Assembly: GCA_030248225.1 (NCBI GenBank)
Contig: JASANE010019391.1
Coordinates: 1-64,000, forward strand
Direction: 5' to 3'
Source of the DNA: Trileptium ribeirensis
Taxonomy: Eukaryota > Nematoda > Enoplea > Enoplida > Thoracostomopsidae
DNA: 64,000 bases
This document shows, in pieces, positions 1 through 64,000 of the stretch (positions are counted from its first letter, which is position 1; the number at the start of each line of letters is the position of its first letter). The notes beneath the pieces are model-generated. The model worked only from the letters and a program-made list of their open reading frames with translations, was not told where the DNA came from and made no database searches. The position numbers and the translations under genes were made by a program.

Positions 1-640
1 ACATCTACTTCGTTCAGTTACGTATTGCTAATGGCGTGGGAATGGTCGCAAGGCAAAGATTCGTGCGCACAAGAGTCCGAGAAATCGGAGTAAGTGGCAA
101 CACAGGATAGCCGTGGGCGGACGGGGTGGGGAGGTGCAAATAGGCCGAATGCGGCAAGGTCTGCAAATCCAAGGCCGGCCTGACGGTACATGCGAAAAGA
201 ATGCATCGGGAAGCGAATGATGTCACAAGCTTCGAGTGCAGTAACTGCGGAATGGCGTTCAAGCAACAAGCGAACTTGAAGAATCACATCAAATGCTGCC
301 GATCAACGCAGCAGGCAACATCGGCCGACAGGATTGTCTGCCACATATGCGGGGATGAAGTCGGGAGGTCAAATGCAGCGAGGCATCGAAGGAACTGCGT
401 GCGCAAACATTTGGGGGCGGAGCGGCAAAGACAAGGACCGGTGGACCCCGAGACACACTATCCTGGCGTGTCCCCCACAAGGTCATATTGGGCACGGTGG
501 AAACAGTGCGAGAATTGTGCAGAGTGGAAATCTGCGTCAAACATGGCGCGGCACACCGAAACTGCATTTAATCTCGATATGGTTGGCTTACCCAAATCGG
601 GTGGACGCCTAAATTGAATTGAATTGAATTGAGTTGAATG
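1..640 (+). pseudogene. Remnant of a zinc-finger ORF resembling non-LTR retroelement proteins
   Basis: One frame reads from about position 144 to a TGA at 615-617. It starts with a finger-like block (Cys at 150 and 159, then a Lys-Ser-Lys-Ala-Gly-Leu-Thr-Val-His motif), followed by CSNCGMAF...H...C near 237-296, CHICGDEVGRSNAARHRRNC near 340-398 and CENCAEWKSASNMARH near 506-553. The second and later blocks are C2H2/C2HC-like. An in-frame TAG at 141-143, just upstream of the first finger, shows decay. The ORF ends in a short TTGAA tandem repeat at 613-637, as 3' tails of many non-LTR elements do. Finger motifs of this kind occur in proteins of invertebrate LINE-like elements, but no reverse transcriptase is visible here, so the family is inferred. 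It could instead be a piece of a host zinc-finger gene. Confidence 0.5.
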
Positions 641-2484
641 ATGAAGATTGCACGCTGTTCAACAACATAATTTCCGCGGTGTTCAACATCTTCGTTGTGG
701 CGGGCAGGAAAACTTTAAGCGGCTAAACGAACACCAGGCCACGGAGGGAGCCGACAGGGAGCAGGGCAACCAAACTCGTCAGAGCGGGCTGCAGCGGCCA
801 ACGCGGTCATCTCTCTAAACAACTGTACGGCAAAAATCTCGGTGGACTTGCTCTGGGAAGCTTACCCCAAGGTGGTGATATGCGTATCAAGTCAAGCCAA
901 TGATGAATTATAATTACAATATAATATACTATAATTACTTTAATAATAATATGACGCAACAAACTAATAAAAAGTAGCAGTTGTTAAACCTTATAAGATT
1001 GAGCCTCCACAGTTATATATACAATTACATTAATTATCTAGAAGACACTAGACCTGAAATTCATACGTATTTTGAAATAAATAATTGTAATACTAATGGT
1101 TTTAAACAAAAATATCCGCCTAATTCAAATTATGTTATTTTACCATTTCCTAATGCATTAAAATCCAAGTATCTACGTAATTCCCAATTTTCTGCAACAT
1201 AGTCGCTCCTTTGCCACGAATAAAAATGACCCGGGCTTGAAACTAAACCATGTAAATACACACAGATACACATATATACTCACCTTTTCCTATACGTCGC
1301 TGCATTTGTATGCATGGCAGCCTGTTGAGCGGAGCTCGGCGAAGCTGAGCGAAGCGTTTTTATTTTCTGTCTGGGAGTAAAAAGGTCGATGTCCGTCCGT
1401 TCGTTCGGTCCGACGGATCTCAAGAACCACTGAACGGTTTTTTAAAAAACTTTTTTTGTTTGAAAGCCTATCATGTCAGAGTGTGACCTGATATTTGGGA
1501 TTAAAAAAATTTGAGTTGTTAATTAGTAATTAGCTAATTAGTTAATTTTATGCAGCTAAAATAGAGAATTTTGCAATGTTTGTGTTATTTATTGAAATAG
1601 AGTCGTTTCGATCCAACCATTATAGGGTTTTTTGGGTCGAAGAATTCAAATATAATATTTTTACCAATGATAAAGCCCTATGCCCTATGCAATGTAGTTA
1701 CAAGAACATAAAATTGAGTACATTCGTAATGCCACAGCCCAAGCTTCGCTCACAAATGTAGTTCCACTACCGACTAGTTTATAAGTGTTTGGTGTCATGT
1801 TTATGCGTTGCTGCGTGCTTGTTTTGGTATGTTTGTAGTGTAATGCTGCCTAGATATCAGATGGCATGTTGCCTGTGTCAAGCCCGGATAAAAACAGAGG
1901 TACTCTACCGCTTCTTACTGTTCCGCATTGTGATTACTTGTTTCCACATATTATTGACTTCCAGGCTACTCCCTCATTAGAGGGTTAATGGTTATATTAC
2001 TTCCGGGTGAACGTTTAATCGCTCCAGGGTTCCTTCCGCATTCCAGGGTTAGTGGTGAACTATATACTTCATGATTGCTGCTTAATGGATTCCAGGTCAC
2101 TTCCACATTCAAGGGTTAATTAATAATTACTTCAGGGTTAATGCTTAATGGCTTCAGGGTTACTTCCCCATTCCAGAGTTAATGTTTCATTACTTCTGGA
2201 TTACTGGTTAATGGATATTCGGATGTTTTCGTTAGTTACCCCAGGGTTACTTCCGGATTCGAGGGTTGTGATTAATGACTTTCGGGTGTTGTGTTTAATT
2301 ACCTATGGGCTACTTCCGGATTTTAGTGATCAATTGCCTCCCCTCTGAAAGGTGGTGAAGTAAAACAAATTTCCGTCTGTTTATATCACCTTATTTGGCT
2401 TATGAAGTAATATTAATATGTGGTGGTGAACAACGACAGATGAATATATTTTACTTCACATAGTGAAATGAAATTTTATTTTAG
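641..2484. other. AT-rich stretch without recognised genes; degenerate repeat at about 1955-2340
   Basis: No exon was recognised here, and in particular not the expected nucleotide-binding (GxGxxG) exon of the downstream HADH gene. A GC-richer block at about 1315-1450 has a short inverted motif (GGAGCTCGGCGAAGCTGAGC) and a run of GTCCGTCCGTTCG-type repeats, typical of dispersed non-autonomous elements. From about 1955 to 2340 a degenerate tandem repeat is built from units like CTTCCGGATTCCAGGGTTAAT followed by TTAATTACTTC. Confidence 0.5.
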
Positions 2485-2613
2485 GTTGCTGCACAATCTG
2501 GCTATGATGTAACGATGGTCGATACTTCAGAAGAAATCCTAGGAAAATCGGTCAAAGCAATTGAATCAAGTATACAACGGGTTGCGAAGAAACAGTTTAA
2601 AGATAATCCATCG
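2485..2613 (+). CDS. HADH: HADH exon (NAD-binding domain)
   Basis: The acceptor is TTTTATTTTAG ending at 2484; the donor GT is at 2614. The 43 codons begin [20 protein letters not shown]. This follows the GxGxxG strand of the Rossmann fold, with the acidic residue of VD at the end of the second strand where NAD ribose is bound. The phase is 0 on both sides. The upstream exon should end in the Gly-Ile-Ala-Gln part of the motif. Confidence 0.93.
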
Positions 2614-5600
2614 GTATTTGTTACAATAATATACATTGTATTTATTGTTATAGTTTATGTAAATGGAGTTTCATTCTATTACCCGGTAATAGTTGGTCTT
2701 AAATACTAGTGTGAGACAATTTAAAGAAGCGTGCTAAATGAAATGGAGTGAGCGGAGGTTTCATTAAGGACTTTAGTGGGAAAATGGTAAAAGTATTTTT
2801 GTCTCGGTATAACTCATAACTCATCTTCTGGTAGATAGATATCGATAAAATTATTTGCGTTCGATAGCAGAGGTGATGAATATGTGCAATTTAGATGAAT
2901 GCGAAGAGCTCAGGCCAAATATTCCGGGTTAAAATAACCAAAACCTGGTTTTTAAGGTTTCTTCGCAAAATCTGGCCATGCGGGTACCTGTAGTTTTCCC
3001 CTATATCCCTCGACAAATGATTCCCATTCGGAACCTACTCATGGAGATCTACATTTTTCCTGAACATCACTTTTTGGAACCCTCCCGAAGCCGATATGAG
3101 ATCGTATATAATTCATCGACCCTTTGCAAGAAATATCGATTTCTCACATTTTAGGTATGTTATTGAGTGTTTGCGCTATCAAACGGGTTCCTATTAGGTT
3201 ATAAAATACATTGGATAGGATTGTTTTGGCGTATACATTGCAAGTTGACCTGTAACTGTTCAGAGATTTCATGGTTTTATTGTCGACGAATCCGATCTCT
3301 AGAATACGTTTCTACTGTTACTATATTGCATTGACAACAGTTTCACCTACCGTTTATTTATCGTCGTCGGGCGCCCATATAATAATGGGATCATGCCAAG
3401 TTCCCCATAACATAGGGGCGAAAAACGTGACATGAGTACCATAGAGCGGAAATCTAACGTTTAATTATGGGCCCAGGCATAGCTTAAGTTTAACAGTCTT
3501 AGGCTTAAGCTAAAACCTAACCTTAAACTTATACTTAAGCTCAGATTTATGCTTAGCCTTAGGCCTAGTGAGACAGAACGGTTCGGGGGAAGACTTGACA
3601 TGATACGCTGGGGAGAGCTGATATTATCTAAATAATGTTATGTGAAGAAACTAAAATATATCAACTATGTGATTAAAAATGGATAACTATAGCGTGACGT
3701 GCAAAAATGCACCAATTGTACCGGTAATATGTTGAATGCGAATCATAATGCAAAACATTATAAGGATTACTATTGTACCGCATAAGTACTAATGTCACTG
3801 AAAGACCAAAATGACAAATAACGTAAATTCTTTACCACGACTCGCCGATTGTTACTCCAAGAGAATTTTTTCTACGGTATTTTTACTTGGAGTAAACACA
3901 GTTGGTGTATATAGTTTTCAACTACAAAGGTATCAAATATCGTTCAATATTTTAGGATGCTCTGCAACTTTATATTTACAAATGCCCTGCAAAGCATAAT
4001 ATACTAAATCAAACCAACCGCAGCATTTGTTGCTTTTTGATATTTTACAGTATGGATAGAAATAACTTCTTGCATAAAATATTTTGGAACATTAAATACT
4101 TTAAGCGGTCGACTTAAATACTACACTGCTGTAAACGTATGGACGTGAAAGCCTGTATTATAGGGTCGGCATGATCAGACATGGGATTGGTCCTTCCTCC
4201 TTGTGCTGAAACCTAGTGGTCATAAGTTATTTTATGTCTACTGTTTATTAGTTTTGGTTACATTATTATAATTTTTATATGAATACAAAGTTGTGTTTTC
4301 CGATTTGTAATATTATTTTATTGGAAATTTCTCTTTATCAATATTTTGTGCGTTATAGTTATCTTGATTGCTCGTTATAGAACGCTGAAGGTTTTATTAC
4401 GAAGACCATGCAAAATCTGAAAACCAGTACTAACGCAGCAAGCGCGGCATCAAACGCTTCAATTGTTGTGGAAGCAATTATTGAAAACCTTCCAATAAAA
4501 CATAAACTTTATAAAGAAATGGAAAGCGCAGCATCAAGGTGAATTATTATTTCGTTATCATTTAGTTTTTTCAAATTCGTCTCTTTCTGTTAATGTAGTG
4601 TGGTTTTGAATCATGACTCATAATTACTTGTACCAAGAGAACATAATGGAAGAGCATGTCACTCTGCAGCACTCGAGTGCTAACTCGTGATTGATAACAC
4701 GGACGTTTTCAGCCGTTATTTCCCCTCTTTTGTGGTGGGTCATGGATACACTAACACTCAACAGGTTTTGCGGAAGGGTTGCGCGAACCCCCTTCCCTGA
4801 ATTTTGTAGGGGATATGTCGGAATCGCAAGCGCTAGGGTTTCGGTTGGACATATTTGTGCGGTTCAATCAACTCATCAAAAACAGTGTGGTATGACATTT
4901 CCCTCAGAACTTCGGGGGAGCGGGTCCGAGTTACCCCCACAACGCTGGGGGTCAATGAACGATTCCACCTCCAAAAATGAGGGTTTAAGACAGAAAATGC
5001 CTGTTATGAAACACGGGTTAATTTTAGAGCAGTGGGAAGTGACATTCTCTTCCTTTCTACACTACTGCCTATAGTACGCAGAAATATATCTAAATTAAGG
5101 TGCGTTCACGCACATAAAACAATAATTTAAAGCATTAGATTGAAAAACTTTGAAATCGTGCATGGTTCATAGCGGATCTGGCAAGGGATACAGTGACCGT
5201 TACAAAACATTGTATATCAGTTCCAAAATGGTGCATGGTTGAAGGAGTGGTTAGGGTATAGAATACCTATTCCAAAACAATTAAAGTAGCCACTGGTTGT
5301 CAGTAATTGAGTCACAGCTATTCACAGGTCTGCCGCTAGTGGTTTGGTGTAATTTATTTAAATTTGGATCACAGTGATTGTCGCATTTGTTGACATTTGA
5401 AACGCATCCCACAAAGTCAAGAAAACTTTTGATATTCTTGATTCGCTTTATTTCCAGTTCACGCCGTGATGTATGGAGTCGGCCGAGTGTGGCCCGGCTT
5501 AAAGTATTTGAACACGATCTTCGTGGTATCGATATGGCTACTCTTAACACCGCGAATGCTATCTGAGTAAAGTGTCCAAGTAAAGTGCAAATTGCCAAAA

Positions 5601-8600
5601 TGCGCTATAAACGTTATGCCCGCTGCGGCCGGTAATTTACTCATGCCACACGACCGCTATAGACTTTTGACCTGCTTCACAGTGCTGAGAACCTAGCAGA
5701 GCAAAGTTTTCGTTGTAGGTAATGAAACTCGAAGTGAATATGCAACTTTTGATATGTTTGAGCCTAGTTTGCATAATTACTTTCTCTAGGTTCGCCGACG
5801 GAGTGATTGGGGACGTATTGATTATGTTGTTTGATCATGATTGGGCTCCACCGCTGTCGTATGCACATATAGTATACGACATTCTTCACAGTCTTCATTG
5901 CCTAAGCCAATAAAGCTAATATTCATAACGTTGACTTTAGGACGGTGGATCTCGTAGCCTACCTTCGCTTCATTCGTCCCGTTATATTGCGCCCTACATC
6001 GCTTGTATAGTCATATCAGACGGAAGGTACAGTCGCCGTACTGCGTCAGCTCATCGGTAATGTCTTATCGAATACTTAAAGCTCCGGATATTGGTTGTAA
6101 TCGGAATAGTGTCTATTTTGCTCTTCGGAGAAGCTTCACCGCTCCTCTCGCGTGGTACTGGAAGTCCTGTTTCGTCAGAACTGGCTAAAGCGTATGTCGT
6201 TGACTTGTCCCTGGTAGTCCCATTATTGCATGAAATAATTTACACATCTCATGTGGAATTCCCTCGCCATCTTTCAAAAACCAAGCCAATGTTTTTGACG
6301 ACCGGAATGTTTTTGGGTGTCAACTCGCCTTCTCGTCGTTCAGGTTGCTTATCGCTAAATTTAACTGGTTTTCGAAAGAGGATCCGCTGCGGATCAGCTG
6401 GAGATTCCCAGTAGCTATTGTAGCTTGCCATCCGGGCTTCGTGATTATAAGTTTCACCGTACAAAATCCTATAATCGCTTGTTTCTGCAAAGGACGTTTC
6501 TTTCTCTTGTCTTCTACCGTCATCGGTTTTTTATTCTTTGTTTTGAGGGGTTCATCAACATGCTGAGCCTGTTTGTTTTAGATTCTTGGGCGTCCTCCTC
6601 GTTATTGCCACGCTGGAGCTTAGGTTGCGACAACTACATGTTACTGTCGTCACTACCAATACCGCTACCTACAGTTGGTTGCAAATAGTTGGAATTTGGG
6701 CGGTAAGCGTCTGGATCAACACTGTATCTGGTTTCACCAAAAGATTCTTGTGATTTCAAAACTTCGTATAGCAGCGGTAGCTCAACTTTGGCAGCTGCTT
6801 GGGTCCGACTGTGTATCTGGTGTAATTCCATTATTCAGTTGAAGATCTCCACAACTGATTTAGTAACAGACATGGTGGCGTTGGATACTGCTATAAACCG
6901 GCGCCAGAGGCCATGTCATACCCGATGGATACATATGATTAGTGTAGTAAGAATATCCTGCAGAAGTCGAGCTATCAGTTGAATGCCCGAAATGTTCTTG
7001 CACATCACATGTGGTCTGTAGTATTTGTACTCCGAGTGGCGGAACGGTACTGTGATCCAACGTTGATTGTGTTGCTTGCACATATTGAATCTGGTCAAGG
7101 TATCCAAAAAACGGTTGTCATGAAATTATTGAGTGTTCCGTTGTTTGTACTGGTAGATACGACATTGGTACAAAGTTTCCGTGGATGGTAATTTTTTCGC
7201 AAAAAAACTCACGAATAATTCGCGAACAGAAATGGAAAGTATTTTAACATCTGTTCAACCAATAATCTAAGCCTGTCAAACGAAACACCCTTACACTGCA
7301 TTGCAAGTCAAGTACTTAGGCAAATGTCAACCGCCGAACACCAACATTAGGCAAAACCAAGGGAAAAATATGTTCTAATAGATCATTCGAAAACTTCGTT
7401 ACATACATGTATGTACATAGAGCTTTGTGGATTAGCCGAGAACAACAGGTTCGGTTTGTAGCTTTTGTTTATGAGGCCACAAATTGTCTATTCATTTATT
7501 TCTACGTTGTTGTTTTAGTGGTACCATTTTCACAACAAATACGTCATCACTCAAGCTGTCGGATATTTCTTCCGTCCTCAAACGCAAAGATAAATTTGGA
7601 GGTACACATTTTTTCAATCCAGTTCCACTAATGAAGTTAGTTGAGGTAAGGAACTGTGCGATTTTTTTAATTTGTAATTTTATTAAGCAGTAAACTATAT
7701 ACGTTCGCAGTATAGAGAATTTAACATGAATTAGTTTACCTAACCCCAGTATTTCCCAACAATACGCGCCAGAAATGGCTATCATCTTTCAACCGAACTA
7801 GTCGTGTTATAACATGCAATCGGTGTTTTTCTGGCCATGAGAATATATAGCAGACATTTGCTGCAACATAAAGAATGAAATGTCCTACAAATATAACAAA
7901 AACACCTATGTATATAGCTCGAGCGGTTGTGGAGATATTACAATTTTCGTGTAATTGGGTGCCATGGGCCTACCGAAAAACACTTTTTCGCCTATCACTG
8001 CAGCATAAATTATGGCAACAACAGCACACCATTTGCCGCTACATAGAGATGAATTGATCCATAACTGGCCTGTCCACAGCCCTCCGAAACGTGGGTGGCA
8101 TGTTCATTCTCGGGGGAAATTTCAAGGTGGGTGGAATAAATTTTGCTTAAAAATACTAAATATTCCTATATTTTCATGTAGTTTTACTGCCGTGCATGTA
8201 TTTTCAAGCTATAAAATGATGTTTTAGCATTATAAATAGTGGTAATGTTTAAAAACAATTTGCAAACAAAAACATAAATTTTCAGAAATAAAAAAATTTT
8301 GGATTTAGTTGATCATGAGGTGCGGACATGGGAAAATCTCACGAACATGGTGGGATTTAGAAAGTTGGGGGTCCTACCCCAACCCTCACTGTAAACAGGC
8401 CAGTATAAAATGAGACCAGAAACACACATATAGCATGTGCAACTGCGGAGATATTACCATTTTCGTGTATTTTGGGTCCCATGGGCCCATTTTAGAACCT
8501 GTTTTGACCCAAATCTTACATATTAAAGAGAACCCTGCCACAAAGCAATATATCCAGTCTTACAGAGACTCACTTGCTCTAGAAAATAAGTGCAATTTCA

Positions 8601-11600
8601 CTGAGATATTTATGCCGGTTGTTGAGTTATAAGTAACATAATGTTTTGGGACCCGACCCGAGACCCTTTGGCCCGTTTTTGAGTTATGCGTTAAAACCCC
8701 AACAACGGACATTGTCAAATTTTACCAATACCATGGCAAGTAAATTCTTCGCTTCGCTCGGTTCACTCACTGCACCCAGAATTTATTTATTTTGTGATCC
8801 TTCATCCATGCCGAAAACTAAGCATGCTTCTGGTGAACTAAACAAGAGTCTTTCCATCTATGATATCTAGTCCCGTTAAACTAATAAACATATAACTAGT
8901 TAGACGACACATGTTGGACACTTTGTTTGACACATGTTAGACATTCGTTAGACACACTCACTCAGAATACAATTACATATCAGGTCTGAAGTCTTTGAAG
9001 AACCATATAGATTTTTATGTTTCGGCCTGTTGCAGTTTTGTTTTCTTGACTACAAAATCGTATGTAGTAGTTCGGGTATTTACATTAAAATAATTGTATC
9101 TGTACCTATAATACTGCAGATATTTTGTCAGCTTTTATGTTGTAAATTTTTAAGTGAAGTGCCATTTTTTGTTGCATTTTTGGATGTTGCATAAATACGA
9201 TTGGATGTTGCGTCAGGTCGTTCACTTTGCGAATAGATGTTATATGTGGTTGTCACAATATAATAAGTCGAACGGTTGATGTGGTATTTGAATGAATTTA
9301 CCTTTTGTGTAAACAAAATTATTTTTTTGTCTATTCTCACTATTTTAGATAGTTCGTGGTAATGAAACAAGCGAAGAAACCTTCAATGCACTGACCGAAT
9401 TTGGAAAACGATTGGGTAAAACAACTATCTCGTGTAAGGTAAAAAATTTTGCTGCTTTTTGGTTTCGGCTGAAGTTACCATTACTGTTTGAATGAGTGCA
9501 TTATAGAACAATAATTTGTAGTAGAGTATGACACTCGATTATACTCATGTATTTTACATTGTCGGATAATATGGTCGTTTTTCGGCTTACTCCGCCCCAA
9601 ACGATACCAGGGAATCCGCTCCTAGGGCATGAAGCTTATCATCTTCCTCACCAATATTCCTTGGGGGTACCACCTATCAGCTCGCCAATAGCCTATGAGG
9701 TTAAAGCAGCTATCGGAGCCACCGAAGATTGCTACTCCTCCAGTAGCCACATCATTGGCAGTTGGCGAGCTGATAGCTGGTAGCACCAAGGAACCTTGTG
9801 ATAATACCAGTTAACCAAATGGAACAATCGATGTACCCCTGGAATCTTTGGGGGAGGGGTGAGCCGAAAAACGACCGCGTCAGTGGAAAAAGAAAAGGAC
9901 AGGAGCCAAAGTGGTAGCAGGTAATTTTTTTTTAAATTGTTTAGTTCATGCGAAAATGGTCCATATGCGAAAATAGTTTGAATTCAAATTACTGTACTCG
10001 ACAAAAGTGACTGTTCTCTTCCAAACGAACGAACATGGAATAGAAATCGAACCAAATTTTCTTGATCTCGAACACTTTTTAACAAAATTTGTAATTTATC
10101 GAACTAACGGTACTCATTTCTGGAGACTATTATATTTTAAGAGTCATTTCGCCAACAGTGTCGAATTTTTGTTGTTTGAAATGAAATTAATACTTGTTTT
10201 TATGGTATTTCTATTGTTACCGCCTCGTTTTCGGTGTCGAATATAAAGTTCGGGCAGGATATGAATCCGTTGGTTGCGTTTTAGGGGCAGACGGTGATAG
10301 GAGTCGTATTTAGCAATATTTGGCGTCGACTATTCTAAATATTCCGGTAGCCCGTGGACCCTACGCTTGGGAAATAATATTTAGTGTGGCTTTGAAGCTG
10401 GCCTCACCACAGAGGGGTGAGGTGGCTCAGGATTTTCGAGCTCCCCCAGAATTTCGACGGCTCACACAGGTAATGATCCAAGTAAATTTTGGCTTCCCTT
10501 AGGTCAACCCCCAAACACCCCAGGTATTTTGAGGTGACTCGAAAAATGATCGTCCTAACAAAAACGGTTATAACAAAACTCAATACTACACCATTTCCAC
10601 TACTTATGACAAAATTTTAAGTAAAATGAAGTGCGGGCTGCAGAATAAAGTAACCGAGCACAAATTCAATTCTGGCGGACGTTGTTGCTTGTGTGCGTAT
10701 TGACAGCAAACAGTGGCTAACTATTAATTGATAAATATGTATGTAACTTACGTTTATGTCGCACTGATGTTTATAAGTCGTTTTGAGATGATGTCATTTT
10801 TTCAGGAATACGAGCACGCAGTAAAATTGTGTAGCAAGTGGAATTGCAAGCAAGTAAAAAGTGTGTCGGTGTGATAGCACAGTATTTTATACTCCTGATT
10901 TGCCTATGAACCAAAATATAGCTACAGTATGAGATGGAGGTTGTGCATTTTGTGACATTTTTGATGGCAATAAAATGGTACAGCCACATTATATGCAGCT
11001 GTTAGAGCATGCACTTTTGTACAGTTGAACAGCGCTGATTGAAATCGATATAAATCGATTGAACAGCGTCTTCTTTTGATTCTACCAGTTATCCTTCTGT
11101 TTAGTATTTAGTTGCTTAGTGATTTAGGACACGAACGGATTCGTCGTTAATCGGTTGCTCGTGCCTTATCAAATGGAAGCTGTGCGTATGTTGGAACGAG
11201 GTATTTTTAGCGTTTTTCAATTTATGATAAATTTTGAAAATGCGAAAAAGTGAGATTCAAAGAATGTTTTCCGTACCAAAATTTAGTTTATTCTGTCATG
11301 CGTATGCTGGTGATGTAGTGTTGCTTCCTATTTAATTTACTGCCAAAATTTCTGTCTCTAATGTGGTTAACAACATGCTTTGTATATTGTTATAATAATA
11401 TCTGTTAAAATCATGTTATTTATCTCATCAGTACAGCACATCCTTTATTGTGCTTCAACAGGTCGTGTTCAAATGCTTAACCCACGTGCAAAGGTTTATT
11501 TTAGAGTTGCTTTCGAGGATAATAGCAAATTGAAAAAAATGAAGACGAAACTTTCGGTTGGGCGGGGCCGATTTCTGTTTCCCCTACTTTTCGGCTCATA

Positions 11601-14600
11601 CGAGGTTTAGAGCGGTAACTGGAGCCTCAAGGTGGTGTTCCTGTGAACTATGGTTTTCGCACGTATGCTACTCACTTTATCGATCCAGAGTGATGGAAGG
11701 AGTGACCATCCCGACCCGGATTGAAGACGGTCAGCGTTACACTGTCTAAACGGGGCCAGTGTCCCTTTAAGGTGACGTATAATAGTAATAGTTCCATTTT
11801 GCTATAGCTGCAAAAGTTACTTAACGAAATATCCACGGTCGCTACATACTGACCGCTTCAAAATGTATATATACTGCAAACATGTACGTTGCTAGGATTG
11901 ATCACTCGTTTGAAAATATATATTTCCAACGTTGAATATGAATGTGCTCATTGTAATGTTTTACACAGCCAGAAATGTATATGTTGTGAATCTCGTTGTT
12001 CTTTCGACATTCATATTCGACCTTTATTCTATAAACTTCTATTGAAGTTGAACTTGCTGAAGCTTATTCTATAGTTTGTTCTCAAAAAGAAAAATTTGCT
12101 TTCGCTTTCTTTGCGATATTATACTTTGGGGCATTACATAATTTGCTTTTGCAGATTTTACTAATACATACATCCCCACTAAAATCCACCGTGTATGCCT
12201 GGGGCTTGCCGCGGATGGGCCCCAGGATTTTCGAATTCCCCCATGGATTTGGGCGGCCCCTCCACGTCATGCCGCCCAGGTAAATTTCGTCTTCCACACT
12301 GGTCAACACCCCAGCACCGCCAAGCATTTTGAGGTGCCACCAAAAATGTTTGTCATAACAAAAAGGTTTTAACAAAAGTAAATACTACTCCTTATATTTC
12401 GACTATTTATGACAAAAATCTAAGTAAAATGAAGTGAGGCCTGTAGAAATAGCAGTAATATTATGTAACGGAAACGCCTTTAGAAATGTAAATATGTAGA
12501 AAACACGAAAAACGCAATTATAAAACCCCAGTTGACTTGGGGGTACGGATTTTGTACCAGGTAACCTGAGAGAAATTCTTCCAGGTATTTCCAATTCTAC
12601 CAGGTAGCTCCCGCCCCCCCCCGCTCAAAACCCCACAGGCAAGATTTTGGTAAAAAATTTTTTAAACTAAATCTAAAAATATTAGTCAGGTCAAACATTC
12701 GAAAATAAGTTTATGTTACGCTGATACCGCTCTGTTTAGCGCCATTGCTTTGAAATCAGGGCTACCGGCCCAAACTACACTCAAAATACATATGAAATCT
12801 CAGGGAAGCATTCTAAAATTTCTGCATCATCAGTAATTCTTTTAAGATTTAAAGACTTATTTTTTAAAATTGTACTGAAAGTTACATAAGTGTAAAATTT
12901 TAGAAAAATAATTCTTTACAACTTTAAAGAATTATTCTCTGAATTTCAAAGAATATCTGGTGGTGCAAAGATCTTAGAATACTTTTCTTAAATTTTATGG
13001 AAATTATTGTAAATGCATGAATAATACTTATATAGAGTGCAATAAATAGTTATTAATAAATTCGTTAAATGGATGTGGACGATTCATAGTTGCATCTTTT
13101 AAAAGATATCGGAGTATTCTTTGCATACATGCAGATGTCAGCAGCAACAGTTAGCCAATTCTGGTCAATGTTTTCATACATTATGTCGCAGCCAATAATT
13201 ATGAAACAGTATCCTGTTAAAGAGATAAACATAAACTCTACCTCCTGTCACAAAACGGCATACGCACAGTGAAACATTTTGAGTCAAATATAACCAACAA
13301 TTCCAAAGTCAAAATGATAAACTGCAGAATGTGTTTAGTCCAAATTATTGTTTTCGGCTATGTATTCTGTAAAGTGTGGAAGATGTTGAAAAAATATCGA
13401 TAATGACAGTCTTATACATACATGATACACGAGCTGTCAAAATTAAAACCACATACCGCCAGTCACCAGCTGCAACCTATAATAGCAACAGCATTAAATG
13501 AAATAAACCTAAGAAAAATTGACAAATAAATAATTGATAATTTCCGCTGTCTTATTCAATGGCTAAAGAGGTTATTGGCTGGAAGTTAGGCCTGTATACG
13601 AACTGATCTCAGATCAACTATGAAATTTTTATCACAACACTTTGGAAGTTACATTGTTATAGACGGCAAATAAAAAATTTTGTTTGATTTTAGTTAATTA
13701 AGCGTTGTTTAAAGCTGCTCTCGGAAGCGGAGCGATATATAATAATTGCTTTTAGCGTTATGTTCTTTTGCTTAAATACAGTGTATTGTGAAAAAGTTAA
13801 GGATATCTGCCCATCCGTTCGTGAGGTACAGTACTCGCCAGAAATGACTGCTGTTCGTTCGATGTTCGCTTGATGACAGTCATACAGATGTTCGTTCAAG
13901 CAACTCCAAATTTCGTTCCAAACGTATTCGAATTTGTTCGAGGGTAGTTAGAAATTTTTAGCACGCCTTTTAAATTTGTTCAAAAAGTGTTCGAGCGTTA
14001 TTCGCAAGTAAGCAACATTTGTACAATTTCTGTTCGATGTTCGTTAGAAAAGTGGTAGTCATTTCTGACGTATACAATATTGTCGTTGTTGGAACAAAAT
14101 AAGTGCAATAGTCAGGGAACCGGATGATCTATCTTACGGCAGAATAATTTTATATAGGAATGAAAAATAAATTTTAACGACTCTTGGCGTAAAAGTTTTT
14201 GAAACCAGAATTGATCTCATGCAATGTACATTAAAAATGCCAGTATGTATAGAAAATTTGTAGCTGTACTCGTCGTATAGTGGATATAAATTGCAAACAT
14301 CCGAAAACTGTACAAATAATGGTTGCTATTATGTGTACTGGGTAAAACCAACGGCGATTATTTCAACTGTGCTGGGTGTATTTGTGTCATAACATCTTAA
14401 CGAAAACAGTTTTAGTTTTTCTGTAAATAGTTTTAGTGCTTAGAAGCGCACAGTTGCGGGCAAATAATATTCTTATTGAATATTTTTCAGCCCACCGTGT
14501 CCATTATCTGGTTAGGTAGTCGATCAAGTTAAAGTATAAATATTTTAACTTTTATTCTTTTGTATTCAATCATAGCTAGACCGAACTCTTTTTTAATCAA

Positions 14601-16713
14601 TATTTTTCTTCAAGGTGACGCAACGGCAAAAGATATCGATACGGGGATGAAACTGGGTTGTGGTCATCCTATGGGCCCGTTTGAGCTGGCAGATTACGTC
14701 GGATTGGATACAATGAAATTCATTGTCGATGGTGAGATATTACCGTTTCGATTACTTTTGTAACGTTTTATGTGTAGTGGAAGCTGAATCGACTGTTATT
14801 TAGATTAGATTTAGATTTAGATATTTCAGCGCAATAAGGAACGCATTTAGAGAATATCGGAGTTACGTTAACTACATTACGCTAGTATAACGTGATTATT
14901 TTATGTGCTCTGAATAAGAGCAATGACAATCGCGATGTTGTAATTACATTATTGTTTAACAACATTCACGCCCAGAAATAAAAACCAAATTTTCCGCTAG
15001 TCGTTCGTGACCAATTCCTAAAAACCTACACTACCCGACAAAATCACGGTCATTCGCTCGCGACTCGCTCAAAATAAATTTGTGCAAGAATATAATTTGT
15101 TGTTAATTTAAATAGTTTCGAAATCTCGAGCGATCCACTGGATCGCAACTCGCTGTCTCGAAATGCGATATTCATTTCCGTACTGTACTTTGTCAAAACT
15201 TTGAAAATTTAACTTTCACCCGGTATTTTTAAACTATGGCTTATAGCTTGAAAATGTTTGCTTTGTCGAAGAATTCATAACAGGCAGTTGTATCGAGAGT
15301 TGTAGCTCTCAACGACATAAAGAGGTGGCCGCCATTTTTCGATCAGATAGCTCTGGCAGGCGTTATAGCCGAAAATGTTGGGTACCACAAGTGGCCAAAA
15401 TTAGAAAGTCACCAATTCATGTCGATTCGGTGAGAATTTTATTCCACACGATTTTCAACCGTTGTTCTCTTGGCAAAATGCCCCTGGCAAATCGGACTCC
15501 CCCGTTTCGGAACCAAGGGGGGCCCGGTTCATGCCCCTAACAAAGTTTTTGGTACATGGAGAGCCCCGAAGAGTTATGTGTGAAACATACGGACAAAAAG
15601 ATTTTTTGCGCGATAAGGTGTTATTAGTCAAATATAGATGTGCCCCTAACTGTGCATTTGCCCTGCTCCCATGATTTTTTACCTAAATTTTCACAAAGCC
15701 GATACGACTTTTTGATTTTGGCTGTTGTGGGTAACCCAACATTTTGCAGCTCTAAAGCCAAAGTTTCAAAAATACCGCCTTAAAAAATTTCCAAATTTTT
15801 ACAAAGTACGTTTTGTGCTTGTTGGAGGTGAATGATAAGATTATGGCATTATTTAATCCATTAAACATGTAGCTTTCATTATTTTGAACCCTAGATTGGG
15901 TTGATTATCAAACTTGTGGCACGATATCGAAGGCAAATTAGTGAAATAGTCAAATTTCGCCACTTTTGCAATATAGATGTATGCTGATCATTAGAATGTG
16001 TGCTGAATGTGATAAGAGCAATCGCATTTGTGTGATGTGCATCAAAGACAAGTGTTTGGATCCTACAACATAAACATCACTCTTCAAACTACAGTACGCG
16101 TCCAAAAATGACCACCGAATTTCGAGCGAGCGAGTCGCGAGCAACGAAACTGTTTAAATTATAATAAATTATATTTTTAGAACAAATTTATCTCGAGCGA
16201 GACTCGAGCCAGTCGCAAGCGAGCGACAGTCATTTTTGCCGGGTACTATACATTAATTTTTCTTAATGTGATATATAAGTTTAAAAACTTTTTCTTCTGT
16301 TTGGTCATTGCAAGAAGAAATAGATTTTCGGTTTGATATATGACTAAAATAGCCGCTGCGTTACTATCGAAGTATTGCTGTAGAACAGTTGCTATCGTGG
16401 GACTTTAAAATTGGGCTCAGGGACCTGGATTTGAAACTAAGCACAATTATGTATTCGCTCCGTTATACCTCGCTTTGTTTATGTACTAGTGTAATATGTA
16501 ATACACATTATACGAAATAATACATAAATAATTCCGTGGACGTAGAAAATTTCATTTCTACCAAGTCTGATGTATTCATGCATTGTATTTGTTTCAGTTT
16601 TCCATGCCTCTGAGCCAAACAATCCACTTTTTAAACCGATTCCATTGTTAGAAAAAATGGTTGCTGATGGCAAGTTTGGAAGAAAGTCGGGCGAGGGCTT
16701 TTACAAATACTAG
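2485..16713 (+). CDS. HADH: 3-hydroxyacyl-CoA dehydrogenase, mitochondrial (seven exons; N-terminus outside window)
   Basis: Spliced CDS is join(2485-2613, 4381-4538, 7519-7645, 9349-9438, 11128-11200, 14615-14731, 16598-16713): 810 nt, 269 codons plus TAG. All introns are GT-AG and phases agree throughout (0, 2, 0, 0, 1, 1). The family catalyses NAD-dependent oxidation of L-3-hydroxyacyl-CoA in mitochondrial beta-oxidation. Visible signatures are the catalytic His and Glu in [14 protein letters not shown], Asn in [11 protein letters not shown], Ser in NTSSL, the [12 protein letters not shown] helix and the C-terminal [11 protein letters not shown]. Human HADH is 314 residues, so about 45 N-terminal residues (targeting peptide and GxGxxG strand) are missing and probably lie on an exon upstream of the window. 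No disabling change is seen, so this looks like a functional host gene. Its introns total about 13.4 kb and are loaded with small transposable elements. Confidence 0.95.
2614..4380 (+). other. HADH intron, about 1.8 kb, no gene seen
   Basis: The intron is AT-rich with no convincing coding stretch. A low-complexity segment at about 3478-3570 consists of alternating TTAAGCTTAGGCCTAA-like words on both strands. A related string recurs at about 17340-17375, so it is probably a dispersed repeat rather than a regulatory site. Confidence 0.6.
4381..4538 (+). CDS. HADH: HADH exon (NAD-binding domain, continued)
   Basis: The acceptor is CTCGTTATAG ending at 4380; the donor GTGAAT starts at 4539. It encodes 52 codons plus two bases. 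The segment with [20 protein letters not shown] matches the conserved strand-helix of the HADH Rossmann domain (VVEAIVENL in mammals). The exon ends in phase 2, and the next exon supplies the missing base. Confidence 0.92.
4651..5050. mobile_element. MITE-like element with short terminal inverted repeats
   Basis: The left end AGAGCATGTCACT (4651-4663) is matched in inverted orientation by AGTGACATTCTCT ending at 5050, with one mismatch. Internal GC-rich inverted words (GGGTTGCGCGAACCC near 4776) fit a foldback element. I see no convincing target-site duplication. The superfamily is not assigned. Confidence 0.4.
6249..7200 (-). pseudogene. Decayed minus-strand coding fragment, unidentified
   Basis: Reading the minus strand from about 7195 downwards gives a Ser/Tyr/Pro/Thr-rich stretch (for example [20 protein letters not shown] near 6900-6960). 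It is broken by a TGA near 7120 and a TAA near 6860, then resumes in another frame at 6831-6634 ([20 protein letters not shown]). A basic segment ([10 protein letters not shown] near 6490) and an Arg/Tyr/Glu-rich segment (6464-6249) follow in further frames. The composition resembles the activation region of a transcription factor. Broken frames without introns suggest a retrocopy. I do not recognise the parent gene, and chance open frames remain possible. Confidence 0.3.
7519..7645 (+). CDS. HADH: HADH exon (catalytic His/Glu segment)
   Basis: The acceptor is GTTGTTTTAG ending at 7518; the donor GTAAGG starts at 7646. One base completes the split Ser codon from the previous exon, then 42 codons follow. 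It holds the NTSSL substrate-binding serine and the [14 protein letters not shown] block with the catalytic His and Glu of the family. Confidence 0.95.
7646..9348 (+). other. HADH intron, about 1.7 kb, with repeats
   Basis: Besides the inverted-repeat element at 8064-8404, a roughly 65-bp sequence at 7908-7973 (GGAGATATTACAATTTTCGTG core) recurs at 8428-8494 in direct orientation, so these two copies bracket the element. A segment near 8740-8790 (CTTCGCTTCGCTCGGTTCACTC) resembles one near 61745-61775. No exon is seen. Confidence 0.55.
8064..8404. mobile_element. MITE-like element with ACTGGCCTGT terminal inverted repeats
   Basis: ACTGGCCTGT at 8064-8073 is mirrored by ACAGGCCAGT at 8395-8404. 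Both ends are flanked by ATA (8061-8063 and 8405-8407), which may be a 3-bp target duplication or a TA duplication plus one base. The 341-bp element has no coding capacity. GGGTGG/CCACCC-like words inside are partly self-complementary. Confidence 0.55.
9349..9438 (+). CDS. HADH: HADH exon (linker before C-terminal domain)
   Basis: The acceptor CTCACTATTTTAG ends at 9348; the donor GTAAAA starts at 9439. It has exactly 30 codons, phase 0 on both sides. [20 protein letters not shown] corresponds to the family's helix and the strand before the conserved D-T-P-G-F motif of the next exon. Confidence 0.93.
9573..9876. mobile_element. Foldback MITE-like element with GGTCGTTTTTCGGCT ends
   Basis: GGTCGTTTTTCGGCTTAC at 9573-9590 is inverted at 9859-9876. 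A second nested inverted pair, CTATCAGCTCGCCAA (about 9675) and TTGGCGAGCTGATAG (about 9762), lets most of the 304 bp fold into one long hairpin. No clear target duplication and no protein. Confidence 0.6.
9994..10130. mobile_element. Member of a GTAC-ended MITE family (divergent copy)
   Basis: The left end GTACTCGACAAAAGTGACTG resembles the left ends of the copies at 13831, 16094 and 17394. The right end (GGTACTCATTTCTGGAGAC) is a diverged inverted match. Boundaries are approximate. Confidence 0.4.
10330..10650 (+). repeat. Dispersed repeat, copy 1 of 2
   Basis: This segment and 12175-12450 are diverged direct copies. They share GATTTTCGA, the CTCCCCCA block, AGGTAA..AAATTT, GGTCAAC.CCC, TATTTTGAGGTG, CATAACAAAAACGG-like words and TATTTATGACAAAA, then AAGTAAAATGAAGTG, in the same order. 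No terminal repeats or ORF were identified. It probably belongs to a SINE- or MITE-like family. Confidence 0.6.
11128..11200 (+). CDS. HADH: HADH exon (D-T-x-G-F motif)
   Basis: The acceptor GTGATTTAG ends at 11127; the donor GTATTT starts at 11201. It has 24 codons plus one base, encoding [20 protein letters not shown]. The Asn of NRLL is a conserved active-site residue of the family. The mammalian Pro of DTPGF is Asn here. Confidence 0.94.
12175..12450 (+). repeat. Dispersed repeat, copy 2 of 2
   Basis: Direct-orientation counterpart of 10330-10650; see the shared block order given there. It differs by a GC-richer central part (GGCGGCCCCTCCACG near 12252). The two copies sit in adjacent introns of the same gene. 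Confidence 0.6.
13831..14075. mobile_element. GTAC-ended MITE family, longer copy
   Basis: GTACTCGCCAGAAATGACTG at 13831 is mirrored by AGTCATTTCTGACGTATAC ending at 14075. The interior repeats TGTTCGTTCGATGTTCG-like words in place of the TCGCTCGCTCGAG words of its relatives, so it is a distinct subfamily. Confidence 0.55.
14615..14731 (+). CDS. HADH: HADH exon (C-terminal helical domain)
   Basis: The acceptor TTTTTCTTCAAG ends at 14614; the donor GTGAGA starts at 14732. Two bases complete the split Gly codon. [20 protein letters not shown] is a hallmark of the C-terminal dimerisation domain (YPMGPFELLDYVGLDT in mammals). The exon ends in phase 1. Confidence 0.95.
15031..15188. mobile_element. 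GTAC-ended MITE family copy
   Basis: The left end CTACCCGACAAAATCACGGTC and right end ATTCATTTCCGTACTGTAC are diverged family termini. Internal CATTCGCTCGCGACTCGCTC and CTCGAGCGATCCACTGGATC words match the copies at 16094 and 17394. Confidence 0.55.
16094..16246. mobile_element. GTAC-ended MITE family copy
   Basis: GTACGCGTCCAAAAATGACC at the left is mirrored by GTCATTTTTGCCGGGTAC at the right. Inside, TTTCGAGCGAGCGAGTCGCG and CTCGAGCGAGACTCGAGCC flank an AT-rich centre. It is about 153 bp and non-coding. Confidence 0.65.
16598..16713 (+). CDS. HADH: HADH terminal exon
   Basis: The acceptor GTATTTGTTTCAG ends at 16597 and the stop TAG is at 16711-16713. It reads [18 protein letters not shown] and [11 protein letters not shown], matching the family's C-terminus (NPLHQPSPSLNKLV...GKKTGEGFYKYK in mammals). 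No canonical AATAAA is obvious in the first 200 bases after the stop. Confidence 0.95.
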
Positions 16714-18359
16714 CTGTGGGATAGTACATGAAAGGATTATATTATCAGTAGTAATATTTTAGACTCTGTCGTGATTCATATATATCATCACCGATTGATG
16801 CATGTTTTCGTAGAGAGTGAGCCGCTTATTTGCTCACTCGAAATAATATGACAGTAGTTTAAAGCGCGTCCTGTAGATTACGCTGTAATTCTAGCGTGTG
16901 TTGAACCTTTAAACGCTTTGGATGAAAATGTAAAAAGTTTCGCATTTGGTGTTTGGATAACACTTAATAACCCTTTAACGCCTGAATTAATTTGTGTACC
17001 GTGCAATCTTTGAGGAACTCCAGCTAACAACGGGTCAAACTCTGATTGCATGAAAGCAGTAAAAGTGGCGTACACAAAGCACTGAGCTATGCAGGAGTTA
17101 TTGCCACGTTCCTTAAGGAATTAAAGACTATCAAAGCACAACAGGCATTATACGGCAATCTCGCGTAAAACAGCAATTCACAATGTCAGTTGTCCCGTCT
17201 GGTGGACAAAAGAGGTTAAAAGAACTGCGTTTCTATAAATATTTGATTTGCGAGCACTTATAAAGCGCAACTTATAAGTTGTGCGGCCAATGTAATATTT
17301 AGGGGCAGAAGTGAAACGCATGCTATGCCGTTCTCGATATACTAAGCCTGAGCCTTAGATTTAGCCTAAGTTAAGGTTCCTATATGAGCTACGGTACCCA
17401 CCAAAAATGACTGTCGCTCGCTCGAGACTCGCTCTAAATAAATTTGTTCTAAAAATAGAATTTTCTATTAATTAAAATAGTTGTGAAATCTCGAGCGAGC
17501 CACTCGCTCGAAATGCGACGGTCATTTTTGGCGAGTACTGCATGTACTAAGCCTAAGATTAAATCGGGGGCTGCTGCCCCCGAACCCCCCGCTCTAAGCT
17601 GTTCTTCTTTTTAACGTTATAACGTCCGGCCCCTAAAGGTGACATGGGCCAGTTGTGCCTAATGCAAAGTACGAGCATTATCAGCTATCATAATATAAAA
17701 GAGAATTTAATTTTGGCGTCGGTTGTAAGGTCCAGACGAGAATTTGTTGCGCATAATTGTGGTCAGCCTATATACATGCTCATCGTGTAGTCGGCTTAAT
17801 TTGTAGCGAAAAGTAGTAGGTTTAAATTCGGAACGTTTTGTTGTTATGTCGTGTTCGCATTATATGCGGCTAGCATTATAGGTTGTGAAAGCGTTGTGGC
17901 AATATTACTACTGGAGGGATGAAAATCCCTTCAAGACGTGTTTAAATTCTCTCGCCATGATAGATAAGAAAAGGATCTATAATATATTTACTTAGATTTA
18001 TATTTATTTCGCTGTTGCTTAAGGCAAAAACGAAGTTCCATATTAGTTAGATCCGTTTTTGATCCGACCGGTGGACGTCAGCATCTGTGGTTCCAGCTAA
18101 AGGTTACCAAAGTATACTAAATAAACAATTTGTACTACAGCTCATCAATACATCCATGAATGTTTTATTATATTGCGGGTAAGCCATACAGGAAACTACT
18201 TTGTTATATTTTGGAAAACAGTGTCTGTTCGTCAGTTCTGTCTACCTAACAGTATATTGGTCAATTCACATAAATATAATTTAGATAACATTGCCTCTGA
18301 AATTATATATATTTAACCATTCCATTTTTTTATATTTCGGGCGGCTTTAGTGTTTTATA
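16714..18359. other. Intergenic, no gene recognised; one MITE
   Basis: Downstream flank of HADH. Apart from the MITE at 17394-17538 and a TTAAGCCTAA-type low-complexity patch near 17340-17375, I see nothing I can support. Confidence 0.5.
17394..17538. mobile_element. GTAC-ended MITE family, best-preserved copy
   Basis: GTACCCACCAAAAATGACTG at 17394 is mirrored by GTCATTTTTGGCGAGTAC ending at 17538. CTCGCTCGAGACTCGC and CTCGAGCGAGCCACTCGC occupy the two arms around an AT-rich loop. The shared GTAC at both ends suggests TA duplication by a Tc1/mariner-type transposase, by inference only. Confidence 0.65.
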
Positions 18360-18399
18360 AAATGACCCTTGTTTATTCGACGATCATGGAGTAGTTAGC

Positions 18400-19320
18400 C
18401 GACTATTCGAGATTGTTAAAATTGGAATTGTATGCCATGAACTGTCTTCAACAGTCGTTAGAGACCTAAATGCTAAAAATAGGTAAAAAATGAATTTGTA
18501 TACGCTTGCTGTTTAATATATCGACCATTTGAAATTTTTAATATTGGAAGTGTATGTCACTAACTGTCTTCAACATCCGTTAGAGAGCTAAATGTTAAAA
18601 ATAGGTAAAAATGAATTTTATCCGCTGACTGTTTAATATATGGACCATTTGAAATTTTTAAAATTGGAAGTGTATGTCACTAACTGTCTTCAACAGTCGT
18701 TAGAGAGCTAAATGTTAAAAATAGGTAAAAATGAATTTTATCCGCTGACTGTTTAATATATGGACCATTTGAAATTTTTAATATTGGAAGTGTATGTCAC
18801 TAACTGTCTTCAACAGTCGTTAGAGAGCTAAATGTGAAAAATAGATAAAAATGAATTTGTATACGCTTGCTGTTTTATATATCGACCATTTGAAATTTTT
18901 AAAATTGGAAGTGTATGTCACTAACTGTCTTCAACAGTCGTTAGAGAGCTAAATGTGAAAAATAGGTAAAAATGAATTTGTATACGCTTGCTGTTTAATA
19001 TATCGACCATTTGAAATTTTTAAAATTGGAAGTGTATGTCACTAACTGTCTTCAACAGTCGTTAGAGAGCTAAATGTTAAAAATAGGTAAAAATGAATTT
19101 TATCCGCTGACTGTTTAATATATCGACCATTTGAAATTTTTAATATTGGAAGTGTATGTCACTAACTGTCTTCAACATCCGTTAGAGAGCTAAATGTTAA
19201 AAATAGGTAAAAATGAATTTTATCCGCTGACTGTTTAATATATGGACCGTTTGAAATTTTTAAAATTGGAAGTGTATTTCATTAATATTGTCTTCAACAG
19301 CCGTTAGAGAGCTAAATTTG
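18400..19320 (+). repeat. Eight-copy tandem repeat, unit about 120 bp
   Basis: The landmark CAACAGTCGTTAGAGAG (or CAACATCCGTTAG) recurs at about 18452, 18572, 18692, 18812, 18933, 19053, 19173 and 19294, a 120-121 bp period. Each unit holds TGTATGTCACTAACTGTCTT, AAAAATAGGTAAAAATGAAT, and either TATCCGCTGACTG or TATACGCTTGCTG, so two sequence variants are interspersed. The first and last units are the most diverged. Minisatellite-like and non-coding. Confidence 0.9.
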
Positions 19321-20286
19321 AGAAATAGGTAAAAAGTGAATTTATGTCCGGTAGCTGTTTGCGATGCGTTTGATGATTGCTTGGTGGGTTTTTTTGCTCG
19401 GACTCTATTAATGCCGTTCCTTCTTTGCTCGGATGGCAGTGGTCATTTCTTGTATGTACTGTAATTATTATCAACATTATATTTTTAGTATTCGCGTAGA
19501 ACAAATTTATCCACCTATGTCCATATACATTAACAAACGCTTTAACTTAATATTAGGAGCACATTAAGTCCTTCTACTAAAACTCAGATTGTGGAATACG
19601 AAATGCGGTGTAGCGTTCGGCGTACAATAATTTGAGTATTAGCACAACAATTTCTAAATGTTTCCATAGTCGCATATCTATGTATTTGCACTGCCGAACA
19701 TGCCTGCAACCAATTTATAGTGTTATGAAAAGTGTGTACATACAATAACTAGTTAAGACAGAGCGTTTAATTGTACATAAAGTGCTATATTTCACATGTA
19801 AGTATAGAAAGGTATTCTGTAACAAAGCGTTTGGAGTTGGCCCTTTTGATTGCGAGTAGCTGAAAATAAAAAGGTGTTATAATCAAAAGATCTCTTTTTT
19901 AATCCCGCATAGGATGAGCATCGGGAATGTGACTATATTTTCGATTCAGTATGTCCAAATGAAGCATATATATAATACATAACACCTTTCTAGTGGTGAC
20001 GAGGCATCTATAATAGAAAATTTATATACACAGAGAAGGTTTTTTAATGAAAATGTCAAAAAAACACCATTTAGTCTCAACCCATCAATTATAAACCTCT
20101 AACGTTAATCTATTGTTTTTATAACTCGTTAGACGGTTGGAATATATCTTATTTTGGTACTGTTTGGCAGGTCTGGTAACAAACGATAATGGATGGGTGT
20201 TTGTAAAAAAATATTTATTTATTGGGAGAGGTTGTTACCCGAAAAAGTGAAACAAAAACAACATGAATATATAGATGCAATACATA

Positions 20287-20377
20287 TGTGCCCATTGGAG
20301 GTAGGGGGTTATCGCCGAGGGATGGACGTCCCTTAGCTATATATATTTATACGTCCCCCGTGCACCAATGGCGCACA
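20287..20377. repeat. Short inverted-repeat element
   Basis: TGTGCCCATTGG at 20287-20298 is mirrored by CCAATGGCGCACA ending at 20377, with GTAGGGGG and CGTCCCCCG complementary inside. About 91 bp; a hairpin-forming remnant of unknown origin. Confidence 0.45.
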
Positions 20378-21049
20378 GAAACTTTTTAGAAATTTGGAGA
20401 AGTTTGTCATAAATTGGGAGAATTTTGGTAAAATTTTTTGAAAATTATGAGTATATATTTCACATCTTCAGAAATGGTCCTCCCTGTCGTATCACCATTA
20501 CACAGCCACACCGGAGCCATCTATCCACCTCAGACGAATCATCTTTGGCATGTATGGTGAACAGGCTAGTACTATATCACAATTCATTTTATAGTATATC
20601 TTTCATGTGTGGAACTAACGGTTCAAAAAATTTTAGTGTTTCCTGTCAAATTTTAAAAGTCTAGGTATCCATACATTTTATATCATGGTCTATTTTATGG
20701 CATCAGCTTACTAGTCGTACGAAACCACACTGATGTTGCTCACACAAGGGTTTCTACGGTTGTGGTAGACAAATCGACAATGTGTTTGCTCAAAAGCTAT
20801 ATATTACTGTGATTTGAAATGTCTTGCCTTTGCGAATTATTAGTTAGCACTCTGTTATGTTTTATGTGCGAAATAAAAATGATTGTGAAGTTTAAGATAA
20901 TCCATGCCAAAAATTAATCTGCCACACGAGGACGCTATCGCTAAGCCACATGCACCATTCAACTCACGTTGCAATACGCTAGCGCGAACTTCTGAAAACG
21001 GTGCGGATATGCCCCCAGCACTACAAACGTTATTAAATAGAGTACAGAT

Positions 21050-21880
21050 CAGAGATGGAACCTGATGACGATTTTGTGACCCGGTCTTGGTAGTGACTCG
21101 GTGAACCGGTTACGTTATTAACCTTATGTCGAGGCTATTTGGAAAAGCAAACTATTCATAATTAGCGAATTCGTAAAAGAAAGCGGTGGCAGACCGCAAT
21201 TAGAGACGGTTAATAATAATTGCGTTTAGAGTAGCGCCTTTCGGCTCGGGTCTTCCGACAGAAAGCCAGGCTACGTTCGTGTTCTAATAATTAAAGTTTG
21301 CAATTGAATAATATATTAGAGAAAACTTAAATGTACACACCACCAGACGAACTACATATATGGTTGCTTTTAGAGTTTTTAAGAAGCGTCCAAAGGTTTT
21401 CAGTTACACTAGGCTGCGACAGATACGTGGTTAGGCATGGCTCCTCAGACATCATGGCAGTGTCGGCACGGATGACTCTAGAGCCCATCCAAGCCTAGAG
21501 CCCAAATTCACGTCTTTAGTAAATAGCGACACTTACACACCTACTACTCCTCAAGATATTAAATTTTGTTTTTGGACTCCACGGCCCATGAAAGAAATGA
21601 ATGTGCTCAATAAGACAGCCAACGCACTTGAACAAACCTTCCGGCCCGCTTTTTGTTGCGAATTTATAGCAATCATCATCGAAGAGCTTGCTTTACCTGC
21701 ACTTGAGTGGTCATGTCTCTGCGGACTCGCTTAGCAGATAAAGAACTGAGCAAAATGAGCTGGTCTGTTGAATACAGTGGAGAAGAGAGTACTTCCGTCC
21801 ATTGAATTAAACCGGGTCACTCACCATGAATCGGTGGCCCAGCCAGCGATGTAACCCGAAGTGACCCGGTTCCATCTCAG
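21050..21880. mobile_element. hAT-like non-autonomous inverted-repeat element (tentative)
   Basis: CAGAGATGGAACC at 21050-21062 is mirrored by GGTTCCATCTCAG ending at 21880 (one mismatch). Subterminal GTGACCCGGT words face each other near 21076 and 21862. The CAGAGATGG-type end is typical of hAT elements. I cannot see a clean 8-bp duplication, and a second CCCATCTCATTTAC at about 21902 hints at rearrangement of the right end. No intact transposase frame. Confidence 0.4.
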
Positions 21881-22237
21881 ATTTACATTTCATTACCCAG
21901 TCCCATCTCATTTACAGATAAAAGTCCCTATCATAGTTGCGTTTTTTATAATTGATAGCTGATTTCAGCAAGAAACTGATCATTGCTTCAAACAATTCTT
22001 TATTTTTGGCGAGCACATGCAAAAGTATATATCATTTACTCACGTCGGCACGGTTCATTTTTGGATAAAGTATGGGATCTGAAGTAACTTCACTTTGTGA
22101 ACAATCACAACTAAATAAGGTGGACACGTTTGTCGGTTTTATAAAATTTTTCGGTTAACCGATTAGTGCAAAAACCGACCAATTAGCTGGTTTTTTTAAA
22201 TAACTAGTTAACCGACTGCTTGGATACTAAATTAGTA

Positions 22238-22241
22238 CAAT
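22238..22241. repeat. Target-site duplication CAAT, left copy
   Basis: CAAT immediately precedes the TG of the 5' LTR and recurs directly after the CA of the 3' LTR. Four-base duplications are usual for Ty3/Gypsy integrases. Confidence 0.85.
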
Positions 22242-23825
22242 TGTAACAGGGCCGCTTCGGCCCTGTCACGACCACTTCAAGGCGTTCGCACTCAAAATTG
22301 TAACGGGATGCGTCGGCACGCGGCTGGTTGTATATACAAAGGTCGCATTGTGTCAGTTAACCATTTTGTATAAAATATCGCTTGTCGACGGAAGCTGGAA
22401 AACAGTCGAACGCCCAACCTGTAGGCATCATGTGTTATAGGATTGACGGTCGCAACCGTCCGGGAATAGGAGGCCCCTGGCTGCACATTCGAGGAAGCAC
22501 GTTTATTAAGACCGAAATGAAAAATATTAAATTTACTTGGTTTTAGCAATATACTAGGTAATGGTTACAGCAAACAACAAGTAAAACTAAGCGGAATCAC
22601 ACTTTTGGTGGTCTTCGTAAGCGTGCGGAACGACGGACGCCGGGTTAATTCGAAGGCCCGCCACCGTCTACGGTGCCGTGATCCGGAACTTAACCACAAC
22701 AGACGGGTAGAACACGTTGGGGAACTTCCTAAACCGCTCCGGACAACGCCAGAACTTCGCTTGTGATACGTAGAGACAATCGCTACTTACGCTAGGTAGG
22801 ATTGTCACCGTGGAACCCGGACTATCACTTTCCATGCAGTTAGGACATATTATATATAAAGTATGTATATGTGTCTATTTATGTGTGTGCCCTGTGGACA
22901 ACTTATTAGGCAAAAACGCCTTGTTTCTGTAGCTTATTGCAGTATGCAACCGATACAAGACCCCACTTTCCGACATTCCCGTCGCCATACCCCGCGTCGG
23001 AACCGGCGCATGCGACCCCTCGTTTATTCATCGTAACCAGTGGAATCCAACAATACGCGCCGAACCTCCGTCCGAGTCCCCGTTGACCCGCTGTAGTCAC
23101 TCGAGGATGCCTAGAAAGCTGTTGTCAACTTGCACCGATAATTCGAGATTTTTTCGCTCTACTCTAAAATGGGCGAACCGCCCCTCATTGGATTCGTCTC
23201 GATGAGACATTTCCAAAAATACCCGGCGGGTCTCGATCCGCCGCCCCGTTAACCCGGACGACCAACAAACGCGCCCCCCACCGTAGCCATCACTCTCTCT
23301 AATCGCCGCGATTTTAGTACCGTTTTTACTCCTGCCGCCCCAGTAGCGATATCACCCCTCATTTAAATCGTCGTTGGACGGTGAGTCCAACGATACCCGG
23401 CGGGCGTCGCTCCGCCCAACCGTTAACGCAGGAGAGCCCGCTAAAGCTCCCCATACTAACACACAGCCGAACCCATAAGTGGGTTCCGACCCGTTACTAA
23501 GTATACCCCCTTTGTGTTAGGTATCAATCAACCCCGTTTTCCGTCCTGAGACCGAATCTGACCCCAGCCCCTCGAAATTCCCACTGGATTCCCCTTGTCC
23601 CGCTACCCTTCCCACGCCCTCCTCGTGTCCTCGCTGTCCTTTTCGCTTTTGTCCTCGTTCTCTCTCTAACCGACGTTTCTGGTCGGTTTTCCTCTTTGTC
23701 GTCTTGATGTTGTTGTGTTGGACGTGCTGTGTGTGTGTTTATTCTGAGCGACCTTTCTGTCGCTCAGGACGCCATTATGTCTAGTGTGTGCGCGTTGTGT
23801 GTATTTGTATGTGTGTATGTATGTA

Positions 23826-23899
<74 letters not shown>

Positions 23900-25760
23900 G
23901 ATATCGATGTGTATAAGGACACGACATAAGGATGGACAGACAAGGACACGACACACAAAACTCGTTAAATTTCAGAGTTTTACGGACGGATAGGACGAAC
24001 GGGGGGCGACTTTAGGGCACTCCCGCGGACTCTAGGGGCCCTGGAACAGGGCGCTTGACAAATTAGGAATATGTAAGGACTTACCCCGTCTCTGGTCTTG
24101 AGACGGGCACGTTCCCGCCGGTGGTTCCCCCCGGCGCGACTTTAAAGCATACATACTCGTCTGAAAATTGGAAATTAGCTTGATTTTTCTTGACGTTCTA
24201 AGGTGTCCTCGCGAGTTGGGGTCACTTCTCAAATTCAATTTAGCTTAATTAGGAGGGCGATAAGTCTAAGATCACAAAGGCCGAGTCTATGTTTGCCGAC
24301 TCGGGATGGGCTGGGAAGAGTAAATAGTCCAAAATTCGAGCTGATTGTCACGCTAATTGGGGCTGAAGAAGGAAATTGCGTGACCCAAAAGTATTTGTAA
24401 TAGTTTAAGTTAAGCTGGGACCGGAAACAGTGCAAATTTTGTTACTTTAGGATCTGATTTCGCTGGACATCCGGCGATAAGGACGGGAAATAGGGACTTC
24501 AAAATTTGCTTTTCTTGGGAAAATTTGGACAAAAGTCATAGATGGTCAGTTTCCGAGTACTCGGAAGATTCAAACTTAAAGTCGGCAAATTTAATTGAAG
24601 CCGACTCTCCTTAAGGACATCGACGGTTTACGGTAGCCGTCAAGATTCTATTTTCCGGAAGTGTCCCCAATTGGACACTGAACTAAAACCCAAGAAAAAG
24701 GGGCGTTGCCCGACCAACAACGATTGGACGGCGACAAAATCGCCATCGTAACATACAGGCAGAAATTTCGAGGTTACGACCGACGCGTCGAATCTTGGAA
24801 TCAGTTTGACTTCGGCAGCGCGGAGTTCGGTCGACTTTACTGACCGGCTCCGACGCGTGACTTTTCAGTGTTAATTGTTCTCTGTTTTCAACTGCTCGGT
24901 GGCTTTATTTTTCTTCGCTTTTCGCTTCGTTCGCTGGATCGGTCGTGAAGGATTTCCGCGCAGGTATATACCTCGCGAAGGGTGTTCAGCTGGTGCTGCC
25001 CCGAGGATCGACATCTGTAAGTGTGAGAGAGGATCGGTGTTTGCAGGGGTTTAGTTTCCCTGCTGAGCGAACTGTAACAGGCCGTTCGTATAGGTACCAC
25101 GTGAACGTAGCGTGTCCCCTTCGCATAAACAGACTCAACACCTTTTGAGCTCAACCCGCGGTTCCCCGACGAAATGCTACACACAGCCCCAACTGGAATA
25201 AACACTCAGGACCGTATTCCGAGGTGAGAGCGCGAGGCGACTTAGGGCACGTAGGTACCGAGCAGGAGGAAAACCAGTCAGCCGAGTCGAAGTCAGTCTG
25301 ATTCCCCGTGGTCATTGGTAAGGCACACCGAAATGGACGCCTTTCGTCCAGGTTTTACATGATCTGCGGTCTTGAGTTAGGGCTCTCGAATATTCCTGAG
25401 CTGACCACGGTCAAAAGTTCTTAAACTTGCATATTATTGACATAGGGACTTACTTCACGGCTTGTTGTTTTGGTTTACAAATTTATAGTTTAGTGGAACG
25501 TTCAATGCCCATGCTGTGTTTGGGTTTCGACAGAAACGCAGATTAGGGACGGAGGACTAGCCCCCGTCGGGTTTTAGGAAACCCTTAAAATTTCGTTATG
25601 TTCTCGAGTTAAGAAAATTTGGGAGTACAAAAGACAAATCAATTTCTAGGCGCACTGACTTGAGCCTAAGGTGTTTGCTGTTTTTATGGAATATTGTCGA
25701 GGAATCGTCTCGGCGTAGTTGTTTAAACCTGATTCTGAAGCAAATAAATAGTCGTAGGCA

Positions 25761-27375
25761 TCTCATTTGTGCACCCATCTTGTTAGGACGACTGACCGGA
25801 AAATCTCTAGGTATCCCCTTGCCCCAGTGTGATCAAAACGAGCTAGAGGAACACGCCCCAGCTGAACAAAATTTAGCCGACCTCGACCTAGGACGATGAC
25901 GTTTCGTTCTGTGGTAATACACAAGTTTTGGACCCAAATAAGAACGTGATCAAAACAATTAAATTTACCGGTGTTCACCAATTCACGATGCAATGGTCTT
26001 CCCTCGAGACCATTATCCGAAAGAGCTAGAATTAAAGTTTACCCCTGAGCCACCCTAAACGCCGCCGCTGCGGGAAAAACACGTTGTGTTCCCGCCCTCA
26101 AACAAAATTTTAGTACTTTCCAAAAATAAAGAAAACTTACCTCCTCGCCCTGGCCTTTTTGGCCCCAAACCGGGCGAGTGCAAAACCCCTTTCTCTTTTT
26201 GTAGCGAGTTGATCGCTGAGTTTGGCTTTTGTTGGATTTTAACTCGGTTTGCCCGTTAGGCTATGTACTATGTATGCCCAGTTTCACTTTTCTGTAGTTT
26301 CAGTATCAGCCATTGCTATTTTCCCAATTAGTGAGTTGAACCTGCACGGAGAATTTAAGTCCGCTGCAGTTTTATGTGTCTTAACCATTCAGCCATAGGA
26401 ACACATCGACTTTCGTTATTGAGTCGATAATAACTCGACTGCAGCACAATGCAGTAGAGACACTGCAACATTGCAGTGAAATAGAAAAAGGTACTGTTAG
26501 AGAGAGGCAAAGGACCAACAACCAAAGAAAGGAACAAAGGACCCAAATACGTCCCGGGCCGATCGCCCAGGGCCCGAGTAGCTCAAACGACCCCGATAGG
26601 TAAGAAATGAGGCTAACTTAGCCTTCGGATAGGTGCGGTCCGTCAAAAAAAGGACTCGCCTCATCACCCAAAACCCGACATCAAATTCAAAGAGAAATCG
26701 ATCGGCTGGATGATCGTTTCGCAAGCTGTTTATAAGGACGCATCATGCCATGTTGCACCCCGACCGCGTCCCGTCAGTCTAAATTAAGGGAACTGTTTCA
26801 TTTTTTCTCCTTCTTTTGCCCCCCCCGGACTTCGCCGTTCGGTCAGTGGTATCATTAGGTAGGTAAGAATGTCAAACACCATAGAACGCATTGAGGCATA
26901 GGTGCAAGTGCGAGTATATTTGTAGGATAAATTTCCAGGCACCCCTCGTCACCCGATAGCGTTCCGACAATGCGGTCGAGCTCGCGTAGTAAATCCCGAC
27001 CACCGTTTTTCCTCCGCCAGCCTAAGTATTTGTCGCCCAGAGCCACATGCACTAAGGAGCATTTTCCGAAGCACTCTAGGGCCCCTGCTTAGTGCACTGC
27101 ATAGCTGATTAGTTCGTTAAAGTTTAGTCGAAGCAGGGATAACCGCCCCTAGTCCACGCACGCGCGTGTATCAGTATGCTCCGTTTATGTTTTTCCCCTT
27201 TTGTGCCTTGCGCCCCCTAATCCACCGCACTTAGGTGATACCAGCGAGCTGCGACTAAGCTACTCTGATTCGTTTCGACTAGTTCACCCCAACCTTTACT
27301 CACGAACACTCGTTCCCAACATTAACCTTTGATCATGTAAATAAACTCGAGTTGCTGACGCCGAGTAAAGTCTTA
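25761..27375. other. 1.6-kb LTR segment present only in the 5' LTR
   Basis: The 3' LTR jumps from GTCGTAGGCA to TTCGATACCG with six filler bases (50155-50160). The 5' LTR has 1615 bp between the same two words. No terminal repeats or target duplication bracket the segment, so a deletion with filler DNA in the 3' LTR is more likely than an insertion here. It contains a tRNA-like sequence on the minus strand and the C-run at about 26819-26826. Confidence 0.8.
26320..26402 (-). tRNA. tRNA-like sequence (Leu/Ser-like), probably degenerate
   Basis: On the minus strand the A-box word TGGCTGAATGGTTAAGACA is followed about 45 bases later by the B-box word GGTTCAACTC. Between them a stem-loop CGGACTTAAATTCTCCG carries a Leu-like CTTAA loop. 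The outer bases TTCCTA and TTGGGAA can pair weakly. The T-stem does not pair well and the spacing is irregular, so this is a relic or a tRNA-derived SINE head rather than a working tRNA gene. It lies in the LTR segment missing from the 3' LTR. Confidence 0.35.
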
Positions 27376-28143
27376 TTCGATACCGAGACGATAGGGAGTT
27401 TTTTCTTTTCTGGTTTGTCCGCATGGACGAGCAGACCCTGTTCGCTATGGCTTGTGTGCGAGAATGTCGCAAGCCCTGACGAGCATGGCCTTCTATCTAA
27501 CTTGTTTGGCGTTTTACCGGAACAAAGGAGTAATATCTAAAGAACACAGCCGAAAATTTACCCCGTCCCCAGCGATAATTTGAAAAGCTCAATAGGGATT
27601 TTTCGAATACTATCTCCGCAATAGAATTTATTGAAAAGCGCAGGCCACGCCATCGATAATCCGACATTAAACACTCAGGGCTTGTCGGAACCCTGTGGGG
27701 GCCACATAGGACAATGCTCTAACACTGAGCCTACAGCGAATTTAAGCCGGTAACTCAGCTTAAGTTTCAAATTTTCTATGGACACCTATACAATTCGTTT
27801 CAACACCTATCTCACTAAAATAGAACTAAACAACTTCCGATGAGTCTAAGATAGGGAATAGCGGCTAAGCTCCATGACCTGCGAGCAGGTGTCGGTGCTA
27901 GCCTCCCTGGGGGACCTCAGAAATCATACCCGATACTAGACACGTGCGCAACCTTTCGGGCGGGGTCCGAACACACCCCGTGAAGCGCGCCTGCGGCCTG
28001 CTAAGCTGCGTAGCTTCTTGGGTCTGACCAAGAATAGGTTAAAAATTGGTATTCACGGTCCACCCTCGAGGTTACGATAGCCGGGGTCGTATGGGCATGG
28101 TGTTAGGAAGTTGCGCCATGCAGCTGCGTCACCGGTTATTACA

Positions 28144-29576
28144 ACGTATGGGGGCCACGCCGTGAGGCGTAAATTTTATTTCAAGCCCCACGTAGTGAGT
28201 TTAAAATTTTGTGCAAGCCACACGCCCTGCGGCGTCAAAGTTTTGCTCGAGCCCCACGATGCGAGGTTGGATTTTCTTCTAACCCTAACGCCGTAAGCAA
28301 ACTTGTATCCGATTCGTATGCCGCGAGCTCTTTTCTTGCATAGGCTCTGGCTCAGGAGACAATTCTAAATTTTATGCATGTACACCTCACTTGCAACTAG
28401 CCTGGTTTCGATAAGGACCTCTCGCAAGTGGAATGTACCTTGATTTATCCACTGTGTTCTCGGCTTACATTTATCCGTGTGTGGTATTAATTTGTGTATG
28501 TGCTCTGTTATGTTTGTGCCCTTGCCTGATCGATGGTTATTGCTGTTTCGTGCTAGGATCCAGTCCGCCTGATTGACTTTTGCTTAAAGACAGTAACCCA
28601 TGCTGCGGTCTGCGGTCTCGTCGAGAGCGCTGTTTCACAGGTGCACCAAACCTTAGGGCACTGTTTCAGGAATTTTGTGCTTATAATTTGCTTAAGTAAT
28701 TAACTAGTGTGCTAATTTACTATCAGTGCGTATTAATCTGCCGATATATTCGTGGAATCAACGTCACTTTGTGTACTATTACGTCGCCAATTTTATCGCA
28801 ACTTGTTCTTTTTGCCGGGACGTGTACTTCCAATTGTTCATTCGTCACCGATTCGACTTTGGTTAGCGCAACCAGTTTCGGCCGGACTAACGTATCATTT
28901 GCCCATCAGTAATTGTGCAGTGACTATCTGTCAATCCGGGACGTTGGACACTCAATTCGTTGCTTCTCGTACGGAACTTTGATACAATCCTTGCCGTTAT
29001 CGCTGGAACAGTACGATCTGCTACGACGCGACTCAGACACCGACGCACATTGTGGTATCGCTCGCTGGATTGGATACTGTGGACCGTTGCTTGGAGACTG
29101 TGCCGTAACCGAACAACTTATCATCGTGGTGCCGGACTGGACTTTTGCCTAGTGGACGATCGATCTAGAAGACACGTGGACGTCGATATTGGAACATTGT
29201 AATTCACATTTGTACTTTTGTGCTATTTTGCTAATTTGTGTTTGTTTAGTAACATTTGTACGCCGACTGTTGTTCTGATCATTTCAAGGTTACTGTTATT
29301 CGATATTTCGTGTCGTATCATTGAATCACTGCCGTTCTTCGACTGTTTGGTTTGCTGACTGGGACCGTTGAGTTTTATAACAGTGATAAGTTTGCGTGGG
29401 GTTTTCTTCCTTCGTCAGGGTTTTTCTTTTGCTTCTCTTTTCAGCTACGGTGTAAAGGAAATTTAGGCCCGCCTCGCTAAGCTTTACCGAACCTGAACGC
29501 TTGGTTAATAACTACTTGTGACTGCTGCGTAAACTAAGACTTACTCCCGGATATCAAGAATCAAGCAACCGGTAAA
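28144..29576 (+). other. Leader between 5' LTR and gag
   Basis: This is a 1.4-kb untranslated leader. The first 170 bases hold three imperfect repeats of a GC-rich hairpin word (CCACGCCGTGAGGCG, CCACGTAGTGAG, CCACACGCCCTGCGGCG) alternating with AAATTTTATTTCAAGCC-like spacers. Such structures can be packaging or translation-control elements, but that is speculation. A primer-binding site could start at TGG, 28149, but I could not match it to a known tRNA 3' end. Short ORFs at 28709-29202 have no recognisable motifs. Confidence 0.55.
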
Positions 29577-30791
29577 ATGGACTCTAACAGTAATCATAAC
29601 GGAGATTTGGAGACGAGTGACTTCTTCGGCGCGACTGATGGACCGATGGAGGACACCGTACGGACTAGAACTCGACCGGCTGTAACTGCCGGCGAACGAC
29701 CGTTAACGCCGCCACCACCCCGACCGACTGGACACTTGCGTCGTGGAGAATTTGCCGAAGCGCTCGGTGCGGACGCAAGTGCCACGAATGCGATCTTACA
29801 CCACTTGACCACCCAGTCCACTGGTCCTCCAATGATACCGTTAAGGGACATGCCGACCTTTGATGGGAAACCCGGAGGTCAGGATTTCGAGGATTGGGTT
29901 CGTATGTACAACCGTCTCGCTAACGCCAATGGTTGGGACGATCGCCGAAAGTTAATTTGTGTACCTGCTCTCTTGCGTGGACCGGCAAGGGAGGCCTTCG
30001 AAGGCCTTCCACCGGCGAAGCGCCAAAGTTTTCTAGGACTCGTCGCTAACTTACGCTTTTTGTTTTCGTCTTCTCGTAGGCCTGAGAAATCACTATCAGG
30101 ACTTTGCACTAGGCAACAAGGAGCAAACGAACCAGTCGCAATGTATGCCCTCGAGCTGCAGAAGTTGTGTGATCGCGCCTTCCCCGACATGGAGGACGAG
30201 CAACGGGACACCATGCTACGTATGTTCTTTCAGAGGGGTTTGAGACCAGAAGTGCGCAGGCAAGTCCTTAATCAGATCCATGAGTGCGAGACGTTTCGCG
30301 ATACGGTAGGTGTCGCCAAGCGATACGAGGATGCAAATGCTGCTTGCCCCGATCCAGACGCTTCGGTTACTAGCAAGCCCCGCACTAAGACAGTAAACTC
30401 ACTCCTTGAGGAGGGAGGTGAAGGTTTGATCACACAACTCCAGACCATGATTGAAGAACACCGCAAGGCAAACGATAGTAATGGTGACACAATTAGTCGG
30501 TTGCTAGAGGTAATTGATAAACGAGCTGAAAACACGCGTCAATTAAATGCTCTCGCGCCGCCGTTTGTGCCTGGCTCGCCTGCTGCGCCACCGTGCCTGC
30601 CGATACCGCATATCACTTGCTACCGCTGTGGAGAACCAGGACATGTCATGCGCGATTGCCCGCATCCCGCCCGCTATCCGCCAGCCGCCAACAACGTGCC
30701 GCGTAACGTCGAATCGGTGCCAGCTTATGTTGCTGGCGCTGTCCGTCGAGAGCCAATGCAGTACCAGCCGAGGAACTACGGAGGAACCTAG
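29577..30791 (+). CDS. gag: Gag polyprotein (capsid and zinc knuckle)
   Basis: It has 404 codons from ATG at 29577, the first good start after a long leader. The central region (about residues 90-250, from PTFDGKPGGQDFEDWV onwards) has the layout of the Ty3/Gypsy retrotransposon gag (capsid) family, including the conserved ALLRGPAREAFEGLP helix. A CCHC zinc knuckle, CYRCGEPGHVMRDC, lies at residues 348-361 and would bind genomic RNA. The N-terminus is acidic, then proline-rich. The frame ends at TAG 30789-30791, but the same frame stays open beyond it for another 330 codons of similar composition, so either the stop is read through, as in some retroviruses, or it is a nonsense change in this copy. 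Confidence 0.9.
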   Translation: MDSNSNHNGDLETSDFFGATDGPMEDTVRTRTRPAVTAGERPLTPPPPRPTGHLRRGEFAEALGADASATNAILHHLTTQSTGPPMIPLRDMPTFDGKPGGQDFEDWVRMYNRLANANGWDDRRKLICVPALLRGPAREAFEGLPPAKRQSFLGLVANLRFLFSSSRRPEKSLSGLCTRQQGANEPVAMYALELQKLCDRAFPDMEDEQRDTMLRMFFQRGLRPEVRRQVLNQIHECETFRDTVGVAKRYEDANAACPDPDASVTSKPRTKTVNSLLEEGGEGLITQLQTMIEEHRKANDSNGDTISRLLEVIDKRAENTRQLNALAPPFVPGSPAAPPCLPIPHITCYRCGEPGHVMRDCPHPARYPPAANNVPRNVESVPAYVAGAVRREPMQYQPRNYGGT

Positions 30792-31784
30792 CCGCGGAAC
30801 GATAACTATCCTATGGCCCGTGGAGGTCCTCAACCGCCTCCGCCTCGTCGCTTCGAGACCGGAGCTGGATACCGCAATAACACAGGATGGAATAGTGGAG
30901 GAAATCGCCCGAATTTGAATCAATCAGGATATCAGTCTAACCGTCCACCCCCAGGTTTTGTTAATAATGCTCGTGGAAATGGAGACTACGCCGGTAACCG
31001 ACAACCTGTTATGTATAACAACCGGCCAGGACAGACTAATGGATATCAGCGAGTCGCTAATGAGCGATCTCAATTTGAGCGCAGTGTAGGTCCACCGCAA
31101 CAGGTAAATCGTCCCTATGCCGGAAACGGAGGAAATAGGAACGGTGGTGCAGGAGAGCGCCGCCGATATCAGCTAAATTGTAGTGCTTCGCAGACAAAGG
31201 GTAATCGTGACCCTAGCCCAGCCACCACCCATCGTTTAGATGTGCTCAGTCGTGAACTCGGCATGATCCAGGGTAAGTTAGGGTATAGCGCCCCGACTGG
31301 ACGAGTAAATGCTATTGCAATTGCAGACGAACCGCAGTATGACGATGACGGATATGAGATGAACCGAAACGATGATGACATGGACTTTCCTGAGATGACA
31401 GAGGGATTTGCTGAGAGGCATTTGAATGTGATTACGACCGCTCCTTGGGCTGGCGCCGCGCGTCTTCCTCGGAGTTGTAGTCCGTTCATGCCGCTCGACA
31501 ACCCCGATGATAGGACATTGAACTTTGCGGACGCCGACTATGAACAGCACGTGGACGAATGCACCAGCACTGTATTATATAGCACCGAAAATATAAAACA
31601 CCAAAAAGAGGGTTATTTGGGAGAGGGATTATTTATGTCATGTGTGGACATACCTAGCGCAGGTTTTGATCCACTTATATATGTGTCTTCGAGCGATTTA
31701 GAGAGCGAAACGCGAGGCGAGCGACAGGTCGACCAATCGAACCGTCCGGCCATGCGTAGGCCCGGAGTGAACGAACGAACTTGA
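30792..31784 (+). CDS. Gag C-terminal extension, Asn/Gly/Pro/Gln-rich
   Basis: This continues in the gag frame directly after the TAG at 30789-30791 and ends at TGA 31782-31784. The first 130 codons are Asn/Gly/Arg/Pro/Gln-rich and low in complexity, like a nucleocapsid tail or a phase-separating RNA-binding region. The second half turns acidic (DDDGYEMNRNDDDMDFPEM near 31340-31390). No enzyme motif is seen. An internal ATG at 30813 could initiate it, but the unbroken composition argues that it belongs to gag. Confidence 0.6.
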   Translation, partial: PRNDNYPMARGGPQPPPPRRFETGAGYRNNTGWNSGGNRPNLNQSGYQSNRPPPGFVNNARGNGDYAGNRQPVMYNNRPGQTNGYQRVANERSQFERSVGPPQQVNRPYAGNGGNRNGGAGERRRYQLNCSASQTKGNRDPSPATTHRLDVLSRELGMIQGKLGYSAPTGRVNAIAIADEPQYDDDGYEMNRNDDDMDFPEMTEGFAERHLNVITTAPWAGAARLPRSCSPFMPLDNPDDRTLNFADADYEQHVDECTSTVLYSTENIKHQKEGYLGEGLFMSCVDIPSAGFDPLIYVSSSDLESETRGERQVDQSNRPAMRRPGVNERT

Positions 31785-32309
31785 ATTGCATTGGAGGAAA
31801 GTAATGGTAGTAACGAGATTTGTGAAGAATTGGAGAACGGTTATGTTGAAAATTATAGGTTAAGTGAGTACAAGGAAAGTGATGATTTTATTGCCGGCAG
31901 TCCCCAGGGAATCACCTCAAGGGGGAATTCCGGAACCCCCAGCTCTTTGGAAATGACTGGAAGGAAAGTGGATGATGATGTTCATGTATTTGAGCCATTG
32001 TTATTATTTTCCTCCTCTGTGGCTGGCCATCCGATAGAGAGTGTGGTGGATGTTGTTGATGATTATTCCGGCAGGGAAGCCGAGGACGCTGATATGGCTC
32101 ATGAAGATACGGATCGATTCGGGTCATCGTGTGAGACACCCATGGAGTTTTTGGAGACCGATAGAAGGTCAGGTACGATGGAGGCTGAGACGTGCGATGT
32201 TAGGGCCCTCTCGGAGTCGTCCAGTCCTAGTTCCGTTCTAAATTATAGGTCGTATGATGTAGTATGTGGGTCGGACCGCCGCGCGGGTCGTCCCTTGTGT
32301 GGCGTATGA
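31785..32309 (+). CDS. Acidic ORF segment, in frame after a TGA
   Basis: It is in the same frame as gag and its extension, separated only by TGA 31782-31784, and ends at TGA 32307-32309. About 174 codons rich in Glu, Asp and Ser, with no conserved domain that I recognise. The frame overlaps the next ORF at 32266-32309, where the reading frame changes by +1. A programmed shift or a single-base indel would both fit; I see no obvious slippery heptamer. Confidence 0.5.
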   Translation: MALEESNGSNEICEELENGYVENYRLSEYKESDDFIAGSPQGITSRGNSGTPSSLEMTGRKVDDDVHVFEPLLLFSSSVAGHPIESVVDVVDDYSGREAEDADMAHEDTDRFGSSCETPMEFLETDRRSGTMEAETCDVRALSESSSPSSVLNYRSYDVVCGSDRRAGRPLCGV

Positions 32310-34542
32310 ACTTGCTTATTTGCCTAAGTTAGGTTGCGCTTGCAGTCTTAGTGAATTATTGGCGGATAATGATGGATGTGATATTGATGTAATTGAGTGC
32401 TATTTTGAACCGGCCAATTATAGCACCGATGGACTTGAGGTGACTTTCCCGACCTCATTGGCAAGGGGTACCACGGTTATTGGGTCCTTCCTTGATGCTG
32501 ACCGGGGCCGCCCTTGTCACCTGTATCCAAGCAGAGGTAGCAGCGGGTTCGCGACCGTTCGCACCGATGAAGCGGGTATGATCGTTGGGGCTGAAAGTAT
32601 TGCTCGGGGTCTGCCCAGATACTGGGATGTTGATGGCGGAGTGGCAAATAAAGGCCGTCCATCGCATTGTGAGGCTTCCGTTGCGCCAAGCGTTGCTGAA
32701 GCGCGCAGTAACGTTCCCCATGCTGAGCTAAGTTTTTTCAATGACTTGCGTAATGAAGTTGATGTGGATAATGATGTTGTTGAGCAGAAGTGTAGTGAAT
32801 TAAGGGAGTCGGTTGAACTCCTACTTGAACAAAGTGGATCCACAGCGAGCGATGCGAACCATTTAAGCGAAGCGAAAGTGTCTAATCTAACTCAAAGCGC
32901 TGCACATGCACATAGTGATTCTGAGGATGAGCTGGATAGTAAGCCTGAGTATGAAATAACCAACGCTCCTGATGACTCCGACAATAGTTACGACGAAGCC
33001 AGTGATAGCGAACTCGACGAAGAACAACTGCTGAGCGACGAAGAGTTCTGGGCAAATTGGGAAGATCCGAAGGCCGATTGGTACCGACGTGAACCTACCC
33101 CCAATGAACGAGAGTGGCACCGTGAAGGGGCGTGGGAAACGCGCCGAAACAATGAGTTACAGCGAGCACCATCGGACGACGGTGTCGACTTGAGCCTACG
33201 AAGAAGTCATTTGTCAATCCGCTCCGAAGACGCTGATGATACCACCAGCGAGGATGAGGAGAATGATACCACCGAGGAAGATAGTGATGAGAATGAGTCG
33301 CTGGACGCGAGCGAGTTGAGACTGGCTCGATTGGACGGTAGTGCAGGGGAGGATCCTATCGAAGGGTCGCCGTGTATGCGCTCGGGTAATTTAGGTGAGT
33401 CCACTGACACTTTGTCCAATGTTTCTAGCAGCATCTTGGGATCCGTCGAAGAGGCGCCTTGTATGCCCTCGGGTAACTCGGATAGCCCGCTTAAGAAATC
33501 TAAGACAGCTGAGGATGAATCAGTCGAAGGGAGACCAAGTATGTCCCCGGGTAATTCGGAGGAATCCGTAGTCATAGTCAGCGAACATTCAGACGCTTGT
33601 ATGGGACGAAGACAGCTACTTAACTTTGTACAGGACGCTAACGACGAACGATCGCGCCGACTGGATGCGCAATTGCATAGCATGTACGGACTTTACCTTA
33701 CTAACGACACCCCGATTGAACGAGGGCGCGTTCGCCCGTTAACGGCGAATGAACGCAATCGTATTATTGGACCGGACACATTGTTTACAGCTTCTACTGA
33801 TCATGCCGAGACCCCGAATTATCAATATCCGCGCATTGAGGTGACAAGAAATTCGAGCCCCTTTGTCGCGGAGTGTCTTATTCCGATTAACTTTAGAGCA
33901 GGTGAGATAAACGCTGACTTTGGACAGGCTATGGTGCTACAACCCCAGGCTCTTTTCTATAGAAGGGTTGTGGTAGCCATGGAGCAATTGAACAACCTGA
34001 GTAGGCTTTTCGACGTTCGTTTCGACTGTAGTGAGGACGCAGCGCTTCAACGAGATTCTGCCATGTTGAGCAGCATTTTAGGTATGGCCTCCCCTATTGA
34101 TCACCGTGTAACTGGGTTATACCTCGATCCAGTGGCTCTCGCTTCGTTGGAACTCCTCATGGAATTGTTGGGTCAATGCGTGAATGGCCACACGCTCCAG
34201 CAAGTCATGGAGAAGGAATTTGAGGCAGAGCTAAGCAAGCACCCAATATGTCAGGAGTGTAAGAGGAGTCATGCCCGACCAACATCGAGCGTCGATCCTT
34301 GCTGTCATTTTGTAGGACACCACGGAAAGTGGAACTACCAAGGTACCTTAAGCACTGCTTGCGCGTCTATCCGCATTGACGGGTATATAATACCTAACTG
34401 GCGCTACTACATTGGTATACAGACGCCTCGAATGCAACGGCTCCCCGTGCTGCCAACATCGACCTGCATGAGATGCCGAGCGAAGCGCCTCAGTTGTTGG
34501 AATTTATCTATAAGAATCAGGGTAGTGAAGGAGTCCCGATAA
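32266..34542 (+). CDS. Long acidic ORF of unknown function (gag-env interval)
   Basis: 758 codons counted from a GTG that merely opens the frame; a true start is not evident, and it is probably part of a longer polyprotein. Residues about 210-370 are extremely Asp/Glu/Ser-rich (EDSDENESLD-like). Three imperfect repeats of (I/V)EGxPxMxxGN lie near 33358, 33448 and 33529. Near the C-terminus, Cys/His pairs (CQECKRSH, CCHFVGHH at about 34248-34325) could bind zinc. The frame changes by -1 into the following ORF between about 34410 and 34542. I do not recognise a homologous family. Confidence 0.55.
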   Translation: MGRTAARVVPCVAYELAYLPKLGCACSLSELLADNDGCDIDVIECYFEPANYSTDGLEVTFPTSLARGTTVIGSFLDADRGRPCHLYPSRGSSGFATVRTDEAGMIVGAESIARGLPRYWDVDGGVANKGRPSHCEASVAPSVAEARSNVPHAELSFFNDLRNEVDVDNDVVEQKCSELRESVELLLEQSGSTASDANHLSEAKVSNLTQSAAHAHSDSEDELDSKPEYEITNAPDDSDNSYDEASDSELDEEQLLSDEEFWANWEDPKADWYRREPTPNEREWHREGAWETRRNNELQRAPSDDGVDLSLRRSHLSIRSEDADDTTSEDEENDTTEEDSDENESLDASELRLARLDGSAGEDPIEGSPCMRSGNLGESTDTLSNVSSSILGSVEEAPCMPSGNSDSPLKKSKTAEDESVEGRPSMSPGNSEESVVIVSEHSDACMGRRQLLNFVQDANDERSRRLDAQLHSMYGLYLTNDTPIERGRVRPLTANERNRIIGPDTLFTASTDHAETPNYQYPRIEVTRNSSPFVAECLIPINFRAGEINADFGQAMVLQPQALFYRRVVVAMEQLNNLSRLFDVRFDCSEDAALQRDSAMLSSILGMASPIDHRVTGLYLDPVALASLELLMELLGQCVNGHTLQQVMEKEFEAELSKHPICQECKRSHARPTSSVDPCCHFVGHHGKWNYQGTLSTACASIRIDGYIIPNWRYYIGIQTPRMQRLPVLPTSTCMRCRAKRLSCWNLSIRIRVVKESR

Positions 34543-37500
34543 CCACTTTTGTCCAGTACACAATGAACCACATAGAGTTCACCGACGAATCCCATAGACG
34601 GGATCGCCTAGTGCTTCTGTGCGCTCGCTTGAGACTCCTGAGACGCCCTGCTAGCGTTAATCTGCTTCAAATTGAGTGCGGTATGACTATAGGCGAACAC
34701 GTAGAAGTAGATTACCTGATTTCGGAACCGTGTTCACTTCAACGCAGCAGTACCAGTAGCTCTACTCAAGACCTGGACGAACAGCTGGCCCTAGCGATGG
34801 CCGACTGTTTAAACACGTCCGAAGAGGATCTCGATAAGCAGAATGAACCAACTGTAGGGAATATCCGACCAGTTGATCAGGAAACCCCGAGTGGAACTGA
34901 CGAACAAATAGTGGACAGTGAAGATGAATCAGAGCCTCCCCGAAAGATGGCTCGACCCTCTTCACCTGGCTTGAATAGCGGATTAGGTCAGAATACAGGT
35001 ATGCGGAAGGTTTGTACCATCTTACTGTTACTTTGGCTTTCGACGTTGAGCTCCACGCACGCCACGCTCTCGCCTTTCAGCGATGCAATCTCGCGACTAG
35101 GTGCGTTTGTGAATCGCCAAGTAGGTGTCGTTGTCGAACCGCAAGGTTTGGTAATCACCTCTGATCAGACCACGCACTTGCCAGTAGTCCTGCAGCTATC
35201 ATTGAGAGACTGCGAACGCAAATCCGACCCCTACGTAAGCAATGTTTGCCCGCCGTATGAAGCTAACGGTTCCTGCCGAGCTGATTGCTGCAGGAAGGCG
35301 AACTGTACTGAGTACCCGCAGCTGCACTCGACCTTGAGCGCTCTAGAACGCGAATTGGACGATGCATACCACGGCATACTAGACACTAACTACTACTCGC
35401 TACTTGTGCATTCCTTCTGCGTAGAGAACGAACACCTGTGTGACCTTACCAACCGCCGACAAAAACGCTTCGCAAGCCTTATCGCCGCCGCTGCCGGCGC
35501 CGTTTCTGGTTTTCTAGGTTTAGGAATGGCCTTCGCTAACGGCGTCCATATTAATAACGTACGCCAGCAAGTGACTGTTCTCGAAAAATTTATGCGCGAG
35601 ACGAATGACGTCTCTTTTCGGAACACTAAGGCAATAAAGCAATTAACCCGCGCTAATGAGGACATTTATGCATTTCTGCACCACAGCATGCAGGAGGTAG
35701 TCTCCATGATTGAACAGGTCCGCTGTGCTGACCAGAAAGAGGTCACGCACGTGCATCATCAATTGATTGACCACATACTTCGAGCGAACATGCGCTCGTC
35801 GGTACAGGCCATCATGGAGTCTATGTTAAATAGTGAACTTTCCCCTGCTGTTATCGATGTTGTCATGCTACGACGACTCTTCGCCATGGATCCCCGCATT
35901 TCTAAAACCATTCTGATGCGAGAACCCAGTCTAGCATACCAGTTTGGACGAGTGATGCCCGTAAGTGTAGATCTAACCGGATTTCGCTTTGGCTTTATTT
36001 TGCAGCTACCTTTGCCTAAACGCAGCGATGTTCGACCTTATTTCCGAGTCTACAACACTGGTTGGAACGCTCCCGACACGCTAACGCAGTTGAGACTACC
36101 GCTACCGCAATACGCAGCCAGACTAGGACATGCGCGCTTCGAGTCGCTGAATTTAGGAGCATGCAAGCACAGACCCGGAATTGCTTTTTGCGCACCCCAC
36201 GCGTTGCTAACTGATCACAGTACAAATTGCCTAGAATGGATCATTGCGGGTGAATTCGTGCCTGAATCCACCAAACACGCATGCAGCAACCGCACGCTTA
36301 TCGGCCCACTCGCCAACGATACAGCCGTACACACAACTATTCAAGGTGTTCTAATTAGGACCAGTGAACCTGAAGTTATACTGACTAATCGTAGACAGCT
36401 CGCTCACGTAACCTTAGGCAAGGCCATTAAAGTCCCGCCTAACGGAATTCTATGGTTCCCCCATGGAAATTATACGCAGTTAGTAGTAGGTTCGATCGTA
36501 CTAACAAACATGCTAAAGCCAGAGGAAATTACCATCAAATTCGGACCGAATATTATTATTGACCGGCTCTCCGGCCTTAAACTAACACCTTTGACCTGGA
36601 GTTCACTCGACGATGCGAAGGCGACAAACTTACAGGTAGCTCAGATAGCCAAGGAACAAGTTCAAAAGATAGTTAACTTTCCTGCCTTAGAGTACACCGG
36701 ACTTTCACCTTACTTTATAATAACCATCATCGTTAGTGTAATTAGTCTGGTCTACTGCATGACCAAGTGTAAGCTCTCTCCTAAGTACGCGTACTATCTA
36801 CCCCGATGGCTGCCATGCCGCGGGAGGCTGATCAAAACTGACGGGAAATCCCCAAAAGCCATTAGATGGGTTAGAGCCGACAAAAGAGGCCCAAGCGCAC
36901 CACCGGAGGAGGAGACCACACCCCGAGTTTCGCCGACCGAGGTTTCTATTGTACCTTCGGGGACGCCGCGCGTGTCCGTTGGGTCCAATCGTGCCCCGCG
37001 TCGTTCCAACAGATTACTGACAACCCGTGCCTCGTCCGAGGGAGAACTTGTATTCATTGAGGACGACGAATTATTCGCTGCTCCTACCCGTGACTTACGC
37101 CGTGGACCCCGACAAGGTATGTTCACCAGACAATTAAACACTATGAATGCAGGCAATACTCCACTTCTCATCAACGCAACTATACTTGGCACCCCCGTCA
37201 CGACACTTGTAGACTCAGGAGCTGATGTCTCAATCATGTCACAAGCCCTAGCCGCCCGTTTAGGTCTAGTACCCAGAGACACGAACACCACTCGCATAGT
37301 ATCGGCCACACAACAGGAACTGACAATTAGTGGAGTAGTGAAGGCACCAATTACTATAGGCTCGCTGAGCACTCCATGCGACTTCCAAGTAACTACCGAC
37401 ACCCCCTATGAATGCATCTTAGGCACTGATTTTATGGCTTTACTACCGTACGTAGCCATAAATTTCAAGGACCGCTGCTTGGAATTATCCAACGGAACTG

Positions 37501-38423
37501 AGAACTGTTCCGCCCCCTTTGCCGACCAAGGAGACTATCGACCGCCCGTCATTAACGTAGTATCCAGGAAATATACACAGGTACCGCCGAACACAGAACT
37601 AATCATCAACGCTATTCCCGAGATCACACAACCGCCTACTGGCCAAGCACTATTTGTACCAGACCCCTTCATTAGGGACATCGCCATAGCTCACGCTTTG
37701 GTACTCACTGGTCGACGCATGATTCCAGTAGCAATGATAAACTTTGGAAACATACCCGTTGCAATACACGCAGGACAAACAATAGGACACATCGAGATGC
37801 TTGACGACAACAAGGTCGAGCTCTTGTACGACAGCAACAAGCGTCTACTCCAACTCGGACCTCCTCAACACATTAAACAATGCAACCGCATAGAAGTTAC
37901 ACGCGACAATGTAGTGCAGGTCATAAACGACCAGAAGAAAACGATCGATACAGAACGATCCATACAGGTACTGAGCAAAATCGATTTTGGACAGACCACT
38001 CTTAATTCCTATGAACTGAAACAACTGAAGACAACTATCTCCGAAAACGCCGACATATTTAGCGTACACCCATTCGACTTTGGAAGATGTGGTGTACATC
38101 AGCATAGGATAACTACAGGGTACGTGAAACACATCAAACAAGTGCCCTATCGCTTGGCACATTCTTTACGCGAACCCTTGAGGGAAGAACTAAACAACAT
38201 GGCAGAAGCAGGCCTTATAACACCATCTGATTCACCATGGGGTTCCCCCATAGTGTACGTCACTAAGAGTGACGGCACTTTACGTTTATGCGTGGATTTT
38301 CGCAAACTTAATGTGGTCGCCGAACGCGATCTCTACCCGTTACCCCGCATAGACGACATATTAGGATGCCTGCGAAACACTAAATTCATGTCGAGTTTAG
38401 ACTTAAAGGGTTTTGGCAATTAG
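34473..38423 (+). CDS. Env-like/protease/RT fusion ORF (1316 codons)
   Basis: A single open frame contains, in order, an acidic lead (codons 1-176), an env-like glycoprotein (about 177-800), a basic linker, an aspartic protease (about 890-1010) and the N-terminal part of reverse transcriptase (about 1180-1316). There is no stop between the membrane anchor and the protease. The frame ends at TAG 38421-38423 inside the RT palm, where a one-base change of frame leads into the next ORF. The ATG at 34473 is only the first Met; coding similarity of composition extends upstream in this frame to about 34415. Having env between gag and pol differs from the gag-pol-env order of errantiviruses and retroviruses. 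Confidence 0.85.
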   Translation: MPSEAPQLLEFIYKNQGSEGVPITTFVQYTMNHIEFTDESHRRDRLVLLCARLRLLRRPASVNLLQIECGMTIGEHVEVDYLISEPCSLQRSSTSSSTQDLDEQLALAMADCLNTSEEDLDKQNEPTVGNIRPVDQETPSGTDEQIVDSEDESEPPRKMARPSSPGLNSGLGQNTGMRKVCTILLLLWLSTLSSTHATLSPFSDAISRLGAFVNRQVGVVVEPQGLVITSDQTTHLPVVLQLSLRDCERKSDPYVSNVCPPYEANGSCRADCCRKANCTEYPQLHSTLSALERELDDAYHGILDTNYYSLLVHSFCVENEHLCDLTNRRQKRFASLIAAAAGAVSGFLGLGMAFANGVHINNVRQQVTVLEKFMRETNDVSFRNTKAIKQLTRANEDIYAFLHHSMQEVVSMIEQVRCADQKEVTHVHHQLIDHILRANMRSSVQAIMESMLNSELSPAVIDVVMLRRLFAMDPRISKTILMREPSLAYQFGRVMPVSVDLTGFRFGFILQLPLPKRSDVRPYFRVYNTGWNAPDTLTQLRLPLPQYAARLGHARFESLNLGACKHRPGIAFCAPHALLTDHSTNCLEWIIAGEFVPESTKHACSNRTLIGPLANDTAVHTTIQGVLIRTSEPEVILTNRRQLAHVTLGKAIKVPPNGILWFPHGNYTQLVVGSIVLTNMLKPEEITIKFGPNIIIDRLSGLKLTPLTWSSLDDAKATNLQVAQIAKEQVQKIVNFPALEYTGLSPYFIITIIVSVISLVYCMTKCKLSPKYAYYLPRWLPCRGRLIKTDGKSPKAIRWVRADKRGPSAPPEEETTPRVSPTEVSIVPSGTPRVSVGSNRAPRRSNRLLTTRASSEGELVFIEDDELFAAPTRDLRRGPRQGMFTRQLNTMNAGNTPLLINATILGTPVTTLVDSGADVSIMSQALAARLGLVPRDTNTTRIVSATQQELTISGVVKAPITIGSLSTPCDFQVTTDTPYECILGTDFMALLPYVAINFKDRCLELSNGTENCSAPFADQGDYRPPVINVVSRKYTQVPPNTELIINAIPEITQPPTGQALFVPDPFIRDIAIAHALVLTGRRMIPVAMINFGNIPVAIHAGQTIGHIEMLDDNKVELLYDSNKRLLQLGPPQHIKQCNRIEVTRDNVVQVINDQKKTIDTERSIQVLSKIDFGQTTLNSYELKQLKTTISENADIFSVHPFDFGRCGVHQHRITTGYVKHIKQVPYRLAHSLREPLREELNNMAEAGLITPSDSPWGSPIVYVTKSDGTLRLCVDFRKLNVVAERDLYPLPRIDDILGCLRNTKFMSSLDLKGFGN
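35001..36840 (+). CDS. env: Envelope-like class I fusion glycoprotein region
   Basis: From the Met at 35001 there is a clear signal peptide (basic start, then TILLLLWLSTLSSTHA), a Cys-rich first subunit, a furin-type site RRQKR at 35454-35468, and directly after it an Ala/Gly-rich hydrophobic stretch like a fusion peptide. A heptad-like helical region follows, then a Cys-containing ectodomain with NxT/S sites, and one membrane anchor (IITIIVSVISLVYC, about 36718-36760) with a basic tail. This is the organisation of baculovirus F-like and errantivirus envelope proteins, which mediate membrane fusion for entry. CAG just before the ATG could be a splice acceptor for a subgenomic mRNA. This region itself has no internal stop. 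The family assignment rests on architecture, not on a search. Confidence 0.75.
37100..38423 (+). CDS. pol: Aspartic protease and N-terminal reverse transcriptase
   Basis: The protease shows the catalytic LVDSGADVSIMS motif at about 37206-37241 and the C-terminal ECILGTDFM flap/core motif at about 37411-37437, as in retropepsins that mature Gag and Pol. RT follows with VPYRLAHSLREPLREELNNM, then WGSPIVYVTKSDGTLRLCVD and FRKLN (about 38238-38313), and PLPRIDDIL. The frame breaks at about 38410, in the conserved segment after SLDL, by loss of one base relative to the family motif. The TAG at 38421-38423 ends translation there. Confidence 0.93.
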
Positions 38424-39331
38424 AATTAGACCCCGAGACCATGGAAAAGACTTCCTTTGTCACTGTCCACGGACAATACGAATACAACGTTCTACCCTTC
38501 GGGTTAAATTCTTCTCCAGGCGCCTTCCAGAGGTGCATGTCAATCATCTTAAAAGGCTTGGAATGGGAACGATGCCTCATTTACATAGATGACATATTAG
38601 TTTTCTCAGCCACATTCAAACAACACCTAGCAGATCTCATCGCAGTCTTTGATAGGTTCCGTAAGGCTAACCTCAAACTGAAACCCTTCAAATGCCAATT
38701 CGGACAGAAACAATTAAAATACCTTGGACACATTATTAGCTCCGAAGGAGTTAAACCCGACCCCGAGAAAACCGCTGCAATCGATAACTACAAACGCCCA
38801 GAGACACTTAAACAATTACAGAGCTTCTTAGGACTTGTAGGTTACTATCACAAATTCATACCACACTATTCCGAGATTTGTGAACCACTTAACGCCCTTC
38901 GACGCAAGGACAACGAATTTAAATGGACACCGCAATGCGAGGAAGCATTTGGAAAGTTACGCAAAGCACTGGTACAAGAACCACTACTCATTTATCCGGA
39001 CTTTTCCAAACCCTTCATACTAGAGACGGACTCTTCTGGATACCCTTTAGGAGCCGTGCTTTCGCAAAAGACCGATAAGGGGACACTGCCTATCGCCTAC
39101 GCTAGCAAGTCACTGGTGGACTACCAGCGCCGATACCCCGCAATCGAGACTGCAGCCCTTGCTATCAGATGGGCCGCTTTACATTTCAGGCATTACCTGC
39201 TGGGACACGAATTCCATGTCGAGACTGATCATAAGCCACTTAAGGCATTATTTGAGAGACCACCGCGAAACTCGCGCCTAGCTCAATGGCGTAATGAGTT
39301 ACTCATGGAATTTGGTGGGTTTCAATATTGA
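38424..39331 (+). CDS. pol: Reverse transcriptase (catalytic part) and RNase H
   Basis: The frame continues RT after the break. It keeps PFGLNSSPGAFQRCM, the catalytic YIDD box at 38582-38593, LGHIISSEGVKPDPEK and the thumb motif LQSFLGLVGYYHKFIP. RNase H follows with DSSGYPLGAVLSQ, IAYASKSL, the catalytic Glu in YPAIETAALAI and the TDHKPLKAL motif. It ends at TGA 39329-39331 because one base shifts the frame; coding continues in another frame from about 39310 (IEYRPGKANANADGLSRDP). All polymerase catalytic residues that I can check are present. Confidence 0.95.
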
Positions 39332-42300
39332 ATATCGCCCTGGTAAGGCCAATGCCAACGCAGACGGACTCTCACGCGATCCCCGACATGACGTCTACTT
39401 CTCTGATTCCGAGGACGAAGCCGAATTTGACGCTCAGGACCATACTCGGATGGTTGCTGTAGCCGTAAAAGGACAGGATCGTGGCAAGGGCAAAGCTTCT
39501 GCCAAACCGCCACGGAGACTCCCTACTGCAGGAGCTTGGAAACGACTTACGCGACAGTTAATGGGACTTCCCCCGGACGCCCCCGTTAACCTCCCACCCG
39601 AATACGTTAGGGAACGCTTCTACCGTATGTTCGGAGGGCCAGCATATGATCCTCTGCCGGACCCAACGCGTTTCATTTTAGGTGGAGACATCGACGACCC
39701 ATGGCCCGAAGTAGTCGAGATGCCCTGGAAGCGCTCGACCGCTCCCGGAGCGCCGACTGAACCAGCCCCAGCCCGAGAACCTGCAAATGACTCAGCCCCT
39801 GGACCCTCATCAGCCCCTGACCCATTCGTTAGACCTACGTTGCCACAAGAACCCCCGACTGCTCCAACACCGCCCGCACCTGGCGCTACAAGCGAAAGCT
39901 CGACGCGTGCCACTGCTGGTACACCTGACCCCACTAGACCCCGAACATTACCTACCACTTCTAGGAAAAGATATGGTGGTTTACCAGAAGTCGAGGAGTT
40001 CGACACCTTAATTAGGGTCGCCTACGCATGTGGACCGCGAGTACGACTACAACGCCCTGAACAGGTTTATGACACTGGTGAACACATATATTTACCGCAC
40101 TTCCAACAATATGAGGGGAGAAATCTTCTCAACTACATACCTTACATCCAACGTAGAGACAAACAATTTGGCCCCATATGGTGGTACTTACATACTCCAC
40201 AACCACCAGTTGACGAAAAGGCAGCGACTGCTCTCAAATTAGAAGCCCATCACTACCGCCTCTGCCCTGACACAGCCATTCTTTACTTACATCCCATCAT
40301 GCCTCACGACCACAGACCTAAATTATGCGTACCTCGACTGCTTATACGACAGATACTTAAACACGAACACGACACTCTATTCGGTGGACACCCAGGTAGG
40401 GACTGTCTACTAAGCAAACTCAAACAATTTTATTATTGGGAGACAATGGGTAAGGACGTCGACGAGTATGTAAAACGATGCGTGCTTTGCCAGCGATCAC
40501 GAAATTTACCACAAAATGTTCGAGCCGTGCTCGGCGAAAACCCGCTGGCTAGCGCCCCTATGCACCGCATGTTCGTCGACATATTGGATACTCGGGTTCT
40601 GTCCCGAAAAGGAAATAGGTACGTTATTGCCTTCATTGACCAATTCACTAAGTTAGTTATCGCCGCCGCATTGCCTGACCAAACGGCTAAGAGTGTAGCT
40701 CGAGTTTTCGTCGAAGACGTAGTGTGCCGTTACGGCGCTCCTGAGGAACTAGTTTCCGACCGAGGAGGATGCTTCGTTTCAGAAGTCATGGAAGCCCTGT
40801 GCGCTAGGCTACACACTTTTAAGAGAGAAACTTTGAGTTACAATCCGAAGGCAAATGGGGAGATCGAGCGTTTCAATCGCACCTTACTATTCCTCTTAAG
40901 AGTAGCTTTACCCGAGAATGACCACACCACTTGGGACAAAGTTCTACCCTACTGTATAATGTCCTACAATTCCGCAGTACACTCCTCTACACACTACCCA
41001 CCTTTCATGCTCATGCACGGATTCCAACCCCGTGTACCGGGTGGAATCGAGACGCAAACTGATTGGGGACGCTATCCTGGAGCAGAAGCTTATCGTGCTA
41101 ACGTACAACGATGGTTAGCCACGATCAGAGACCGAGCCTATCGCTCCATGGAATCCGCAAAGAAATATAGGAAGCGTTACTACAATCGCAAAATCAAGGT
41201 CCCAGACTATCGAGTTAATGATCATGTTTGGGTCTACCGATACTATACAACACCTGGACTATCACGTAAACTGGAACGCAGATGGTGCGGACCGTACCAA
41301 ATTACTAAGATAATGCTGCCCTGCATCTGCGTCAAACTCCCCGGACAACCCAATGCGTCCGACCATGTAGTCCATGTTAATCGCACCAAACCTTGTTACA
41401 GACAACTTAGCAGTTTTCCGGACATGGCTGATTTATTAAAGGCCGTACCTCCCGCTTACATTGAGGCTGCACTACAGGAACCCGGAGAAATTATCCTTGC
41501 TGATAAATATTTCGCCAGGGAACTACAGGCCGCCGATCCAGAGGCAGTCGACCGGTTGCGCCAAGACATCGACGGTGCATCCGATACAGCTAGTGTGGAG
41601 ATCGGCGATCCTAATCTAGTATACACGCAAGCTCAGGCTGACATACACCGCGCCGCAGTGGAACAATTAGCCAGTCAAGCCCCAGCTCAAAGTTCATCCG
41701 GAGCTTTACAACAAAACAGGTTACCTATTTGTGATCCCGATAGAACCCCCGACACCGAATGGCCCGCTATCTCGCAAGAACTCGCTACCCAAGATCCCGC
41801 TAAGTTGCCTTACGCGCTTGATAAGCCCCCAGGCTCATTCTCTCCAGAATACGGACAACATACTGCTCCAGTTACCATCAGGGAACAAGGGCGATCCGTC
41901 AGAACAGAGGAACCAACTAGACCCTTAGCTCTGCCACGCTCAGGCAATGGCCGCTCGCTACGACCATTCAACGTCACCGACTTAGGCCTCGTTGAACTAC
42001 TTGCCTCGCAGGATCCAGATGAGTCCTCACCCCGCACGCCCGAACAAGCCCTATCTCCAACTTCAGCCATAGAACACGCAGTCCAGACCTCGCCGCTTAC
42101 GCCTGCCCAACGCCGCGCCGCAGCCGCTACACAAACTTACCGCAGTCCCCGCTCACAACGCCTGATCACCGACACGGATAAATCACCGGTACCGTACCGC
42201 CTTCACCGCGAATCCCCTGAGTTACATGAACTCCGATATCCCAAACCTCGACACGTTTATTCCGCTCCACCTACTCCGCTCCCACACACGCCTCTAATGC

Positions 42301-42734
42301 CTTTAGGATTCGAAGCTACCCTAGAGGAGTATATCCCAGACGAATGGACTACACCCTACTCGACACCTCCTAGACCACCACCTACACAATCCGCCCCAGT
42401 CTATAGCCAGCCTCCCGTAGAACCAGCTCCAACCCGAAAACCCGTGCCTAAACCGCGACAGAAACCAGCTAAAACCCCCGCACCTGCTAGCGAACCCGTG
42501 TCTTCTGTAAGTTCTGAAGACACTTCACCCGAAACTGTGGAATCCCCAACACCGCCGCATCGATGGACAATCCCACCCTTACTCTCACCTCTCGCGGAAC
42601 GAAAACCTAGGACCCCACCACACCAGTGGATAACCCCAGCTGCGGAACAGGAGACTGGTACCCCTCAGGTTTCTTTTTCGGTCGCTGGACCACTAGGAAA
42701 CAAAACCAACAAGCAGAATGGGAATGGGCATTAG
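39294..42734 (+). CDS. pol: RNase H end, integrase and proline-rich tail
   Basis: 1146 codons. After the RNase H/integrase junction comes a Pro/Ala-rich linker (about 39740-39960), then integrase: an HHCC zinc finger (HEHDTLFGGHPG to CVLCQRS, about 40360-40500), the catalytic Asp in MFVDILD (about 40570), the second Asp in VSDRGG (about 40755) and the Glu in NGEIERFNR (about 40857-40883). A GPY/F module (RRWCGPYQI, about 41279) follows and there is no chromodomain. The C-terminal 450 residues are a low-complexity Pro/Ser/Thr/Glu-rich tail, unusually long for an integrase. The frame stops at TAG 42732-42734; similar composition continues in another frame from about 42626. Confidence 0.93.
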   Translation: MSYSWNLVGFNIEYRPGKANANADGLSRDPRHDVYFSDSEDEAEFDAQDHTRMVAVAVKGQDRGKGKASAKPPRRLPTAGAWKRLTRQLMGLPPDAPVNLPPEYVRERFYRMFGGPAYDPLPDPTRFILGGDIDDPWPEVVEMPWKRSTAPGAPTEPAPAREPANDSAPGPSSAPDPFVRPTLPQEPPTAPTPPAPGATSESSTRATAGTPDPTRPRTLPTTSRKRYGGLPEVEEFDTLIRVAYACGPRVRLQRPEQVYDTGEHIYLPHFQQYEGRNLLNYIPYIQRRDKQFGPIWWYLHTPQPPVDEKAATALKLEAHHYRLCPDTAILYLHPIMPHDHRPKLCVPRLLIRQILKHEHDTLFGGHPGRDCLLSKLKQFYYWETMGKDVDEYVKRCVLCQRSRNLPQNVRAVLGENPLASAPMHRMFVDILDTRVLSRKGNRYVIAFIDQFTKLVIAAALPDQTAKSVARVFVEDVVCRYGAPEELVSDRGGCFVSEVMEALCARLHTFKRETLSYNPKANGEIERFNRTLLFLLRVALPENDHTTWDKVLPYCIMSYNSAVHSSTHYPPFMLMHGFQPRVPGGIETQTDWGRYPGAEAYRANVQRWLATIRDRAYRSMESAKKYRKRYYNRKIKVPDYRVNDHVWVYRYYTTPGLSRKLERRWCGPYQITKIMLPCICVKLPGQPNASDHVVHVNRTKPCYRQLSSFPDMADLLKAVPPAYIEAALQEPGEIILADKYFARELQAADPEAVDRLRQDIDGASDTASVEIGDPNLVYTQAQADIHRAAVEQLASQAPAQSSSGALQQNRLPICDPDRTPDTEWPAISQELATQDPAKLPYALDKPPGSFSPEYGQHTAPVTIREQGRSVRTEEPTRPLALPRSGNGRSLRPFNVTDLGLVELLASQDPDESSPRTPEQALSPTSAIEHAVQTSPLTPAQRRAAAATQTYRSPRSQRLITDTDKSPVPYRLHRESPELHELRYPKPRHVYSAPPTPLPHTPLMPLGFEATLEEYIPDEWTTPYSTPPRPPPTQSAPVYSQPPVEPAPTRKPVPKPRQKPAKTPAPASEPVSSVSSEDTSPETVESPTPPHRWTIPPLLSPLAERKPRTPPHQWITPAAEQETGTPQVSFSVAGPLGNKTNKQNGNGH

Positions 42735-43717
42735 AAGAAAGGAAGAGAATCAGAGATGAAGAGGCCCGTGCACGAGGAGAACTTCAGGATGCAACTGAGT
42801 TAGCGGAATATTTAGCAGGACCTATCATACAGCACCCACCCTCGGAGGCCCAAACGGCCGCCGACGACATTGTAGCCGAATTTGTTGAAAGCTTGGCTAG
42901 GAGACGTGAGGACATGGAAAAGGACACGAAAGAGACACGTCGACCCACCGAATCTGCGGAGGGCGGCAAAGCCAAACGATCTCGAAAACGAGCCGTCCCC
43001 ACGGCTAGCGAAACAACCTCAACCATAGGCGAATCAACCCGGGGTTCTTCTGTTCGGGGGAGGAAGAAGGCGCCGCCGCGCAGCGCATCCTCCGCCATAA
43101 AAGGAACTCTAGCTCGCCCCGCACGCGCCAAAGCTCAACCGCGCGTTACTTGGGAAGACTGGGAAGACGAAATACCCCTAACTCAACTTTTACCGGGACC
43201 TAGTCGAAGACCCCACTTCGAACTTGACCCTTCTACTGAGGAAAGCGAGGGATCTCCTGAGTTAGGACCTTTTGGTGAGAAAACCGAGGACCGGACTGAG
43301 CCTCCTGAACCCACTCGGCGCCAACCACACCGTCAGGCTAGGGACCGCCGCCGAGTGTATACGGACTATATACCACACGGACCTAAAGCTCAAGTGGTAA
43401 TCCCACGCTTGATTCACAGAGAGCCTGCTCCCCGACCACCTGCCCCAGCTAGACAAACCATACCTTTTGCTCCACCGACTAGACATCGTGACCTTGTCAT
43501 GCTTATGAACCCTCCAGCCCGGAGTGCTCGTGCTCAGCACGACATGTTCGAACCTTTCCGAGACATCTTTGACGACCAGGAAATTGAAGACATGTTAGCC
43601 GCACATCTTGATTTGGAACCGGACGAGAACGACGGACGACGACAAGTACGACCTGAAGACCTTGGACTGGAGGTGGTTCGACCTCCAAGACAAGCACCTC
43701 GGGGAAGACAACTATAG
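42626..43717 (+). CDS. Charged/proline-rich C-terminal tail of Pol in a shifted frame
   Basis: 363 codons in a frame +2 relative to the integrase ORF, overlapping it by 109 bases. It starts with a helical, highly charged part (QQAEWEWALEERKRIRDEEA), then Arg/Pro/Thr-rich sequence and acidic patches (FDDQEIEDMLAAHLDLEPDE). No enzyme domain is seen. Because the composition matches the integrase tail, I read it as the same tail after a frame-changing indel. Alternatively it is a separate accessory protein; no strong start codon supports that. Confidence 0.55.
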   Translation: MDNPSCGTGDWYPSGFFFGRWTTRKQNQQAEWEWALEERKRIRDEEARARGELQDATELAEYLAGPIIQHPPSEAQTAADDIVAEFVESLARRREDMEKDTKETRRPTESAEGGKAKRSRKRAVPTASETTSTIGESTRGSSVRGRKKAPPRSASSAIKGTLARPARAKAQPRVTWEDWEDEIPLTQLLPGPSRRPHFELDPSTEESEGSPELGPFGEKTEDRTEPPEPTRRQPHRQARDRRRVYTDYIPHGPKAQVVIPRLIHREPAPRPPAPARQTIPFAPPTRHRDLVMLMNPPARSARAQHDMFEPFRDIFDDQEIEDMLAAHLDLEPDENDGRRQVRPEDLGLEVVRPPRQAPRGRQL

Positions 43718-43790
43718 CACTACCGACAGCCTAAACCATCGCCTCAAAAACTCGAGCTCCCGCGACCAACACCTTCAAGAACCGCCACTA

Positions 43791-44957
43791 ATGGCGATGA
43801 ATATTATTGCAGGAAAATCCAACCGTCAAACCAACAAAATGGAACAAAACCCGTCGCCGCGTGTGCCATTTTACACCATCAACTACGCCGCTCCCATCGA
43901 AACAATTCTATCGAAAGGCACACGCTGGCCAGAACTATTAAATATGGCTCCGTTGGGTCAAACTGTCGAACAATACCCAATCGAATACTCCTCAACGGAG
44001 CAAGGCTATCAGCTCCTCGTCACCTATTTATTTGACGAGGATCAAGCCAGACAAGATATCTCCGATCTCAAGTTGGGATCTCGAGACGTCAAATCTATCT
44101 CCCGGAGAAACAAAGCAAAGTTCCTCGATCCCGAAACAACGGAGCGCCTTCGCCCGGCCCTTGCGCACCTCATGCGAACGGTGCTCCTCGAAAAGTTCAA
44201 AATACCAAAATTCCAAAACGTCCTACTCGCCACTGGCCATGCCCAGTTGCTCGAGGCGAATCGCACCGACTCATTTTAGGGAATCGGTCTTGGACCGGAA
44301 GACATCGCCTTTAACCGACGTCCACGGCCATGTCACAACGTCATGGGCCGCCTCTTAGAAGAAATACGGACCTTTATCCGCCATGGAATTGCCAACTGGC
44401 CCAAACTCCTTGTTCTGGGCGACAATATGGCCGCACCGCTAGTGAAAATGGCCACTTCGAAGGGATGGTTCGCCATCGCTTGGCCCGGTGCTACCGTGCA
44501 GTTCCTGATCCGTCTGGCGACGTGCATCGCGACGCCTCAGACCGAGACTATCGTGATACTTGGCGGATATAGGGCCGCCCTTCGGTCCAAACCATTCGAA
44601 GGTCGTCTCTTGGATACACCAAGCAAAGTCATGCGCCGTGTGCGCCGGCACATTTGCTCTTTCGATTACCTCCTAAACAATAACGCTCGAGCTATCATAG
44701 CCCCACCACCACCAACATGGGACGTTGGACAGGACGACGTGAACACATGGACCCAGGAATTTACTTAATTGTTTCAAGACATCAAACGCCAATTCCCCGA
44801 CCGAGCACAGAAGTCCGCAATGCCACTCTACCCGCCGGAACTAATGGAAGTAGGAGCATGGGAAACGGGCCCCAGCGACAATCCACCCGCGGAGCCCCAA
44901 ATCACAGAGCCATATATTGGCTTCCTTCGTAAGTGGGTGGAAACGCAAATCTCATAA
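43791..44957 (+). CDS. NADAR (YbiA/DUF1768) accessory ORF with an SGNH-like C-terminal segment, two in-frame stops
   Basis: One frame runs from ATG 43791 (or ATG 43839) to TAA 44955-44957, interrupted by TAG 44277-44279 and TAA 44766-44768. The first part has NADAR hallmarks: an N-terminal FYTINYAAP strand, the STEQGYQLL helix with the conserved Glu and Tyr-Gln, a long helical middle, VLLATGHAQLLEAN, then after the TAG a GIGLG...HNVMGRLLEEIR ending. The TAG sits where the family has the Trp of its WG motif. NADAR proteins such as E. coli YbiA are N-glycosidases; the DarG1 type removes ADP-ribose from DNA guanine. After about 44376 a different domain begins (separate entry). The ORF occupies the 3' position where errantiviruses carry env. 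It may counter host ADP-ribosylation; that role is inference. Confidence 0.82.
44376..44957 (+). CDS. SGNH/GDSL-hydrolase-like segment (tentative), C-terminal part of the NADAR ORF
   Basis: Following the NADAR part in the same frame is an alpha/beta pattern: a strand LLVLGDN (about 44406-44426, resembling GDS block I but with Asn for Ser), a WPGAT segment (about 44481), a strand TIVILGGYRAAL (about 44547-44582, resembling block III) and IIAPPPPTWD (about 44694-44723). Such order recalls SGNH hydrolases, which occur in some retroelement accessory proteins. The nucleophile Ser is not visible, so it would be inactive or misassigned. TAA 44766-44768 interrupts the frame, which stays open to 44957. 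Confidence 0.35.
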
Positions 44958-45571
44958 AAGGGAGTGGAAATGAAAAAGAATACAGGACAGTGATACAAAG
45001 ACTATGAACCTAGGACTGTACTGTGTATATTTATAATAATCTGGTGTATATAACCATTCATGTCATTATAGTGTCGTGTGCCTATCAATGTATGTATGTG
45101 AAAAAAGGGGGGGCGAGATTTCGGCCATGAAAGCACCCCGAATAAACCTCTCAAACCCAGGTAAAAAGTCATTTTTCCCCTTAAAATATAGGAGGAGGAC
45201 TTAGGGTCGTAAGGACTCTGGGACCACAGGGTCGTAAGGACTCTGGGATCACCACAGCATTAAAGCACAGCCAGCATCCGTCACAAAAATAAATTACCGA
45301 ATCAATAAAATAAACAAAAGCAACAATCGTTCGTGTAACACCTAGTGATACACTGTCGGTATATACCGATTAATTTATTCTGGGGTCTTTTTCTTCTTTT
45401 CCTTTCTTGGGTACTCTGGTATTAGTCATTCTGCGCCTTCTTTTTGACAAGGGAACCCGGCAGGGATCCCGATGTAAGAGAGAGAACGGTGACAATCTAA
45501 CGGACACACACAGCCATTATTCTAAACCCGTATATCTAAGTCCGAAAATTCCCATTTGAAAATATAAGAGA
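44958..45571 (+). other. 3' untranslated part of the giant element
   Basis: A strong purine tract (AAAAAAGGGGGGG, about 45103-45115) lies 450 bp before the 3' LTR; the bases next to the LTR (AAAATATAAGAGA) are only weakly purine-rich. A 24-bp direct repeat with core GGGTCGTAAGGACTCTGGGA occurs at about 45204 and 45229. No ORF is supported. Confidence 0.6.
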
Positions 45572-45684
45572 TGTAACAGGGCCGCTTCGGCCCTGTCACG
45601 ACCACTTCAAGGCGTTCGCACTCAAAATTGTAACGGGATGCGTCGGCACGCGGCTGGTTGTACATACAAAGGTCGCATTATGTC

Positions 45685-46180
45685 GGTTAACCATTTTGTA
45701 TAAAATATCGCTTATCATAATGTAACATTTTGTGTAAGAAAACATCGATCATATTGATGAACCATCTTGTATAAAAATGTTATTATATTACTTAACCGTT
45801 TTGTATAAAATGTCGCTTATATTATTTAACCGTTTTGTATAAAATGTCGCTTACATTACTTAACCGTTTTGTATAAAATGTCGCTTACATTACTTAACCG
45901 TTTTGTATAAAATGTCGCTTACATTACTTAACCGTTTTGTATAAAATGTCGCTTACGTCATTTAACCGTTTTGTATAAAATGTCGCTTACATTACTTAAC
46001 CGTTTTGTATAAAATGTCGCTTACATTTCTTAACCGTTTTGTATAAAATGCCGCTTACATTTTAATTACATTTCTTAACCGTTTTGTATAAAATGCCGCT
46101 TACATTTTAACCGTTTTGTATCGAATGTCGCCTACATTACTCAACCATTTTGTGTAACGTGTCGTTTATAAAATGTTGCT
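45685..46180 (+). repeat. Tandem array of about 34-bp units in the 3' LTR
   Basis: TTAACCGTTTTGTATAAAAT followed by GTCGCTTACATTAC recurs about a dozen times, the inner units nearly identical and the outer ones diverged. The 5' LTR has one unit at about 22357-22383. Each unit contains TTTTGTATAAAAT, an AT-rich partial palindrome. The array has expanded in one LTR or collapsed in the other. Confidence 0.9.
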
Positions 46181-47243
46181 TATGTTACCTGTCTTGTAGC
46201 ATGCCGTGTACTTTTGTAGCAATTCATGACTTTGTTGGGGACGAGTGTTACAATTAGGAAGAGGATGAGGAGATGAGCCGCCTCGACCGACTTGTAAGAC
46301 CGAAAATAGCGCCTTACGTCGACGGAAGTTGGAAAACAGTCGAACGCCCAACGTGTAGGCATCATGTGTTATAGGATTGACGGTCGCAACCGGCCGGGAA
46401 TAGGAGGCCCCTGGCTGCACATTCGAGGAAGCACGTTTATTAGGACCGAAACCAAAAATATTAGATTTACTTGGTTTTAGCAATATCCTAGGTAATGGTT
46501 ACAGCAAATAACAAGTAAAACTAAGCGGAATCACACTTTTGGTGGTCTTCGTAAGCATGCGGAACGACGGACGCCGGGTTAATTCGAAGGCCCGCCACCG
46601 TCTACGGTGCCGTGATCCGGAACTTAACCACAACAGACGGGTAGAACACGTTGGGGAACTTCCTAAACCGCTCCGGACAACGCCAGAACTTCGCTTGTGA
46701 TACGTAGAGACAATCGCTACTTACGCTAAGTAGGATTGTCACCGTGGAACCCGGACTATCACTTTCCATGCAGTTAGGACATATTATATATAAAGTATGT
46801 ATATGTGTCTATTTATGTGTGTGCCCTGTGGACAACTTATTAGGCAAAACCGCCTTGTTTCTGTAGCTTATTGCAGTATGCAACCGATACAAGACCCCAC
46901 TTTCCGACATTCCCGTCGCCATACCCCGCGTCGGAACCGGCGCATGCGACCCCTCGTTTATTCATCGTAACCAGCGGAATCCAACAATACGCGCCGAACC
47001 TCCGTCCGAGTCCCCGTTGACCCGCTGTAGTCACTCAAGGATGCCTAGAAAGCTGTTGTCAACTGCTGATGGGCACCGATAATTCGAGATTTTTTCGCTC
47101 TACTCTAAAATGGGCGAACCGCCCCTCATTGGATTCGTCTCGATGAGACATTTCCAAAAATACCCGGCGGGTCTCGATCCGCCGCCCCGTTAACCCGCAC
47201 GACCAACAAACGCGCCCCCCACTGTAGCCATCACTCTCTCTAA

Positions 47244-47718
47244 TGCGCGACTAAACTTAAAATGACCCCGGCAACCATCCTATTTTGTATTTTTGTATAA
47301 AATTTGCTAAGGAACGCTTTTTGGCGATTGGAATTCGACGTAAAGCTGTTCGCGAACACAGCCCTCGCGATTGAAATCTATCCATTTTGTGTTCGCTAAA
47401 ATTGAAGTAAAATTACCCGAATGTTTGAGAACGAAAATTTGTCGATTTGATTGTGACGTCACTTTTGCATTAAATTTGTTCGCGAACACTGTATAATCCA
47501 AATTTAAATGATAATACATTAGGGAACAGAATTTCTGCAAACCTAAATCGCCAAAATTCTGTTCCATAATTTCTGGCACTTGATTTGGTTTTGCCAATTT
47601 TCGGTTAGCGAAAAACCGAATGAAATTAAGCCTGTTTTCCGTAACAACGGTTTGCGATTCGATATCGGTAATGACAGAATAGGATGGTTGGCGGGGTCAC
47701 CTTAAGTTTACTCACGCA
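47244..47718. mobile_element. PIF/Harbinger-type MITE inserted in the 3' LTR
   Basis: 475 bp, absent at the matching place in the 5' LTR (CTCTCTAATCGCCGCG). It is flanked by the 3-bp duplication TAA (47241-47243, 47719-47721). Terminal inverted repeats of about 40 bp start TGCGCGACTAAACTTAAA at the left and TGCGTGAGTAAACTTAAG at the right, both continuing GACCCCG.CAACCATCCTATT. TWA duplications are characteristic of PIF/Harbinger. An internal 96-codon minus frame has no transposase motif. The empty site in the other LTR proves insertion after, or during, the life of this copy. Confidence 0.9.
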
Positions 47719-48242
47719 TAATCGCCGCGATTTTAGTACCGTTTTTACTCCTGTCGCCCCAGTAGCGATATCACCCCTCATTTAAATCGTCGTTAGACGG
47801 TGAGTCCAACGATACCCGGCGGGCGTCGCCCCGCCCAACCGTTAACGCAGGAGAGCCCGCTAAAGCTCCCCATACTAATACACAGCCGAACCCATAAGTG
47901 GGTTCCGACCCGTTACTAAGTATACCCCCTTTGTGTTTGGTATCAATCAACCCCGTTTTCCGTCCTGGGACCGAATCTGACCCCAGCCCCTCGAAATTCC
48001 CTCTGGATTCCCCTTGTCCCGCTACACTTCCCACGCCCTCCTCGTGTCCTCGCTGTCCTTTTCGCTTTTGTCCTCGTTCTCTCTCTAACCGACGTTTCTG
48101 GTCGGTTTTCCTTTTGTCGTCTTGATGTTGTTGTGTCGGACGTGCTGTGTGTGTGTTTATTCTGAGCGACCTTTCTGTCGCTCAGGACGCCATTATGTCT
48201 AGTGTGTGCGCGCTGTGTGTATTTGTATGTGTGTAGGTATGT

Positions 48243-48288
<46 letters not shown>

Positions 48289-50929
48289 GGATATCGATAT
48301 GTATAAGGACACGACATAAGGATGGACAGACACGGACACGACACACAAAATTCGTTAAAATTCAGAGTTTCACGGACGGACAAAACACGAACGGATAGGA
48401 CGAACGGGGGGCGACTTTAGGGCCCTCCCGCGGACTCTAGGGGCCCTGGAACAGGGTGCTTGACAAATTAGAAATATGTAAGGACTTACCCCGTCTCTGG
48501 TCTTGAGACGGGCACGCTCCCGCCGGTGGTTCCCCCCGGCGCGACTTTAAAGCATACATACTCGTCTGAAAATTGGAAATTAGCTTGATTTTTCTTGACG
48601 TTCTAAGGTGTCCCTCGCGAGTTGGGGTCACTTCTCAAATTCAATTTAGCTTAATTAGGAGGGCGGTAAGTCTAAGATCACAAAGGCCGAGTCGATGTTT
48701 GCCTACTGGGATGGGCTGGTAAAGGAGACAGTCCAAAATTCGAGCAGATTGTCACGCTAATTGGGGCTGAAGAAGGAAATTGCGTGACCCAAAAGTATTT
48801 GTAATAGTTTAAGTTAAGCTGGGACCGGAAACAGTGCAAATTTTGTTAGTTTAGGATCTGATTTCGCTGGACATCCGGCGATAAGGACGGGAAATAGGGA
48901 CTTCAAAATTTGCTTTTCTTGGGAAAATTTGGACAAAAGTCACAGATGGTCAGCTTCCGAGTACTCGGAAGATTCAAACTTAAAGTCGGCAAATTTAATT
49001 GAAGCCGACTCTCCTTAAGGACATCGACGGTTTACGGTAGCCGTCAAGATTCTATTTTCCGGAAGTGTCCCCAATTGGCCACTGAACTAAAACCCAAGAA
49101 AAAGGGGCGTTGCCCGACCAACAACGATTTAACGGCGACAAAATCGCCATCGTAACATACAGGCAGAAATTTCGAGGTTACGACCGACGCGTCGAATCTT
49201 GGAATCAGTTTGACTTCGGCAGCGCGGAGTTCGGTCGACTTTACTGACCGGCTCCGACGCGTGACTTTTCAGTGTTAATTGTTCTCTGTTTTCAACTGCT
49301 CGGTGGCTTTATTTTTCTTCGCTTTTCGCTTCGTTCGCTGGATCGGTCGTGAAGGATTTCCGCGCAGGTATATACCTCGCTAAGGGGGTTCAGCTGGTGC
49401 TGCCCCGAGGATCGACATCTGTAAGTGTGAGAGAGGATCGGTGTTTGCAGGGGTTTAGTTTCCCTGCTGAGCGAACTGTAACAGGCCGTTCGTATAGGTA
49501 CCCCGTGAACGTAGCGTGTCCCCTTCGCATAAACAGACTCAACACCTTTTGAGCTCAACCCGCGGTTCCCCGACGAAATGCTACACACAGCCCCAACTGG
49601 AATAAACACTCAGGACCGAATTCCGAGGTGAGAGCGCGAGGCGACTTAGGGCACGTAGGTACCGAGCAGGAGGAAAGCCAGTCAGCCGAGTCGAAGTCAG
49701 TCTGATTCCCCGTGGTCATTGGTAAGGCACACCGAAATGGACGCCTTTCGTCCAGGTTTTACATGATCTGCGGTCTTGAGTTAGGGCTCTCGAATATTCC
49801 TGAGCTGACCACGGTCAAAAGTTCTTAAACTTGCATATTATTGACATAGGGACTTACTTCACGGCTTGTTGTTTTGGTTTACAAATTTTTAGTTTAGTGG
49901 AACGTTCAATGCCCATGCCGTGTTTGGGTTTGGACAGAAACACAGATTAGGGACGAAGCACTAGCGCCCGTCGGGTTTTAGGAAACCCTTAAAATTTCGT
50001 TATGTTCTCGAGTTAAGAAAATTTGGGACTACAAAAGACAAATCAATTTCTAGGCGCACTGACTTGAGCCTAAGGTTTTATGGAATATTGTCGAGGAATC
50101 GTCTCGGCGTAGTTGTTTAAACCTGATTCTGAAGCAAATAAATAGTCGTAGGCACGGTCGTTCGATACCGAGACGATAGGGAGTTTTTTCTTTTCTGGTT
50201 TGTCCGCATGGACGAGCAGACCCTGTTCGCTATGGCTTGTGTGCGAGAATGTCGCAAGCCCTGACGAGCATGGCCTTCTATCTAACTTGTTTGGCGTTTT
50301 ACCGGAACAAAGGAGTAATATCTAAAGAACACAGTCGAAAATTTACCCCGTCCCCAGCGATAATTTGAAAAGCTCAATAGGGATTTTTCGAATACTATCT
50401 CCGCAATAGAATTTATTGAAAAGCGCAGGCCACGCCATCGATAATCCGACATTAAACACTCAGGGCTTGTCGGAACCCTGTGGGGGCCACATAGGTCAAT
50501 GCTCTAACACGGAGCATACTGCGATTTTAAGCCGGTAACTCAGCTTGAGTTTCAAATTTTCTAGGGACACCTTTACATTTCGTTTCCATACCTATCTCAC
50601 TAAAACTAGAACCAAACAACTTCCGATGAGTCTAAGACAGGGAATAGTGGCTAGGCTCCATGACCTGCGAGCAGGTGTCGGTGCTAGCCTCCCTGGGGGA
50701 CCTCAGAAATCATACCCGATACTAGACACGTGCGCAACCTTTCGGGCGGGGTCCGAACACACCCCGTGAAGCGCGCCTGCGGCCCGCTAAGCTGCGTAGC
50801 TTCTTGGGTCTGACCAAGAATAGGTTAAAAATTTGTATTCACGGTCCACCCTCGAGGTTACGATAGCCGGGGTCGTATGGGCATGGTGTTAGGAAGTTGC
50901 GCCATGCAGCTGCGTCACCGGTTATTACA

Positions 50930-50933
50930 CAAT
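50930..50933. repeat. Target-site duplication CAAT, right copy
   Basis: CAAT follows the terminal CA of the 3' LTR and matches 22238-22241. Confidence 0.85.
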
Positions 50934-51599
50934 CACATACATAACTGTCTATGTTTGAAATACAGGACGACTCAATAACGCTATATCTGCTCGCGTATCA
51001 AATGCTATATTGTCGGCTATCATGTCTGAAGTGTGTAAATTTTAGATAGCAACATATAGGTACGCCCTACATTTATATAAACAGACAATTTTTATTTCGA
51101 CCAGTCCTTTTGTTCTTCACTGTTGGTTCGAGCTCACAAATGCTTTGCAATCAAATCAAAATATTGCCCATGTTTGTCGAGCTTTCACATTTAGGTGAGA
51201 AGTCCGCTCGAACCCGAGCCAAGGCGGCACCAATTCTTTGGAGCCGAGCCGACGATGTCTCGCGCCGAAACACGGCGTATATTTGGACAATTTTACCCGT
51301 CCAGCAACTGTACGGAAGAACACTGTTACTGTGGAAAGTCTGTCTATCCCTCCTGAAGCTATCGATGACAAAAGACCGCAAAGTTACTTGTTTTAATAAT
51401 TTCCTCATATTTTAGCAAAATATAGTAAATGAGCCCAAAATTAAATTTTCGGACAGGGACAACCACAATTTTAAGTGATCGTATTATGGCCGGAAGGAAA
51501 TGCATTTCATTACAGGATTTCTTGAGAATTCTTATTAGATATTATTCAAAACAGTGCTAAAATTCCTTGTCTGTAGGTATACATATGACAACGCAATGC
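50934..51599. other. Flank between the giant element and the piggyBac element
   Basis: A moderately GC-rich patch at 51110-51415 is open on both strands for 85-101 codons but shows no motif I recognise. It could be an old retroelement or exon remnant. Nothing else is seen. Confidence 0.35.
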
Positions 51600-51858
51600 G
51601 GAGCCAAAGTACCAAGGGTCCAATGGACCCCCCGTCAGACTGCTGCGACTTTAATTTTTACAAGTTTTCGATGGTGATTTTCCAGCACCGCAGAAGTCTG
51701 ACAGGAGGTCCAGTGGACCCATAATATATTTTTTGGTGTTATATATCCGATATTCAGGCATTTATCTTGTATTAGTTCAGAGCACTTGTAGTAGAGAATT
51801 AGAATAATTATTAAATAACATAATTTCTAAGTACATTGACGAATTGGCTACTTGAAGC

Positions 51859-53271
51859 ATGGCGGAGAGACGACTTACGTTGGCGCAAGCTATCGAAATG
51901 GCAGGTAATGACACAGAGCCGGCAACAGGTTTAGAAGATTCCTATGAAGCGTCAGATATCGACAACGACGAAGAGACTAAACATCAAGTAATTGGTGACG
52001 ACACTGATAGCGAAGTGGAAGGTTCACAAATCGAAGATAATGAATCAGCTGGCGAGTATGACTTGGATTACAACGCTACTGGCGATGATACTACTCTCCA
52101 TACCAGAGCTCAAGAGGTGACATGGAGTTCACGCGCTCCGTCTCACCGTGGCCAAACACACGCAGAAAATGTTATGACCTTAAAACCGGGGCCCACTAAT
52201 TTAGTGCCTGGAACTTTAGACTGTCCACGACAAGCATTTGACTTATGTTTTACTCCGCTGATGATGGAAACGCTACTTCAATATACAAATCAAAAGTATC
52301 AGCAACATTGTTTGAATTTTCCGGATAGTAGGCAAGGTCAACGATTTGGAGGCTTCAACCCATTTTTACGTGAAGAAATGGATGCATTCGTTGGTTTGTT
52401 ACTAATTCAGGGTGCCTTCAAACTTGGCCATACAGATGTAAATCAGCTATGGCGCCAAATTATGCCACCCCATTTTCGAGCTGCAATGTCGAGAGATAGG
52501 TTCAAGTTGTTTTTGCAATTTCTCCGATTTGACGATGCAGATACTCGCCAATTTCGACGTCAAAATGATAAACTGGCACCATTTCGTGAGGTTTTCAATC
52601 TTTTTGCAGCACGGTGTAGACAGCTTTATATACCTGGTGAATGCGTAACAGTTGACGAGCAACTGGTCAAGTTTAGAGGTCGATGCGGATTTCGCCAGTA
52701 TATGCCAAGTAAACCCGGGAAGTATGGTATCAAGCTTTGGATTGCAGCAGATTCCTCTTCGCACTACTGTTATAACATCATTCCCTACTTGGGAAAGGAA
52801 AACGAAACTACAGCACATGGCCTCGGCCACCAGGTTGTACTAAAACTTGCTGAACCGCTTTACGGTTCTGGTCGCAATATTACTTGCGACCGGTTTTTTA
52901 CCAGCATCTCTCTGACAGAACAGTTGCTCAGAAACCGCTTTACCGTGGTAGGAACGATTATGCCAAATCGTCGCGACTTGCCAAAATTACTTTTACCAAG
53001 TGCTGCTAAAGCCGAAAAGAGAGAAGTGGGCTCAGTAAAATATGCGTTTCGTGACAAATTAATTTTGGCATCATATCAAGCTACAAAAAAGCGAACTGTA
53101 CTTGTACTATCATCACTGCCGCACGATACCTCAGAACAAATTACAGGAAAACCGGAGATTATTCAATACTACAACGCGACGAAATCTGGAGTTGATTGTT
53201 TGGATAAGAAGGTCCGCCACTTTACGACTTATCGGAAAACATTGCGTTGGCCTGTTTACGAACGTTCTTGA
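51859..53271 (+). CDS. piggyBac transposase, exon 1 main part
   Basis: 470 codons from ATG 51859. An acidic N-terminus (typical of the family) is followed by the DDE_Tnp_1_7 domain: TPLMMETLLQYTNQ, FNPFLREEMDAFVGLLLIQG, a first catalytic Asp in VDEQLVKFRGRCGFRQYMP (about 52652), a second in ITCDRFFTS (about 52882-52908) and a third in SGVDCLDKKVRHF (about 53182-53220). All three catalytic Asp residues are present. The frame ends at TGA 53269-53271, caused by a one-base frame change near 53250; the family motif continues in the +1 frame (NVLDIACVNAHVLF). Confidence 0.93.
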   Translation: MAERRLTLAQAIEMAGNDTEPATGLEDSYEASDIDNDEETKHQVIGDDTDSEVEGSQIEDNESAGEYDLDYNATGDDTTLHTRAQEVTWSSRAPSHRGQTHAENVMTLKPGPTNLVPGTLDCPRQAFDLCFTPLMMETLLQYTNQKYQQHCLNFPDSRQGQRFGGFNPFLREEMDAFVGLLLIQGAFKLGHTDVNQLWRQIMPPHFRAAMSRDRFKLFLQFLRFDDADTRQFRRQNDKLAPFREVFNLFAARCRQLYIPGECVTVDEQLVKFRGRCGFRQYMPSKPGKYGIKLWIAADSSSHYCYNIIPYLGKENETTAHGLGHQVVLKLAEPLYGSGRNITCDRFFTSISLTEQLLRNRFTVVGTIMPNRRDLPKLLLPSAAKAEKREVGSVKYAFRDKLILASYQATKKRTVLVLSSLPHDTSEQITGKPEIIQYYNATKSGVDCLDKKVRHFTTYRKTLRWPVYERS

Positions 53272-53513
53272 TATTGCCTGCGTAAACGCACATGTACTTT
53301 TCACGGAAAAGTACAGGGATTTACCTGGAACCGCGAAACGAGATAAAAAGGGACTTCCAAGATTAGATTTTCTGTGAAGCATTGGTGAAAGTCCTATTAT
53401 GCCGCTAATTACAAAGCGGGCCCAAAACTACAGTGGACTGCATCGTGGAACGCTTGATGCGATTGGCTGCTTTGGGGTACAAACGCCATCACTGCGACGA
53501 AATGCTGTAGGAG
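53250..53513 (+). pseudogene. piggyBac transposase, frameshifted continuation of exon 1
   Basis: The shifted frame reads LFTNVLDIACVNAHVLFTEK, matching the helix after the third Asp. A TGA at 53375-53377 interrupts it. It then continues open to a GT donor at 53514 (GGAG|GTAAAA), which ends in phase 1 and agrees with the acceptor at 54142. The frameshift plus the stop make this copy inactive. Confidence 0.75.
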
Positions 53514-54142
53514 GTAAAATAGTGTAATAATTAATTTTTTACCTGTGGCTTAGGGAGTTGAATGGCTAGCTAACTTTCATCATGAAATATAATGCGTGAG
53601 TAAACTTAAGCCACGATGCTTACCATCCATTACACATAGTTTTAGAGATGATCACGAGCATTCGATCGATACGAAATTATACGTACTATCGCAAAATAGA
53701 GACAAACGCAGGTGTCAAAACCAAATCAGCGTCGCACATTAGGGTGTGTCGCGAATTTGGAAAGTCTACTATATCAAGGCTATGCCGCATGCACAATTGT
53801 AGATACCACCGTAATACAAGATATTGTCCGTGATGCAGCGTTCAAGCACAACTATCGGCATCTAGCTAGTTTTTCATTTCGAAATAGAAAAGTAAATTTA
53901 TATTTAACGTAATGGTTTTAGCTACGGCTCTATTGCTTTATTTTAATTTAGCATAGTCCTAGATTTTATCGGTATAAAAAGTTGCAGGGCTCATCATTGG
54001 TGCAGAAAAGTATCTAATAAGCGGGGCCCAAAATGTGATATAGAAAACTAAAATAATGGTAGCCGGAAGATAGATAATAAAATGAGAACTTCAGACACTA
54101 CACATAATTTGTAATTGCTTGTAAAACTTTGTATGTTTTCAG
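53514..54142 (+). other. Putative intron of the piggyBac transposase, with a Harbinger-like end
   Basis: GT at 53514 and TTTTCAG ending at 54142 with matching phase support an intron. At 53593 the word TGCGTGAGTAAACTTAAG, preceded by TAA, is the terminal repeat of the MITE in the 3' LTR (47718 end). Its opposite end is not seen, so a related element is present but truncated, or rearranged. Part of the intron could therefore be an insertion. Confidence 0.55.
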
Positions 54143-54294
54143 ATTCAGGTGAAAAGGTCAAACAGTTGTGCTTCTTGTGTCCACGAAAGCTGAAGCGTAA
54201 GATGAGGCAAACGTGTGACCGTTGTAATCGGCATGTCTGCAACGAACATTTTACCAAACAAGTTGTTTGCGAAGAATGCTACGAACATGTCTGA
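54143..54294 (+). CDS. piggyBac transposase, C-terminal Cys-rich domain exon
   Basis: After completing a split codon the exon encodes KVKQLCFLCPRKLKRKMRQT then CDRCNRHVCNEHFTK and CEECYEHV, ending at TGA 54292-54294. CxxC...CxxC...CxxxH...CxxC is the PHD/RING-like Cys-rich domain at the C-terminus of piggyBac transposases, which binds the terminal repeats. Confidence 0.85.
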
Positions 54295-54507
54295 GATTTT
54301 CAGGGCAACAACGTGTGACAATTATGAATGGCTTACATTAACAACGATTTCTGACTTTCTTTCTTGCCTTTTATATGCGTTATTATAGGTTTATAGATTC
54401 TGTAGAACATTAAAACTAACTTGCAACTAAATTTTTTTACAAGGGTCCATTGGACCCCCCCTTTAGACATCTACGTTTGTTGAAGAGCTCAGACTGCTGA
54501 GGGTTAA

Positions 54508-57418
54508 TACACTGCGCATGCACCACATGCGGCACAGTGAAATTGACCCGAGATGACCGCCCATGGATAATAACACCCAGCGTTTCCGTTCACCTTTACT
54601 TGGCCGCACATCGAAAAATTATCGTTTTTTTAATTTGCTGACAGAAACATCTAAAATGTCCTTCACACTACCATTTTTGTAAAATACGGCCTACTTATTT
54701 TATCCGTTTGTAAATTGGGTTCTCAAAGCGTCTGTGGCAGTGCAATTATTTTGCGTGTTGAATCGTTTGCGTCGTTGATCACAATCAGTTCAGTGAAATT
54801 TCATAAATACTAATCATCACTCGCGTGGCACATTTCGCCTTTGGAGACGGTTAAAACTAGTTAGTGCTGCGGTGAGGGGAGAAGGTCCAGTTAGGCTTGC
54901 CATAAGGCTACTGTACAATATGTTAAAGTATGAAGCGTATTGAACTTCCTGCTTCATATTCGAGATCAAATTGGTCTTGCTTGCAATATATATAAGAAAG
55001 TCAACCGAACTAGATTCTTCGCTGAGACTGTTTGATCAACATATGGTTTCTTTAAATATCTCTCCACCTAACTATTTAACGCAATTTTGAAGCTAAAGTG
55101 ATATTTCAAGACTGGAAAAGATGAGATCAGTGGAACTCGATCTGCGGTATATATATTTTTTCCTAGTATATATTTTTTTTGACACAATGGAAGCATCCAA
55201 ATCATTTCAATAGCAGATCGCTGTATATATATATATAAGTAAAGGGTTCTTCACCGGATGGTGCACCTGAGCAGCTAAACACTGCCCAATTAATTAGTGC
55301 TAAATCTCGGAATCAGAATAAATAAAATGCAGCTAATATCAGCCCGTCTAAGTATATAATAATATCTAAATGCCAAGATGGTATCACGTTCCTGGTCTTT
55401 CAGCTCGAAATTAGTCAATTTTCAAGATATAGCGGAGATTTTGGAGCTCGAGGCGCTGGTTCAGAATATTTCTGCCATTCAGTTTGGCCAGATATTTTCA
55501 ACAATAAACATTCAACAACATAATTTGTTTTTGATTTTTTGGTACTCGATGGTACCGCTTAGTGCCTAACTTTTCTCGATAAATGCATAATTTCATATAT
55601 TATTCCAACGGAATTGACGAGCAGAGTCAAATGATGGTAAAATCAGCGCAGTCGAGTTCATGGGCTAATGATTTGAGCTTAGACAAAGGTGTAGGATTTC
55701 ATATAACTGCCAATAACTTTAACTAAAAAATTATACATTCATAGAGAAAATTTTTCTTCGAAATTTTGGGCATCGACTGAGGACCATAATTGGTATCCCA
55801 AAATATCAAAAAAGTTTAAATGTGACCACAATGGGTATATTCTGATCCAGTTCGTCAAGCTGAGTTGTATACCACAATATCGCTCTCTTCAAAATGTCCA
55901 TTTCTAGTTGGGTGAGTTTTCTAACAAAAACCTCACTTTTCTGTTTGTGGAATATAACTATTCACGGATTTATCAACCGAGCAGAATGTCGATATCTGCC
56001 GAGACAATATTTTGGCACGTAACGGCAGAACGATACTAATTCCGATTACCGCGTGCGGCCGTTAGAAGTTTCTAACAATTTCGTAGTGTAAACTTGATTT
56101 TGGAGATTTTTGACTATAAAAGTGAAAATTGTCGGTCAGAACATCTCGAAAGGACAGAATATTTGATGAATTTTTATCATTTTCGATGTGAAGTGCATTA
56201 TTTAAAATACTTCAGCTATTGCACATAAAGAACACACCAGATATACTTTCGTACATTAGGGGTCACAGTTTTCGTAAATAGATCAGTGGCACTTAACGGT
56301 GCGCACAGTTATCGAACAAAAACACCTATATATATTCCAAAAATGAAAAAAATTACATCACTTTGTGGCGTTATCATGACAGATCGCTCCGCAATAGCAA
56401 ATGTACTGTCACAATTTGGGGCGACTCTTCTGGTACAAATTGAGCACGGCATTAGCTAATGTGCTGTGTGAAAACGGAAAAGTTCACAACTTTGAGACGG
56501 ACAAACTAAAAAATCTTCTTTTTGCTGTACTGTCCTTGGTTTGCCACAAATCTGATACCCAAACTGGCAGATTTGAATCTTACGGCGTTTTCTAGTTTTT
56601 ATATTTTATTTTCTCATTTATTTTGCGTGTATATATAAGGAATTAGGCATTTTTTTACCTTATTGTAATCTTGACCTTCACAGATGTATGTTGCCCTTTG
56701 AATTAGCTAAGGCAAACAAAATTTTATTCATGATATAAACGAAAAACTAAAGCGCACACAAATGCAAATGAATTAGTGCACATTATTGCACTACATACAT
56801 CAAAATGGTGAAATGATAAACAACTTTCGTATGGAACTAATGATTATATATACTATATATATCTGAAATGAAGTAGAAAAATTGCTATTCATTGAATTTT
56901 TAGTAACTTACAAATATAAAAGTATCGTTACAACTTACAAACCTAAATTAAAAGGTTGGATAAAGTGATACGTATTTTGTACGTGACCAAATATGGTATA
57001 TATACTACATGCAGCCTGTTAATTATCTAATATTAAACCTATTATAATTTCTCCACATAATTGCATGCATTACAAAATTTTTACAATTCCTAAAATCATA
57101 TATATAAAACATGTTTAGAAAATATGGCCAGTCAAGGACAAAACCATGATGAGTTTTACTAACAGATCTTACTGAACAGTTTACACTTACATGCATACAT
57201 TTCTGAGCTATTATGGTACGTACAGGGAACATCACAAGGATCTGTAATGGCGTTATATAACGTTTAGTAAGATAAATACAGGTTATGAAAACTCTAAAAT
57301 GTAAGAAAAATGAAAAAATTGTTAAATAAATTACAAAATTACGAATGTATTAGCGTCGCTATTTTACTGAGACCAGAGATGTATCACTACACACAATAGA
57401 TATATAGATAATGAAAGT
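54508..57418. other. Gene-poor AT-rich stretch
   Basis: No gene recognised. Short (TA)n patches occur near 55148-55240. The longest frames (for example 56401-56595, 64 codons) have no motif. Confidence 0.5.
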
Positions 57419-58114
57419 GTTAACAGCGCGAAATAACAAAACCAGTATCATAGACGTGTCTGTAAGTATGCGTTATAGTTACAGTTTGTAAAGATGTCAT
57501 ATTTTTTTTATTTAATTACACACTTTGTAAAGACCTTACATTTTTTATTTATTTAAGCCGATAAGCGTCAGATTTTGTTACTGTACCCTATCGACTTCGA
57601 AATCCCTGGCAGCCTGGAAATTTTGAAGACGTATCATAAACGTTCGAATTTCTATCCAATACTAAACGATCAAGTAATTTTTTCAACTGGACGAGGTTAT
57701 AAATGTGTATTTATGCCAGGCGCGCTTCAACTGCTGACCAGCAGAGATAGGAGAAACCCTGTTAACAGCGCGAAATAACAAAACCAGTATCATAGACGTG
57801 TCTGTAAGTATGCGTTATAGTTACAGTTTGTAAAGATGTCATATTTTTTTATTTAATTACACACTTTGTAAAGACCTTACATTTTTTATTTATTTAAGCC
57901 GATAAGCGTCAGATTTTGTTACTGTACCCTATCGACTTCGAAATCCCTGGCAGCCTGGAAATTTTGAAGACGTATCATAAACGTTCGAATTTCTATCCAA
58001 TACTAAACGATCATTCGTTTACGATCAAGTAATTTTTTCAACTGGACGAGGTTATAAATGTGTATTTATGCCAGGCGCGCTTCAACTGCTGACCAGCAGA
58101 GATAGGAGAAACCC
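57419..58114 (+). repeat. Tandem duplication of a 0.35-kb segment containing an open frame
   Basis: Copy 1 (57419-57760, 342 bp) and copy 2 (57761-58114, 354 bp) both start GTTAACAGCGCGAAATAAC and end GATAGGAGAAACCC, and are nearly identical. Copy 2 carries a roughly 13-bp insertion near 58013 that breaks the frame. Copy 1 encodes LLYPIDFEIPGSLEILKTYH and FMPGALQLLTSRDRRNP, after a TTTATTTAAG that resembles a splice acceptor. It may be a duplicated exon or transposon fragment; I do not recognise the protein. Confidence 0.85.
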
Positions 58115-61100
58115 CGTGCTAGTGAGTCCGTATCAATTTGGCTCAACCTGTTGCTGAATACAAACCTGGTCGTTATACAGCACAATTATATATTGGCACT
58201 TAAGGTAGTCTCTTTTCTATTGAGTTTATATTGCGATTCAAATATAAATTATTTGAAATAAATCTTTATAAAATTTTTAATTCACAATACTGAGTATTTC
58301 AAAATTTCTATAAATATCAGCAATTTCAAGAGTTCCGAAATTTGTTATGAAGAAAAGCTGAGTACCCATTACCTAATATTTTCTCCGCACCTGTGACACA
58401 AGATAATATGTATACATGTTCACATGAGGGTTCACTCAGTCACTGTTATAAGTCCTCATTAATAATCTCCGCCATGTATTAGGTTATCTAAAACTACCTC
58501 AGTAATTTTTTGTAAATTATTGCTGTTATGCGGAGCCGTCGGTGCGGTTTGGCTGAAAATTTATTAAATACTACACGAATCGTGATCTGAGATATCGTGT
58601 TGGCGCCACCTTTCAGCTATAGATAAGGAAGCACAAAACTCTTTAGTGCAAAAATGCTGTTCTTGTTACTGGCTACAGGCTGGCAATAATATTATGGTAC
58701 ACTGTTTCGTTTACTCGGTACATACATTCATGCGATATTGCAAAAGAAGTAGCATTCCTGTCCGAAACCTTCCAACAAGCGAAAAAATGAGAACAAATTT
58801 TGTGTCTGAATATAAAATTAATACTACATAAATAACATGTTAACGCAGTAGTTTTTTTATATCCTGGGTGTGGAAAAACCGTAACCTTATCCCGTATGAA
58901 TCATGTATTTCAAACAGTGCTGAGCAAACTTATGACGCAACGGCGGATGGAATCCATATCGTTTTCATGAAATATTGCACGTGAGTTTATTCGTCCGCGA
59001 TATTTAGGAGTTCGGTTCCTTAAGGAAACTCACAAAGCGAATGGACAACACAAGCCCTACAACAAACAACTGCTAAGAGAGTTATCGAGTTGCCTCGCAA
59101 CATACGCTGTTACACCCGGGTGATTATGTGGAAAAGGATTACAATCTTTTCATAAAATTGTCTTTGTATAATGGCACAAAAACAAAGTATGTAGTCCCTT
59201 TGTAGATGGAACAGTGGTTTAAAAACATTTTTTGGGCAAAGTTGTGTGTTGTTAGTTATTTTTTAATCAACTTAGCTTTTTGAGGCACACATATCATAAA
59301 GACAACAAGTTGTCCCTTTCAGTACCTGTGAACCTGAGCGACATGGAAAATATAGAGAATTGCTTGAGATTGAGAATGCAAATTAGCAGGAAAAACAGTA
59401 AAAATGAGACCCAGTAGCACTGACAATGAGAGTTACCTAATTTCTGATGGTGTATTAATGCATCCTGTCTTATGAAGCAAAAAGGTTTCACCTCGTATTC
59501 CGTAATTTAAATCAGATAAATGGTATTTATGTTATGCAATAACATTGTTATACCAATTTATGTCAAATTTACTTGCCGTAAAAAATTCTGTTTGTTACAG
59601 GGATTTCGACGCTCTCGAAACAAGTAAAACGGAATTTTGACAAACAAGGGAAAATCGAAATTGGAAAACCACGGGAACCCCGAATAACGGACTAAAAATC
59701 ACCGGTTGGGCTAAGGTATCTGTGATTCCCTTAATTATTTTTACTATATCAAGAGGCCATAGTGTAAAGTTATGGTTTATTTATTGTGTATATACATCTT
59801 AATACATATACTATTTTGTGATCGCTCAGTCATACCGAAAACTAGAAGCACACTTCTGGAGAACGGAACAATAATTTGACATTCCTTTCATAATTTGACA
59901 TTCCTTTCATCGACGATCGCTAGCACAGCTAATAAACTTGTAAATTTATAACTTGTTAGACACATATCGAAACAAATGCTATAAAACTATAGATTATAGT
60001 CACTCAACATTACATGTTCTTCGCGAATAACGTTTGTTTTAGCATTCTGCAAATAAAAAGTTATTAATGTTAAAATAAGCTTGTGACAGAGAATTTACTC
60101 ACAATATAGTAAGCGCGAAATGCGCTTCAAAATGTAGTTTCTAAGTAGGTTTTTCTGTTTCTTGGATGCATCTAAAGCATCGTTCTTCTTACTCCAGACA
60201 GATTGATTTCAAAAATTCAATATTATTCGGTACAAACGAATGTAGACACAAACCAACGTTGTCATGATTATGATCGAACGAACTTTTTTTGAGTTCGTTT
60301 CTGAACGATCATAAGCGCAAACCGCGCTGTAACGTTCGTTTATAATGGAACGCGTTACGGTCGTTTTTTGCGCCCATATTTTTGCCCGTAACTATACTTT
60401 TGTAGAAAATTTGCCGCTGATTTAAAAAGTCGAGCCAGCGCTGTTCTCTGACTTTCCGAGAAAACGTTATGTACCTTTAAAAATCACGCAAAGTATTGAA
60501 AATTCAATATTATATTGGTCGTTGCAAGCAAGTAGTTACTTTCTATGCATCACGTGCTTTTATGTACTACTAATGTTTTTACGTAGCACTTCCAAAAACA
60601 AATAGTAAGCTCGCGCTCATTAATCAACTTTAGCTTACATACGTGTACGAATAAATTAATTTACTCCTACGGTTGGCTCATCGAGCATAAGATTCAATAA
60701 AATACATAACTTTTGTATTATACGGTAGCGTTACAGCTACAGGGAACGGACGCTACTAAATATCTTTTAATCTTATATTAAAGTTGCTGCTGTTGCTTTT
60801 AATAGAAAGCTGTCACCTGCTTCTTAAAATTTTTTATAAAGCAACTACTACAATGTAAACCCCGAATGTACTGCTGTGAAGATGTTTTTACTACTAGTGA
60901 AGCTCGCTTGCGAGTCAGAATTCGAGTGGTGAGAACAATCCCCGAAGTCTGTTGTAGAAAGAACACACAAACAAAGCCTACGCACAGTACGCAGGTGCAG
61001 CATTATATAAACCGTGAATGATGAGTCATAGTTAAGCCCGCCTCTTTTAATAGCCAACGTATGCAGTAGACAAAACATCATACGAGTACAAAAACAATGA

Positions 61101-61799
61101 ACTAACAATTTAATAATTCAATAAAACCCTAAATTGACAGTGAAAAGAACGTTAAAGAATTCAAACCGACACTTGAGAAAAATGTGATTTTTCATACCAA
61201 GTATGAAGCAGAAGTGTGAAAAATATTTGCCGCACAATATTTTTGACACTCGCAATCAGATTGTTGGCCCAGAAAACCCCATATCCGACACTAAAACCAA
61301 CAATAAGCACACATTAGGTGCATTTCCCACGACTTTCCACCAAATATGAAATTTGGCGCCAACTATAAGCTTATAGACTCCAGATTGGGAAGCAGTTGAA
61401 AAACTTGTTATGTATCATTGGAAAGCCCTGGTAAAGCTACATGGAATAGGCCTATTAGTCTGCGGATACCTCGTTTACTTATTGAGAAAAGTCGCAAAAA
61501 CTGGAGGGGGTGCCCGAAAAATGGGCCAAAATTACGTCATTTTGCCCCATAGCTTTTCCCACGGGAAAAAATTCAAAAATCGGGCTCCGTCATTACACCT
61601 AAATCGACCATTGTGGTTCGAATGAGCTATCTTGCATCAAAATCCGCCCAACTGTTATCGAGATCCAGGTGTGACAGATACACAGACACACACATACAGG
61701 ACCTCCTCAACCCCCCTCCAGAGCCAAAATTGAAAATTCTCGTCAAACTCGCTCGCTTCGCTTCTCTCTCTCATTCCACTCGAATTCAATTAATGGTGA
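58115..61799. other. Gene-poor AT-rich stretch
   Basis: No exon supported. A GATCGAACGAAC / GTTCGTTT...GATC hairpin lies at about 60270-60315. The 61400-61780 part is GC-richer and ends with CTCGCTCGCTTCGCTTCTCTC, resembling a segment near 8740-8790, so it is probably a dispersed element abutting the Harbinger element. Confidence 0.5.
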
Positions 61800-61802
61800 T
61801 TA

Positions 61803-62926
61803 TGCGTCGTTCACATTAAGTTGCGTGCACCTACTGCACACGATTACGCAAAGAAACACAGTGTTCGTTACACTTCGGTTGTCGCTACATTGCAACTTCG
61901 ATCTTATTTGTCGCTACAAGCTTCGTGCTACAGTTGGCATTTTATAACGACACCTGTAGCGAGCACACACCTTAGGGCAAATGTCATTTTGACCAAGCGA
62001 GCTCCGTCAACATTTTATGTTGTAGCACTTTTTGGCGTTATCTAATGAAAAGATAGTGACCACTTTTGTAATCGATAGCTAAGTCTGCTATAAAATACTT
62101 AAACAGCACCAGTTTTCGAACTATATTCTGCTTAGAAATTGACAATTAAGTGCACTGACTATATTTCAACCATAAAACTTTTACATACAAGGACGGGCAG
62201 CCCCTAGGAGACATGAACATAGGCTCGATACCACTGTCAAAGGGTATAACGCTTTCCACTCTCACTTATGTGTGAGATATTAACTCTGGTCAGTCATGTT
62301 ATGTGTAAACTTGTAACTTTGTAGCCAGGCTCCACTGGCAAATAGAATTGTTGAACATTTTCCAACCGTTTCGCGCTCCTCCAGTCCAACATGTCAATTA
62401 GATACTAGTTACTATGGTCAACCGCATCATGCTTACTCTAGTAACTGCCTGTCCCAACAGTACACTGGCAATCAGAATTTTTGAAGTTTTCAAGAATCAG
62501 AAGTCTCGATAAACATTTTGTTCAAACATCAAGCTGCTCGTTACACAGCGGTCAGTAATCTCCGTTTGTGTGACAAGGCTGACGTGTGCTTTTGTCAGCT
62601 GTTGTTACATTGCTGTGCAGCAACAACTAGCATTTCTGTTACAGATGCAGTGCAAAAATATTATTCTTCATTACACCATCGTGCGGCAGCAGTTATTGAC
62701 CGGCGACAGTGCGGAGTGCAATTTTAAACATTGTTGTTACAAGACGTGTAACATCAATCGCAATGTGCGCTACAGACGTGGTTATAAAATGCCGATTGTT
62801 GTACGACACTTGTAGCGACAAATAAGATCGAAGTTACAATGTAGCGACAAACGTAGTGTAACGAACACTGAGGTTATTTGCCTAACAGTGTGCAGTAGGT
62901 GCACGCAACTTAATGTGTAAGACGCA
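61803..62926. mobile_element. PIF/Harbinger-type non-autonomous element with about 125-bp terminal inverted repeats
   Basis: The 1124-bp element begins TGCGTCGTTCACATTAAG and ends with the inverse, CTTAATGTGTAAGACGCA, flanked by TTA (61800-61802, 62927-62929). The inverted arms continue for about 125 bp (GTTGCGTGCACCTACTGCAC, GTGTTCGTTACAC, TTGTCGCTACATTG, ACTTCGATCTTATTTGTCGC). The interior has no transposase frame. The TTA duplication fits the TWA preference of PIF/Harbinger. Confidence 0.85.
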
Positions 62927-62929
62927 TTA

Positions 62930-63786
62930 CTGATACTTATGCAACTAATTTTTAATATGCATGCCACGAATCCGCTGTGGACGCTATAAAAGACTTGATT
63001 GTTAGTCACAGTCAAAGAGTGGAATTGACCTGACCTGACTATTTATATAGTTGCTGGTCCACTGTGATCACAATGTCGGTTTTCCTACAATTACTGCTTA
63101 ATAAAGACATCTTCTTTTGAATGTATGGCATTATTTAATAGTAAAGCTTGTAGTATGCAAGCCAATATAGTACCAATGGTTACTATGTTTACACATTACG
63201 TTCGTTATTTTCTGCCTCCAGGATGTTAACTTACTTAATAGCATAATGATGGTATATGTCTGTTTGCAAAATTTGTTTTTTACATTTGGTTTCTTAAAAT
63301 TATGAATATAAGTTTCTAACTATAAACTTTGTGTACATTTTGCATCACAAAAAATGTTAAATGTCCACAAATTTCTACGTATTTCATTTCACACAAAATG
63401 ATAAACGTTGATATAATCTTTGGAAGCAAAACACTGTTGAAGTTGAACTAAGTTGAAGCGTGACTGACACTATCTTACCATATTGACAAAGAAGGTGAGT
63501 AGTGAAAACAACCAAAAATGTTGATGAATATACCGTTTACCCAAAATTAAGCAAGTAAAATTGTACTCGTTTTCCACACATCAAGTTGTTCCTATTGTTC
63601 TAACAACGTAATTTATTATATACTTTGCAAAAGATTGAACAAATATACAAAGTAAGCATAACAGAAGAATGAGTTCCGCAAATTTAATCTCAGAAAAACA
63701 GGTATATATGATAAAACATCTGAATTGAAGATATTTACCCAAAACTACGATTAATATCGCCCATCGTTGAAGAGTTTATAATCTTA
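62930..63786. other. AT-rich spacer before the last exon
   Basis: No gene is seen. It would form the 3' untranslated and downstream region of the minus-strand gene whose last exon is at 63787-63924. No certain polyadenylation signal was picked. Confidence 0.45.
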
Positions 63787-63924
63787 TTATTGACCGTCGC
63801 ATGGATCGAGCGCCAAACCTTCTTTAATCAGCCAGTCACGAAGCTTGATTTTATCGCCGCCGTCGATTGTAACATACAAATCAACGATTTTCAGTTCATC
63901 ATCATAGTCATCCAAAATAACTAC
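63787..63924 (-). CDS. Terminal exon of a minus-strand gene, possibly Tudor-domain protein
   Basis: On the minus strand a pyrimidine/AT-rich tract ending TTTTAAG (acceptor AG at 63926-63925) precedes 45 phase-0 codons, followed by tandem stops TAA TAA (63789-63784). It reads VVILDDYDDELKIVDLYVTI, then DGGDKIKLRDWLIKEGLALD and PCDGQ. The exon is much less AT-rich than its surroundings. The pattern DLYVT..GDKI.L.DWLI.EGLA resembles the end of extended Tudor domains, which close with a leucine-rich helix and EGLA. The assignment is tentative because only one exon is in the window; the upstream exons would lie beyond 64000. Confidence 0.6.
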   Translation of the reverse strand, partial: VVILDDYDDELKIVDLYVTIDGGDKIKLRDWLIKEGLALDPCDGQ

Positions 63925-64000
63925 CTTAAAATTAATTATATTACAATATTAGTAACATTATTCACTATATACGTAACTTTTTTTACAACCAAAATAAGTT
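63925..64000 (-). other. Intron part of the minus-strand gene
   Basis: AT-rich sequence upstream of the acceptor; no coding content. Confidence 0.5.

What the first reader, a model, noticed from the sequence alone, without database searches (positions are those of the whole stretch)
43791..44957. NADAR (YbiA/DUF1768) domain carried by an LTR retroelement
The 3'-most ORF of the giant element shows the NADAR signature blocks: STEQGYQ, LLATGHAQLLEAN, a WG-motif position (now TAG) followed by GIGLG, and HNVMGRLLEEIR. NADAR proteins are known from bacteria and phages, and in DarTG1 systems they reverse ADP-ribosylation of DNA guanine. I do not recall a described Ty3/Gypsy element with this domain in the env slot. 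A possible role is removing ADP-ribose marks that a host adds to retroelement nucleic acid; that part is inference.
Basis: partly seen in the sequence, partly recalled or inferred. Interest (0 to 1): 0.92.

Follow-up and report, generated by a model that had tools for sequence, protein, structure and literature searches.

The report
Giant retroelement carrying altered NADAR gene

Summary
The frame at 43791-44957 encodes a NADAR domain (PF08719: E 3.7e-7 before the first stop; E 9e-16, over the cut-off, in an uninterrupted copy). It is the 3'-most ORF of a 28,688-bp LTR element (22242-50929; LTR K2P 0.021; TSD CAAT) that, like planarian Burro, has its env-like region upstream of protease and RT. 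It is not a private insertion: 133 of 150 scored matches (own row included) have no stop in the match; 14 of 14 fetched copies share element DNA upstream and 12 of 14 also downstream; 8 of 8 sampled integrase loci without a listed partner carry it too. Median pairwise dN/dS is 0.057. A likely SGNH-like domain follows. Against the eraser idea: 19 of 19 family copies keep E43, E125, D130 and W133 but replace K50, W89 and R93; the K50 equivalent is essential in a bacterial NADAR. NADAR in Gypsy elements is already reported from a brown alga, so this is a new variant. The same genome has NADARs in a second gypsy-linked family with an SF1 helicase (K50 and W89 kept) and in Polinton-like elements. 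Function is inferred.

The parts
22242..28143 (+). 5' LTR (5,902 bp, TGTAAC...TTACA)
   Evidence: self-comparison and end sequences
22238..22241 (+). target-site duplication CAAT, left
29577..30791 (+). gag ORF with CCHC zinc knuckle
   Evidence: Pfam zf-CCHC E 6e-8, Retrotrans_gag E 1.2e-4 (22.7 bits, below its cut-off 24.1)
34473..38423 (+). one open frame: env-like region, protease and start of RT; the pol frame breaks near its end in this copy
   Evidence: ORF list; Pfam gag-asp_proteas E 9.8e-13
34998..36860 (+). env-like glycoprotein region: RRQKR site (from 35457), hydrophobic segment after it, C-terminal TM (36702-36758)
   Evidence: sequence features; no Pfam or PDB family found
38441..39331 (+). 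RT (C-terminal part) and RNase H
   Evidence: Pfam RVT_1 E 6.1e-22, RT_RNaseH_2 E 3.9e-34
39294..42734 (+). integrase (H2C2, rve) and proline-rich C-terminal part
   Evidence: Pfam Integrase_H2C2 E 6.8e-19, rve E 1.1e-11
43791..44369 (+). NADAR domain, interrupted in this copy by a stop at 44277-44279
44394..44730 (+). likely SGNH/GDSL-like domain (GDN in this copy, GDSL in five fetched copies)
   Evidence: fold support from a low-confidence model
44766..44957 (+). second in-frame stop (44766-44768) and C-terminal tail up to the last stop
45572..50929 (+). 3' LTR (5,358 bp)
50930..50933 (+). target-site duplication CAAT, right

Best explanation
The 3'-most ORF of this 28.7-kb Ty3/gypsy-type element is a conserved accessory gene encoding a NADAR domain followed by a likely SGNH-like domain, and its product likely acts as an N-glycosidase-type enzyme on a ribosylated nucleotide other than canonical ADP-ribosyl-guanine, which would benefit the element. 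Shown: the domain match, its place between integrase and the 3' LTR, uninterrupted copies, low dN/dS, and the active-site residues kept and lost. Inferred: the copies keep the residues that in known NADARs hold the distal ribose (E43, E125) together with D130 and W133, but replace K50, W89 and R93, which contact the pyrophosphate. So ribose-side chemistry may persist on a ligand bound in another way, such as a nucleotide signal or an RNA/cDNA adduct. The SGNH-like partner would supply an esterase-type or binding role. The copy in the window is decayed (in-frame stops, broken pol frame).
For: NADAR match: and, over the cut-off; a profile of 7 copies finds the solved NADAR 8bau at E 5.6e-6 and YbiA 2b3w at 0.019. 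Element anatomy. Stable part of the family: 150 scored of 1,766 candidates, 133 of 150 (the window's own row included) without a stop in the match, 82 of these 133 in frames of 388 aa or more; of 14 other copies fetched with flanks, 14 match element DNA upstream of the ORF and 12 also run on 200 bp or more past its end; 41 of 150 integrase rows (own row included) have a listed NADAR 3,384-3,509 bp downstream, and 8 of 8 sampled of the other 109 encode it there too. Selection: median NG86 dN/dS 0.057 for NADAR (105 pairs of 15 copies) and 0.087 for the SGNH-like part (84 of 105 pairs usable). Active site: E43, E125, D130, W133 kept in 19 of 19; K50 is V in 19 of 19, W89 L or T, R93 L.
Against: Retained residues do not prove catalysis; the domain could be a non-catalytic binder. 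W133 and (through water) D130 also contact the pyrophosphate in the P. nicotianae structure, so keeping them does not separate the two readings. R93 varies in other NADARs too (R in 45 of the 115 with a residue there). The SGNH assignment rests on motifs and one low-confidence single-sequence model (mean pLDDT 50). No expression or biochemical data. Copies share ancestry, so the dN/dS pairs are not independent, and dS is saturated in the distant pairs.
Confidence: 0.42

Rival explanations
1. Non-catalytic module: the NADAR fold has become a nucleotide- or RNA-binding part of the element's particle or RNP, as gag-like ORF1 proteins of some LINEs carry NADAR or SGNH domains.
For: K50, W89 and R93 replaced in 19 of 19 copies; the nucleophile position of the GDSL motif varies (GDS, GDN, GDD, GDH); NADAR occurs in ORF1 of oyster Tx1 LINEs (PMC12477816 passages) and a GDSL domain in ORF1 of some LINE clades (PMC5408684 passages); in the nematode RNA-processing protein SNA-3, one of three NADAR domains lacks the catalytic residues (PMC9303266 passages).
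Against: E43, E125, D130 and W133 are kept in 19 of 19 copies across subfamilies, more than a pure scaffold would seem to need.
Confidence: 0.3
2. Canonical eraser: the protein removes ADP-ribose from guanine in element RNA or DNA, countering a host ADP-ribosyltransferase.
For: Guanine-ADPr hydrolysis is shared by the tested NADARs (PMC11543638, PMC11125620 passages; section 12); the genome encodes PARP domains (7 matches on 5 contigs, one spanning the profile); gypsy elements of orchids carry an active RNA-mark eraser, AlkB (PMC9289625 passages).
Against: The K50 equivalent is essential for guanine-ADPr hydrolysis in E. coli C7 NADAR and is V in 19 of 19 copies, against K in 107 of 113 external NADARs with a residue there.
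Confidence: 0.18
3. Passive cargo or recent private capture without function for the element.
For: The window copy itself is interrupted.
Against: dN/dS 0.057 among 15 copies; uninterrupted in many copies and found at 8 of 8 places sampled downstream of integrase.
Confidence: 0.05

Closest known systems
Burro giant LTR elements of planarians (PMC6431247, passages)
   Same: Giant gypsy-type element near 30 kb; env region between gag and pol; very long polyprotein frame (Burro 4,873 aa; here 16 of 150 integrase rows lie in frames of 4,705-4,749 aa); accessory ORFs.
   Different: No NADAR is mentioned for Burro in that paper (0 occurrences); here the extra ORF is NADAR plus SGNH-like and lies 3' of pol. 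RT kinship could not be tested: no Burro sequence at hand.
Ectocarpus NADAR-bearing Gypsy lineage (PMC12477816, passages)
   Same: YbiA-type NADAR carried by a Gypsy LTR element.
   Different: Brown alga; [quoted passage not shown] no SGNH partner or env in the passages seen.
NADAR-bearing ORF1 of Crassostrea gigas Tx1 LINEs (PMC12477816, passages)
   Same: NADAR in an animal retroelement.
   Different: Non-LTR element; ORF1 position.
Bdelloid LTR elements with a GDSL ORF3 (PMC5408684, passages)
   Same: SGNH/GDSL-type ORF in the extra-ORF position of an LTR element.
   Different: Catalytic residues reported intact in those LTR elements; no NADAR mentioned (0 occurrences).
Orchid gypsy elements with AlkB m6A demethylase (PMC9289625, passages)
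   Same: Large (25 kb) gypsy elements carrying an enzyme tied to a nucleic-acid mark.
   Different: Unrelated enzyme with tested activity; plant host.
DarT1-NADAR (DarTG1) antitoxin (PMC11543638, passages and section 12)
   Same: NADAR fold family.
   Different: No DarT partner found; catalytic lysine lost here; E, not D, at the E125 site.

Membership tests
NADAR superfamily (PF08719) | Profile match over the curated cut-off | tested here: met
   56.3-60.1 bits against 35.1 in 3 of 3 open frames of other copies (one full-length); the window's first piece alone is just under it, 31.0
NADAR superfamily (PF08719) | Ribose-side residues E43, E125 with D130 and W133 (P. nicotianae numbering) | tested here: met
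   19 of 19 family copies (numbering)
NADAR superfamily (PF08719) | Pyrophosphate-side K50 and W89 | tested here: not met
   K50 is V in 19 of 19, W89 is L or T in 19 of 19; external NADARs K in 107 of 113, W in 113 of 115 residues
NADAR superfamily (PF08719) | Guanine-ADPr or other N-glycoside hydrolysis | not testable with these tools
   needs biochemistry
YbiA subfamily of NADAR | Glutamate at the E125 position | tested here: met
   E in 19 of 19
DarTG1 toxin-antitoxin | DarT ADP-ribosyltransferase beside the NADAR | tested here: not met
   no such Pfam match in the element ORFs scanned (this copy's frames are broken)
Ty3/gypsy LTR element | LTRs with TSD, gag CCHC, PR-RT-RH-IN order | tested here: met
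Burro-like giant elements | Env-like region between gag and pol, very long polyprotein frame | tested here: met
   env-like features and PR/RT in one frame, downstream of gag; frames of 4,705-4,749 aa around integrase in 16 of 150 rows; that these hold gag and env is inferred from length
Burro-like giant elements | RT kinship with Burro | not tested
   no Burro sequence available
SGNH/GDSL hydrolases | GDS(L) block with catalytic S; G, N, H of the other blocks | tested here: inconclusive
   GDSL in five fetched copies (L046, L049, L051, L052, L053), GDN/GDD/GDH in others; no canonical N block seen (GGY instead); no Pfam match in 4 of 4 such pieces scanned
SGNH/GDSL hydrolases | SGNH fold | tested here: inconclusive

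The most novel reading that the evidence does not exclude
At least three classes of mobile element in one genome (a Burro-like giant gypsy, a second gypsy-linked family pairing NADAR with an SF1 helicase, and Polinton-like elements) independently took up and keep NADAR genes because the host polices invaders with an ADP-ribose or NAD-derived mark or signal; the giant gypsy's NADAR-SGNH protein has been retooled to a new ligand of that system.
Probability: 0.25. Interest if true: 0.88.

Novelty: new variant of a known kind. Interest (0 to 1): 0.64.

Why it matters
NADARs are best known as antitoxins and phage genes, and their role in eukaryotes is open. Here one genome holds NADARs in several unrelated mobile-element classes. 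In the giant gypsy family the gene has a very low dN/dS while lacking the usual ADP-ribose clamp. That makes a testable case that NAD/ADP-ribose chemistry, or a derivative of it, matters in the conflict between this host and its retroelements. It also offers a natural series of NADARs, from usual to altered active site, for finding the true eukaryotic substrates.

Tried and rejected
Rejected: chance resemblance; private insertion; capture of a host gene by this copy alone (same upstream element DNA in 14 of 14 copies, and downstream in 12 of 14; L032 ends 10 bp past the ORF and L042 15 bp before its end).

Led nowhere: protein database searches with the window's first piece and with an uninterrupted copy found no relative at E 0.01 or better; IMG/VR scan none; PDB sequence searches with the single pieces gave only chance rows; SGNH profile against PDB none; single-sequence fold of the NADAR piece was useless (pLDDT 40). 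The FastTree tree (152 sequences; 11 partial or near-duplicate rows left out by me, 8 of the window family among them) puts the window family on a long branch (2.64) with no supported sister (0.35 with P0030), so the origin is unresolved; it does not group with the helicase-linked or the Polinton-like NADARs. Host group not identified: the only COX1 matches, on one contig, carry stops. Env region: no Pfam or PDB family, named from features only. One of four NADAR copies sampled upstream (L058) showed no integrase in the 701 bp fetched.

The claim of novelty rests on library searches (open PubMed Central papers only), and on the rows shown: 20 of 104, 12 of 12, none found, 15 of 511, 25 of 6,033.

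Full report
Anatomy. The window holds one LTR element from 22242 to 50929 (28,688 bp) with LTRs of 5,902 and 5,358 bp, ends TGTAAC...TTACA and a CAAT target-site duplication. Over 4,268 ungapped aligned LTR positions there are 89 differences, K2P 0.021, so the insertion is fairly young. In order: gag with a CCHC knuckle, an env-like region, aspartyl protease, RT, RNase H, integrase, a proline-rich part, and the NADAR ORF. The env-like region shares one open frame with the protease and the start of RT (34473-38423). It is called env-like from features only: an RRQKR site, a hydrophobic stretch after it, and a C-terminal transmembrane stretch; no Pfam or PDB family was found. This order, env between gag and pol, is the one described as a first for planarian Burro (PMC6431247 passages). 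In the genome, 16 of 150 scored integrase matches lie in frames of 4,705-4,749 aa, close to Burro's 4,873. The window copy is decayed: two stops in the NADAR frame and a broken pol frame.

The NADAR call. The piece 43791-44276 matches PF08719 at E 3.7e-7, 31.0 bits, a little under the curated cut-off. Open frames of three other copies, one of them full-length (388 aa), match at 56.3-60.1 bits, over the cut-off. A profile of seven copies finds the solved NADAR 8bau at E 5.6e-6; from its residue spacing I take 8bau to be the P. nicotianae protein of PMC11543638.

Copies. A genome search with the piece gave 1,766 first-look candidates, of which 150 were scored; the scored rows are all at least 78% identical over the match. 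133 of 150 rows (the window's own among them, whose match ends at its stop) have no stop in the matched stretch, and 82 of those 133 lie in frames of 388 aa or more. Of the 14 other copies fetched with flanks, all 14 align to the window element upstream of the ORF and 12 also run 200 bp or more past its end; L032 ends 10 bp past it and L042 15 bp before it. In the reverse direction, 150 of 4,272 integrase candidates were scored: 41 of 150 (own row included) have a listed NADAR 3,384-3,509 bp downstream on the same strand. Of the 109 without, I picked eight by hand, and all eight encode NADAR at that place. Going upstream from four NADAR copies, three of four show the integrase. The ORF is thus a standing part of the family at nearly every place sampled. 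Copy numbers are candidates, not counts.

Selection. Of 24 copy loci (L030-L053), four gave no suitable ORF over 250 aa; of the 20 aligned I dropped five (L042, L043, L044, L045, L048) for frame damage or divergent ends. Among the remaining 15, median NG86 dN/dS is 0.057 for NADAR (105 of 105 pairs), 0.087 for the SGNH-like part (84 of 105 pairs usable) and 0.107 for the tail (55 of 105). The window's own pieces against 12 of the copies give 0.06-0.11 (first piece) and 0.04-0.22 (second). Pairs are not independent and dS is saturated in distant pairs, but the ratio is far below 1.

Active site. Using the P. nicotianae numbering (PMC11543638 section 12; alignment), all 19 family copies in the alignment keep E43, E125, D130 and W133, and all replace K50 (V), W89 (L or T) and R93 (L). 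L042, frame-shifted in this domain, was left out. Of 116 external NADARs, K50 is K in 107 of the 113 with a residue there, and W89 is W in 113 of 115; R93 is variable anyway (R in 45 of 115). The paper reports that K95 of E. coli C7 NADAR, the K50 equivalent, is essential for guanine-ADPr hydrolysis through phosphate coordination, while the two acidic residues hold the distal ribose. The family therefore most likely does not do the known reaction in the known way. Keeping every ribose-side residue argues for a changed ligand over a dead fold, but not strongly; D130 (through water) and W133 also touch the pyrophosphate.

NADAR elsewhere in the genome. A family search gave 2,317 candidates, of which 150 were scored, all over the cut-off. 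Of 28 loci read (8 returned, 20 chosen by me from the remaining 142), 22 share genes with Polinton-like elements and 6 have a different neighbour. Pfam was run on representatives: Pox_A32-type packaging ATPase (L003, L004, L018), integrase with chromodomain (L022), a TBP homologue (L004, L011) and a weak capsid match under the cut-off (L011). The six have a roughly 1,130-1,180-aa protein, or pieces of it, with SF1 helicase domains (AAA_11/AAA_12, scanned in L015) before a NADAR ORF. Two of the six, L017 and L023, show gypsy integrase upstream, 30-39% identical to the window's; no LTRs were found within these 10-kb stretches. The helicase-linked NADARs keep K50 (5 of 5 with a residue there) and W89 (5 of 6). 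The Polinton-like ones keep K50 in 22 of 22 but E125 in only 11 of 22 and W133 in 11 of 22, so altered sites are not unique to the window family. The three groups do not join in the tree. This points to repeated uptake, though the poor resolution of the tree leaves old exchange possible.

Prior art. [quoted passage not shown] GDSL ORFs in LTR elements are known from rotifers (PMC5408684 passages). In the rows I saw there was no paper with NADAR in an animal LTR element, and no paper at all joined NADAR with Polinton. What appears new is the combination: a Burro-like giant element, NADAR fused to an SGNH-like domain, 3' of pol, and with an altered ADP-ribose site. That the host is an animal is an inference from the element types; no taxon was established.

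Noticed in passing
L001-L012, L016, L018, L019, L021, L022, L024-L028: Polinton-like elements with a packaging ATPase and a NADAR gene, some with a TBP (TATA-binding protein) homologue beside it (TBP scanned in L004 and L011); in 11 of 22 the NADAR has F in place of W133.
   Followed up: partly
L013, L014, L015, L017, L020, L023: A second family pairing a ~1,150-aa protein with an SF1 helicase (scanned in L015) and a separate NADAR ORF that keeps K50 and W89 in nearly all; gypsy integrase seen upstream in L017 and L023.
   Followed up: partly
window 45686-46168: 34-bp tandem repeats in the 3' LTR that the 5' LTR lacks; the 5' LTR in turn has about 1.6 kb (25761-27375) not in the 3' LTR.
   Followed up: no
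window 30534-30578: Weak PAM2-like motif (poly(A)-binding-protein ligand, by recall) in gag, E 0.0065, under Pfam's cut-off.
   Followed up: no
P0059 (database protein): A 299-aa protein of unnamed source fuses RNase H (PF00075) to NADAR.
   Followed up: no
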